51,955 nucleotides of DNA from Chrysophaeum taylorii (lineage: Eukaryota; Sar; Pelagophyceae; Pelagomonadales; Pelagomonadaceae): positions 1 through 51,955 of the forward strand of contig JAQMWT010000068.1 of assembly GCA_029834535.1 (NCBI GenBank), in the 5' to 3' direction. Of the stretch, positions 1-51,955 are shown piece after piece (within the stretch, counting starts at the first letter, position 1; each line of letters begins with the position of its first letter). The notes beneath the pieces are model-generated. The model had not been told where the DNA came from. It ran no database searches and saw nothing but the letters and a program-made list of their open reading frames with translations. A program made the position numbers and the translations under genes.

Positions 1-1110
1 CTTCAATCAAAACTTGTAAATGTCGGTGGAGTTCATCCGATCCCATCATAATATCGTCGACAAACGCGACCAAGTCCTTATACATCCATGTGGACAATCG
101 CAGCCATCTGCTTACAAAGAGAGCTCCTGCTGTTTTAGAGGCAAGCGCAAATATGGGCTCAAGTGGACTAACCATCGTAACGGCGTCCTGAGCGGCGGCG
201 TCCAACGTAGGTTATGATAACCCCATCGAATATCAATGCGTCCGCCAACGGCGCATGGCGAAAAGCCAAAGCATCATCTTGACGAATATCCGGCCAACTG
301 TCATTGACCAGCTGACCATTGAGCTGACGCAAGTCAACTGCAGCACGAAAGGCATTCGACGTCCCGGCCTCTCCTTCTTAGGCAGCATCAGTACAGGGAA
401 TCTCCACGGAGAGTTCGCCGGTCGGATGACTCCATCGCGACACCACTCAGTGATCTGTTTTCTGAGACACTCGAGCTTTGCTGGCGCCAACCTATAAGGC
501 GTCATCTTGATCGGTCGTGGGCTTGCGTCTTTAAATCGTAGAGAAACCGGTGGCGAGTCCACGGGCCTCATAATCGGATCAAAGAAAGCCCACGCGTATT
601 GCACGCAGTGGCTCAACATCATCTTCGCATCATCATCCAGATGCGGGTTGTCGGGAATTCCAGATCTCGAACAACCTTGTCGACTTCTTCCTTCGTCGGA
701 ATTACGACTTTCATCGCCTCATTGTCCTTGATGCTCGGGAGTCTGCGGTAACGGTACCGTCCGCATCGCGCGGCGCATCCTTCCATGGCACATCGAACTT
801 TCTTCGTATTTGAACCTCACCTCAGGGTGGCTCTTATTGATCTTTTCACCTTTGACGCGCACATTCGGCCGGCTCCTTACTTTCGGCTCCTGTTCAAGTT
901 CAGGATCCGGCGGAACGTCCACTTTTGATTGTCGGGGAGGCCCAGCAGAAAAGCATGAGCCGTCCCCGGCGCATCAGTTGGAAGCGGAAGCATAGGAACT
1001 TCTAGATTCGTAAATACTGCTCAAAGGATCGATCTGTCGGGCTCAGCGCGGTCGGCAGGACTTCACCACTTTGGCGGAAACCTCTGGTCACGGAGTTGTG
1101 CAGATCGACT
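1..1110 (-). pseudogene. gypsy copy 1 reverse transcriptase (N-terminal part)
   Basis: The minus strand encodes the upstream extension and first half of a Ty3/gypsy RT. The typical entry region is visible at 255-620 (PYRLAPAKLECLRKQITEWC, then DGVIRPANSPW). The catalytic box at the window edge reads FVDDIMMGSDE, so this copy keeps both catalytic aspartates that copy 2 lacks. One- and two-base indels interrupt the frame repeatedly, for example near 95-125, 235-265 and 660-680, so no full protein can be made. The rest of RT, RNase H and integrase lie outside the window. Confidence 0.85.
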
Positions 1111-1800
1111 GCTAAAATCACAAGAGTATCTGGAGGGACGACAGATGCTAAATGTTTGAACGAATCTGTCTTATCATGTCTTCGGAGCTTCTTGCAAGTG
1201 CAGTGGGTGACTGGAAACCAACAATCGCACGCGAGAGCTCGTCAGAGTGGGGGTGATATCATGAAAATTGACGACGCAAACGTAAGGGTGTAAGCGCGCT
1301 ATATAAGAAATAATGGTCACCTCCTGTTCAATCGGCCACATCATGAAGCCAGCCATTTTGCACAGCTTCATCGTCCAGATAGTGGCCGTAACACCCTTGC
1401 CAACATCGCAAGTTGCAGAGTGCTGGATGAACGCAGGGTGGAGACGCTATACACATCGACGATGACCATTCCGCTTCAGGCAAATAAGCCTTGATCAACC
1501 GGAGGGTCGAGTCATATCGTCCGCAGAGCGTGTGCTGAACCACAGGTATCTTCGGAAAATTCTTCTGATGAACCTTGTTGGCAGCTGTTGAAGAGTCAAG
1601 AGCAAGGACGACTCGAAACGACGTCCCGCACAACTCGTTCGCTCGTTGCAGTCCTAAAGTACTTCCTCCGGCGCCGCTAAAGAGCATCACAACCTTGCGA
1701 TACGTGATCGGCACCCAGTGGACCTTTTCAAACCTTCGACGAATCTCGCCTTCTGTAACTTCTCGGCATTTCTTTTCCTCCTCGTCAGTTCGTCAGTCGA
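1111..1800 (-). pseudogene. gypsy copy 1 C5-cytosine DNA methyltransferase domain (broken)
   Basis: Read on the minus strand, 1328-1714 carries the SAM-binding motif I (LFSGAGGSTLGLQ) and, about 75 residues on, the catalytic motif IV (ASPPC). After a short deletion the frame continues at 1174-1371 to the motif VI position, which reads VVNFHDI where a C5 methyltransferase normally has ENV. About 200 bp holding motif VIII and most of the C-terminal part, present in copy 2, are deleted near 1160-1180. Upstream the frame runs on from a charged stretch (EEKKCREVTEGEIRRRFEKV), so the domain was part of the polyprotein and not a separate gene. Motif assignment is by eye, from motif order and spacing. 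Confidence 0.75.
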
Positions 1801-1929
1801 AATCGTCGTTGACGAGAATTCTTCTTCTTATCGGCATAAGGAGACGCCTTCTGCACCGAGCTCAAAAGCATCGGTTCGGGAGCCGCATCGCCTTGAGTCA
1901 GATGGCTTGCGACCGAAACAGTGAATGAT

Positions 1930-2618
1930 AGGTTAGCCTTGTTAGATTCGGCTTCACCATCCTTCGTTTAAAAGTCGGCCGACTCAGCATTGAGCTCGTC
2001 ATCAAAACGAACAATATCGCCAGAGCAAGAACTTAACCTTGAGTAATCACGGTCGGCACATCCTGGGTAGAGGATATCGCCACTCGAGCTGCGAACTTAT
2101 CATGCGATCCTCGGGAAGAACACATTCCATCGACTACCCCGAGTTGCTCGTACCCAGCGGACGTAGCAACGAAAACTTGCGCATGGTGCTGTTGCCCATA
2201 AACCTGAACTACCACGGGATTGCTCTCGTCATAAGTTGTTCTGAACGTCAAAATCGGAGAATCGGCTCGTCGGTCCTGCACCTTTAACGTCTTGCGCCCA
2301 CAAGCGACTTGTGTGCGGAGAAACCCAATGCGATTTCGCGGGTAGTCCACTATGGCTCCCAACACCCGAATATCGCGCGCTCCCAGCAAAAATATGTGAT
2401 TAGTATCGGCCACAATAGCAGCAACTGGAACGGCCACGTCGTCCGCACCTTGCTCGATCTTTTCCCCATCGCTCGGCGACAGTGCAGTGTGATGACATCG
2501 TATCTCCGGTTTCGCATCGCCCGGCATCTGCATCGTCACCGCTGCTATATCTGGCGTTCTACATATCGCCGCTGAATCTATATTGGCGCTCGCCGCTTCG
2601 GCTGCTTCCTCATTCCCC
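1930..2618 (-). pseudogene. gypsy copy 1 aspartic protease remnant and linker
   Basis: The minus-strand frame 2033-2539 holds the C-terminal half of a gypsy-type retropepsin (LGARDIRVLGAIVDYPRNRI, the hydrophobic-Leu-Gly segment that closes the fold) followed by a linker leading toward the methyltransferase. The N-terminal half with the catalytic aspartate is missing: about 260 bp present at 16149-16410 in copy 2 are deleted, joining KIEQ directly to the later part. About 235 bp of linker found in copy 2 (15653-15890) are also absent, so copies of this family differ in linker content. Confidence 0.72.
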
Positions 2619-2946
2619 AGTGCAGAGAAATCTGCTGCATCTTACCCTTATCCGTCCGTTGAGAACGTGATCTCTTCCTTACAAAAAAGAAGAAGGCTTC
2701 TTCCTTTCTACACAATCAAATAGTCATCTGATTTGTGCCTACGCTCATCATCACGGTCTAGCGCGCCCCGAGGTATGTAGCACTATACACTTTACCTTTC
2801 TCGTGTAGTTCTAGATGCCGCCTGTCGTGTTCTGAGGATATAGGGAACATACCTTTTCATTCCCCGAATTAAATACTTCCAGACGTTCATGATGAGACGG
2901 GATGGTTTCCCAGGTGACTTACCACTGCTTGCTAATGCTCTGCAGG
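2619..2946 (+). repeat. Probable 5' LTR remnant of copia element A
   Basis: This stretch lies between the end of gypsy copy 1 and a sequence TATGGGCCCAG that also directly follows the 5' LTR of element B (40698-40707). Position relative to that primer-site-like motif and to Gag makes it the LTR. It is poorly conserved with the LTRs at 40297, 36621 and 51072, so element A belongs to a different subfamily or the LTR is heavily decayed. No ORF is supported here. Confidence 0.45.
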
Positions 2947-2949
2947 TTA

Positions 2950-2958
2950 TGGGCCCAG
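2950..2958 (+). promoter_or_regulatory. Candidate tRNA primer-binding site of element A
   Basis: TGGGCCCAG follows the LTR end and begins with TGG, as expected for pairing to a tRNA CCA end. The same nine bases occur at the equivalent place in element B (40699-40707), although flanking sequence has diverged. The tRNA is not identified. Confidence 0.4.
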
Positions 2959-3429
2959 GCGGGTCCCTGAGAAACCATGTGTTAAAACGTGCACGTAACC
3001 TATGGGTTTTGAACTGTTACCGCGCCTGTTCAGCCTCGCCACGAAAACACACTTGTAAATACAACGCCATTACCATTGGGCTGTATATAATACTTTTTGC
3101 ACACGTGATCGTGTAACCTTGTGTGCACCTGTTCATAGCATCGTATTGTCATGTCAATGTTGATGTGTGTGTATTGGCTAACCTGTACTCTTGCACACAT
3201 GTTATGGAATATTTTGGGTACGTCCACTCGTACATTCCATGGCAATGCACTTAACAAGCTCCTTGAGAGCACCAAAACTAACCAGCTGCCTGAGTGACTA
3301 CGCTTAGCGACACTACTCTGGACTCACAGCTTGCACAGTCGTCAAATAGACATCTTTCCATCGAAAACGATGAGTGTACATAGACACCGATAGACAGACC
3401 CCTTAGAATGTCTAGACAGTGTCAACTGC
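2959..3429 (+). other. Untranslated leader of element A
   Basis: This stretch of about 470 bases between primer site and Gag has no supported gene. Element B has a leader of the same length in the same place, with little visible sequence similarity. Confidence 0.5.
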
Positions 3430-4913
3430 GTGACTGAACCCACAGGTTCCCCGTCAACTGCTATGGCAGAACACGCAGCACGAGCCGCACCCAAGGCGAT
3501 CACAGGTGCGGATATATTGAAGCTCGAAGCTCCTGTAGTTGAGTTTCTTAACGAAAATCGATTTCAGCTTCAGACTCGCAAGGTATCCTTGCAAATCAAC
3601 CACATTAAGCAATTGTTACGGTCCAGTCATGCCGATGCTTCCTCGAGTACGACTCGCACGAAGCATATACTCGGTCATGCAAGGACTACGAGATCCTCCG
3701 GAATCAAATTCTCGATCGCGTTTTCCTGGAATGGAAGACCGATAGGGCTGCTGATCTCCGTTTAGCTGTTGATGAATTGCCCCTGAGTATCAGGAATGGC
3801 ATTTCACCAACGAAGCTTTCCACTTACCTGATGCAGAAGTAGCTCAGCTAGCTACTGTCTGTTACGACTATGAAGTCAAGGCATTACGTCCTGAAATCAA
3901 TGCTCGTTTCTTAGAAGAGGAACGAATCTTAAATCGCGCGCACCCGAAGGCACTAGCTTTCGACACCCGTGTTCGTGCCCCTGTTACCATGTTTTCGTTA
4001 ACTGCTGCTGACTGGCACACTTATCAGAACACGTATGCTACATTCTTGCATACTTACTTCAATCTTGAAAGTGTTGGAAAACCGGCACTTGCGGCCTGGC
4101 CCGCCATCAATGAGGTATACAACAAAGGTTATTTACCCAACAAGGCTCGAGCCATTATGCTCATCGCCTTTAGTCACTACGAGTCTGTTACGATCACTGA
4201 TGTGTCCTATTTGAAACAGCAATTAAACTCGGCTGTTTATAATCCTAACTGGTATGTCCATGTATTTATCGAAGCTGTCCTAGCATTTATGCAAATCTCT
4301 CACCAACTTAACCAGGAAGAGACTGACCTTCAATTCGACTTTGGCACTCTTTGTAGAAAAAATCTATGAAGAGATACATCGGCATTATGCCGATAATACC
4401 AGCAACAATCGTTACGATCGTGGTTGGGTAGATTGGTGTTATATGTACGAAACCCGATCTTCATCTCGGCCTGTGCCAGAAGCTGAACGATTGTGTCACC
4501 CTACCAACCCTAGCTACATTTTAGAATACGCATTAGACCTTTACAATGTAGTATCAAATGGGTCGAACAAAAGACGCTTAGAACGCCCTGTTTCTTGGCA
4601 ACCCTATGTCGAAGGTTTATCATCTCAACCAAAGCCAAAGTTACTACTTACAAACACTTTGGACTCATCAGACAAAAGTCTGACTCAAACTGCTAACACA
4701 CTCGCCTTCATCACTTCGTCCCAACCTGGTACATCTTCCACGTTTAATGCTAGACGCTTGCGTAACTCTAATGATGCTCGCCAGCCTTTCTCTCGCAGCG
4801 ATTTATCGTATTATCGTCCTGGTGATTCTTACGTCACCAAGAAAACTGCCGGACAGTCCCACGACCGTCCAATTTACCCCGCACTTTTGACAGGTCCTCT
4901 CGGTCTAACATGA
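3430..4913 (+). pseudogene. Copia element A Gag (frameshifted)
   Basis: Three consecutive frames (3430-3765, 3989-4369, 4341-4913) together match the Gag region of element B. Shared landmarks are VSLQI near the N-terminus, NLES followed by P-A-L-A, the NW-Y-HVF segment, the LYETRS stretch and RRL-(D/E)-(K/R)-P-SW. Gag would form the virus-like particle. The protein is mostly helical-looking and has no CCHC zinc knuckle, as in B. At least two frameshifts (about 3690-3990 and about 4350) make it non-functional. It runs into the protease frame at 4910-4913. Confidence 0.75.
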
Positions 4914-6217
4914 AATTATTAGATCGAACAAACCACACCTTAAACACTCTGCGAGAACAGTGTAGTGAACTTACGAAACATGTGACAGATAACGATACCA
5001 CGGCTCAGCTACAACAGAATATCGACAAGTTATTTGAGACTCTATTACAATCAGCTCACATTCTGTCAACGACATCTACTGAGGACAACAGTAGTTTACT
5101 TCGTCTAAACGAACAGCTCATGTTTGCAGAAGACATCATTTATGATGTAGACGTTCATCTATCCTCGACCGAAAAGTCGTTAAACTACGTGGAGCCACAA
5201 CACCATACTGTTGTTACTGCTCCCACCCCAAAGGCAACTCCTCCTACTACAAACACACAGGGTAATTCTTCCAATACTGTGTCTAACCTCTTTACCGCTT
5301 CCGCCATCTCGGCTTTACCACCAGCATTATTGTCCTCGCTATCTTCACAGGTCCAATCTGCCCTCAACCTACCATCACAAGCCGAAACCAAAAGGGATGC
5401 CGATCATACTTCGCTATCGTCATTTGATGAAAAGCACGGCATGGCTGATGAGGCTGACGAACCATCACCACCTGTTCAACCGATCATTATTCCAGCGAAT
5501 CTGTTATTGCTGAAGAACTTCTTCACAGCCAGCCTCTCCACTACTTGCCCACATTCGGAAAACGCCTTCCTCACCAACTACATGAAGGTAAACAGTGTCC
5601 CTCCACTTTGCTCTTTTCGATATTTTGACTCTTGTGCTACCATCTCATTGATGTCCACCTGCGATTTTGCAATACCCAATCATATAATTCCATTGGACTC
5701 CAAATACGCGCCGATTGTTATTCAGACGGCTACAGGACAACAACGGGCATCACACATGATGTTAACACGTAACATTGTTATTCCCCTACCAGATCATCCA
5801 CAAGTTGGCTATGTTAAGATCGACTTCGCTTTATGTCTTCAGCCAGTGCATGACCGACATCTCGCTATCCTGAGCATGCTCGAGTGGAACCAGACGAACC
5901 TGACCACTGTGTTCAATGATCGAGCTGAGCCAAAGCTCAGCGCTGTCACGAGCCGCATAGACAAAGATGTACGTATACCCATACACTATGTAGCAGCTAA
6001 TTTACCCGCTCTCCGCTCACTTACAACTCGCGCGACAAGCGGCTGGAACTTCGCTCTCTCGCATTTCCCCTCAAGCGATACCATGAAAACAGGGATCTAC
6101 TGGCATACTACAACTACCTACTCCAAAGAGTTTTACCAGATCGCCCGTGGATTCGCCCTTTGGTTCTCAATCTTCGGAAACAGAACAAGTTTGTTCAGCA
6201 AAACACGCAGCCATTAA
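4910..6217 (+). pseudogene. Copia element A linker and aspartic protease
   Basis: This 435-codon frame starts with a Ser/Thr-rich Gag tail (residues 1-190) and then a retropepsin-like domain (about 235-345). The catalytic triplet is DSC at residues 240-242 (FDSCATISL), where copia proteases usually have DSG. Element B has DTC at the same place, so the Cys is a family trait and not a local mutation. The conserved tract (A/V)IQTAT and HPQVGYVK also match B. The frame ends just upstream of the methyltransferase; one frameshift separates them. The protease would have cut the polyprotein, probably with some remodelling given the Cys. Confidence 0.72.
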
Positions 6218-6237
6218 CCTGACTACTCTCACGCCCA

Positions 6238-6766
6238 GTGTTTCTCTCAGAGTCCAATCTCCGCAAACCCTCTGTCATGTTACTTTGTTCTGGTTTGTCA
6301 ACTCCGGCGTTCCGGTCTCAAGCCACTAATGACTTAGGCTTAAATATCAATGTAAAAGTTGTTGTAAGTCTGATGATACGCTTGTTCGTATGTTACGCCA
6401 CCGTTTTCCTACTGTATTATTTTTGAATCTCTCCCCGCCTTTATTAACCACCTTCACCTAATCTCACCAGAGGAAAGGCGCACATTCTATTGTGATATAA
6501 TTGAGATCACTCCTCCCTGCACAAACAGGAATTTACTAAAACAGCATAAGACGGAAGACTTACACAGCCTGCTGGACGACTCTCTTTTCGACAGCATGTT
6601 GTCTGTCATCAAGCTACTCCAGCCCTTGGTACTACTGCTGAGATGACGCCTCCGCATAAATACTGTCATCAAGACCACATCACAGTGGCCAACCTTATCC
6701 ATACTACACTTGATTACTGTGTCGATGTTGTTGATAGGTTCCCGACCTACCTCTGTGGCGGCTACC
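6238..6766 (+). pseudogene. Copia element A C5 methyltransferase, N-terminal half (motifs I-VI)
   Basis: Motif I reads LLCSGLSTPAF (about 6276-6308), close to LLCSGMSTPAF in element B. Motif IV reads ITPPCTNRN (about 6508-6534), keeping the catalytic Pro-Cys. Motif VI reads EMTPPH (about 6647), identical to B, with the catalytic Glu retained. The segment then runs to LCGGY, where the LINE interrupts the Gln codon of motif VIII. Frameshifts lie after motif I (about 6366) and before motif VI (about 6640). The other half resumes at 10258. Confidence 0.75.
6762..6766 (+). repeat. Target-site duplication (left) of the LINE
   Basis: CTACC here and at 10258-10262 flank the LINE. Removing one copy rejoins the copia frame as Gly-Tyr-Gln, matching element B around motif VIII, which supports the boundaries. 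Confidence 0.7.
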
Positions 6767-9700
6767 TAACTTAAACTAACTAACTTCGGACCTCTCCCGG
6801 GCATGGGAGCCAGGCTGGGCCGGTAGTAGCCGGTCCAGGATCACAGAGCAAAAAATCACACAGTTGGGGTAGAAGCTTGGGAAGAAATTGCATGGATGGC
6901 GGACCGCCACTGCGCGCGGTCTTGTGCGAGGTCGTGCCACGAGTTGAAGGGGATGTCGCATTTCCGGAGTGCCTTGGCGAGCGACCTCCCGTACGTCATC
7001 TGCGGAGCCCCCGGTGGGCGCTTGGAGCGGACCCAAGACGAGAGCATCTTGCGAGGGAGTCGGGAGAAGGGCATGCGGGCGACGTGACCGGCCCAGCGGA
7101 GCTGGCGGCGCGTGACGTAGACGTCGATGGACTCGAGGCCGAGGCGCCGCCGCAGGATCTCCGTTGAGATGTGGTGGGACCAGGTGTGTTTCCGGGTCAC
7201 ACGACACATGACGCGGGCGCACTGCGCGTGGAAACACCGCAGCCGGCGGAACAGGACCTCGGTGAGGCACCACGATTCCGCACCGTGAAGGAGGATGGCC
7301 AGGACGAGCGAGACATAGACGAGGCGCTTGGCGCGAGCAGAGACGGACTTCGAGGCGAAGATGCAGTCCCGCAAGGCACCGAAGGCCTGAGACGCCTTCT
7401 TGATCCGCGCGTCGACGTCTGAGTCGTCGCGGCAGTCGCGCGAGAGGACCGAGCCGAGGTACTTAAACTGGTCGACGACCGGTATGAAGCGGCCGCGCCC
7501 GAGCTCGATGTCCGAGAGGTTCGTGTCGTCGAACGACTTTGGGTCGCCGTACAGGTGTGCCGGGCGAGCGACGAACAGCATCTCCGTTTTGGACGCCGCT
7601 TTCGTGTGTCGGTTGCCGCAATGCACCTCCATGCCCCAGGCGTCGCAGTGTTCGATGAGGCGCGGTGTCTCGCTGGCGGCGATGTGGCGGTCCCAGAAGA
7701 GAAAGGCAACGTCGTCGGCGTACGCCGATTCATCGAAGGGAAACTCGTCGCCGCGAGCGGACCAACTCCGGTTCGTCATCTGAAAGTCTTTCCGCGTACG
7801 GTAGACACATGGGGTGCGGCCATGGCGTCGTCGAAACGACGTCGTCAGTGCCGCCATGAACAGCACGAACAGGACGGGGCCCAGGACGTCGCCCTGCTTG
7901 ACGCCGATGATCGAGTCAACCGAGGCGACGACACCGCTGACCGAGAAGTGGACCTGGATTCGGTGGAGGCCCTTGATGACTGCGACGAGCTTCGGCGGGA
8001 CGCCGAACTTCAGGAGCACCTCCCAGAGAAGCTCTCGCGGGACGCGGTCGAACGCCTTAACGAAATCGATGAACAGTACCCACGAGTCCTGACCGTGCTC
8101 ACGCCGCTTCTTCAGCGCTAGCTTGAGCGAGAAGGTGGCGTCGGACGTACCGCGCTCGGGTCGAAAGCCACATTGAGACTCGTGATCGAGGGCCTCGCAG
8201 ATGACGTTGAGTCGCGCACGGACGATGTTCGAAACGATCTTCTGCGCGACCTCGAGCATCATGATCCCGCGGTAGTTGCCCGGCAGGGAGAGGTCCCCCT
8301 TCTTGGGGAGAATCCCGAGGAGGCCTACGTCCCACTCGGCCGGCTGGACTTCAGACTCCCAGAACTCGAGGACTACACGCTCCAACAGCGGGAGCGTGCG
8401 AGCGTCGGTGGCGAGCGCCTTCCAGACCTCCGCGCGCAGGCCCGATTCGCCGGGCGCGGTGCAGTTCAGCTGACCAACGGCCCGTTTTATCGCCTCCTGC
8501 GTCGGTGGTTCCCCGAGTTCCGGACGGATCGGCAACTGGTCAACGTCGTTGATCACGGTGGGGTCGTAGCGAGCTTGTCGACTGTAGAGCTGCTTGAAGT
8601 GCGCCTTGAACACGTCGGCGTTCTCCTGTGGCGACGAGCACCTGCTACCGTCGGCCTTCGTCATCTGCACCTGCCTAGCCAATGTGGTCTTCGTGAGACC
8701 GCGTCGGAGCCGTTCGACCGTATTCCAGTATTTCGAAGTGCCGCCGAGCGACTCGCTTCCCGCGTTGAGTCCGGCACACAGACGAGTAATCCATCGCTCT
8801 TTCGCCCGTGCTACGGCCTTCGCGAGCCGCGACTTGATCGCCCGAAGGTCGTCGAGGATCGTGGACGCCGAGCGAAGACGGCGCCGGGCACCGAGCGAGA
8901 GCACAAACGCGTGGAGGGAGTTGCGTCGCTCGATCAGAGGCTGGAGCTCTTCCGCCGCGTCCTCAAACCATCCGGGTCGGAGGCGTCGGGTCTTCGGCAG
9001 TAAGGCGTCAGAGGCCGAGGCCGCCGCCCGCGCAAGGCGGGAGTACGGCGAGGACGGCGAGCCCTGGTCGGCGTCGGCCTGGTCGGCGTCGGGTATCTCG
9101 TCCGTGGCGTCGGTCGGTGCGTCGTCGGTCGCGTTGTCATGTGACCCACGGCCCAAGCCGAAGATGTCGAGCACTTTCGAGCACCACCGGCGCCGGAATC
9201 CGAAGCGCGTGCTTTCTGAGCGCAGGGGAGCGTAGTCAAGGCGCGCCAAAGAGGGCCGTGTGCCAGGAGGCCGTGCGAGGCGGACTTTGACGCGCAGGAT
9301 GCACTTGAGAGCGCGGTGGTCCGAGTCCACGAGGCTGCTGGTCAAACCCACATCAGCGAACCGGTGCACGTCGCGCCGCCGTGAGATCATGTGATCGAGC
9401 TGGTACGTTTTCCAGGAGCGCGGGTGCAGCCACGACGCGTAGGCGCGCTTGCGGAAGAACGTGCCGACCGACGCCAGACGCCGTGTTGCGAGGAACGTGT
9501 GGAGACGGCGGCCAGCGTTGTTGACGTAAGGCGCCCCGTAGGGCCCACAGGGGCCGTCGACGACGTACTTGGAGCGCACGCCGAGAGCCGCGTTCCCGTC
9601 CATCCCCAGGACGAGGATGTCGTCCGGCCGTCGCGCTTGAAGCGCAAGGTCAATGTCGTCGAAGAACGCGTCCCATTTCTCGTCAGGCGCGGTTCCGACT

Positions 9701-10257
9701 GGAGCGTAAGCGCTCATGACAAAGAGGCCGAGGTCTCGATCGTCATCGTCCTGGACATCGAGTCGCAGCGCAATAACTCGCGCAGATGCGCGGATAACGG
9801 TGCTGCCGCTCGCGTGCCACGCCTGTTGCGCCGCAGGGGACAGCACCACGGCCACACCCTGGCTGCCGCGGGAAGACTGCTCGGAGGCTGCCAAACCGGA
9901 ACAAACAGCGACGTAGCCGTGTCGCTCGAGCGACTCGTTGCCGGTGAGCCACGTCTCCTGCAACGTGGCCGCGAAGATGTCCCGCCGCCGTAAAGATGCG
10001 AACAACTCTTCCTTCTTCTCGTCGCGTCGCAGACCGCGAACGTTTTGGTCCACGAATAATCGACCCGTCCGTCGCTTTCTACCCAACCGAGCGAACCCCA
10101 TCCCAGCGCAGACTTTCCGGGTGCTAACCGGCCAGCCCGGGAGGCGAGCAGGCACCGTCTCACTCCGGGACGGCCGGGGCCGCCGCAGGGAGCAAGCGTA
10201 TTAGGCGCCGTCCTCCATCGCAACCATAAGGGTAACGATCGCAAGGGTTAGGGTGAA
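6767..10257 (-). mobile_element. Full-length non-LTR retrotransposon (LINE, RTE-like)
   Basis: The element is about 3.5 kb and much richer in GC than the copia DNA it sits in. It contains one long ORF on the minus strand, short untranslated ends, and a 3' end (low coordinates) of TTAG-type short repeats (AGTTAGTTAGTTTAAGTTA on the minus strand) instead of poly(A). It is bounded by a 5-bp duplication CTACC. Two internally deleted relatives share its ends (18588-18953 and 39869-40048). The intact ORF and clean junctions suggest a fairly recent insertion. Confidence 0.88.
6856..10155 (-). CDS. LINE ORF: apurinic-type endonuclease plus reverse transcriptase
   Basis: This uninterrupted 1099-residue protein would nick the target and reverse transcribe its own RNA at the nick. 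The EEP endonuclease is at residues 34-290: LQETWL (Glu67), MSAYAP, GMDGNAALG (Asp186, Asn188), YQLDH and VDSDH (Asp279-His280). A linker rich in Asp and Ala (about 340-370) follows. RT is at about 605-880: FIDFVKAFDRV (Asp697), GVKQGDVLGP, and the YADD box at 812-815. The C-terminal region contains RRQLRWAGHVARMP, common in RTE-like LINEs. All catalytic residues I can place are present. The Met at 10155 is the first of the frame; no separate ORF1 was seen. Confidence 0.92.
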   Translation of the reverse strand: MPARLPGWPVSTRKVCAGMGFARLGRKRRTGRLFVDQNVRGLRRDEKKEELFASLRRRDIFAATLQETWLTGNESLERHGYVAVCSGLAASEQSSRGSQGVAVVLSPAAQQAWHASGSTVIRASARVIALRLDVQDDDDRDLGLFVMSAYAPVGTAPDEKWDAFFDDIDLALQARRPDDILVLGMDGNAALGVRSKYVVDGPCGPYGAPYVNNAGRRLHTFLATRRLASVGTFFRKRAYASWLHPRSWKTYQLDHMISRRRDVHRFADVGLTSSLVDSDHRALKCILRVKVRLARPPGTRPSLARLDYAPLRSESTRFGFRRRWCSKVLDIFGLGRGSHDNATDDAPTDATDEIPDADQADADQGSPSSPYSRLARAAASASDALLPKTRRLRPGWFEDAAEELQPLIERRNSLHAFVLSLGARRRLRSASTILDDLRAIKSRLAKAVARAKERWITRLCAGLNAGSESLGGTSKYWNTVERLRRGLTKTTLARQVQMTKADGSRCSSPQENADVFKAHFKQLYSRQARYDPTVINDVDQLPIRPELGEPPTQEAIKRAVGQLNCTAPGESGLRAEVWKALATDARTLPLLERVVLEFWESEVQPAEWDVGLLGILPKKGDLSLPGNYRGIMMLEVAQKIVSNIVRARLNVICEALDHESQCGFRPERGTSDATFSLKLALKKRREHGQDSWVLFIDFVKAFDRVPRELLWEVLLKFGVPPKLVAVIKGLHRIQVHFSVSGVVASVDSIIGVKQGDVLGPVLFVLFMAALTTSFRRRHGRTPCVYRTRKDFQMTNRSWSARGDEFPFDESAYADDVAFLFWDRHIAASETPRLIEHCDAWGMEVHCGNRHTKAASKTEMLFVARPAHLYGDPKSFDDTNLSDIELGRGRFIPVVDQFKYLGSVLSRDCRDDSDVDARIKKASQAFGALRDCIFASKSVSARAKRLVYVSLVLAILLHGAESWCLTEVLFRRLRCFHAQCARVMCRVTRKHTWSHHISTEILRRRLGLESIDVYVTRRQLRWAGHVARMPFSRLPRKMLSSWVRSKRPPGAPQMTYGRSLAKALRKCDIPFNSWHDLAQDRAQWRSAIHAISSQASTPTV

Positions 10258-10262
10258 CTACC
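10258..10262 (+). repeat. Target-site duplication (right) of the LINE
   Basis: CTACC, matching 6762-6766. Copia sequence resumes here with the QxR part of methyltransferase motif VIII. Confidence 0.7.
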
Positions 10263-11690
10263 AATCTAGAGAAATATAGATATGCATCGCACGCAGATAT
10301 TCTACTGGACCAATTAACCTATTGTCGTGGCCCATCCTCCATCCACGCCCCTTCCTACAGATCGTGGATGATCTACAAACTATCCCCAAGCGCCTTTGGC
10401 CACCTAACCACGTATCCAAAGACTGGATCCGGTTGTTCCCCGATCCTCCATATGTCCCCGTTCCTAAGACTTTTGCACATTACTCTCGCACAGGTTCTGC
10501 TCAGCTCACAATGGCTGACCTTGAATCCCTCAATATGTTATTGCTTCGCCTTCACTCACAACAGGCTCACGAACAACGTACTCACTCTGTTCAATCCGAG
10601 TGTACTTATCATCAGTTGTGCTTTAAACGCTCCTCTATGGAGCCATTACCCAATGCAACACATCCTATACACGTCAAGGTTTTTACAATCCTCTATAACT
10701 TGTTTGCCAGCTTACATACTAACTCACCCACTCCTGTGTCCTATTACATAACCGTTTTCGAAACTAACCAACCGTCACACAGGTTATTACTTACAACCTC
10801 ATCAACATCACACAACTCCTACTTCTTACCTGGTGGCCACCATTCCGACGGCAACCTCACCATAGAGAACGCCACCAACAACCAAAAGACCCCCATCAAC
10901 GCCTTTGGGAGCACGTATACGTTCACTGCTTCCGACATCCCCCGCGACCGGGACAGGTCCATATATCTGGAGCCGTTTATAGGTTACTTGTGGATAGTCC
11001 AAGCCCTTCCCCAAGTTGGCTCCGCTACCACCTATGGCACCGCCATACAAAACCTCGTGTCCAGATGCGCTCTCATTATGCCTGGCTGCCTTACCTACAA
11101 GGCCACCGACAACTCTTTCGATTACAAGGATTCTCATTTTGCTCTGGAAGATCACCACTTATCTCATAGTCGCTATATATAGTATCTTCCTGGAAGTGAC
11201 CGCAAACTCGGTTATAAAATCCACTCAATGCTTGCTCCATTGCCAACCGTCCGAGGGTATGCCAATATTATTTTACTCGACCCTCGCAACGGGAAATTAC
11301 GCTACCCCACTCGACCGGAGTTGATTCGTGCTAACAACCACACCAAACAACAGGAATCCTTCCTCTTGTCTCTACGCCATGACCTTTGCTGTGATATGCT
11401 CAGCAATGCTCTGCCTGCCGGTACGTACAGCACTGTGTACAAGCACCTTTCGCTCCTCGTTGCCGATATTAAATCCCTTATGTCGAACCCTACCTTTCGA
11501 CATACTGCTGCAGTGACTAAGAAATCCTATGTATCCAGTTTCATGACCATTAATCAAGCTTCCACCACGTGCAGCACAGATACTTTGTCTTTAGCACAAG
11601 CTTTTGTGATGTCTATTTCCAGCAACTGCTTGACCGAAATGTCGTTAAACTACATATCTTCGTCCTACGAAGATACTCTCGTTACTCGTG
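10258..11690 (+). pseudogene. Copia element A C5 methyltransferase, C-terminal half (motif VIII to X)
   Basis: The resumed frame begins QSRE (motif VIII) but meets a TAG within a few codons. Frame 10322-11182 is the long target-recognition-like region, aligned throughout with element B: LLSWP, SRTGS, ESNQPSHRL, INAFG and LEP-(I/V)-(T/G)G-(Y/F)LW. Frame 11228 onward gives motif IX (RPELIRANN) and motif X (SNALPAGTY). Frameshifts lie at about 11190-11225. Similarity to B continues without gaps of note, so the whole long region is a stable part of this transposon family. Confidence 0.75.
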
Positions 11691-12640
11691 ATGATGAGGA
11701 TGCACCTCCAAGTGACCCTGCTGCGCACCAGGATGACGACGCACCGCCTTCCCCTGCCTTAGACACCGAACTCAAGTTCGATGTTCGACGCAAACGGCAT
11801 ATTCCCGCTCATCCAATTCCTCGTAAGTCCCTCGCACACGGATCCACCGAATATCTCAATGCCAAAGAACGTGCCAATCTCCTTCACCGGGTGCATCACT
11901 GCCCCGACAACGTCGCTGCCAAACCCCCCAACGTACTTGCTCGCCCTGGATTCTCTGCTTCTGACATACCATATCGCGACTTATGCACCGACTGCATCGC
12001 ACACAACAAGCGCCACCCGCACAAGCATTTCAATGCGACCAAGCCTTCTTTTGAGCAAACTCACAAAGCCGGCGAAGTCTGGGCGTGCGACGGCGGCTAT
12101 GTGACCATCCCATCCGAATGGGGAGGCTTCACACATATCATCAAGGAACTCATTTTGAAATTTCTCTTGGTGTACTTTACACGCACCACCAACGCCACGG
12201 AGTTCACTCAAGCTCTGGATTTTGTGTATGACTTCTGTCGTACACAACTCAATGTGCACATGCGCACCCTCTACTCCGATGCATTCAAGCCTTACTTTAG
12301 CCAGCACATTACCTCCCCGTGCCGCGTCGATAAGGGCATTCAACTCATTGCCTTCCCGCCGTACATGCACCACTTTAACTTTGAAGTTGAGTCTGCCATC
12401 GGTTTTATCGCCTCCGCCTCCTCAACTCGCCTTCGTTCTCTCCTTAATGCTCACTATCGTGGCGCCAAGATCGTGGAGCCCGCTATCATGTTCCCATGGG
12501 CGGTGATACACACCGTTCAAAGCTATAACCTTCTCCCGAACGCCACGCTCGAGCGCATATTCATCATGCTATTCTGAGTCCGCAACAGCTACTCTACAAC
12601 CAACTCAGCACTCCCCAACGCGATATGCTCAAGATTTTTG
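11691..12640 (+). pseudogene. Copia element A integrase (truncated)
   Basis: The frame ending at 12577 contains the zinc-binding region (HRVHHC, then LCTDCIAHNKRH), the first catalytic Asp in WACDGGYVTI, the second in LYSDAFKPY, and the third acidic residue in HHFNFEVESAIGFI. The triad therefore looks complete in this copy, unlike B where a frameshift precedes the Glu. The core ends with YPWAVIH-like and NLLPNATLERI segments, then a frameshift and the junction with gypsy DNA at about 12640. Integrase would insert the cDNA, but without RT this copy cannot act alone. Confidence 0.8.
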
Positions 12641-14297
12641 GCGCTGAATGTTGCCTCCTATTGGAGCCCCATGAACACCACAAGTGGGAACCGTGCCGCC
12701 GCAAACTCCGCGAGAGTCCACCAAAGCTTCGATGATCGTGTCCCTTGCCTTTTGGCACTCAGACGTCCACTCAAACTTAACGCCTTCAAGACACAATCGC
12801 CGAAGCGGCTCCACAATCTTCGAATGATTCTTCACATATCGGCGGCAATAGTTGCTCATGCCGATGAAAGATCGAATCTGGGTCTTCGGGGACGTGTTCG
12901 GCAACGTACCGGGAATCGGCATCTGCTGCAAAGCTTCTAACGTCTTTGGATTCGGCTTCAAGCCTTCCGGAGTCGAAATGTGTCCCAGAAACTCGATTTC
13001 ATCTTGGAGGAGGTGGAACTTCGAAGTTCGTCCACTACATCCTCTCTGCGCTAAATGGCACAGCACTTCAATCAAAACTTGTAAATGACGGTGTAGTTCA
13101 TCCGATCCCATCATAATATTGTCGACAAACGCGACCAAGTCCCTTATACATCCATGTGGACAAATCGGTAGCCATCTGCTTACAAAAGAGAGCTCCTGCT
13201 GTTTTTACTCCCAGAGGCACGCGCAAGAAACTATGGGCTCCAAGTGGACTAACCATCGTAACGGCGTCCTGAGCGGCGGCGTCCAAACGTAGGTTATGAT
13301 AACCCCATCGAATATCAATGCACGTCCGCCAACGGCGCATGGCAAGAAAAGCCAAAGCATCATCTTGACGAATATTCGGCCAACTGTCATTGACCAGCTG
13401 ATCATTGAGCTGACGCATGTCAACTGCAGCACGAAAGGCATTCGACGTCCCGGCCTCTGCTCCCTTCTTAGGCAGCATCAGTGCAGGGAATCCCCACGGA
13501 GAGTTCGCCGGTCGGATGACTCCATCGCGACACCACTCGGTGATCTGCTTTCTGATACACTCGAGCTTTGCTGGCGTCAACCTATAAGGCGTCATCTTGA
13601 TCGGTCGTGGGTTTGCGTCTTTAAATCGTAGAGAAACCGGTGGCGAGTCCACGGGTCTCATAATCGGATCAAAAAAGGCCCACGCGTATTGCACGCAGTG
13701 GCTCAACATCATCTTCGCATCCTCATCCAGATGCGGGTTGTCGGGAATTTCCAGTTCTCGAACAGCCTTTTCGACTTCTTCCTTCGTCGGAGTTGCGACT
13801 TTCATCGCCGCATTGTCCTTGACGTGCTCCGGAGTCTGCGGTAACGGTGCACCGTCCGCGTCGCGCGGCGCATCCTTCCATGGCACATCGAACTTTTCTT
13901 CGTATTTGAACCTCACCTCAGGGTGGCTCTTATTGATCTTTTCACCTTTGACGCGGACATTCGGCTCGCTCCTTACTTTCGGCTCCTGTTCAAGTTCAGG
14001 ATCCGGCGGAACGTCAACTTTTGATTGTCGGGGGGGCCCAGCAGAAAAAGCATGAGCCGTCCCCGGCGCATCAGTTGGAAGCGGAAGCATAGGAACTTCT
14101 GGCGGTTCCCATTTAGTGGGATCCTGGAGATCATCCTTTGACACCCACTTAACGACACGAGTACGCGTATTTAACAGCGGAATCTGTACGTGACGAAAGG
14201 TGGTGTCGGAAATTCGCAAATACTGCTCAAAGGATCGATCTGTCGGGCTGAACGCGGTCGACAGGACTTCGCCACTTTGGCGGAAACCTCTGGTCAC
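12641..14297 (-). pseudogene. gypsy copy 2 reverse transcriptase
   Basis: Frame 14297-13098 carries an upstream acidic/proline-rich extension (VDVPPDPELEQEPKVR) and the RT fingers and palm (PYRLTPAKLECIRKQITEWC, SPWGFPALMLPKK, CIDIRWGYHNLRLD, VPLGVKTAGALF). After a one-base insertion near 13141, frame 13138-12629 gives the catalytic box and the thumb (IEFLGHISTPEGLKPNP, SFIGMSNYCRRYV). The catalytic box reads FVDN, not FVDD, so one metal-binding Asp is lost; copy 1 still has FVDD. The sequence ends within the connection region before RNase H. Confidence 0.88.
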
Positions 14298-15200
14298 GGA
14301 GTTGTGCAGATCGACTGCTAAAAAATCGCAAGCGTGTCTGGAGGGACGACCGACGCTAAATGCTTGAACGAGTCTGTCTTAGAGAAGCCAGCCCAATCAT
14401 GGTCCAGCGGCATCGTGAGCAACTCGGCCGTCATCTCGAGAGTCAAAGGCTGAGTGTCCGAGCGGTGCGGTCCCAAACGAAGAGGAACTCGCGTAACGGT
14501 GTAAGCCGTATCTGTTGCTTCTCGGGACGAGCCTAGATTATTCAGCTGGAGCAGGTGGCGTTCATCAGCGTAACCTAAAGCTGTTGCATATTCGCACATG
14601 TCTTCGGAGCCTCTTGCAGGGTGCAGTGGGTGACTGGAAACCAACAGTCACACGCGAGAGATCATCAAAGTGGGCGTGATATCATGAAAATTGACGACGT
14701 ACACGTAAGGGTGTAAGCGCGCTATATAAGAAATAATAGGCGCCTCCTGTTCGATCAGCCACATCATGAAGCCAGCCATTTTGCACAGCTTCATCGTCCA
14801 ATTAGTGGCCGTAACTCCCCTGCCAACATCTCTGGATGTCAAGTTGCAGAGTGCTGAATGAACGCAGGGTGGAGACGCAACACACACCGACGATGACCAT
14901 TCCGCTTCAGGCAAAAAAAACTTGATCAATCGGAGGGTCGTGTCATATCGTCCGCAGAGCGTGTGCTGAACCACAGGTATTTTCGGAACTTTCATCTGGT
15001 GAATCTTGTTGGCAGCTGTTGAAGAGTCAAGAGCAAGGACGACTCGAAACGACGTCCCGCACAACTCATTCGCTCGTTGCAGTCCTAAAGTACTTCCTCC
15101 GGCGCCGCTAAAGAGCATCACGACCTTGCGATACGTGATCGGCACCCAGTGGACCTTTCAAACCTTCGGCGAATCTCGCCTTCTGTAACTTCTCGGCATT
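14298..15200 (-). pseudogene. gypsy copy 2 C5-cytosine DNA methyltransferase domain
   Basis: Frame 15145-14648 carries motif I (LFSGAGGST, residues 11-19), motif IV (ASPPC, catalytic Cys94) and the motif VI position (VVNFHDI, residues 150-156). After an in-frame TGA at 14648-14650 the same frame continues through 14644-14318. There a motif VIII-like segment (about 14500-14545) is followed at once by motif IX (PLTLEMTAELL) and motif X (KHLASVVPPDTLA). This order and spacing identify the family. The usual target-recognition region between VIII and IX is nearly absent. The catalytic Glu of motif VI is Val here and in copy 1. The domain joins the RT in phase except for extra T residues near 14320. 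Confidence 0.8.
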
Positions 15201-15652
15201 TCTTTTCCTCCTCGTCAGTTCGTCGGTCGAAATCGTCGTTACCGAGCGATTCTCAACGAGAGATTCTTAACGAGAATTCTTCGTCTTATCGGCAGAAGGA
15301 GACGCCTCCTGCACCGAGCTCAAAAGCATCGGTTCGGGAGCCGCATCGCCTTGAGTTCGATGGCTTGCGACCGAAACAGTGAATGATAGGCTAGCCTTGT
15401 CAGATTCGGCTTCACCATCCTTCGTTAAATCGTCGACCGTCTCAGCATTCAGCTCGTCATCAAAACGAACAATATCGCCCAAAGCGAGAACTTCACCTTG
15501 AGTAATCACGGTCGGCACATCCTGGGTAGAGGAGATCGCCTCTGAGCTGCGAACTTGTCATGATCCACAGGAGAAGAACACATTCCATTGACTACCCCAA
15601 GTTGCTCGTATCCAGAAGACGTAGCAACGAAAACTTGCCCGGTTTCCATGGG
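15201..15652 (-). pseudogene. gypsy copy 2 linker between protease and methyltransferase
   Basis: Frame 15518-15267 encodes an acidic, low-complexity stretch (TQGEVLALGDIVRFDDELNA, then a Glu/Ser/Asp-rich tail) equivalent to 1800-2060 in copy 1. I recognise no domain. Small frameshifts lie near 15540 and 15240. It seems to be a spacer between polyprotein domains. Confidence 0.5.
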
Positions 15653-16410
15653 CTATGAAAGAGTGACTGGCACGCAGCAAGTGCGCCCAGGCTCGACCTT
15701 CATCGTGCGCGCAGCGTAGGCTATCACTTCATAAGCATCGCTGTTCGAACTTTGAGAAGGCGTAACTGTAGGGACCCCCCAAGTCGTCGAAGCTCCCGCT
15801 CGTTTCGGCGGTGGACGCTGGAGGTCTTCAATCTTGCACAAGCGAGCGTAAACTCGGTTCTCAACTGTGCTCAGGCTCTTTTGCATCGCATGGTGCTGTT
15901 GCCCATAAACCTGAACTACCACGGGATTGCGCTCGTCATAAGTTGTTCTGAACGTCAAAATCGGAGAATCGACTCGTCGATCCTGCACCTTTAACTTCTT
16001 GCGCCCATAAGCGACTTGTGTGCGGAGAAACGCAATGCGATTTCGCGGGTAGTCCACTATGGCTCCCAACACCCGAATATCGCGCGCTCCCAGCAGAAAT
16101 AAGTGATTAGTATCGGCGACAATGGCAACCACTGGAACGGCCACGTCGTCCGCGAGCGCAATCCGTGGATAGTCGTCTTATTCAATCCTGACCCGTACAG
16201 GGTGCGCTCGACTGGAAGATCACCTCGGTCAAGGATGATATTATCCTTTGCCAGTTTTTCGACCATCCCATGACAAACATAGGAGACATCAGCCATTCCA
16301 TCCACGCCTAAAGTCGTTGCGAACTTCGGCCCGTCTCGTCGTCTGTAAATATGACCAACTATAAACGTAAGTGTACCAGGGTCCAAACAACCGATGGTGA
16401 TGAGGTCTTG
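15653..16410 (-). pseudogene. gypsy copy 2 aspartic protease (retropepsin-like)
   Basis: Two frames joined by a frameshift near 16145 form the domain. The N-terminal part, in the frame running 17592-16057, contains DPGTLTFIVGHIYRRRDGPK then GVDGMADVSYV, where Asp-Gly-Met replaces the usual Asp-Ser/Thr-Gly. The C-terminal part (16144 downward) contains LLGARDIRVLGAIVDYPRN, the closing psi-loop-like segment. A basic/proline-rich linker follows (15653-15890) that copy 1 lacks. Order and spacing suit a retropepsin, but the altered catalytic triplet makes activity doubtful. Confidence 0.6.
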
Positions 16411-17592
16411 CTCGATCCTTTTCCCATCGCTCGGCGAAAGTGCAGTGTGATGACATCGTATCTCCGGTTTCGCATCGCCCGGCACCTGCATCGTCACCGC
16501 TGCCATATCTGGCGTCCCACATCTCGCCTCTGAATGTATATTGGCGCTCGCCGCTTCGGCTGCTTCCTCATTCCCCAGTTTCGCTGACAACAAATTCTGA
16601 CGCTTCTCAATCGGAGGCACATATACTTCCTCCTTTATCTCTTCTGGCAATTTTCGTTCCTCGTCCATCAAACCGGACATTCCCGTCAACTTCTCCTCCA
16701 TCGGCGCCGCTGTGGTCTGCTCTGCTGCGACCAAAACTGTATCGGCTAAAACATCGGCTAAAACATCGGCTAAAACGGTCTCGGGGGGCCCCGTAGGAAA
16801 AGAAGACGTCGTCCCCGACGTCAACTCAAAAGGTCTAACGTCATCATCGGGAACTGCACTGCAAGACATACACATTGAAGAATGGGGGGACACTGGAACC
16901 TGCGGCATGGGTTCGTCGATCTCCGAGTCAGAGTCTTCCCAGTAGCGTGGAGAATCCAAAGTTGCATCTGATACTGCTTCCACATACGATGTATAAGGAC
17001 ACCGAACGATCCGAGCGTTGGTGGTATTTTGCTCCTGTTGCAAGCGATGGCTGCTCGTCACAGCGGCATCGGCAACATCATCGGAGACTCGGGCGGGGCG
17101 CGCCGTCGGGTAAAAGACAACTCCCGACAATGGCGGCGCTTCGCATAGAGATTGGAACGCGAAAGTTGCGCTCGAATGTCCCGAAATATCCTGATATCGG
17201 CCTCTGTCATTTTCGTCATCGCGCTGTCGATGACGTCTGCGCCGGCGCGAATTGCGACTAGAGCTCCGGCTATGGCGGTGACGGCGGGGGCTCGGGCTTG
17301 TTTTAGGAGTATTGGCCTTTCGATCTGGGCTCTTACTTCGATGTCGGCGCGACGATCGTCTAGAAGGTGATCGTCCGTCTCGCTGTCGTGTAGAAAACGA
17401 TTTGCTATCCTTGATGCCTCTGACCTCGCTCGCCATGGTCGCCATTGTGGTTCCAAGTTCGGTGAGGGCCGTTAGGATTTCATTAGTAGGCTCCGATCCC
17501 CGCGTGGCGTTCGCATGAGATGCATCATCACGCTTCTCCCAATCGGAACGCGATATGGGTTGCTTTTTGTATTTCCGAATGCGCTTCCACAT
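16411..17592 (-). pseudogene. gypsy copy 2 Arg/Ser-rich and acidic linker region
   Basis: The 17592-16057 frame starts with a basic stretch and has an SR-type tract (RSPSRRSSRRHRSKSPDRK, residues about 75-95, then SSSRNSRRRRRHRQRD). That is the composition of nuclear RNA-binding tails, and could bind RNA or act as a nuclear localisation signal. A long acidic, low-complexity part follows. A short internal repeat encoding VLADVLADVLAD is at about 16735-16770; copy 3 has a different number of units (39590-39670). No enzyme domain is seen. Confidence 0.6.
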
Positions 17593-18587
17593 CGCACAGT
17601 GATAACGGTCCGGATCGCGGTTGCAACCACGCGATTTCCGTGTTCATCTTCATCATGGGTAGACCATAAGTATCCGCACTCCTCGCACGTCTTCTTGCAC
17701 CACCAAAAAGGTTCTCGTAAGATCAGCGGAACCGTATTCCCAGACGGTTTATCCGCATCATGCTTAGCTTGTTGATCGGAAGTCATAGCTCGACCCCCCC
17801 GCCCTCGCGGCGGTTTATTTGGTTCGGATTGGAGGGGCCTTGGTCCTTCTCCTCCTCCATCAACTTCCGAAAGTCGTTCTCGAGTCGCGTAATAAGCGCC
17901 ACCATCGACTTAAAAGTCATAACTATCCGGGTGTCCGCTCCTCATAGTCCGCACATGGGCCCGTAAATCCTTAGACGCCAAACCACTGATAAGCTGGTCG
18001 ATGATATATCAACGTCATCCATCGTGCGGCTGGACTCGGTACAAAAGGCTAAAGCCTCATTCTGAAATTTGGTACAATACGTTTGTACGTGCCGCTCCCC
18101 AGTCTTCTTCGGAACTGAAGACTGAGTGACCTTCCGCAGCTTATCGAGCAGCTCCTGCTGCGTGCTCGGAGGTCGGCAAGTTGATCTAAAATAACCCAGA
18201 ATCTTATCACAGTAAGTCTTGTTGAGACGACGGATGCGCCGAATCGAGGCTCCATGCTCTTCGTCGTCAGCATCCAATTTCAAATAAAATGACGGACCGT
18301 GCGGTAGCTCATCGCAGAGCTCCTCGTATTTCCGCAAATGCTCCTCAAAAATTGGTGCAACGGTATCGCGTAAATGCACCGGTACTAGGCAACGTAATTT
18401 CTCGACCGAGTAATGGTCATCTGCCAAAGTATGCATCACCGCTGCCGAATCCAGATTGAATTGCCGTTGATCTCGGCCGTCGATGACGAGTTTGAAGTTG
18501 TCCGCCTTCGAACTGGAAGTGGGGCGACGAGACCGGCTCAAGTTGGCCTTCTCAAAGGCGTCCGCAAATGTCTGCGATAATCCCCGT
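17472..18587 (-). pseudogene. gypsy copy 2 Gag, central and C-terminal part
   Basis: Frame 18541-17942 reads like a gypsy Gag domain (YSVEKLRCLVPVHLRDTVAP, ILGYFRSTCRPPSTQQELLD, YCTKFQNEALAF). After a frameshift near 18000 the typical continuation (QLISGLASKDLRAHV, ALITRLENDFRKLM) is visible in another frame. Downstream, 17786-17700 encodes WWCKKTCEECGYLWSTHDED, a Cys-x3-Cys-x2-Cys cluster that may take the place of a CCHC knuckle. The upstream end is interrupted by the LINE-derived insertion and resumes at 18954. Confidence 0.7.
18576..18587 (+). repeat. Target-site duplication (left) of LINE-derived insertion
   Basis: GATAATCCCCGT, repeated exactly at 18954-18965. It marks a target-primed insertion into gypsy Gag. 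Confidence 0.85.
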
Positions 18588-18953
18588 GATAATTAACTAA
18601 CTAACTTCAGACCTCTCCCGAGCATGGGAGCCAGGCCGGACCGACAGGAGCCAGTCCGGAATCACGGGCCTGTAGACGAGGAGCGCCGAAAGGTCGGTCG
18701 GCGGAGAGTGACCATCAAGCTTGTCGCAATGCGACGAGGAGACCGCGATGTGACTGACAACCAACTCGCCGATAACCTTCCGTCTTCGCCCCCGGCCATA
18801 CCCCGTCCCACTGCGAACGTTCCGGCTACCAACCGGCCCGCCCGGGAGGCGAATAGGTGCCAACCTGCGCCGGGAGGGCGGATGCCCTCGCAAGGCTCAG
18901 AATTCATGAGGCACCGTCCTCCATCGCAACCGCAGTCGGCGATCAGGGTAAGG
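18588..18953 (-). mobile_element. Non-autonomous LINE-derived element (SINE-like, 366 bp)
   Basis: On the minus strand its 5' end resembles the 5' end and first about 35 codons of the LINE at 6767-10257 (RLPGGPVGSRNVRSGTGYGR against RLPGWPVSTRKVCAGMGFAR). Its 3' end resembles the LINE 3' end, including the segment coding PGSHARERSEVS and the TTAGTTAG tail. The endonuclease and RT are absent, so it must be moved by LINE proteins in trans. Exact 12-bp duplications flank it. Confidence 0.82.
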
Positions 18954-18965
18954 GATAATCCCCGT
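18954..18965 (+). repeat. Target-site duplication (right) of LINE-derived insertion
   Basis: GATAATCCCCGT, identical to 18576-18587. Confidence 0.85.
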
Positions 18966-19573
18966 AAAAATTTCGTACCTTCATCTTCAGTTTCCGCCCT
19001 ACCCGCAGTCTCCGTATCGACTCGGGGCGGAGGTTCATCCCCCGTTTCAGTGCTCCTTTCCGGTTCAGGCCGCCTCACGGGCGTTTCCGGTTCGGGTCGA
19101 CTCACGGGTCGTTCGCGGCTACTCTCACGACGCGTACGTTCGGCTAACAATTCATCTCGCTCACGACGAAATCGTTCAACCTCCTCACGTAGGGTCCTCG
19201 TTGTTTCGATCTCTTGCTGCAATGCGTCATTCAGCATATTGACTTCTCGTCGAGCCGCTTCTTCTTTAGCTTCAGCCCTTTCACGGGCAAATCGCTCAGC
19301 AAATCGTTCATTTTCGCGACATCACCGCTCGAGGTCTTCACGAAGTCGACTTCGGGTTACGGATCCGCGCTCAATCGTAACACGCTCGCCACGGTCCGGG
19401 GTCGTTGGACTCAACGGCGAAAAAATTGCGGTATCTGGAGGCACGTCAGGGGGCAAGTCAGCAACGTCGACTGCCTCGGCCTCTCGTAATTCACCTTCCT
19501 CGCGGCCTATCTCAGGGGCGGCGGGAAGCACTGGAGGAGATTCGTCCTCACGCACGTCCGCGTCTGTATCCAT
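18966..19573 (-). pseudogene. gypsy copy 2 Gag, N-terminal part
   Basis: The frame starts at Met 19573 (MDTDADVREDESPPVLPAAP), runs acidic to a TGA at 19322-19324, and continues in the same frame as a predicted coiled coil rich in Arg and Glu (REEVERFRRERDELLAERTR, about 19140-19200) and a Pro/Glu tail. It then meets the LINE-derived insertion. The start is chosen because it is the first Met after the leader and the acidic N-terminus begins there. An N-terminal acidic segment plus coiled coil could mediate Gag assembly. Confidence 0.6.
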
Positions 19574-20003
19574 ATTGTATCAATGTCGATGAGGAATCTC
19601 GAAACAAGTCCGGATTCGATCACTCGAAGTAATGCACGTTGTTCACAACAACGCTGTCTGTCGCTGTAAAAACAGCACTCACGGAATTCTGATCCGCTGG
19701 CAATCCAAAAATGCCCGTGGGTAGCCATCCCACTCGCTAACAGCTTCCGCCGTTCAGCTATACCAAAATCAATTCCCGGGTGAATGCGCTGCGATTTCCA
19801 ACTCGCACGCGTGTTCGTCGTCTCTCGGGACGCACGAACAAAACAAAGTCCGCGTATATTCTCAACGCAAACCGGTCCACTGTAACTCCGCGTGCTTGAT
19901 CAGGGCATACGTGCAAATCCGGACCACGTAATACAATACGTACGGCGGCACACGTTCGTCGGCGACCGATATAGTCGCACGATCTCATATCCTCCACCAC
20001 GTA
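19574..20003 (-). other. gypsy copy 2 leader between 5' LTR and Gag
   Basis: About 430 bases without a supported gene. On the minus strand it follows the LTR and primer site and precedes the Gag start codon, the position of the packaging leader. Confidence 0.55.
19983..19999 (-). promoter_or_regulatory. Candidate primer-binding site of gypsy copy 2
   Basis: The minus strand reads TGGTGGAGGATATGAGA four bases after the LTR end. It begins TGG as tRNA-primed sites do. The matching tRNA is not identified. Confidence 0.45.
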
Positions 20004-20322
20004 TGGCGGCACAGAAAAACCACTCCCGACCCCCGGGTGACAAAGGGGGTACTCACCGCCTCGTCCTAGACGTCACTGAACGAGGAAAACACGGACTCGG
20101 GATCGGATATGCTCGCCACACACCTTGTTCACGTTCACCGAGCCTCTCAACAAGATGGAGAAATGGTATATGATAGCAAGAATGCTACAAGGATGCTGCA
20201 AGATACGCTTCTCGCGAGGGAGAGGTATGATGTCACTAGGAAAGTAGGAAAAGGCGTCCCGTTGAACGGGTATCAAGCCTCGAGAAGGGAGGGTAGGCCT
20301 TAGCGGTCAGGAGTTGCCGCCA
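20004..20322 (-). repeat. gypsy 5' LTR (copy 2), 319 bp
   Basis: The minus strand begins TGGCGGCAACTCC and ends TTTTCTGTGCCGCCA, giving perfect 8-bp terminal inverted repeats TGGCGGCA/TGCCGCCA with TG...CA ends. The stretch 37438-37756 has the same length and is closely similar throughout. Both terminate at the same bases, which fixes the LTR boundaries. Confidence 0.88.
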
Positions 20323-20889
20323 CTACTCTTGCGCTTGACTGGTTCGATTGGTCTTATAAGCAATGAGCTCTCTCTGCCTTCGCCAGGGACCATGGTCGGC
20401 CCCTCCGGTTGAAGGCGTACTTCGCCTTCTTCTCTTCTCTTCTCGGGACTCACAATATCCGCCCAACGTTCGAGTGACGTCCCCTCGAACTCGTGTTCCG
20501 ATTTACGTAAAGAGCACGATGTTTGCTCTCTCGATCCGTCGGAACCTCGCCCACAACACGCCGGCTCTGTGCTCACTCAAAGCTGAATTCACCGATTCGC
20601 CACTGAACACGGAGAACCGAGCGTCCCGGGTTCAGTAACAACACCCCGGGGACTCTCGGTTCCCGTTTCTGAGAAAAGTGAGGTCGAAGCTTTTTCGCCC
20701 GCCCCTCGTAGTCGGACCGGCGGTCACAACGTGGCCTTTCAAAGTGCCCAAACTGCGGGTGGTTCCGCCACACGCCCAGCCCGGTGCTTACGCACTCATC
20801 ATCTTGAGGTTGGACAATCAAAAATTACAAGGTATTAGGCAAGAATCAATAGATTCCAAGAAAATCAAGCAAGATATGCTAAGATTGGC
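20323..20889. other. Unassigned spacer
   Basis: About 570 bases between the gypsy LTR and a diverged copia LTR. Short ORFs exist on both strands but none resembles a known family or has a second copy in this window. Confidence 0.4.
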
Positions 20890-21405
20890 ATGGGCAATAC
20901 AAATTTCCAGTATATAGGTATCCGTGGGGAAACGGGTGGAGATGTCAGGGCGACATCTCCAAGTTCAAGGCAACGGGCGGGTAAGTGGAGGGAGGGGCGT
21001 TGCCGCCACACGGTCTTATATGTGATCAGACCATTCCCGTTTACCACGTGTTACTACGGATGTAGGAATAGACTTCTCATCTGCCAGGGGAAACAAACCC
21101 CGGAGAAGCTTTCACTCCAGTAACGAGGAACAGAGCTACTGCCAGACAAACAACGGACTCTGGGCCTTACGGCACGCAAGGGTGGATTACACCGAAGGCC
21201 GGGTGGAAGACGCAGCCGATCTTCTTGTCTGAGTTATTTAGTGAAAGCGGAAGGTGAGAGGAAGGGTAAGGATTATGAATGAAAGCCGTGATAAGTCTCG
21301 GAGAGAAAACGCTCAAAGAAGGGAAGTAATGACTGTAGTCCAGTAGACGTGAAGTGGCGTGTTGGCGCACCAGAGAGTCATATGCAATATGGATAAACTC
21401 TCTGG
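20890..21405 (-). repeat. Diverged copia-family solo LTR
   Basis: On the minus strand it starts TCCAGAGAG preceded by a purine run (AGGGG). It shares ordered blocks with the LTR at 40297: GTTTTCTCTCCG, GTTCCTCGTT followed by CTTCT, and GGAATGGTCTG. No copia coding sequence abuts it, so it is probably a solo LTR left by recombination. The end near 20890 is approximate. Confidence 0.6.
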
Positions 21406-21868
21406 ACCCCTAAGCCCCAAAAGAGTGCGGTTTCTGGGTGTACCCGGGCCCGCCGTACCCGTACCCTTCAAACCCACTCCATGCGGGTCTCCCTTCCCGG
21501 CTTTTGGGAAAACCCCCATATCCGTATGTACCACTATGTGCGCTCTACTGAAGCACAGTGTCTGCTTACTCCAACATCCCCAAGCAGATGCAATGTCCTA
21601 TCATTAAACATTGTTTTTGATCATAAAACACCTTTGCTCAGCTTTTCCGGCTGGCACATATACTGGAAACTCACACAGACCCCAATGAACACTCACGGGT
21701 CATCGTTTGCACGTCAGTTTATATTCTCTAAAGTGCGCAACTTTATGATCAGAACTAGGCCAGTGGCTGCTGGTGCAGTGCCCTAATAACACGTACACAG
21801 TCCATAGCCGTGTGTGTCAATACCCTGCCCACGCACAAGCCTACACAAATAACGAGGATCACAAACAT
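21406..21868. other. Spacer downstream of TRRAP
   Basis: About 460 bases between the solo LTR and the TRRAP stop codon; the side next to 21868 should include the TRRAP 3' untranslated region. A transcript end cannot be assigned from sequence alone. Confidence 0.4.
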
Positions 21869-24800
21869 TCACAACCATGGTTGCCATGATGGCAGGATTT
21901 TTGATGTGAGAGTTTCTGCGCAGGCAGATTGAACCAAGTTGGTTACGGTGCTTTCGGGGTGCTCCCTGCTGTCTGCATCTACACCAGGGCTAAGCTGCGA
22001 AACTCTCTGAATGAATTCCATGCACATGTAATCAACTTCATCAAATACTAAGCTCATATGAAAACCACACTTCTTTCCCATGACTGCATAGGTTTTTTGA
22101 GAAGCAGACTCGTTGCGCAGGAGCAGCAACAACAATGGTTTTATGATGCCGCCTGTTTCCGAAAGCTCATGCTTCAATGTCGCCATTGTTAAACCAATTG
22201 CTCGGATGAAAGTACTTCGTAACAAAAGAGGCCCTATGAGTGAAAGGATGTTTGGTGTGAGGCGAAATGGTAAGTCTCTTATCACGGCGCGTGAACATTG
22301 TGGATACAGTGTGAGGCGAAACTGGTCAAAGATCATGACATTAGTACGAGGACAAAACATCAAATTGTGGGGGTGATTCTCCCCTATGGCCATGGTGTGA
22401 CCTATTGCTGAAACAGCTGCTTGTTGAACGGCAAATGAAGTTCGAAACAGCCACAAGACTTCGACTGATGCCAGGACAGCTTGAACGTAACGTGGCAGGA
22501 CGGTTGAGGGAACCGCGGATGCTTCAACAATCTGCAGATGGGCACGAGTCCGCGCGCTGAGGACGGCACGCGCTATTGGTACTGGGGTTGCGCTCGATAG
22601 GCACTTGTGCATCGCATCAAAGACAACGCGTCTAGCACACAACATCGGCGTCGTTGCATCTTTGTTGTGTGAGAAGCAGTGCAAAGCAAACGTATCTCCT
22701 AACGTTAGACATGAACATCGACCACTTGCAATAAAAATTCTAGAACAAAGCGGAACAATCTTGCGCATTGCCAAACGTAATCTGCGTTTCTGAGCAAGTA
22801 TGGATTTCGAAAGGATTAGATCAACTGCAGCAAGAAACTGCACAGTACGCTCCTCTGCTCCCACCACGCGGCGCATGCGTTCCCTGCAAAGGAAAGTATG
22901 CCTCCGTCCGTTAAGTGACGAAAAGTCCAGTTGGCGCATCATCACATGATTTTGTGCTCGAACCTCTGCAAAAGGGTCAATTTGGGATGCGAGCGCATGC
23001 AATTCAGGTCTAGGTCTGGAAAGAACATTGCAATACTGTCCAGGGATTTCAAGTGCATTAGAGGCTGGTTCAGCGAGAAAGGTGCGCCTCCAATAACATG
23101 TAGTTATGCTTTCAATGTTGCAGCAGGTCAATGCACTTGATACCGCCGAGCCTTTTCGTAATTGTGTCGCCTGGATCGCTAACCACCTGAGAAGTAGACG
23201 CCATTCCTCAAGCTGAGCGACTGCCCCACAAGGATTCGACGCAGTATCCATAGTCTCACCACGTAACCTAGAAGTGGGAGTCTCCGAACCACGCGTTTCA
23301 GGGTTGTTCAGAAGGGAAAGAGACTGTAGCGTTGACATAAACATCTCATTTACGCGGCAGATGCAGTTATTGAACCTCGCCTGCTTGAGTTGAGAGGCAG
23401 ACCTTGACTTGACGTTTGTCACAACATTTGTGATCTGATCTGGACCGTCATACCACTTCAGGAGTGACTCTTCAACAATGTTTTGCAAACGTTCGTGGGG
23501 ACTGCTTGCTAAACTAAGAACCAAATCCATACAAATGAAATCAATGACGTGAGCAAGAGCGGGCTGCGAAATACGAATGTTAGCCAGCGCAGCTTGGGCA
23601 TGGGACGCCCAAGGTTGCTTGCTGTGCACGAGGGTGAATGGATAAGTACACACTAAACCCGCACGCCTGTTGACACAGTGGCCACTGATCCTACGGGCCC
23701 TAAGGCGCAAGAGCTTGTAGTCAAGGAGGGTGGCGCGCAAGAAATACACAATTGCTTGTGGGTACGCAGAAACTACCCTAATAAGTAGGCAACGACAACC
23801 GTTCAGTTCTGAGTGTGCAAGAACATATTGTAGCTGGTTCATCCAGGGAACCCAAATCCAAGCCGGTAGCGACGGTATTTTGTTGGACAGCATTTTCTGG
23901 ATATGCATATCATCATGCCAAGACTGCAGCAGGCAAAGAACTCGCGCGATCCCATTGACCGAGGCTTCCGGAGAACCAAATTCCACTGCATTTAGGTAGC
24001 ATGCCAAGGCATAGTGAGCGAGCGATACACATGGTCGTCGCCTTCCACAACTTAAACTCGCGATGGGTTGCAACTTGTCTCCTGAGTCCGTGCTTTGTGA
24101 ATCGCATAGCACAGCCCAAGCAAACCAGGCGCGGCCATGCGACTCGCACTGTGAGACGGCCCGAGAGAATGCTGAATGGGCCTGTGAATACTCGCCAATA
24201 GCACATAAAAAAACGCCTTGTAAGCGGCACCACTCGGCACGATGCCGTTGAGTGAAAGACGCCATATTCATGTCTTCAAGCATACGCAAGCCACGGCGCA
24301 ATGCAGATCGGCACCTCTTGTCTTTCGAATGCCCAGAGTATATTGTTAAGCAGGCGACAATTTCTTCTCGCGATTTTATGAAGATATCTTCGGGGCTCAT
24401 CAGTGTCCAATTTATTTGACGCATATTATCCCTTGCTGGAATTCCAACCTGTGACAAAAGTGGTATCCCATGCTTTCGCGAAACTCGAGCAAGCATGACC
24501 ATGGTCCATAGAGCATCATGCAAAATATGAGTGCCTTCGTTGGAAGCCCAAGCTTCGTTCTCCTGGTGAACCAATCGGAGGCAGTACTCGCGCCAGCACA
24601 TCACATCTTCCCAATGGGGAACACTCGAACACAATTCAGGAAGTCGATTACGCCATGTTTGAGTCACTGGCAGCAGATTAGGATACTCTTGGGCTCTGGA
24701 ACGCTCGCGTGTCTCACGCAGTAGCTCGGCACTCTCATGCACTTCAACAAGTTGGTGAAATAAGTGCAACAATGTAAAATGACACACAGATCCAGTCTCC

Positions 24801-27800
24801 AAGCGCGGCATTAAAGACCACCGTTCGAGGGCCGTGTCAATACAGCAGGAACACAAAGAATCTACATCCTCCAGGCGTCCTTCTACTATAGCTAACCTGA
24901 TTTCATGTAACTTCAACTGGGCGTCACGATCTCTTTTTCGCCTATTTCGCGCAAGTAGCATACGGGTCCTCTCCCAGTCGTATGTTTTCCACGCTGCCTC
25001 AAGTGCAAGCCCTTCTTGGTTTCGGGGGGTTGCAATATACGAAGATGAAGCTACGTCAGGTCGCAGTTTGGACATTTTATTCAGAAGGTTCCATTGCGAG
25101 AGCTCGCGGGAACACTCAATCCACTTGTTTTCATACAGATTCAGCCGAACTATCTTGTCCTGCTGCCCACTGGAGAAACACGGGACATAGTTTTCTACGC
25201 TGCTTTTGCCCAGGTCTGTTGATCGGTCCAGGTTGCAGGAATGAGAGATTGCATGGTAGTACAGTGCTTGGGCTTCAGCTGAGTGGCCGTAACACTCCAG
25301 ACCAATCGCTCGCTGCACCGTATTATCTTTGATCACAGCCGAGGAAAGAAAAGCGCGGAGATCGCTTTCGCCGAGTTCACCCAAGACTTCCGATAATATT
25401 TGAAAATGCTGCAAGCAATGGTCGGGCAAAGTTCCGTTCCCAAGCGGGATTGAAACTCCACTAGCTGCAAATTGGAACTTTTCGAAGAAGTGTACCACCT
25501 CGTGCCGCGAGTTGTACTTCTGTGCCAGGACCATGAAAGTTTCAGGGTTCAAACTAAGTATAAACCCAGCACGTCGACTAACTGATAGCAAGGTGTTTGG
25601 TACATTTAAAGTGAGTACAGGCTCCAAAACATGATGAACACCAGACCTCGGCTTGAATATTGACGGTAGTAAGAACGACTCTTTAATCGCCGTGTGCGAA
25701 GAAATATCAAGACATCGAAGCCCTAAGGGGCTGCTAGACAATGCCGCAGGAACTTGCAGGGACGCGCTGTGCTGAGTGGATGATATCTGCTGGGAAATAA
25801 CATTCGCCATGAGCGTTGTACTCATTCTTGCCGCAGGTAAGAGCTCATTGATGAGATACTTTGCCAATTTCACGTGCGCATGTGCGATTTCTTTTAAAGG
25901 ACTCACAATGCACGCGTTTGATCTGCAATACCAGGTTACCGAGGACTGAAAAGTATCAAGATCCGCGCGGGCACTCCCAATTCGTCCTCTGAGGTTTGTT
26001 CCAACACGAATCCAGCTTCCACGGTCGGTTGCTAGCACAATTCCTTGTTCTCGCTCAACGGAATCCAACAGCACGTCAACAACAACAATCAGCCAAAACC
26101 GATTCGAGAGGTGTGACCAGTCGGAAGTGAAAATTATGCGCAGGCATGATTCCACACACCATTTTCCTCGACACATGAACAATGTGACAAACTCGCTACG
26201 CATGCCTGCATGCGGCGCTAACATCCCTGCAGCGTAAGGTCTGATCGATTTGACATCTTCATGAGCTGCAGTATGCGACCGCCTCCCTCTGGTTGAACAA
26301 CACCAGAACACACGATGCAGTATGCTCAAGTAATGCGATATAATTGGTTGACTTGCCATCTCGGGTAGCCTGTCAAGGTCGCCCAACGATTCAAGGAAAG
26401 CAACTTTCTCGCCCTGACTGAGAAGGGAGCGCGAATCTCCAATCCATTGTGTGACAGTTAGACAAATCGATGACAACAGTGGGATTGACCCACTATTCTC
26501 TACACACGCAAAAAAAAGCGCAACCAATGGGCGACGAAGATGTGGTAACGAGCGCCATTGAATGGCACTCGCCATGACTGATATACACTTTCTTAGAGCT
26601 GCCGTGGAGTCGTCTGTTTCGAGGTTGAGTGTGAGTGCTGAGTCCGGGCGATTTCTACGCTCTAACCCGTGAGCTAGGACTGCCATTACAGGTGTCGCAG
26701 CTGTCGTGGAACTTTTTTTTTTCGTCGGATGATGCACGAATTGTCGCTCTGGAGATCGCGAGGGATTCATTGGGTTAAGGTGTATCTGTGCTAAGGTGAA
26801 AGCAAGCTGGATAATTAAACCAGAGTGATTGACAACAAAGCAATGAGACTGACCACCAATTGCTTCTAGAGACAACAATGCGGGCAATAATATTGCAGTA
26901 CTGCAAGCAGAATCATCCTTAGAACCACTTCTACCAGCGTCGCTCATAACAGCATCATCATCTCGAGCAGAAATTTCCATTGCCTCATCTACATCTACGT
27001 GGCCAGGAGCGTGGTGCTGCCACTGCTTCGAAGCAGCACGTAAAATGCCCTCGAGGCTCATATTGAGTTTTGAGTATAAACCATAAACCGGAAGTGAAGA
27101 ATGACCGAGAGACGGAGGGTATGACATTACAACCAGTTTCAACAACACGCGAAGCCTTACGTGAATGGCTTCATTAAGTATTTCAAAACAACGAAATATA
27201 AGATGTTGCGCCTTGTAAATATTGTCTATGAGAAAGGTGTTAGGCCTGGAACCCGCGTCCAGCGTCGCAATTATAATGTCCAGGCATGTTGAGAGCAATG
27301 CTGGAGAATACATCCCCTTGGGATCACCTCTGGTAGTTGCCCCTGCTTGCACAAACAATACTTGCAAACCTGGAGGCGCAGACTCCCGCTGTGGAAGTGA
27401 AGTTGCAATGAGTTTCTCGAAATAAGAGAAACGTATGTGTGCATCAGGCCACACTCGTAAAGCAACACGAAAGATCGCGACACAAACGTCGGCAAGGCGC
27501 TGCACCATAAGCTCTTTGTTATCCGAAGAGAAAAGCGCGAGTCTAACAAGAAAATTTGTAAGCATATCTATCATAGTCGAGTTCAAGCCAGCATCAGCAT
27601 CATGCACACAAGTTTTCGTTTTGTTTAATGCCGGAAGAAGGGTCGTGCCGCACTCCGCCAGAATTTCAGCACACGCCACATTCGCAGGTTGTGACAATGG
27701 TTGACTTCGCACGTTTGCACGATCACGTGAGCTACCAATCTTGGACCCTTGAACAATTTGCGCAGGGCTTGTCACCCGCGAACCTTGTATTTCCCATGAA

Positions 27801-30800
27801 ATAATCAGATCAGCTAGGCTCACTGCCAACTCGCGGTTCTCAACAGGGCAGTTGGGGGGTAGGCCCAGGCGATTGAGTGAGTTGACCATCTGCGGAAGGA
27901 ATTGCGCACGGTGCTGGAAGAATAGTGATGGGTGTCTAACAATCAGCTGCCAGATGTGAATTAACTGGGGTAATGCATGTCCCTCTTCATAAGTAATCTT
28001 CTTGGTCCACTTAATTGCCTTGACAAAATCGAGGGGCGGCAGGCGCACGGGCAGCGCCGGAGAAAGCACATCAAGAGCAAGCCTCACCAGATTGCGAGAT
28101 TCGGGCTGGAAATGCCGAAGAAGTGCTACAAAAACCTGTACAAAACAAATCACAGGTGACATAGAGTAGCTTACTCTGCACCTGTAGAATGATCTTGGGT
28201 GGAGTTTCATATGTCGCGATAAAGCGGCACACATTCACGTAAGCCCATTGTCGACAGAGAGCATCTTCTGATTTGAGGTGGTTCCAAGCAAATTTTATCA
28301 GTTCTTTGCGATGGTCTATTAACTGCAAGCCATGTTGTTCGATGAGCACCGTGGTCAACTTGAGCAACTGAACACGCAAGCCTTCTGGGTAGCTGCTACT
28401 GGATTTTCCTGTCAGGTCCAGTGCCGTCCGCATAAAAAAAGTTGTTATAGACTTGAACATTGTTTCAGAGTTTCCTGTGGATCTATAGTCTACACGTTTG
28501 GAGTTCATGTGCAAGGTAGGGGCTGTTACAGAAATCGGCATGATTATATATCGCACAGCGAGAATCTTTAAGTCTGAAGAGACATCAGTATCTACTAACA
28601 GACGTGTAAACAGCACGAAAACCGCAGATTTGTCGAGTGGCGAAAGAGACTTCGGCAATGTGTGACTGAAAAATGTTGTCAACTGTGCAAGATCGACGGG
28701 ACTTGGTGCTCTCAGTGCCGCCAGTAACTCAAAAAGAAATGACACATCAAGATTGCATTCCTTGACTGGTACCAGACATTCCAACATGAGCTTCATTTCC
28801 TTGTGGTTTCGCAATGAGGGGTCATGCGAAACCAAGCTGTGTTCAAGCTGGTACGCATCTATTTGGTCAAGATTATCACGGCGATTTTTACATCTATATC
28901 GGAAAGGGGTCGATCGCACGCAGAGCCGCCACATCGTACGCAAACAATGAAGTAGACCTGCATTTCGTTGAATAAAACGAGAATCAAGTCGATGCAGCAC
29001 ACGTAGAATTTGTAGACCGTGGTACCTTATGGTACCGACATGACCATGGGATTTGTGGGAGTCCATTCCATGGGGTGCGTCTGAACTTGACTGCAAACTG
29101 CCATAGCCCCCCACGTGCCTCATTCCTGCAAGACCTCGGGCTGACTCTGAGTAATAAAAGGACTTAAGTGGAAGGTTCCATATTCGACTCCCCTTAATGA
29201 GGATTTTGCCATCATGATTTGAAGTGCCAGAACCGAATGAAGGTGAGAACGCATTCCGTAGCAGTAGCGCAGCACCTTGCGCACTCAACAAAGTAGTTCG
29301 CAAGTAGTTCGCCTGGGGCAATGTAATCAGTGAACGTAGAAAAGTAACCTGCACGTGATCCGAAAGAGTATCGGGATGCAAGATGTATAAAGTGGCAGCA
29401 AGTGCATAGCGCGACATAAAGCAGGCCAACAGAGGGCGAAAGGGAGATGCCGGTATCTCGCATCTGCAACGCCGACTCCAGCCTGACTCGGCACATAGTC
29501 CGTAAAACTGACTCTCAAAATTAAATCCATGTACTGACCCGTTACAAAGCTCAGTATGACAAGAAAGCGTGCCCGTAGGGTGCATTTCTACAATTGCTGG
29601 AAGATCCAATTCGACCTGGAGAAGAAGTGCTACCAGCTCCGCGCATAATCCTGCTGCACGTCCCAAACTTAGATCAACTACTTTTGAGTTTAAAGGTATG
29701 GATTTTTCAACTAATAAGCCTTGAGACCGCGACGCTCCTGTGTCAGAGAAATCCTCTATGCTTAAGACGGGATATATGGCCAAGAGCCGCAGTAAATATA
29801 TCCCGAACAAGACTGAATCACGATTCCGTGCGGTATGTGACTGCAGTTTCTTCTGCCAGTCGCGAAGGCTTGACATAAGCGTATCCATTAGATTTAATCC
29901 CAATATGTTGTTAACACCAGGAATTGCAAGGACATTTTCTAACCGTTGCAAGGCGGAGAGTGGGGGGTGATCCTCAGCAAATAAGTGGTGTAGCAGACTG
30001 CTAACTTGCACTGTCAGCGCATCACAGCATAAACTTGCGCATGTAGTGGTTATCAAATCCTGAAGCAGACATCTCGAAATCACGAGCACCACTTCGTCGG
30101 AGCTATTGAGACCATAGCATGCAAAGTTGAGTACACAATTCACAAATAGCGCAGAGCAGGGGAGATCCCCACCAAAAGAACGGACCGCATGCTGACTTAA
30201 GCCTGCATGACAAGTTCGAATAAGAGCAACATGAAGTAACGTCTGGGGGGACGTTCTTGGCAGGGATGCATGCAGCATGTAAACATTTAGTGCTACGGAG
30301 AAGCTTGCAATGTGCTTATTCCAACCAAGTGGTATGAATGCAAAACGAGAAGCTACTGCAGGATGTGTTTTCTCAGAGCAGTGACATCCTTGTTTGTCGA
30401 GGGAAGACGTTTGCATGAATTCTTCAATGAGCCCTCTAATTTCATTTTGAAGAATATCATCAAAAGTCACAGCTGGAGGATCAGCCGCCATGAAAAAGGT
30501 CAGTGCATCCAGAGTGCCTAATAGACTGCCAATAGGACTCTCCCCTTGCAATGATCGCAACAGATAATTTCCACGGGAACATATCACAGCCTCAGGGAAA
30601 CTTGCTGACGACAAAGGAGGTAATGCTGCGACCAAGTTTTGTTCTATCAACGCACACTGACAAACGAGTCGAACAGCTGGGTGTCTGCTTGCCAGGCTGC
30701 GGAGTAGCAAGCGGAGTAAACTTGCACCACAACACAGATGAGTGTTCATCGCTAAATAGCTAAGGACTGAGCACATTGTCGATGCAAACAAATTTGTAGT

Positions 30801-33800
30801 GTTTATAGAGATAGGCACAGCGCATGTGCGCAACGCTTTCAGGAGACTGGTAACTACTTCGATGCAAATGACTTCATCCCAAAAGCGAGCACTCACTGGT
30901 AAAATTTCCAATAGTGCTCTGCAGAGTCCGTCCTTTCTGGGAGCATCGACATCACAGAACCTCAAGCAGATATGCGATAAAATTTCATTCACGATCCTGT
31001 TCATGTTTGAGGGTCGATATTCTGAGGTTTCAACCAACTCGTGGGATGCCAGGTGAAGTAACGCGCACAACACCTCAATCGCTACTCGTTGAAGGCAACG
31101 CGATGAACTAACCAAGGCTTCAATCAGCGCATGGATAAACAAACTAGGAGATAGCGCGACTTGGAGAAAAAGGTTAGTGGAATTTATGCCCAGCACACTG
31201 TGAGGGTGAAGGTTCACATCGGTCTGTGGAGGTACTGCGCCATTTCCACCAATGGCACCTGGCTGGACCTGAATTAAAGCCACAATGTGTTGACAAGCAC
31301 CGTCAATCAACCGTCTAGCTTCATCAGAAATCTCCCTAACCGTGACTGCCACAAGCATTGCAGAGAGCAGAGCCTTTAGCTCCGAAGCCGGCACATTTTC
31401 GTGTGGTCCTGAGAGAGGGGAGTAGCGATTTTCAAATCGTGTTTCATGAATTTCACGGTAGTACCTCACTCGATGTGATGAACTTGAAAATGCACCCAGC
31501 ATTAACGTACGGTGCATGTCGTCAAACTGAATACAACAAAGCGACGTTGCTAGGAAATGAAAACACAGTGAACTATATCGACGAGCAGCGGCATGGCTCA
31601 TACTTTGAGCATCCGTCCCAGGGGAAAAGCTTTGAGCGCGCGAAGTATCACCGGAGACAAGCGACTGGATTGACAGCAAACGGTAAAAAAGTTCGCAAAC
31701 AACTGCGATGCACCCCGCTGCTCTAAATGTGAAGCCTGGAATATTGTCAGCAGCAACAAACGGTGGTTGCTTCAGGGTCGTTGAGGTGCTTGCACGTTCA
31801 GTCCACCTGAATAAAAAAGTCAGCAAACCCGCACTCTGAGGATTTGTGGATTCACGATCACGAGGAACCAATGACATACATGCCGGTTCGAGTGCGTGTG
31901 TGGCATCGATATCGACAATGCACTCACAAACTGAACAGGGATGCACAAAATTCTTTGACAATAATATGCCAAGATTGTTGCCGCCAAGTTTACCCAAAAT
32001 GCGAAGGGCGACAGTCCCGTAAAGGTATGGTTCCGGACGTAGATGTCTGCTTATACCGGACATCAAAGAGATGGGGCCAGCCTCAATTTCACAAAATGCT
32101 TGAACAAGATGGCTAGCACCCAATTGATCTACATACCGCTCAACAGTGCGCAGCGAAACTGAGGCTAAATCATCGTGGTCGTTCAATGCAGCGACTACAA
32201 CGGGCACGATTTTGCTAGTGTAAGCCGACAAAGCAGCCTGGCGTACTGGCAACATCAATATAATCTCTGTCAGCAGCTGGTAGTACACTGGTGAGATTAC
32301 TAAGCTTTGCCGGAGCTTGAGAAACGCGTCGATAACAAGCGGCAACAAAGATTCTATTTCGTCATAGCATCTGTGTAGCTTTCTCATAACAACGCTAGAT
32401 ACATTGCTGAGTGACCGGAATAGAGCACGCAACAAAAGAATAAAACCAGCTGGCTGTCTCACACGCATCGCGTAGTGCGCACTTTTGAGCACAATGAACC
32501 GGAGATGCCCGTGAAGTGCTGCTTCATGGCCCACAAACAACGTCACGGATCCTATCACAATTTTGTGAAGTTTAAGAACAAGTGATGCCTTGTTGGAAGG
32601 GGTTGGTACTCCTTGAAACTGCGTCAGGGGAACCTGGCAACAACTATCAACGTCTGAAGGTAGCATGTGTGCAAGTATCCCAAGCTTTGTGACCAAAAAG
32701 CTTAAAAGCATGTCAGCAAACGCCGTTGAAGCATTCGTGTTAGCGAGCAGGAGCTGCGCCACTGCAATAAGCTGAGGTGTGTTCAGCATACACTCAAAGA
32801 AGAGAGGAATGTGGCGCCCCACCGAAATTCTGAGGTTGAAGCCATCGAGGACGGTAAACGCCCCTGCAAAGTTGTCAAGGATTTCTTTTATTTCTGGTTC
32901 ACGAAGCTGCCCACGGGTGCACTCTTGACAACAGCTCATCCCCCATTCAAAAAAGTGTGCGACGGCATTTGCCTCTTCACACGTGAGGATGTAAGTGCCT
33001 CGCCTGGCTTGGCTCATGGGTTGCTGGGGAGCACAATAGGACGATGGTTCTGTCGTGTCTGCTCTCGGCGTGACGTTGGTGTTGACTTCAGATGATACTT
33101 CTGCACTCAAAGGACGCCTAACCTGCTGGTAAGCGTCTTGGTCCCGCGATGGCAAGTAGCGCTCGTGTGATATACACCATATCACTGTCTTTAACCCTCT
33201 AAGCATGGTCTGCAACAAGGCTTTAATCTCTCTGATGTCATCGGTGGGCTCAACCGAAGCATACAAGAGTAATGGTGACGCTGAGACCAATGTTGACAGC
33301 ATCTTGTGCTCCCGATGTGTGTCTTTGAGCGATGGGGTTCTCGTGCAGTCGGCAATCCCAGAGGTATCCTCGCTTGAAAGACACATTAATTCTGGGGTTT
33401 GCCCTGGGGGTGCGTTTGTTTCAGTTTGGGTATAATTATGTGCTGAAGAACTGCACAGCCTGCGGATTATCACGCGGAGTGTGTCAAACTTTGTTACTAA
33501 GGCACGCATGATACATACTAGCAGTGATTTCCCATAGGCAACATTAGACTCGACATTGTGGAAGATGAAGTCCACCAGGTTTAGCAAGAGACGCACTGAT
33601 GTCGTTTGCACAGCAAGGGGCAGTGCAGAGTCTTGGAGGTTTCGAGCAAACAACACTACCACCTTGGTAAGCTGGTCCAACGTAAGCTTCGAACGCACAT
33701 GATGAACCAAATCGGCCAATGTAGAATAAGCCAATGGACGCAAGGATTCCTGACTTTGGCGGCCAACTCCTACTAGTACATCTTCGTCTAGTAGTATATC

Positions 33801-35062
33801 AACGTGTTTGAAAAAGCCGCCGCGAAACTCTGTGGCAAGAATGTGTCGAGTTGCAACGAGGAGTTCTTTGCGCGTAGAAACCGCATCACCGGGACAGGAG
33901 ATGAGAAGAGCAATGACAGCATGAGAGATTGCACCTTCGTATGGTTTCATGAGATCTAAGAACCCGCGCAGCAAGTAAGTCAGGAACGACAGTGTTTTTA
34001 CTTGGCAAGCAACGAACTCTGTATATCTCTCTCGCTGAACTGTGCGCGCAACTGTGGGAGCTCGCAGCGCTAGTCCATTCATCATCAACGGAGTGAGCCG
34101 GGGTATATTTTCTTGAATGTACTTTGGGTACAGCTGGAACAAGAGCATAACAATTAGTGGGCACTCTGTTAACACTTTGAAAGACTTTGTTCCGCGAAGT
34201 ACGGTTGGCTGCCTCACGATGTCTGTGGCAGCGGCGTTCGCAGCATTGACAACTGAGATATCCATTCTGCTTAATTGCGCCAGATTTGGAGGCTGCACAT
34301 CTTTACAAACCACTAGAGCGTCTCTTCGGGTGTTCATGAATCGCGTCTCGTGTAAGGAACCTAACTTATGACTTGGTACCCACGCCTCTCTTAAAATGAC
34401 GCACCATCAGTATTTAGTGGATGTTGATCCCAGAATCGGGACATCGGAGGTATGGGCATACTCACTTCTTGCATCGCAGCAGTTTCAGTGGAGGCAAACG
34501 CACGCTTAACGGCCTCTGGTAACAAGCTATATATTCGTTTTACAAGGTCCAGGAATGTTTGGACCTCTCTTTCAAGGGCAGGCCGGAAGTTCTTATGCAA
34601 GTCAAAAATGATTCGCAAGGAGGTGAGAGCATTTTCCTCATTGTCACGCCCAAGTGTCTCAGTTGCTATGCGCAACAGCTCTGGTGTGTACGGTCTCAAC
34701 ACCTCATTGTTTGGCAGTCGATTCAGAATCTCTAGTACAACGTGCCTGAACCTATTTTCATGCGAATCCGGTGCGTGGTCCGGTCCAAGACGGTTTAGCA
34801 GTAGTTCCCGGAAAACTGGGAAAAATGCGCGCAAAAAATTGGCATACTCGGCTGAATGCACGATTTCCTACAATCGGCGGAGCTGTGACGATACTCGATA
34901 GTCATTTCACATATTCACGCTACAGCAGAGCACGGTGAGGAGTCTTATCGAGTTACTCACAATTCTTTCCCGTAAGTCTGTCGCGCATTGAAGTCCCTCC
35001 GCCAGAGACGGCGACATGAGCTTCCGCGATGCAGCTTCGAAGTTGAGCTTGGCGCCAGACAT
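21869..35062 (-). CDS. TRA1: TRRAP/Tra1-family pseudokinase scaffold (four exons, about 4317 aa)
   Basis: Very large subunit of SAGA- and NuA4-type histone acetyltransferase complexes; it binds transcription activators in the nucleus. Exons on the minus strand are 34961-35062, 34466-34867, 28182-34364 and 21869-28135. All junctions are phase 0 and give lengths of 34, 134, 2061 and 2088 codons. Family marks are DNEENALTSLRIIFDLHKNF near the N-terminus, SFKVLTECPLIV, KIILQ joined across intron 3 to VFVALLRH, and PFRLTPNI (about residue 4185). The C-terminus has a FATC-like end (SWQPWL). Most of the protein should be HEAT-type helical repeats, then FAT, then a PI3K-like domain. That domain has HPHN and FDQF where active kinases have the catalytic loop and DFG, consistent with a pseudokinase. 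It is longer than human TRRAP or yeast Tra1 (about 3700-3900 aa). Confidence 0.93.
28136..28181 (-). other. TRRAP intron 3 (46 bp)
   Basis: Donor CAG|GTGCAGAG and acceptor TTTTGTACAG|GTTTTT on the minus strand. Removal joins KIILQ to VFVALLRH in frame, matching the family sequence around this site. A downstream GTAAGC is a tempting donor but would break the frame. At 46 bp this is a very short intron. Confidence 0.88.
34365..34465 (-). other. TRRAP intron 2 (101 bp)
   Basis: Donor GAA|GTGAGT and acceptor AGTCATAAG|TTAGG on the minus strand. The more obvious acceptor TTAG four bases later would shift the frame, so the upstream AG was chosen. Confidence 0.75.
34868..34960 (-). other. TRRAP intron 1 (93 bp)
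   Basis: Donor ATT|GTGAGT and acceptor CGATTGTAG|GAA on the minus strand. Removal joins the start exon (MSGAKLNFEAASRK...) in frame to the EYANFL segment typical of the N-terminus. Confidence 0.82.
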
Positions 35063-35177
35063 AGATAGCGCCCGGTCACCCAATCTCCACAGGCAAGGCA
35101 GGGGATATCAAGATATATTAATTGTTGGGAAGGAGCTACTCTACTGCCTCTCGACAGTAAACCTTTACAAGTCCAGG
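35063..35177 (-). promoter_or_regulatory. Short 5' flank of TRRAP
   Basis: Only about 115 bases separate the TRRAP start codon from the first copy of a degenerate repeat and a Helitron remnant. An AT-rich TTAATATATC stretch (about 35110-35120, minus strand) lies about 50-60 bases upstream of the ATG. Whether it is a TATA box or only part of the 5' UTR is unknown. Confidence 0.35.
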
Positions 35178-35495
35178 CCAGTAAGTTCACCTAGTCCCAA
35201 TCTCTAACCCCAGTAAGTTCACCTAATCCCAGTAAGTTTCATATAAGTTCACCTTGTCAGTAAGTTCACCTAGCTCACACCAACTCCTTTGAGCTCGTCG
35301 CTCTCGCCTCCGCCAATCTAAGCTGCTTTGATCCGCACGCGCCGCCAACCTTTGAGTTTACTCTAAAAACCCTTTACTCTAAAAACTCTAAAAACCCCAG
35401 TATGTTCACCTGGTCCCAGTTTCACCTGGTCACTCAGTTCACCTAGTCCCAATCTCAAACCCAAGTAAGTTCACGTGGTCCAAGTAAGTTCACCT
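35178..35495. repeat. Degenerate repeats of AGTAAGTTCACCTAGTCCC
   Basis: About eight imperfect copies at 35180, 35212, 35231, 35259, 35399, 35421, 35463 and 35482 (approximate starts), with uneven spacing. They adjoin the Helitron remnant and the TRRAP upstream region. Spacing is too irregular for a CRISPR or a clean satellite. Confidence 0.75.
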
Positions 35496-36095
35496 ATAGT
35501 GCGCGTGTAGACGCCGGGAGGGGGCTTATCGGTATTGCGCAGCACGTGTGGGGTAAGGTGGAGTCGTCGACCCAGATGAGTATATCTCCTCGGGGATGCC
35601 GATCGACAGAGAGCCACGTAGAGCTGGACGTGGCAGAAGACGGGCTTGGGGAAGAGGACGCCGACCTCGCGGGGCGTCTGGCCCTGGCTCTTGTTGATCG
35701 TTTGGCGTAGGCCGGCCTTAAGGGATACAGGTTGGAGGAGCCTCGGTGACAACGACACGATCGATCATGTATCTGGTACCGTTGAAGTGGCCGTGCGACG
35801 GGTCGAGGTTGCGAAGACATTAAGCTCGCGATCAAAGTCAGCATGCCGTTGGTTGTCAGGGAGTTGAAAACTCTACTGTAAAGAGCGAGGCGTCGTCTTC
35901 CGACCCAGCCTAGTCAGCCGAAAAGAACTCCGACGCCTCGTCTCCGGGAAAAAAAAACCGCGGTCATGCGCGCGTTCTCAGCATCGACAACATCGTTTCG
36001 ACGGGGCGTGAGAATGGCGCGCTGAAAGAGCCGCCGCGGGCCGTGGAAATAGTCTGCGAGGTCGCCGTAGACGGCTTGGAGGATCACTGTCTGGC
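35471..36095 (-). pseudogene. Helitron/PIF1-type helicase remnant (C-terminal part)
   Basis: Minus-strand frames contain, in family order, a VYGDLADY...RLFQRAILTPR segment (about 35985-36085), NGTRYMIDRVVV (about 35755-35790) and QTINKSQGQTPREVG followed by PVFCHVQLYVAL (about 35600-35710). TINKSQGQ and the H/QLYVA segment are hallmarks of PIF1-like helicases, including those of Helitrons. Frameshifts separate the blocks, and the Rep domain and helicase N-terminus are absent. The NGTRY block suggests the Helitron type over cellular PIF1. Confidence 0.82.
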
Positions 36096-36180
36096 TCTCG
36101 CGCCTACCTGATCCTTACTCTCGCGCCTACCTGATCCTTACCCTAAATCGAGGGACAGACAAACAGACAAACAAACAAAC
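36096..36180. repeat. Short direct duplication and ACAA/ACAG microsatellite
   Basis: TCTCGCGCCTACCTGATCCTTAC occurs twice in tandem (about 36098-36144), followed by a GACAGACAAACAGACAAACA-type tetranucleotide tract (36155-36192). Confidence 0.8.
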
Positions 36181-36242
36181 AAACAGACAAACATCTGTCG
36201 ATTAGTAGTTAAGATTTAACCATAACCCCCGCAAAAAATCTG

Positions 36243-36495
36243 TGTGGCTGAGGGTTTTAGAAAGTCGGAAATAATGGGCACTTGAAGTTTTGAGCTAACG
36301 TGTCAGTCATGAAGGGCAAGGCAAGGCGCGTCCACTGGCGCAAGACCGGTGCTTAACGGACAAACAACCCCTTCTCTGATCTCCCGCTCCCATCGTCACA
36401 TGTATAGAAACCCATACAAAACAAAATCTTTTTGGGTCGATTAATCGAAAGTAGGGCATGACACTCACTTCGACTTATAAAAACCCTCAGCCACA
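36243..36495. mobile_element. MITE-like inverted-repeat unit (about 253 bp)
   Basis: The left arm TGTGGCTGAGGGTTTTA (36243-36259) is matched by the reverse complement of 36479-36495 (16 of 17 bases). No ORF lies between. A target duplication was not clearly seen, so the class is uncertain; a hairpin-forming sequence of another kind is possible. Confidence 0.45.
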
Positions 36496-36620
36496 GGCAA
36501 CTCAAGGGACAGCAAAAAAAGCACCCCTCGATTAACTCCACGTCGATTTTCCAAAATGCGCTTTCCGGCAGCTACCTACCTCTCTACGCACATACTTACT
36601 ATTTTTAGGATCAGGGTTAA

Positions 36621-37042
36621 CTGGAGAGATTTGACCCTCTCCGGGTACATGGTAGAGACTGCGTGCAGTCTTAAGCGTGTACAGACCATTCCGATTGTCA
36701 CATGCTACTACACAAGGTAGGGATTTAAGCCCTAACTCCTTAAGGACATTAGGTCCCATAGAAGCGTTTACACTGACAACGAGGAACGAGGCCTTTGTTA
36801 ATTAAACAGAAAACCCCGTAATTAAACAGAAAACCCCGTAGCTGACGGTACGCACCTGGAGGCCTACTCCATGTTGGAAAAGAGCTTCGGACTGGGTTCT
36901 TCCTAGTCATGAATAAATAATTGCGGAAGGGTGAGGAAGGACAGGAGGAACGAGGGAAAGCCGTATTACGGAGAGAAAACCCTCGTGTAGAGATAGGTGT
37001 GAAATGTTCCAGTGTCGCACACATAGTAGTGTAGCTCCCTGG
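36621..37042 (-). repeat. Copia LTR, minus orientation (3' LTR of element C)
   Basis: About 420 bp closely similar to the reverse complement of 40297-40694, including TGTAGTAGCATGTGACAA-like and GGTGCGTACCGTCAG-like blocks. The minus strand starts TCCAGGGAGCTACAC just after a GAGGGGG purine run, a likely polypurine tract. A 23-base stretch ending in ACCCCGTA is duplicated at about 36800-36840. Confidence 0.85.
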
Positions 37043-37437
37043 ACCCCCTCAACGTGTGAAAACGGTTTGTGCATTTCAGACGTTCTTGAAGCGGAACTTG
37101 TGCACTATACATGAGAACAGTGAACAGTGGAACAAACAACAACAGAACAGGACAAATTAATTATGATGTCGAGCGTGTTGTGATGTTGCGCAAAGAAGCT
37201 GTATCGGTATCCACAACATCAGATGTGTGGTCCAATTCATCCTCGCTATTATCGTCCAGTTCCTTTAACTCTGGAGAAGACGAATAATGATCATCAGAGG
37301 ATAGGTCGTTAGCAGTGTTGGTATTGTGCGTAGTCATTGCATCACTCAAGGTGACCATGGGTGACATGACAGACGAAAGGAAAGACATAGCAGCATCTGG
37401 TGTAAGAGCGTGTAGATCCAATGCAGGAATAACACTA
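37043..37437 (-). pseudogene. Copia element C 3' region with conserved third-ORF end
   Basis: This matches the region before the 3' LTR of element B (50620-51071) in reverse. Frame 37421-37161 encodes an acidic tail (SSPELKELDDNSEDELDHTS, then DTASLRNITT) ending in a stop. Element B retains the same frame and the same stop position. The function is unknown and no domain was recognised. The upstream end is cut by the gypsy LTR at 37438. Confidence 0.55.
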
Positions 37438-37756
37438 TGGCGGCACAGAAAAAACTTCCCGACCCCCGGGTGACAAAGGGGGTACTCACCGACTCGTCCG
37501 AGACCTCACTGAACGAGGAAAACACGGACGCGGGGTCGGATAAGCTCGCCACACACCTTGCTCACGCTCACCAAGCCTCTCAACAAGATGGAGAGATGGA
37601 ATATGATAGCAAGGAAACTACAAGAATACAGCAAGAATGCTTCTCACAAAAGAGAGGTATGATGTCACTAAGAAGATCGGGAAAGGTGTCCCGTTGAACG
37701 GGTATCAAGCCTCGAGAGAGGGGGGGGTAAGCCTTAGCGGTCAGGAGTTGCCGCCA
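37438..37756 (-). repeat. gypsy 3' LTR (copy 3), 319 bp
   Basis: Same length and termini as the LTR at 20004-20322 (TGGCGGCA...TGCCGCCA). A weak purine-rich stretch (CAGGGGAG, minus strand, about 37760-37768) precedes it. Confidence 0.88.
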
Positions 37757-37788
37757 CAGGACTCCCCTGGTGAGAACACGAGCTGCCC

Positions 37789-38751
37789 TCAGCGAGCCCG
37801 GCGAGAAGCACGAGCCTTGGCTGAATGACCATCTCGAGAACGAATCTTCTTGTAGGCACGTTCAACGACAGGTTCAGGAACGCGTCCACCACGTAAAGTG
37901 AACTTAGGAATCAACACATCGATCTCATGCGGGGCGAAGTCGGTGACACAAGGAGTGGTACTGTTGTTGACCTTGGTCTTGTCGGTGAAACTGCGACCGT
38001 CCACGTCCTTGTATTCCGGCTTAAGCTTGCGAGTAGAGGGATGTGAAGTAGGCTTGTAATAAGAAACCTTGTCATGGGGACCGAGATCAGCATAGAAATG
38101 CAGAGCGACACGATCATTCACAAAATCATAGGGTTCATAAACTTCAGCGACATAAATCTTCTTTCGCCAATCGGACCGTTTATTATCCGGAATCCGAAAA
38201 ATAACGAACTTACCATGCTTGTAATCATCCCGAAAGGTCTCCTTGGGCTTGGGCACAGCTCGATCGACCACTGGAGAAACCATCACAGGGGTAATCTGAT
38301 TAACATGAACACAACGGCGTTCGGGAGGATAATCAAGAGACTCAATCCTGTAAGTGACCGGGGACAAGCGTTACAAAATAACGAATGGACCGCGCCATTC
38401 CGGTCGAAGCTTGTTCTGAAGAAAAGGGATGTAGAGCAGAACATGTGAACCTTCTTCATACTCCACATCAACATGGTCCGCATTATAGGCGAGACGTTGT
38501 TTACGAAGAGCCTTCTCACGAGCTTCGTTCACCGTAGCGGTATAGAACTTCAGCCTCTCGCGAGTCTCTGCCACAACATCGGAGCGAGTTTTCGGCAGGC
38601 GGCGGACATCAAGATCCATGATCGTGTGATCGGTTGGCAATAAAGGCTGCCGGTTAAGACGAAGCATGAAAGGTGAGATCTGAGTCCCCGGCATAAATTT
38701 GCGATTATAACAGAAAGCAATGTACTCCGCGAACGGCGCATGGCAAGACAA
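37789..38751 (-). pseudogene. gypsy copy 3 integrase C-terminus with an extra C-terminal domain
   Basis: Frame 38751-38371 holds the end of the integrase core (AFCYNRKFMPGTQISPF, LNRQPLLPTD) and a GPF-type module (KLRPEWRGPFVI). One in-frame TAA separates it from 38367-37789, same frame. There about 160 further residues follow, including GKFVIFRIPD and KKIYVAEVYEPYD then VALHFYADLG. That beta-strand-rich pattern looks like a small chromo-, Tudor- or PWWP-like barrel, which in gypsy elements can steer integration to chromatin; this is an inference only. A basic tail ends the protein. Confidence 0.7.
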
Positions 38752-39783
38752 GCCAAAGCATCATCTTGACGAATATTCGGCCAACTGTCGTTGACTAGCT
38801 GATCATTGAGCTGACGCAAGTCAACGGCAGCACGAAAAGCATTCGACGTCCCGGCCTCGGCTCCCTTCTTAGGCAGCATCAGTACAGGAAATCCCCACGG
38901 AGAGTTCGCCGGTCGGATGACTCCATCGCGACACCACTCAGTGATCTGCTTTCTGAGACACTCGAGCTTTGCTGGCGTCAACCTATAAGGCGTCATCTTG
39001 ATCGGTCGTGGGTTTGCGTCTTTAAAGCGTAAAGAAACCGGTGGCGAGTCCACGGGTCTCATAATCGGATCAAAGAAGGCCCACGCGTATTGCACGCAAT
39101 GGCTCAACATCATCTTCGCATCATCATCCAGATGCGGGTTGTCGGGAATTCCTAGATCTCGAACAACCTTCTCAACTTCTTCCTTCGTCGGAATTGCGAC
39201 TTTCATCGCATCGTTTTCCTTTACGTGCTCGGGAATCTGCGGTAACGGTACACCGTCCGCATCGCGCGGTGCATCCTTCCATGGCACATCCAACTTTTCT
39301 TCGTATTTGAACCTCACCTCGGGGTGGTTCTTATTGATCTTTTCACCTTTGACGCGCACATTCGGCTCGCTCCTTACTTTCGGCTCCTGTTCAGGTTCAG
39401 GATCCGGCGGAACGTCCACTTTTGATTGTCGGGGGGTGGCAGCAGAAAAAACATGAGCCGTCCCCGGCGCATCAGTTCGAAGCGGAAGCATAGGACCTTC
39501 TGGTGATCGTCGTTTCTCGTCCATCAAATCGGACATTCCCATCAACTTCTCCTCCATCGGCGCCGCTGTGGTCTGCTCTGCTGCAACCAAAACTGTATCG
39601 GCTAAAGTGGTCTGCTCTGCTGCGACCAAAACTATATCGGCTAAAACATCGGCTAAAACGGCTAAAACGGTCTCGGGGGGGGGCGTAGGAAAAGAAGACG
39701 TCGTCCTAGACGTCAACTCAAATGGTCTAACGTCATCATCGTAAACTGCCCTGCAAGACATGCACATTGACGAATGGGGGGAC
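38736..39783 (-). pseudogene. gypsy copy 3 linker and RT N-terminal part
   Basis: The 39785-38550 frame starts in the acidic linker (MSPHSSMCMSCRAV), runs through the VLAD-type repeat, then jumps directly to the segment before the RT (PMLPLRTDAPGTAHVF) and on to PYRLTPAKLECLRKQITEWC and NDQLVNDSWPNIRQDD. After about 38736 the RT sequence stops and unrelated frame follows. Protease and methyltransferase are missing. The RT part kept here is well preserved, without frameshifts. Confidence 0.82.
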
Positions 39784-40296
39784 ATGCCTGTGTCGTGTAG
39801 ACGCGGCAGTGGCTATGTGACCAACAGCGGCTTCTACTTCATGATTAAAGACATGTAAGTAAGGGGGGAACTAACTAACTAAACTAACTTCAGACCTCTC
39901 CCGAGCATGGGAGCCAGGCCGGACCGACAGGTGCCAGTCCGGAATCACGGGCCTGTAGACGAGGAGCGCCGAAAGGTCGGTCGGCGGAGAGTGACCATCA
40001 AGCTTGTCGCCATGCGACGAGGAGACCGCGATGTGACTGACAACCAACGGGGACGCGGACATGTTAATACCATGTTCCACACGAAAGGGGGTTGTAACAT
40101 GCTGAGATAAATAGGGTTTGACGGAATCTCGATAGATTTGTTTGAGTTGTACATGAACATAAGTAGAGCAAAAATTGCGGACAAACTCAAGGGCTTTACA
40201 AAATTCGCTGGAGTTAGTGCTACGACAAAAGTACACTAACTGAAATTTAGAAATGTGACACTTGAAAACAATGATATGTCGAAAGGATCCCCATTC
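39784..40296 (-). pseudogene. Copia element C integrase fragment
   Basis: Reverse complement similarity to 46104-46440 of element B: YFCRSTNSSEFCKALEFVRN, then QIYRDSVKPYLSQHV. It lies on the minus strand and is split by a LINE-derived insertion at 39869-40048. Together with 36621-37437 it forms the remains of a minus-strand copia element now separated by gypsy copy 3. Confidence 0.85.
39869..40048 (-). mobile_element. LINE-derived 3'-end insertion (about 180 bp)
   Basis: Nearly the same sequence as the 3' half of the element at 18588-18953, with an ACTAACTAACTAAACTAAC end on the plus strand. The copia integrase sequence resumes cleanly on both sides, with GGGGA repeated at each edge (39864-39869 and 40049-40053), a likely short target duplication. 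It is 5' truncated. Confidence 0.78.
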
Positions 40297-40694
40297 TCCA
40301 GAGAGCTACACTATTATGTGTGCGACACTGGAACATTTCACACCCATCTCTACACGAGGGTTTTCTCTCCGTAATACGGCTTTCCCTCTCTCCTTCCTTC
40401 CTTACCCCTTCCGCCCTTTTATCTCAGATTATGAAGAACCCAGTCTGAAGCTCTTTTCCAACATGGAGTAGGCCTCCAGGTGCGTACCGTCAGGTACGGG
40501 GCTTTCTGTTTAATTAACAGAGGCTTCGTTCCTCGTTGTCAGTGTAAACGCTTCTATGGGATCTAATGTCCTTGAGGAGTTAGGGCTTAAATCCCTACCT
40601 TGTGTAGTAGCATGTGACAAGCGGAATGGTCTGTACACGCCTAAGACTGCACGCAGTCTCTACCATGTACCCGGAGAGGGTCGAATCTCTCCAG
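40297..40694 (+). repeat. 5' LTR of copia element B (about 398 bp)
   Basis: Begins TCCAGAGAGCTACAC directly after the element C integrase fragment and ends at AATCTCTCCAG, where similarity with the LTR at 36621-37042 stops. Shared blocks occur at 51072-51536. The ends are not of the common TG...CA type, so the exact borders are uncertain by a few bases. Confidence 0.8.
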
Positions 40695-40698
40695 GATA

Positions 40699-40707
40699 TG
40701 GGCCCAG
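40699..40707 (+). promoter_or_regulatory. Candidate primer-binding site of element B
   Basis: TGGGCCCAG, four bases after the LTR end; identical to 2950-2958 in element A. Confidence 0.45.
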
Positions 40708-41176
40708 ATGCGTAGGGTGTCAGCCCAACTGTGTTGTACGTCTAAATCGAATGATCAATTTACGCCTGATCACGAGTACAATACGACAATGTGTTCGGCG
40801 TTGGTCTACTGTACATATTTGTTGTGTGACGGTATGTGCCCACCAGTTAATTTGGTTTGTGACCGAGTTGGGTCGGTCACTGGTCACATGCACTCGCATA
40901 ACGAATAAAATTAAAATTTTTCCTATACAAACCGCGGAAACTTGTACGGGTTTTTCCTTCCATTCCCCAACAAAAGACTGACTGCTCGAGAACTAGTCCA
41001 TTCTTCAGTCTCAAGTCACCCTGTTTTAAATCGCATGTTTATTTGTTTGGTCTTGTCAATAAGCCCACGTTTAAAATAGCGTACTGTACATAGAACCCGC
41101 ACTTGAGAAACCTCTCATTCTTATGTGTTGAATATGTCTATCAATCCTATAACCTATCTCTTAATAGGTCACAATC
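40708..41176 (+). other. Untranslated leader of element B
   Basis: About 470 bases between primer site and Gag start, AT-rich, with no supported gene. Confidence 0.55.
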
Positions 41177-42945
41177 ATGTCAAAACAAAAACCAATATCC
41201 ACCACGGATATCTACAAACAAGAACAAATCCTCGTTGATAAGATTAACGCAGGATTGCGTTTCCAAGATAACTCAACCAAGGTGAGCTTGCAAATTGAGG
41301 TGCTTCGCAGGCATATGACAAGTCCATATGTGGACGCGTTATTCTGCTTGGATTCGTATGAAGCTCACACCCGGAATGCTCCGGAATATAATCAACTTCT
41401 TGAACAAGAAGTTGATATTATCTTCGCTCGATGGAAAGCTGAACAAGATAACGATTTAAACTTACCTGATGAAGATGCCCTGCCCGAACATTTAAAGACT
41501 TGGCACGTCAACTCTTCCCATCAACTAACAGTTGATGTCCGTAATAATCTTGAACGACTTTACTACCAAGAGTCGTATAATCTTGTTCGTCCTGAATTAG
41601 ATAAGGATGTCAAACGTGTCCTCACTTTATTAGATACCCGATTCCCTAAATCAATTGTGTATGATTCATCTTTAACTAACATATCCTTTACAGGTCTCTC
41701 TAATGCCGATTGGATCAAACACTGCGAAACTTATGCTGGTTTCTTGTACACATTCTTTAACTTGGAGTCACAGGAAAGGCCCGCTCTCGCTATGTGGCCT
41801 CAACTAAAGAAAATTTGTGCAATTACTGCACATCCCAATAAATTACGAGCTGTAATGCTTTAGCCTACCATTACTATGAGACAGTGTCTTGTACAGATGT
41901 AACTGAGCTTAAATCTCAGTTTAATCGAATGTCTCTAAATGTTAATTGGTATGCCCATGTATTTGTCGAACAACTCCTTGCCTTTCAATCTCAGGCAAAG
42001 CAATTAAATAATGATGAAGCATCAATCCAATTTAATAACTCCATAATCACTCTTAAAGCTCACGAGGAGATCTACCGTCTATATGCTAATCCCTCGGATC
42101 ACGAGCGCTATTCTCAATCTTTATTGGAATGGTGTAAACTATACGAGACACGCTCTGGTAACAACTCGAGTCACGATCCCGAATTGTTAAAGCTAGTTGA
42201 TCCTAACGACGTTCGTCCACTATTGGAATTCTTGTTAAAGATATACAATGAGACAAAGTTTTCTTCTAACCGACGCTTGGATAAACCCGCTTCCTGGATC
42301 CCTTACATCCCTGGTACTACCGCTACCAAGCCACCTAAGGTATTATTGATGGATACTATTCATCAATCCCACGACTCTCTAAACAACGCTTACTCGTTGT
42401 TAGCCACTGTAGCTGGACAGTCTGGCTTCAACGCTCGTAAGCTTCGTAATGCAAAAGACAAAGCATCGACAATTTCACCCCGTGACACGTCGTACTATCG
42501 TCCACCCTCAAATTATAACGTCAAAGGTACCAGCTTCGATCGTCCTGTCTACTCATCTTCCTCTAACCGTAATGCACGCTCTAATATGTCTCTTATGGAC
42601 CGGGCTACTTATCAAGTTGATCGTCTTCGCCACCTGTTTGGTAAATTACAGGAAGCGAATCCCAACCCTTCCACCGACTCTAAAATGGTACAGGAGGAAA
42701 TGAAAAGCTTATTGAGTACCCTCTGGACAACCGCTTCTCAAGCTTCGACACAGTCCTTAGATCCTGACGAAGCCACCCAAGTTCATCTCTACTTATCTCG
42801 AGTTGATACTATGTCCAATACCATATCGAACCTCTTAGAAGCCGATAAGGAATCTCTTGTTTCAGAAGAAAAGTATCAAACTGAAACATCTGCTCCTGAA
42901 GCGTCCCCAGTGATGCGGAGCAGAGGGGGACTGCTGATACAGAGA
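41177..42945 (+). pseudogene. Copia element B Gag
   Basis: The first frame starts at Met 41177 (MSKQKPISTTDIYKQEQILV) soon after the leader and ends at 41863. A small indel near 41857 moves the protein into frame 41884-43020. Element A continues through the equivalent site (RAIMLIAFSHYE), showing the break is secondary. The protein is largely helical, with NVNWYAHVFVEQLLAF and a Ser/Thr/Pro-rich tail. No CCHC zinc knuckle is present. A second frame change near 42910 leads into the protease frame. Confidence 0.8.
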
Positions 42946-42947
42946 AA

Positions 42948-43733
42948 ATGTTCCACACTTTCCTGTCCATTAAAGATGATGAAATCGATAACATCCCTCA
43001 GCCGCTATTGCAGCACATAAATGCTAAAGCTCAGAATGCTATCGTTCGTCGTCAAGCTCGGGAAACTTCCTCGCACTCTGAGCTCCCCAGTAATTTAACC
43101 AATGAAGATAATGAAGATGGATATGCTGACACATGTGCTTCTCAACATGTAATTAACTTTAAACGTTATGCTGATCCTATCCACATCGTAAAGCTACCCG
43201 AGTCCTTATCACCTGCTATCCAGACTGCTACGGATACGCAGAGAATCACACATGCTATGATTATAAGGACCGTCATTCCCGCTCTCCCAAAGCATCCAAA
43301 TGTGGGATATGTAAAGCTAGACGTTGCGCTTTTTCTACCCAAGCAAAACGACCATAACGATCCCGATCTGCACATCATCAGTATGACTCAATGGGGAGAA
43401 GATAAACTTGGTATACATCTTTATGGAGTTGAATTTAAAGGACAATCATCTATCCAGAGTAAAATTGATGATAATGTCAAGATTACTTTGTTTAGACTCA
43501 GTAACCTGTTGCCAACTCTACCAATTTACTCGCTACAACAAGCAAAAGCGCGTAAAATGGAACTTCGCTCACTACAGTTCAGACTATGTGCTTTTAATGA
43601 ACAACGCGAAATGCTCAAACTATATTCCACCCTCATGGAACGCGTAATTTACGTCCCATGGCTTAAAACCATCCTGGAGTCAATGCATTCGCAGCTGCCT
43701 TACATACGCAAGCATTTCCCACCTCCTGTATGA
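42948..43733 (+). CDS. Copia element B aspartic protease
   Basis: The catalytic triplet is DTC at residues 61-63 (GYADTCASQHVINF, about 43122-43163), followed by AIQTATDTQRITHAMI and HPNVGYVKLDVALF, all matching element A. The usual copia form is DSG, so the Cys in the third place is a trait of this family. The C-terminal part (residues about 150-255) is a linker toward the methyltransferase. The frame ends in TGA at 43731-43733 and resumes without a shift into the next domain. A one-base change (CGA to TGA) or stop readthrough could both explain this. Confidence 0.75.
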   Translation: MFHTFLSIKDDEIDNIPQPLLQHINAKAQNAIVRRQARETSSHSELPSNLTNEDNEDGYADTCASQHVINFKRYADPIHIVKLPESLSPAIQTATDTQRITHAMIIRTVIPALPKHPNVGYVKLDVALFLPKQNDHNDPDLHIISMTQWGEDKLGIHLYGVEFKGQSSIQSKIDDNVKITLFRLSNLLPTLPIYSLQQAKARKMELRSLQFRLCAFNEQREMLKLYSTLMERVIYVPWLKTILESMHSQLPYIRKHFPPPV

Positions 43734-43751
43734 CGCAAGGTTACAACACGT

Positions 43752-46406
43752 TTGCTCCATACAGTAACTTCATCTACTAGCCCACGAATACCTACAGTAA
43801 CTTTACTTTGCTCTGGGATGTCCACTCCTGCATTCTTGGCTTGCGCTTCTAATGACTTGCAAATCAACATCAACGTTAAAGTTCTTGTTGAGAGCGACGA
43901 CAATATCACGCACATGCTACGAAGACGTTTTGGTAATTCCATCGAAGTTTTCCCATCCTTACCTAAGTTTTTGACATATCTCCATCGAGCATCGGACGTT
44001 GAACGTGCACGATATTACACTGACATAGTGGAATTGACATCACCATGCACAAATCGCAACATAATCAATGGGAGATCCATTTCCACCTTCGAGCGCGATA
44101 TGGATGATTCCTTGTTCCCAAGTGCTCTAAGTGTACTTGAGCTTTTAAAGCCGCTTGTTCTCTTCATGGAAATGACTCCACCACACTCCGCATCGTATGA
44201 AGATCATATACGAGTTGCTAATCTCATCTTCTCAACGATGCACTATACGGTGGACATATGTGACCGATTTCCATGCTATCTATGTGGAGATTATCAAGCC
44301 AGAGAAAGATGGATCCTCGTCGCACGCAAATATAACACCGGCCCTCTTGATCTGCTTTCATGGCCTAATAAACGAGTCACTTCCTTTCTGGATATTGCAG
44401 ACCACGCTAATTCCATCAGTCGCAAGTTAATAGTCGACGAACCTTGGACGCAGGTCTTTCCTGACATACCATTCGTGTCCACACCTAAAACCTACAATAT
44501 TTTCAGTCGTACAGGATCCGTGCGCTTAACTGTGACTGAGCTTGAAACCTTAACTATGCTGTTCCTTCGTCTGCACTCTAATAAAACAGTCGAACATCCC
44601 AGTCAAGATGAAATGGAGGGCATTTCTAACTTTCGCCTGGGATTCTTGACTAATTCAAGAAAACCACTTGCTTGCATGAGATCCCCTATTGAACTCAAAG
44701 CTTTTGTGCTCCTCTATAATATTATGGGACGATTATTCCCTAAATCCATCACATTACCTGTGTCCTTTCGTATTACAACTATCGAATCTAACCAACCATC
44801 TCACAGGTTATTCTTAAATAAATCCTCTACTTCATCCATCATTTACATCACTGGTGGAAGACACACAGGCGGAGACATAACAGTTTCTAACTCTTCTTCT
44901 AAATACCAGGCACACATAAATGCTTTTGGCGAAACCTACGCCCTTTTAACACACGATGCCGGAATCGATAAGACTGCTTCTCTCGAACCAGTTACCGGTT
45001 TTCTTTGGCTTTGCCAAGCATACCATCATAATGAAAATCAAGACACACGTCGTCTAGTACAAGCACTGGTTTCATATACTTCTCCTGTATTTCACGATTC
45101 TTTTGTCTTCTACCCTCAGGAAAATCGTCTTGAATTTATCGACAAAATATTTGCTTTAAGTGACATGCATTTGTCCCAAAGCAGATATTTGGGCTTTATA
45201 ACATCAAGCGACAGGAAGATGGGTGCCAAAGTTCACTCTATATATACTCCCACTCCTACCATTCGTGGATTTGCTAATATGCTGGTGTACGATCCACGAC
45301 TCGATCGCATTCGACACTACTCAACTCGCGAATTGGCACGCGCCAATAACTTCACAGCGTACCAAATCAATTTTCTTTTGTCTTTGTCCCCTGACCTATG
45401 CTGTGATATCATCGCAAATGCTATTCCAGCTGGAACATATCATACAATTTATAAACACTTGTGTCAGCTTGTTTACGACTTGCGTACATTAACGCTATCA
45501 CCATCGTTTGACCCTGATCACGCTCCTCTAACCAAAAACTATAGGTCAACCTTCTTCACAAATATATTCCCAACAGATACATCTTCAACATTACACCAGA
45601 GTTCCATTACTATGTTCTACATCTCCAATAAAAAACTCTTATGTTGTGATACTATCACTTCTAACCACGAACTTGCCTCTTTTCATACTGATTCAGTAGC
45701 TCATGCTTTCCTCTCTAACATCCTATCCGCAGATATATCATCTCCTACTAAAGAAAAACAAGTACTCCTTATAACGCCAGGACAGCTCCATGAGAAGCAT
45801 GCGCCCTTCGATAAGAAAGTCCATGCCAGGGGCACCCTTGCATTTCGAGATGCGCAACAACGAGCTACTAACTTTCACAACATTCACCATTCCAGTGATT
45901 CTCAAGCCATAAAAGCTGTTCAGGTTATTGCCAGTCCTGGACACCACCCATCTGACGTACCCTACCGTAAGTTCTGTGTGGATTGTACGATTCATGAAAA
46001 ACGCTTTCCTCATCCACACCACCTTATCAAGCAACCATCATTCGGAAAAATTTTTCAACCTGGTGAAGCTTGGGCATGTGACGGTGGTTACGTCTCTGTG
46101 CTCTCGGAATGGGGATCCTTTCGACATATTATTGTCTTCAAGTGTCTCATTTCTAAATTTCTGTTAGTGTACTTTTGTCGTAGCACTAACTCCAGCGAAT
46201 TTTGTAACGCCCTTGAGTTTGTCCGCAATTTCTGCTCTACTTATGTTCATGTACAACTAAAACAAATCTATTGTGATTCCTTTAAACCCTACTTATCTCA
46301 GCATGTTACAAACCCCTTCCGTGTGGAACATGGTATTAATATGTCCGCGTTCCCCCTTACTTACATGTCTTTAATCATGAAGTCGAAGCCGCTGTTGGTC
46401 ACATAG
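43752..46406 (+). CDS. Copia element B polyprotein segment: C5 methyltransferase plus integrase
   Basis: This 884-codon frame is in phase with the protease frame, so the shown start is probably internal to a polyprotein. Residues 16-575 are the methyltransferase (see domain entry). Residues 700-870 are the integrase: zinc-binding FHNIHH (His709, His712/713) with FCVDC (Cys742, Cys745), and catalytic Asp777 (WACDGGY) and Asp842 (YCDSFKPY). The third acidic residue (NHEVEA, about 46379) lies in another frame because one C is missing from a C run near 46350. Having both domains in one uninterrupted frame shows that the methyltransferase is a transposon component and not a nearby host gene. Confidence 0.88.
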   Translation: MLHTVTSSTSPRIPTVTLLCSGMSTPAFLACASNDLQININVKVLVESDDNITHMLRRRFGNSIEVFPSLPKFLTYLHRASDVERARYYTDIVELTSPCTNRNIINGRSISTFERDMDDSLFPSALSVLELLKPLVLFMEMTPPHSASYEDHIRVANLIFSTMHYTVDICDRFPCYLCGDYQARERWILVARKYNTGPLDLLSWPNKRVTSFLDIADHANSISRKLIVDEPWTQVFPDIPFVSTPKTYNIFSRTGSVRLTVTELETLTMLFLRLHSNKTVEHPSQDEMEGISNFRLGFLTNSRKPLACMRSPIELKAFVLLYNIMGRLFPKSITLPVSFRITTIESNQPSHRLFLNKSSTSSIIYITGGRHTGGDITVSNSSSKYQAHINAFGETYALLTHDAGIDKTASLEPVTGFLWLCQAYHHNENQDTRRLVQALVSYTSPVFHDSFVFYPQENRLEFIDKIFALSDMHLSQSRYLGFITSSDRKMGAKVHSIYTPTPTIRGFANMLVYDPRLDRIRHYSTRELARANNFTAYQINFLLSLSPDLCCDIIANAIPAGTYHTIYKHLCQLVYDLRTLTLSPSFDPDHAPLTKNYRSTFFTNIFPTDTSSTLHQSSITMFYISNKKLLCCDTITSNHELASFHTDSVAHAFLSNILSADISSPTKEKQVLLITPGQLHEKHAPFDKKVHARGTLAFRDAQQRATNFHNIHHSSDSQAIKAVQVIASPGHHPSDVPYRKFCVDCTIHEKRFPHPHHLIKQPSFGKIFQPGEAWACDGGYVSVLSEWGSFRHIIVFKCLISKFLLVYFCRSTNSSEFCNALEFVRNFCSTYVHVQLKQIYCDSFKPYLSQHVTNPFRVEHGINMSAFPLTYMSLIMKSKPLLVT
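43797..45470 (+). other. Domain: C5-cytosine DNA methyltransferase inside copia pol
   Basis: All main motifs occur in family order. Motif I is LLCSGMSTPAF (residues 18-28 of the frame). Motif IV is SPCTNRN with catalytic Cys99 (44046-44048). Motif VI is LFMEMT with Glu140. Motif VIII is QARER (182-186). Motif IX is STRELARANNF (524-534). Motif X is IIANAIPAGTY (553-563). Spacing from I to VIII agrees with bacterial enzymes such as M.HhaI, whereas the VIII-IX interval is about 340 residues, so the target-recognition region is long. Motif I lacks the usual Gly-Gly and motif VI has EMT in place of ENV, both shared with element A. The expected product is 5-methylcytosine; specificity cannot be read from sequence. 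Confidence 0.85.
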
Positions 46407-46860
46407 CCACTGCCGCGTCTACACGACTCAGGCATATGCTTAATGTATCCTATAAAGGTCACCCCCTAACAGATCCGGCACCACACTACCCGTGGGCTGT
46501 TATACATGCTATCCAATCATATAATCTCCTCCCTAACGTTTCCCTCGAACGTATTTATAATAAAGTCCTAAGCCCCCAACAAGTTTTGTTAGACCAATGT
46601 AATGTTCCCCAACAAGACTACCTCAAACCTTTTGGTTCTGTTTGTTATTTGCATTTGGAACCTAACGAATTTCATAAATATGAACCCCGATGCCGTCCCT
46701 ACATCTACTTATGCGGTGCTAACGTTATAAACCCTTTAATAACACCCCATGTTAATCATTTAGCCGATGTTGTCCTTAATCCTGAAAACGGTCAAGTCCG
46801 TGTTTCCTCTAAACTGACTTTCCCCATCTTATTTCTAAATCTCCTCCTGATTATGAACAA
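46365..46860 (+). pseudogene. Copia element B integrase C-terminal part
   Basis: After the frameshift the protein goes on with FNHEVEAAVGHI (third catalytic Glu), HYPWAVIHAIQSYNLLPNVS and the copia-typical FGSVCYLHLEPNEFHKYEPR then RPYIYLCGAN. A second frame change near 46850-46940 leads to the linker before RT. Confidence 0.82.
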
Positions 46861-46941
46861 CATCCACCTCCCGCACCTTCACCCGACATTCCCTTCTCTG
46901 TTCACAGCACCCCCAATGATGCGGCGCAGAGGGGGAATGCT

Positions 46942-48200
46942 ATGCCTACCGACACTGACCATGAGAGGGGGACTCCTTCTTCTCATCTCCATGCTCCCTC
47001 TCCCGCTCCCGCATTAGCTCCAGCTGCTCCTGCACCCGCTACTTCCGCCACCACACCTACATCTGAAGTGTCTCCCGACACTCTGCCACTTTTACCATCT
47101 TATCGGTCTCTCTATTCCCAGGATGTCCTCTGTCTCACCCGTGGTCCTCATCACCCTCAGCCTCGTCGCAAAACCAATCTCAAGGATGTTCTTACTCGTA
47201 TTGCTTCGCCTACTGTTGCCGCTTATAAACAAGCCGGTGGTACGCTTGCCGACTTCAAGTATGACCTCTCCAAGCAGTACATAACATTCTGCGACCCCAC
47301 CCTCCACTCCCTTCATCTCGCTCATGGCATCCACTGGACGGCTATACCTCCAGAGGGGGAATTTACACCATCCCTTCATCACCATGTGCACCAAGCGATT
47401 TCACAGTCCTCTTCAGCTATGTGTCATAGGAGCCATAGCCACCCATCGCCTGATGCTCCACATGTCCACTTCTACGACGAAGTCAACCTTGCCGACTTTC
47501 ACCTTCCTCGAGCTCTCGTGCATTTAATTTCTGAACATGCTCACGCCTTTCAAGTTCCTCCCGCTCAATATGCTTATGCTTTGTTCACGCCCCACTCCAT
47601 TTTGGATCATAATGACGCTTCTTATGGTGCTTCCGAGCTTCATCTCTCCGCCATCGACGACTATATCACCGTGCAATCGCATTACATTGAAGCCCACCTT
47701 GGTGATGCTCCTCTACTAGTCGTTCAACTCATCGAAGATCCCGATCACGCTCATCTGCCAGATAATGTCGCTTCTTACGCAACTACTCATCTGACGACGA
47801 CTCAGGACCCCAGCACTGTTGGTTCGGACGAATACAGGATTCAAGCCAAAGATATCAAAATTGATGAATATGAGCTGAACTGCCTCAAAGGTCTATCAGA
47901 CGCTGATCGCAAAGGTTATGTTGCTGCCATCTCCAAAGACATTCTTGACATTGTTAAGTTTGGCTGCTTTAAACTAGCGCTGCCAATGGTCAACTCAAAG
48001 CCTATGGACACCCGCCTCGTCCTACGTATAAAAACCAACGCTGCTGGTCAGTACATTAAACATAAAGCACGCCTGGTCCTACGAGGATTCTTAGCCTCTC
48101 TGGGCACCGATTTCTTCAACACATTCAGCCCTATGGCACAGCTTACTGGCATCCGTTGTGTTCTGGCGCTAGCAGCTCATCTGTACTTCCCGTCTATCAT
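46942..48200 (+). pseudogene. Copia element B linker and RT N-terminal part
   Basis: The 46942-48267 frame begins with a Pro/Ala/Thr-rich linker (PAPALAPAAPAPATSATTPT) and a roughly 250-residue spacer. It then reaches the RT start (KDILDIVKFGCFKLALPMVN, KARLVLRGFLASLGTDFFNT, FSPMAQLTGIR). A one-base shift near 48180-48190 moves the RT into the next frame, so the tail after about 48200 is out-of-frame reading. Confidence 0.82.
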
Positions 48201-49604
48201 GTCGACGTCCCTAACGCTTTTTTTCAAGCTCCCATCGATTCTCATGTCTACGTTAAACCGCCACTAGGCATTTACCTTCTCGATCCCGAAGATACTAAAT
48301 ACCAAGGCCGCCGTCTCCCAAAGCAACTTAAATCTCTCTATGGATTGCGTCAGAGCCCTGCCCTTTGGAATCAAACCACAAACAGCTTCTTTGATTCATT
48401 AGGTTACACACGATTTCGAACAGACACATGCATTTACACTAAAGTCCAAGCTGACGTTACATTTATAATTTGCAAGCTCTCAGTAGACGACGTCGTCATT
48501 ACTTGTACTTCGGAAACTCTACGTCGTGAGTTCCAACAAGCCCTGAAAAAGGAATACTCAGTCGACACCTTCGAGGAAGTCCATACTCTCCTAGGCATGC
48601 GCATAACGCGTACAACAGATGGCTCTATATCACTGGATTGTCAGGCTAAACTTGACGCATTGTTCGAAGAGTACCCCATTTTAATGCAATTACGTCCCAC
48701 TTCTACACCAATGTCACCATCAACCACATATAAAACTGGAGAGCCATCTTCTGATATGGACAAGTTCATCCTTCATACCTGCTCTACGCTACTCGGCAAG
48801 CTCACGTTTGTTCAATTGGCCTGTCGCCCTGATTTATCCCAAAGCCTTAGTCGTTGCTCTCGAGGAATGCATAATCCAGCATTTCTGCATGTTCAAGTAC
48901 TAACAGGAACGCTCCGCTACTTGCGTAAGCCCGAAAATCGTAATCTTCGCCTCTGGTACTACTCTGGTTCTTCCGCTCTAATGGACCATCTTCGACTTCT
49001 TATCGGTAATCGTACTGACATGGCCACCATGTTGGACTACACTAAAGAACAAGTTAATTCAGGTAATTTTGATCCACTGGTCGCATTCGTTGATGCCGAT
49101 AATGCACCTTCTTATGAACAAGACCGCAAATCTACAACAGGCTACGCCATATTTTTGTGTGGTTCTCTCATCACTTGGAAGTCTAAGCTACAGCCTATAA
49201 CAGCTACTTCTGCGCATGAGAGTGAACTTATCGCCCTCAATATGTGTGCCGATGATGTGATTTGGTTCCGCAAATTGCAAACGGAAATGGCCTTCGTTAT
49301 ATACCCACCCTTCTATCTTCGCCAACCTTCAGGGAAAGATTTGCTACTAGATTATGATGCTCAAGACAATCCCCTCCCATCGGACATGTCGTTCATACGT
49401 AACAGCCCCATACTTGGAGATTCGGCCTCTGCTATTCGTCTATCAAATAACCCCGACAGCGCGACTAAGGCTAAAGCTATCAGCACACGCTGGTTCCGTA
49501 TACGCGACTACGTACAGTTAAAACGAATCCGCCTACATCCTGTTTCCGGTACCCATAATATCGACAGATGGATTACCAAACCTTTGGAGCTCCACGTTCG
49601 CTGA
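48156..49604 (+). CDS. Copia element B reverse transcriptase and RNase H
   Basis: RT: YHVDVPNAFFQAPI (Asp17), LKSLYGLRQSPALWN and the catalytic SVDD (Asp111, Asp112; copia usually has YVDD). RNase H: VDADNAPSYEQDRKSTTGYA (Asp313), SAHESE (Glu357) and GDSASAI (Asp422), then RWFRIRDYV and VSGTHNIDRWITKPL, ending in a normal stop at 49604. All catalytic residues are present. A roughly 40-residue insert (about 268-305) lies between RT connection and RNase H. The first codons belong to the other frame; the true entry is near 48185. Confidence 0.9.
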   Translation: MCSGASSSSVLPVYHVDVPNAFFQAPIDSHVYVKPPLGIYLLDPEDTKYQGRRLPKQLKSLYGLRQSPALWNQTTNSFFDSLGYTRFRTDTCIYTKVQADVTFIICKLSVDDVVITCTSETLRREFQQALKKEYSVDTFEEVHTLLGMRITRTTDGSISLDCQAKLDALFEEYPILMQLRPTSTPMSPSTTYKTGEPSSDMDKFILHTCSTLLGKLTFVQLACRPDLSQSLSRCSRGMHNPAFLHVQVLTGTLRYLRKPENRNLRLWYYSGSSALMDHLRLLIGNRTDMATMLDYTKEQVNSGNFDPLVAFVDADNAPSYEQDRKSTTGYAIFLCGSLITWKSKLQPITATSAHESELIALNMCADDVIWFRKLQTEMAFVIYPPFYLRQPSGKDLLLDYDAQDNPLPSDMSFIRNSPILGDSASAIRLSNNPDSATKAKAISTRWFRIRDYVQLKRIRLHPVSGTHNIDRWITKPLELHVR

Positions 49605-51071
49605 TTTGCGCAGTTTAATCGGCTTTAAAAACAACCCATAGCTCAAAACATCCTCCTATGGTTAATCATTAACCCTCCATATGTCCGAATGACTTTTTTT
49701 TATTGTTTTTTTTTTTTTTTTTTAAACAACCCTGCTATGCACACGGATTATGGCTTTGATAAAATTTAGCGAAATGCTATAATAAAATTGGGCCATCGTG
49801 GAAATTACTTCCTGATGAACCCACTAAAAACAAAGATGCTAGCGAGCCGACGACAACTCTACCATGACCGTTGGTCGCACGGTGGTGGTATTACTGGTCA
49901 ATGTCTCCACCTTTGAATGCTTGCCCACCCAACCCCTCTAACTCAATGTGGTTGCACCGAATATTCCCCTATCGGAACAGCGAACTCCAATCGTCCTAAC
50001 GAATCCTCCTTGGAGACGTTTACCCGCCAATGCTTAATAATTTTAGTCAAATCTTTCAACGGACAGCAAGCTGCCTTTAACAATGTGCTAACCCGGTGGC
50101 TACCCTTCGGACATAAGTGATGTTCCTTCCCTTTTCAGAGGATACTTCTTTGAAAAGTTTCACCAGGCCGATCGACAATCTACCCGCTGAACCACGCTAG
50201 ATAAAAATTCAAAAACGATAAATATGATGAATTGTTACATCAAGTAAAAGAAGGGTTCGGCTCTTTATCCTTTGCGTCTCACTAAGGACCGAAACAGCAT
50301 TCGATGGCGAAAGATCAACAGCTCTCGCTTGGCATAAACATCTCTCACACCGATGCAAGAGACTACGAAACTTAACACCCCAAGGTGATTGAGAACTATC
50401 AAGCATGTGTCCTTCTCTATTAGAAACCTCTTGGCAAGTCTTTTTAAGATGCAGCAGGGGGACTCATAATACCGTTCACACTATGCTGTATTGTCCATTC
50501 ATTTCTCGGTCACGTATCCAACACTTCATCTATTGGCCAGCTCTCCTCCAGTACGTATAATGAGGTCAGCACGTTCAAATCGACCGCAGAGTCTCTATGA
50601 TCATCAGTCTCAAGCAGCTATGTCAGATGTAAAATGATCGTGTATATTCCTGCATGAGATCTAAACTCCTCTTCTAACCCGACTTGCTAGTACTCTTCCT
50701 GTCATCTGTCATATACCTTTGAGTTACCTTGAGTGATGCATATGACAGCCTACGCACAATAACTACACTACTAACGAACCCCACTTTGATGTTCATAATT
50801 TATCTTCTCCAGAGTTAAAGGACTGGATGATAATAGACGAAGATGAATTGGACCACACATCTGATGTATATAATGATACAGCTTCTTTGCGGAACATTAC
50901 AACAGCTACGACTTCATAATTTAATTTTGTTTCCACTGTTATGTTGTTGCTTGTTACTTGTTCACTGTCTTCTTGTATATTGCACAAGATTCCGCTCAAG
51001 AACGTCTTCTGAAGCAAAAACCGTTTCGCATTATTTTTTTCTTTCACCACACGTGTGGCGTTCGGCGGAGG
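49605..51071 (+). other. Long 3' region of element B with remnant third ORF
   Basis: About 1.47 kb follow RNase H. Nothing is recognised at 49605-50620, apart from a T-rich run at 49695-49735. From about 50640 the sequence matches element C; frame 50788-50925 encodes SSPELKDW, DEDELDHTSDV and DTASLRNITT and ends in TAA exactly as in C. This suggests a conserved protein end of unknown role. A purine-rich GGCGGAGG precedes the LTR. Confidence 0.5.
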
Positions 51072-51536
51072 CCAGAGAGCTACACTATATGGTTTCGTAC
51101 GCACTGGACATTTCTCAAGACTCTTTCTATTTTTTTTTTCTGTGGGGCAATTTGTTACTCTGGTAAACACTAAAAGAGGGTTTTGTTTTTTTATTTTTCT
51201 CTCCGTAATAGGTTTCCTCCTTTTCTTTCTTTTTCCTTACCCTTCCGCCACTTTATATCTGATCCGCGACTCATAAGAACCCAGTCTGAAGCTCTTTTCC
51301 AACATGGAGTAGGCCGCAGGTGCGTACCGTCAGGTGCGGGGTGTCTGTTTAATTAACAGAGGCTTCTTTTTCGTTCCTCGTTGTCAGTGTAAACGCTTCT
51401 ATGGACCTAATATCCTTCAGGAGTTAGGGCCTAAATCCCTGCCTTGTGTAGTAGCATGTGACAAGCGGAATGGTCTGTACACGCCTAAGACTGCACGCAG
51501 CCTCTACCATGTACTCGGAGGGGGTCAAATCTCTCA
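51072..51536 (+). repeat. 3' LTR of copia element B (or 5' LTR of the next element)
   Basis: Starts CCAGAGAGCTACAC and carries the same blocks as 40297-40694 (CTCTTTTCCAACATGGAGTA, GGTGCGTACCGTCAGGT, GTGTAGTAGCATGTGACAA). It is about 65 bp longer owing to T-rich expansions near 51130-51240. Directly after it comes copia coding sequence in the same orientation, so it may be shared with, or belong to, element D. Confidence 0.8.
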
Positions 51537-51540
51537 GTCA

Positions 51541-51955
51541 ATCTGCATTTGGAACCTAACGATTTCAGTTAAAATCCCAGGAACAGCGAAGTGTCCCCCC
51601 CCATAAATTTTTACCCACACTCATGCGGTGCTAACGGTATAAAAGCCTTTATTTAATACACCCCTGTTAATCATTTAGCAATGTTGTCTTTAATCTGGAA
51701 AAAACGGTTCCAAGTACGTGGTTACTCACTCCCCCTACCTCCCCCCCCCCCCCCTCCCCCTCCCTCCCTCGACCCCCTCCCCCCCCCCCCCCCTCACTTG
51801 AACTTTCTCCTCTTCTTTCTAAATCTCCCTCCCCCAGCCCCCTCACCCTGCTTAGAACAAAACATCCACCTCCCGCCAAACTTTACCCGACATTCCATTT
51901 CTCTGTTCACAGCACCCACAATGAGCGGCGACAGAGGGGGACTGCTATGTCTAAC
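51541..51955 (+). mobile_element. Copia element D fragment (integrase-RT linker region)
   Basis: Similar to 46655-46945 of element B in order and direction (CATTTGGAACCTAACGA, TGCGGTGCTAACG, CCTGTTAATCATTTAGC, GACATTCC...TTCTCTGTTCACAGCACCC). Long C-runs (51740-51753, 51776-51792) and other small expansions disrupt it. It continues beyond the window. Confidence 0.78.

Follow-up and report, generated by a model that had tools for sequence, protein, structure and literature searches.

Retrotransposons of the pelagophyte Chrysophaeum taylorii carry a predicted C5-cytosine DNA methyltransferase (DNMT) within a Pol polyprotein of Ty1/copia order, preceded by an in-phase UGA codon that is conserved between copies. 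Methylation is a classic host weapon against retrotransposons. Here, an element appears to have kept a methyltransferase of its own through a split into two families, under selection of integrase-like strength and probably at Pol dosage, which makes the role of such enzymes testable. That a C5 methyltransferase lies within a Copia-type Pol, as the original prediction held, is supported by profile matches, predicted fold, genomic linkage and selection.

The window is the whole of contig C68 (51,955 nucleotides) from a genome of 70.8 Mb in 697 contigs. The copy studied here (Table 1) is flanked by LTRs of about 340 bases each, 86% identical to one another, with ends placed approximately. Judged by motifs and profiles, its order of protease, DNMT, integrase and reverse transcriptase (RT) is the Ty1/copia order plus an insert: the integrase precedes the RT in Pol, the RT is of the RVT_2 type and LTRs flank the whole. 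The protease-integrase-RT order, the RVT_2 match, the SH3 integrase domain and the LTRs are shared with ordinary Ty1/copia elements, from which it differs by an extra DNMT region of about 550 residues between protease and integrase and by the conserved UGA before it. As predicted, a single open frame runs from motif I through motif X into the integrase finger and the first two catalytic Asp. The window copy is decayed, with a frame shift near 46355 after which integrase and RT carry on in other frames, and it lacks about 175 bases near 43110 that a copy on contig C39 has. In the Pfam scan, the Gag frames gave no match of note and the protease-like frame no aspartic protease profile match, its DTCASQH being a motif reading; the rve match to the integrase (E 0.0095) is under Pfam's cut-off.

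Table 1. Features of the window, with positions counted from its first letter
Feature	Position	Strand	Evidence and remarks
Left LTR	40361..40691	+	approximate ends; 300/347 identical to 51195-51535, 22 gap columns
Gag region	41168..43020	+	two overlapping frames, 41168-41863 and 41842-43020; assigned by position only
Protease-like frame	42900..43730	+	DTCASQH at 43128-43148, motif reading
Conserved in-phase TGA-C, candidate programmed readthrough site	43731..43733	+	between protease and DNMT
DNMT domain, linker and N-terminal integrase	43734..46406	+	single open frame, 890 codons
C5 methyltransferase motifs I-VIII	43794..44309	+	profile, alignment, fold; catalytic Cys codon 44046-44048
Motif I TVTLLCSG	43794-43817	+	
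Motif II VLVESD	43881-43898	+	
Motif IV ELTSPCTN	44031-44054	+	
Motif VI LFMEMTP	44160-44180	+	
Motif VIII QARER	44295-44309	+	
Presumed target recognition region, VIII to IX	44310..45311	+	by position
Motifs IX and X	45312..45440	+	IX RHYSTREL 45312-45335, X IANAIPAGTY 45411-45440
Integrase HHCC finger and first two catalytic Asp	45870..46283	+	H-H 45870-45890, C-C 45972-45986
Integrase catalytic Asp	first 46074-46088, second 46269-46283	+	motif coordinates
Integrase C-terminal part and SH3 domain, other frame	46340..47017	+	FNHEVE from 46370; SH3_retrovirus E 4.6e-6
Linker and N-terminal RT	46813..48267	+	RVT_2 E 2.3e-9
RT and presumed RNase H	48066..49604	+	RVT_2 E 1e-23, SVDD around 48480; RNase H by position only
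Right LTR	51195..51535	+	approximate ends; pairs with left LTR
Family C copy	6247..12358	+	6247-6765 and 10256-12358; 36% and 41% identical to the window copy's protein
LINE-like ORF	6859-10200	-	inside the family C DNMT; RVT_1 E 8.9e-25, weak Exo_endo_phos
Gypsy-like elements	236-2641 and 12632-17643	-	own DNMT between protease-like region and RT
DNMT of a Gypsy-like element	1331-1792		PF00145 E 7.4e-5, phrog_116 E 2.3e-8
Host TRRAP/Tra1-like gene	21872-34406	-	two long overlapping frames; Tra1_central E 5.4e-135, Tra1_ring, FAT, PI3/PI4 kinase
Fragments of family A	36621-40516	-	reverse orientation; LTR-like and integrase, Gypsy-like pieces between

We regard it as nearly certain, from sequence and modelling, that the inserted domain is a C5-cytosine methyltransferase, its activity being predicted. 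Since Pfam gave no DNMT match on the window copy, this identity rests on the phrog_116 profile, the sister families and the fold. The original prediction had looked to the C5 methylase profile PF00145, which failed to match the window copy and matched one of 13 members of its family (family A, E 0.18), both this family and its sister, family C, lying under the profile's cut-off; phrog_116 matched the window copy (E 9.5e-4) and 11 of the 13 members, and was the sole family among the matches listed. An NCBIfam search gave no match. In a 22-row alignment spanning several families and including two clear DNMTs, six residues are invariant: Gly (motif I), Asp, Cys (IV), Pro, Glu (VI) and Arg (VIII). 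AlphaFold2 gave no confident model for the whole 587-residue region and a confident one for motifs I-VIII alone, built from an alignment that included the two clear DNMTs; the slice is predicted to adopt a Rossmann-type SAM-dependent fold with C5-methyltransferase topology, and the best of the fold matches listed are DNA enzymes, with many rows tied. For motifs I-VIII the predicted fold thus came out as anticipated. Where a small target recognition lobe was expected, the stretch between motifs VIII and IX spans 334 residues, far above such a lobe, and has no confident model. Likewise, the description of the DNMT as complete is apt for the motif set only (I, II, IV, VI, VIII, IX and X in order). 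DNMT1, ZMET2 and M.HhaI share the predicted Rossmann fold and the motif order, but are 11-20% identical to the domain over the aligned part, and the segment between motifs VIII and IX is very long here.

Searches of PDB sequences with the family A and combined A+C profiles gave weak matches only, with no methyltransferase among them, and the profile of a further family of this genome, family B, gave one methyltransferase match (E 0.25). Protein searches found nothing when the query was the 890-residue frame or family B, and one MMETSP transcript relative when it was the A+C alignment; scans of viral and prokaryote contigs (queries A, B, A+C, P0002 and L009) found no relatives.

Within the genome, the search for further copies was productive. 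A search of its contigs matched at least 57 stretches for family A, with 51 of 2102 candidates scored and two or three rows taken up by some copies, and at least 133 for family C (131 of 1097 candidates scored), including one inside the window whose DNMT is interrupted at motif VIII by a LINE-like insert. Among the best 150 of 1670 RVT_2 places, a match lies 1.5-6.5 kb upstream on the same strand for family A in 16, for family C in 46 and for either in 61, while the controls for wrong side or strand gave 0 and 1 matches. Three of the remaining 89 places were inspected, and all three belong to family A or C: in two, the stretch read includes DNMT motifs I-VIII, while L055 shows just the later part of the region.

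PF00145 itself matched 124 places in the genome at E <= 10, and comparing the lists by eye showed no overlap with the family A places. Ten of these places (L011-L020) all carry the motifs of family B, a high-copy group of protease-DNMT-integrase elements in which motif IV reads TLPCQHLS and motif VI reads VEN; L020 shows this order and matches PF00145 with E 2.4e-8. Direct profile comparison of family B with A or A+C was not significant, and the motifs are nonetheless in register. In shuffle tests with 2000 decoys each, three pairings (A on B, B on A, B on C) were outscored by the best decoy; the C profile on B narrowly beat it, and the A+C profile on B beat all decoys (E 0.064).

The DNMT core is under purifying selection like the integrase and unlike the linker. 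Across 105 pairs among 15 family A copies, some of them with stops, and after pairs with saturated dS were dropped, median dN/dS was 0.077 for motifs I-VIII, 0.086 for the VIII-IX stretch, 0.107 for motifs IX-X and 0.065 for the integrase, against 0.203 for the linker. Between the window copy and L054, a locus of family C, identity is 58.5% in the DNMT core, 51% in motifs IX-X, 54% in the integrase and 56-62% in the RT, and just 33-37% between motifs VIII and IX; by this comparison, the presumed target region evolves faster than the rest of the DNMT. Because the core diverges in step with integrase and RT, the DNMT was most likely present before families A and C split, and has moved with the element since. 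Together, purifying selection and this shared pace argue for an ancestral domain that is very probably a selected working part of Pol, with catalysis predicted. Given a methyltransferase kept intact by selection, the element is probably able to methylate its own DNA copy or RNA.

The protease was predicted to lie upstream in the same phase as the DNMT; the phase is indeed shared, but a TGA separates the two frames. TGA-C stands directly 5' of the DNMT frame, in protease phase, in all nine distinct readable family A loci (the window, L002-L008 and L053; L025 is the same locus as L002). In family C, a TGA occupies the equivalent site in 17 of 18 readable loci (L034 and L045, unreadable there, are omitted), the exception being L042 with TTA, and its contexts are TGA-CTA (14 loci), TGA-CCA, TGA-ATA and TGA-ATG (one each). 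Among the loci where a protease-like motif was found, it lies upstream in phase in four of five from family A, at 606 bases, and in 11 of 13 from family C, mostly at 603 bases. TGA followed by C, above all TGA-CTA, is a leaky stop context. This conserved in-phase UGA separating protease and DNMT is new here and suggests readthrough-gated expression: the simplest reading, and in our view a likely one, is that programmed readthrough fixes how much Pol, headed by the DNMT, is made relative to Gag-protease. We rejected further programmed stops downstream, given that other stops in the copies are at scattered positions. We also rejected TGA as a general sense codon, since the host TRRAP/Tra1 frames (2111 and 2121 codons) hold none.

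In the mechanism that we propose, the Gag-protease frame ends at the conserved UGA, and a minority of ribosomes would pass it to make a Gag-protease-DNMT-integrase-RT product. As part of this product, the DNMT would enter particles at the Pol level, alongside RT and integrase. Once packaged, it would most likely methylate new double-stranded cDNA ahead of integration, and the mark would be short-lived, serving to protect, disguise or tune integration and not kept over generations. We infer packaging, activity and target from the position in Pol and from the precedent of retrotransposon DNMTs that methylate CG de novo (PMC5890265). On our analysis, the chances that cDNA is the main target are about even. 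We hold the whole account (an ancestral, selected Pol DNMT, UGA readthrough, packaging and a short-lived cDNA mark) to be reasonably probable.

The domain might instead methylate RNA, either the element's genomic RNA or the tRNA primer, in the manner of DNMT2. This is possible but unlikely, as the best fold matches listed are DNA enzymes, though many rows tied, and DNMT2 has a shorter VIII-IX segment than the long one found here.

Improbable, too, is self-limitation, in which DNA methylation of new insertions would bring on host silencing and lower copy number and damage, as proposed for other DNMT retrotransposons in PMC5890265. The presence of further DNMT genes in the genome (L009 and L010) would fit this, as would the CpG observed/expected ratios of families A (0.90-0.98) and C (0.82-0.87), which lie under those of the LINE-like ORF (1.32) and a Gypsy-like element (1.22) of the window, with TpG higher. 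However, these differences track lower GC (a mean of 0.419 in family A versus 0.648 in the LINE-like ORF, that Gypsy-like element also being GC-richer), host TRRAP is equally low (0.88), and copy number is high. Family B stands at 1.00-1.10 and the window at 1.04.

Long-term CpG methylation is expected to cause CpG decay. Among eight close copies, segregating C/T sites at synonymous third positions numbered 29 of 75 at CpA, 15 of 37 at CpC, 21 of 45 at CpG and 28 of 63 at CpT; CpG versus the rest gave P 0.50, and P 0.52 with all 15 copies, while the smaller G/A sets gave P 0.55 and 1.0. C-T differences at CpG are second to those at CpT in families A and B, and level with them in C. With no significant excess of variation at synonymous CpG sites, the data show no lasting CpG mark, and lasting CpG self-methylation goes unsupported by this test. 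The result argues against such a mark, a weak one being possible; a transient mark, another sequence context or an RNA target may be compatible with it.

A restriction-like contest, in which unmethylated foreign cDNA comes under host attack and elements, like phages, bring a methylase of their own as the modification half, is likewise distinctly unlikely. Besides the purifying selection on the DNMT, it could draw on the presence of DNMT domains in at least two unlike retroelement groups of one window, Copia-order and Gypsy-like, but the single LINE-like ORF scanned there has none. By profile and motif, the Gypsy-like elements bring to two the superfamilies seen with a DNMT in this window; their RT/RNase H motifs were identified by reading, with RVT_1 at E 0.0067. 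A broader and rather doubtful proposal is that a cytosine methyltransferase is a general need for retrotransposition here: unrelated LTR elements would keep one in Pol, gated by UGA readthrough in Copia, and particle cDNA would be marked to escape host attack on unmethylated DNA. If true, this would be a eukaryotic counterpart of phage anti-restriction methylation.

The unusual motif VI (EM) and motif IV (TSPC) might hint at a structural leftover, a former methyltransferase retained for its part in folding or in binding nucleic acid, with catalysis no longer its role. We consider this very improbable: catalytic residues are expected to go first in a dead enzyme, but in family A the Cys is kept in 15 of 15 copies, Pro-Cys and QxRxR in 14 each and the motif VI Glu in 13 (the other two having one Asp and one stop), and Cys, Glu and Arg are invariant over the 22 rows from several families. 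A chance motif match within an unrelated Pol insert, which the missing PF00145 match of the window copy might suggest, is extremely improbable, as phrog_116, the sister families, the transcript relative and the fold search all speak to the contrary.

Capture of DNMTs by retrotransposons had been cited from dinoflagellates and charophytes, and those cases are real, but they concern other superfamilies: the available text of PMC5890265 places DNMTs in LINE and DIRS elements of Symbiodinium and in Gypsy of Klebsormidium, and says that Symbiodinium Copia elements have none. PMC12344493, in the part available, names 'LTR Copia and DIRS' and cites PMC5890265, where Gypsy stands instead; the portion of PMC9998398 at hand mentions no Copia element with a DNMT. 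Titles and abstract openings among the top matches listed from the open-licence literature described no Copia-borne DNMT. A DNMT in a Copia-order Pol therefore appears to be new, the known DNMT retrotransposons being LINE, DIRS and Gypsy. The nearest parallel in the accessible text of PMC5890265, KnitGypsy-Dnmt3 of Klebsormidium nitens, also has LTRs and, within its Pol polyprotein, a C5 DNMT under purifying selection, but it is of Gypsy and not Copia order, its DNMT belongs to the Dnmt3 clade, and that text mentions no readthrough stop. According to the same text, SymbioDIRS-Dnmt3 shares a DNMT in the Pol frame with RT, one able to methylate CG, and differs as a DIRS element with a tyrosine recombinase and a Dnmt3-clade enzyme; SymbioLINE-Dnmt is likewise a high-copy retroelement with a divergent orphan DNMT, but a LINE whose DNMT sits in an upstream ORF, and CG is depleted there versus no clear depletion here. 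The present elements stand apart from the LINE, DIRS and Gypsy cases by their high copy number, by a DNMT-integrase frame that is open in several copies, by CpG that shows no clear decay and by a likely readthrough switch.

Two further enzymes lie outside families A-C and are candidate host or virus-derived DNMTs: a DNMT-bearing protein rich in long acidic stretches on contig C621 (L010/L024; PF00145 E 2.1e-17) and a 360-residue stand-alone DNMT on contig C634 (L009; genome-wide E 3.8e-17). The assembly lacks any exact copy of the spliced-leader pattern that a dinoflagellate or Perkinsus host would be expected to show. Elsewhere in the assembly, contig C696 (L021) looks mitochondrial, with a cox1-like frame in L022, by reading, a bacterial-type SSU rRNA, tRNAs and a match to the permuted mitochondrial 5S rRNA (RF02547, 44.5 bits), a form that occurs in brown algae.
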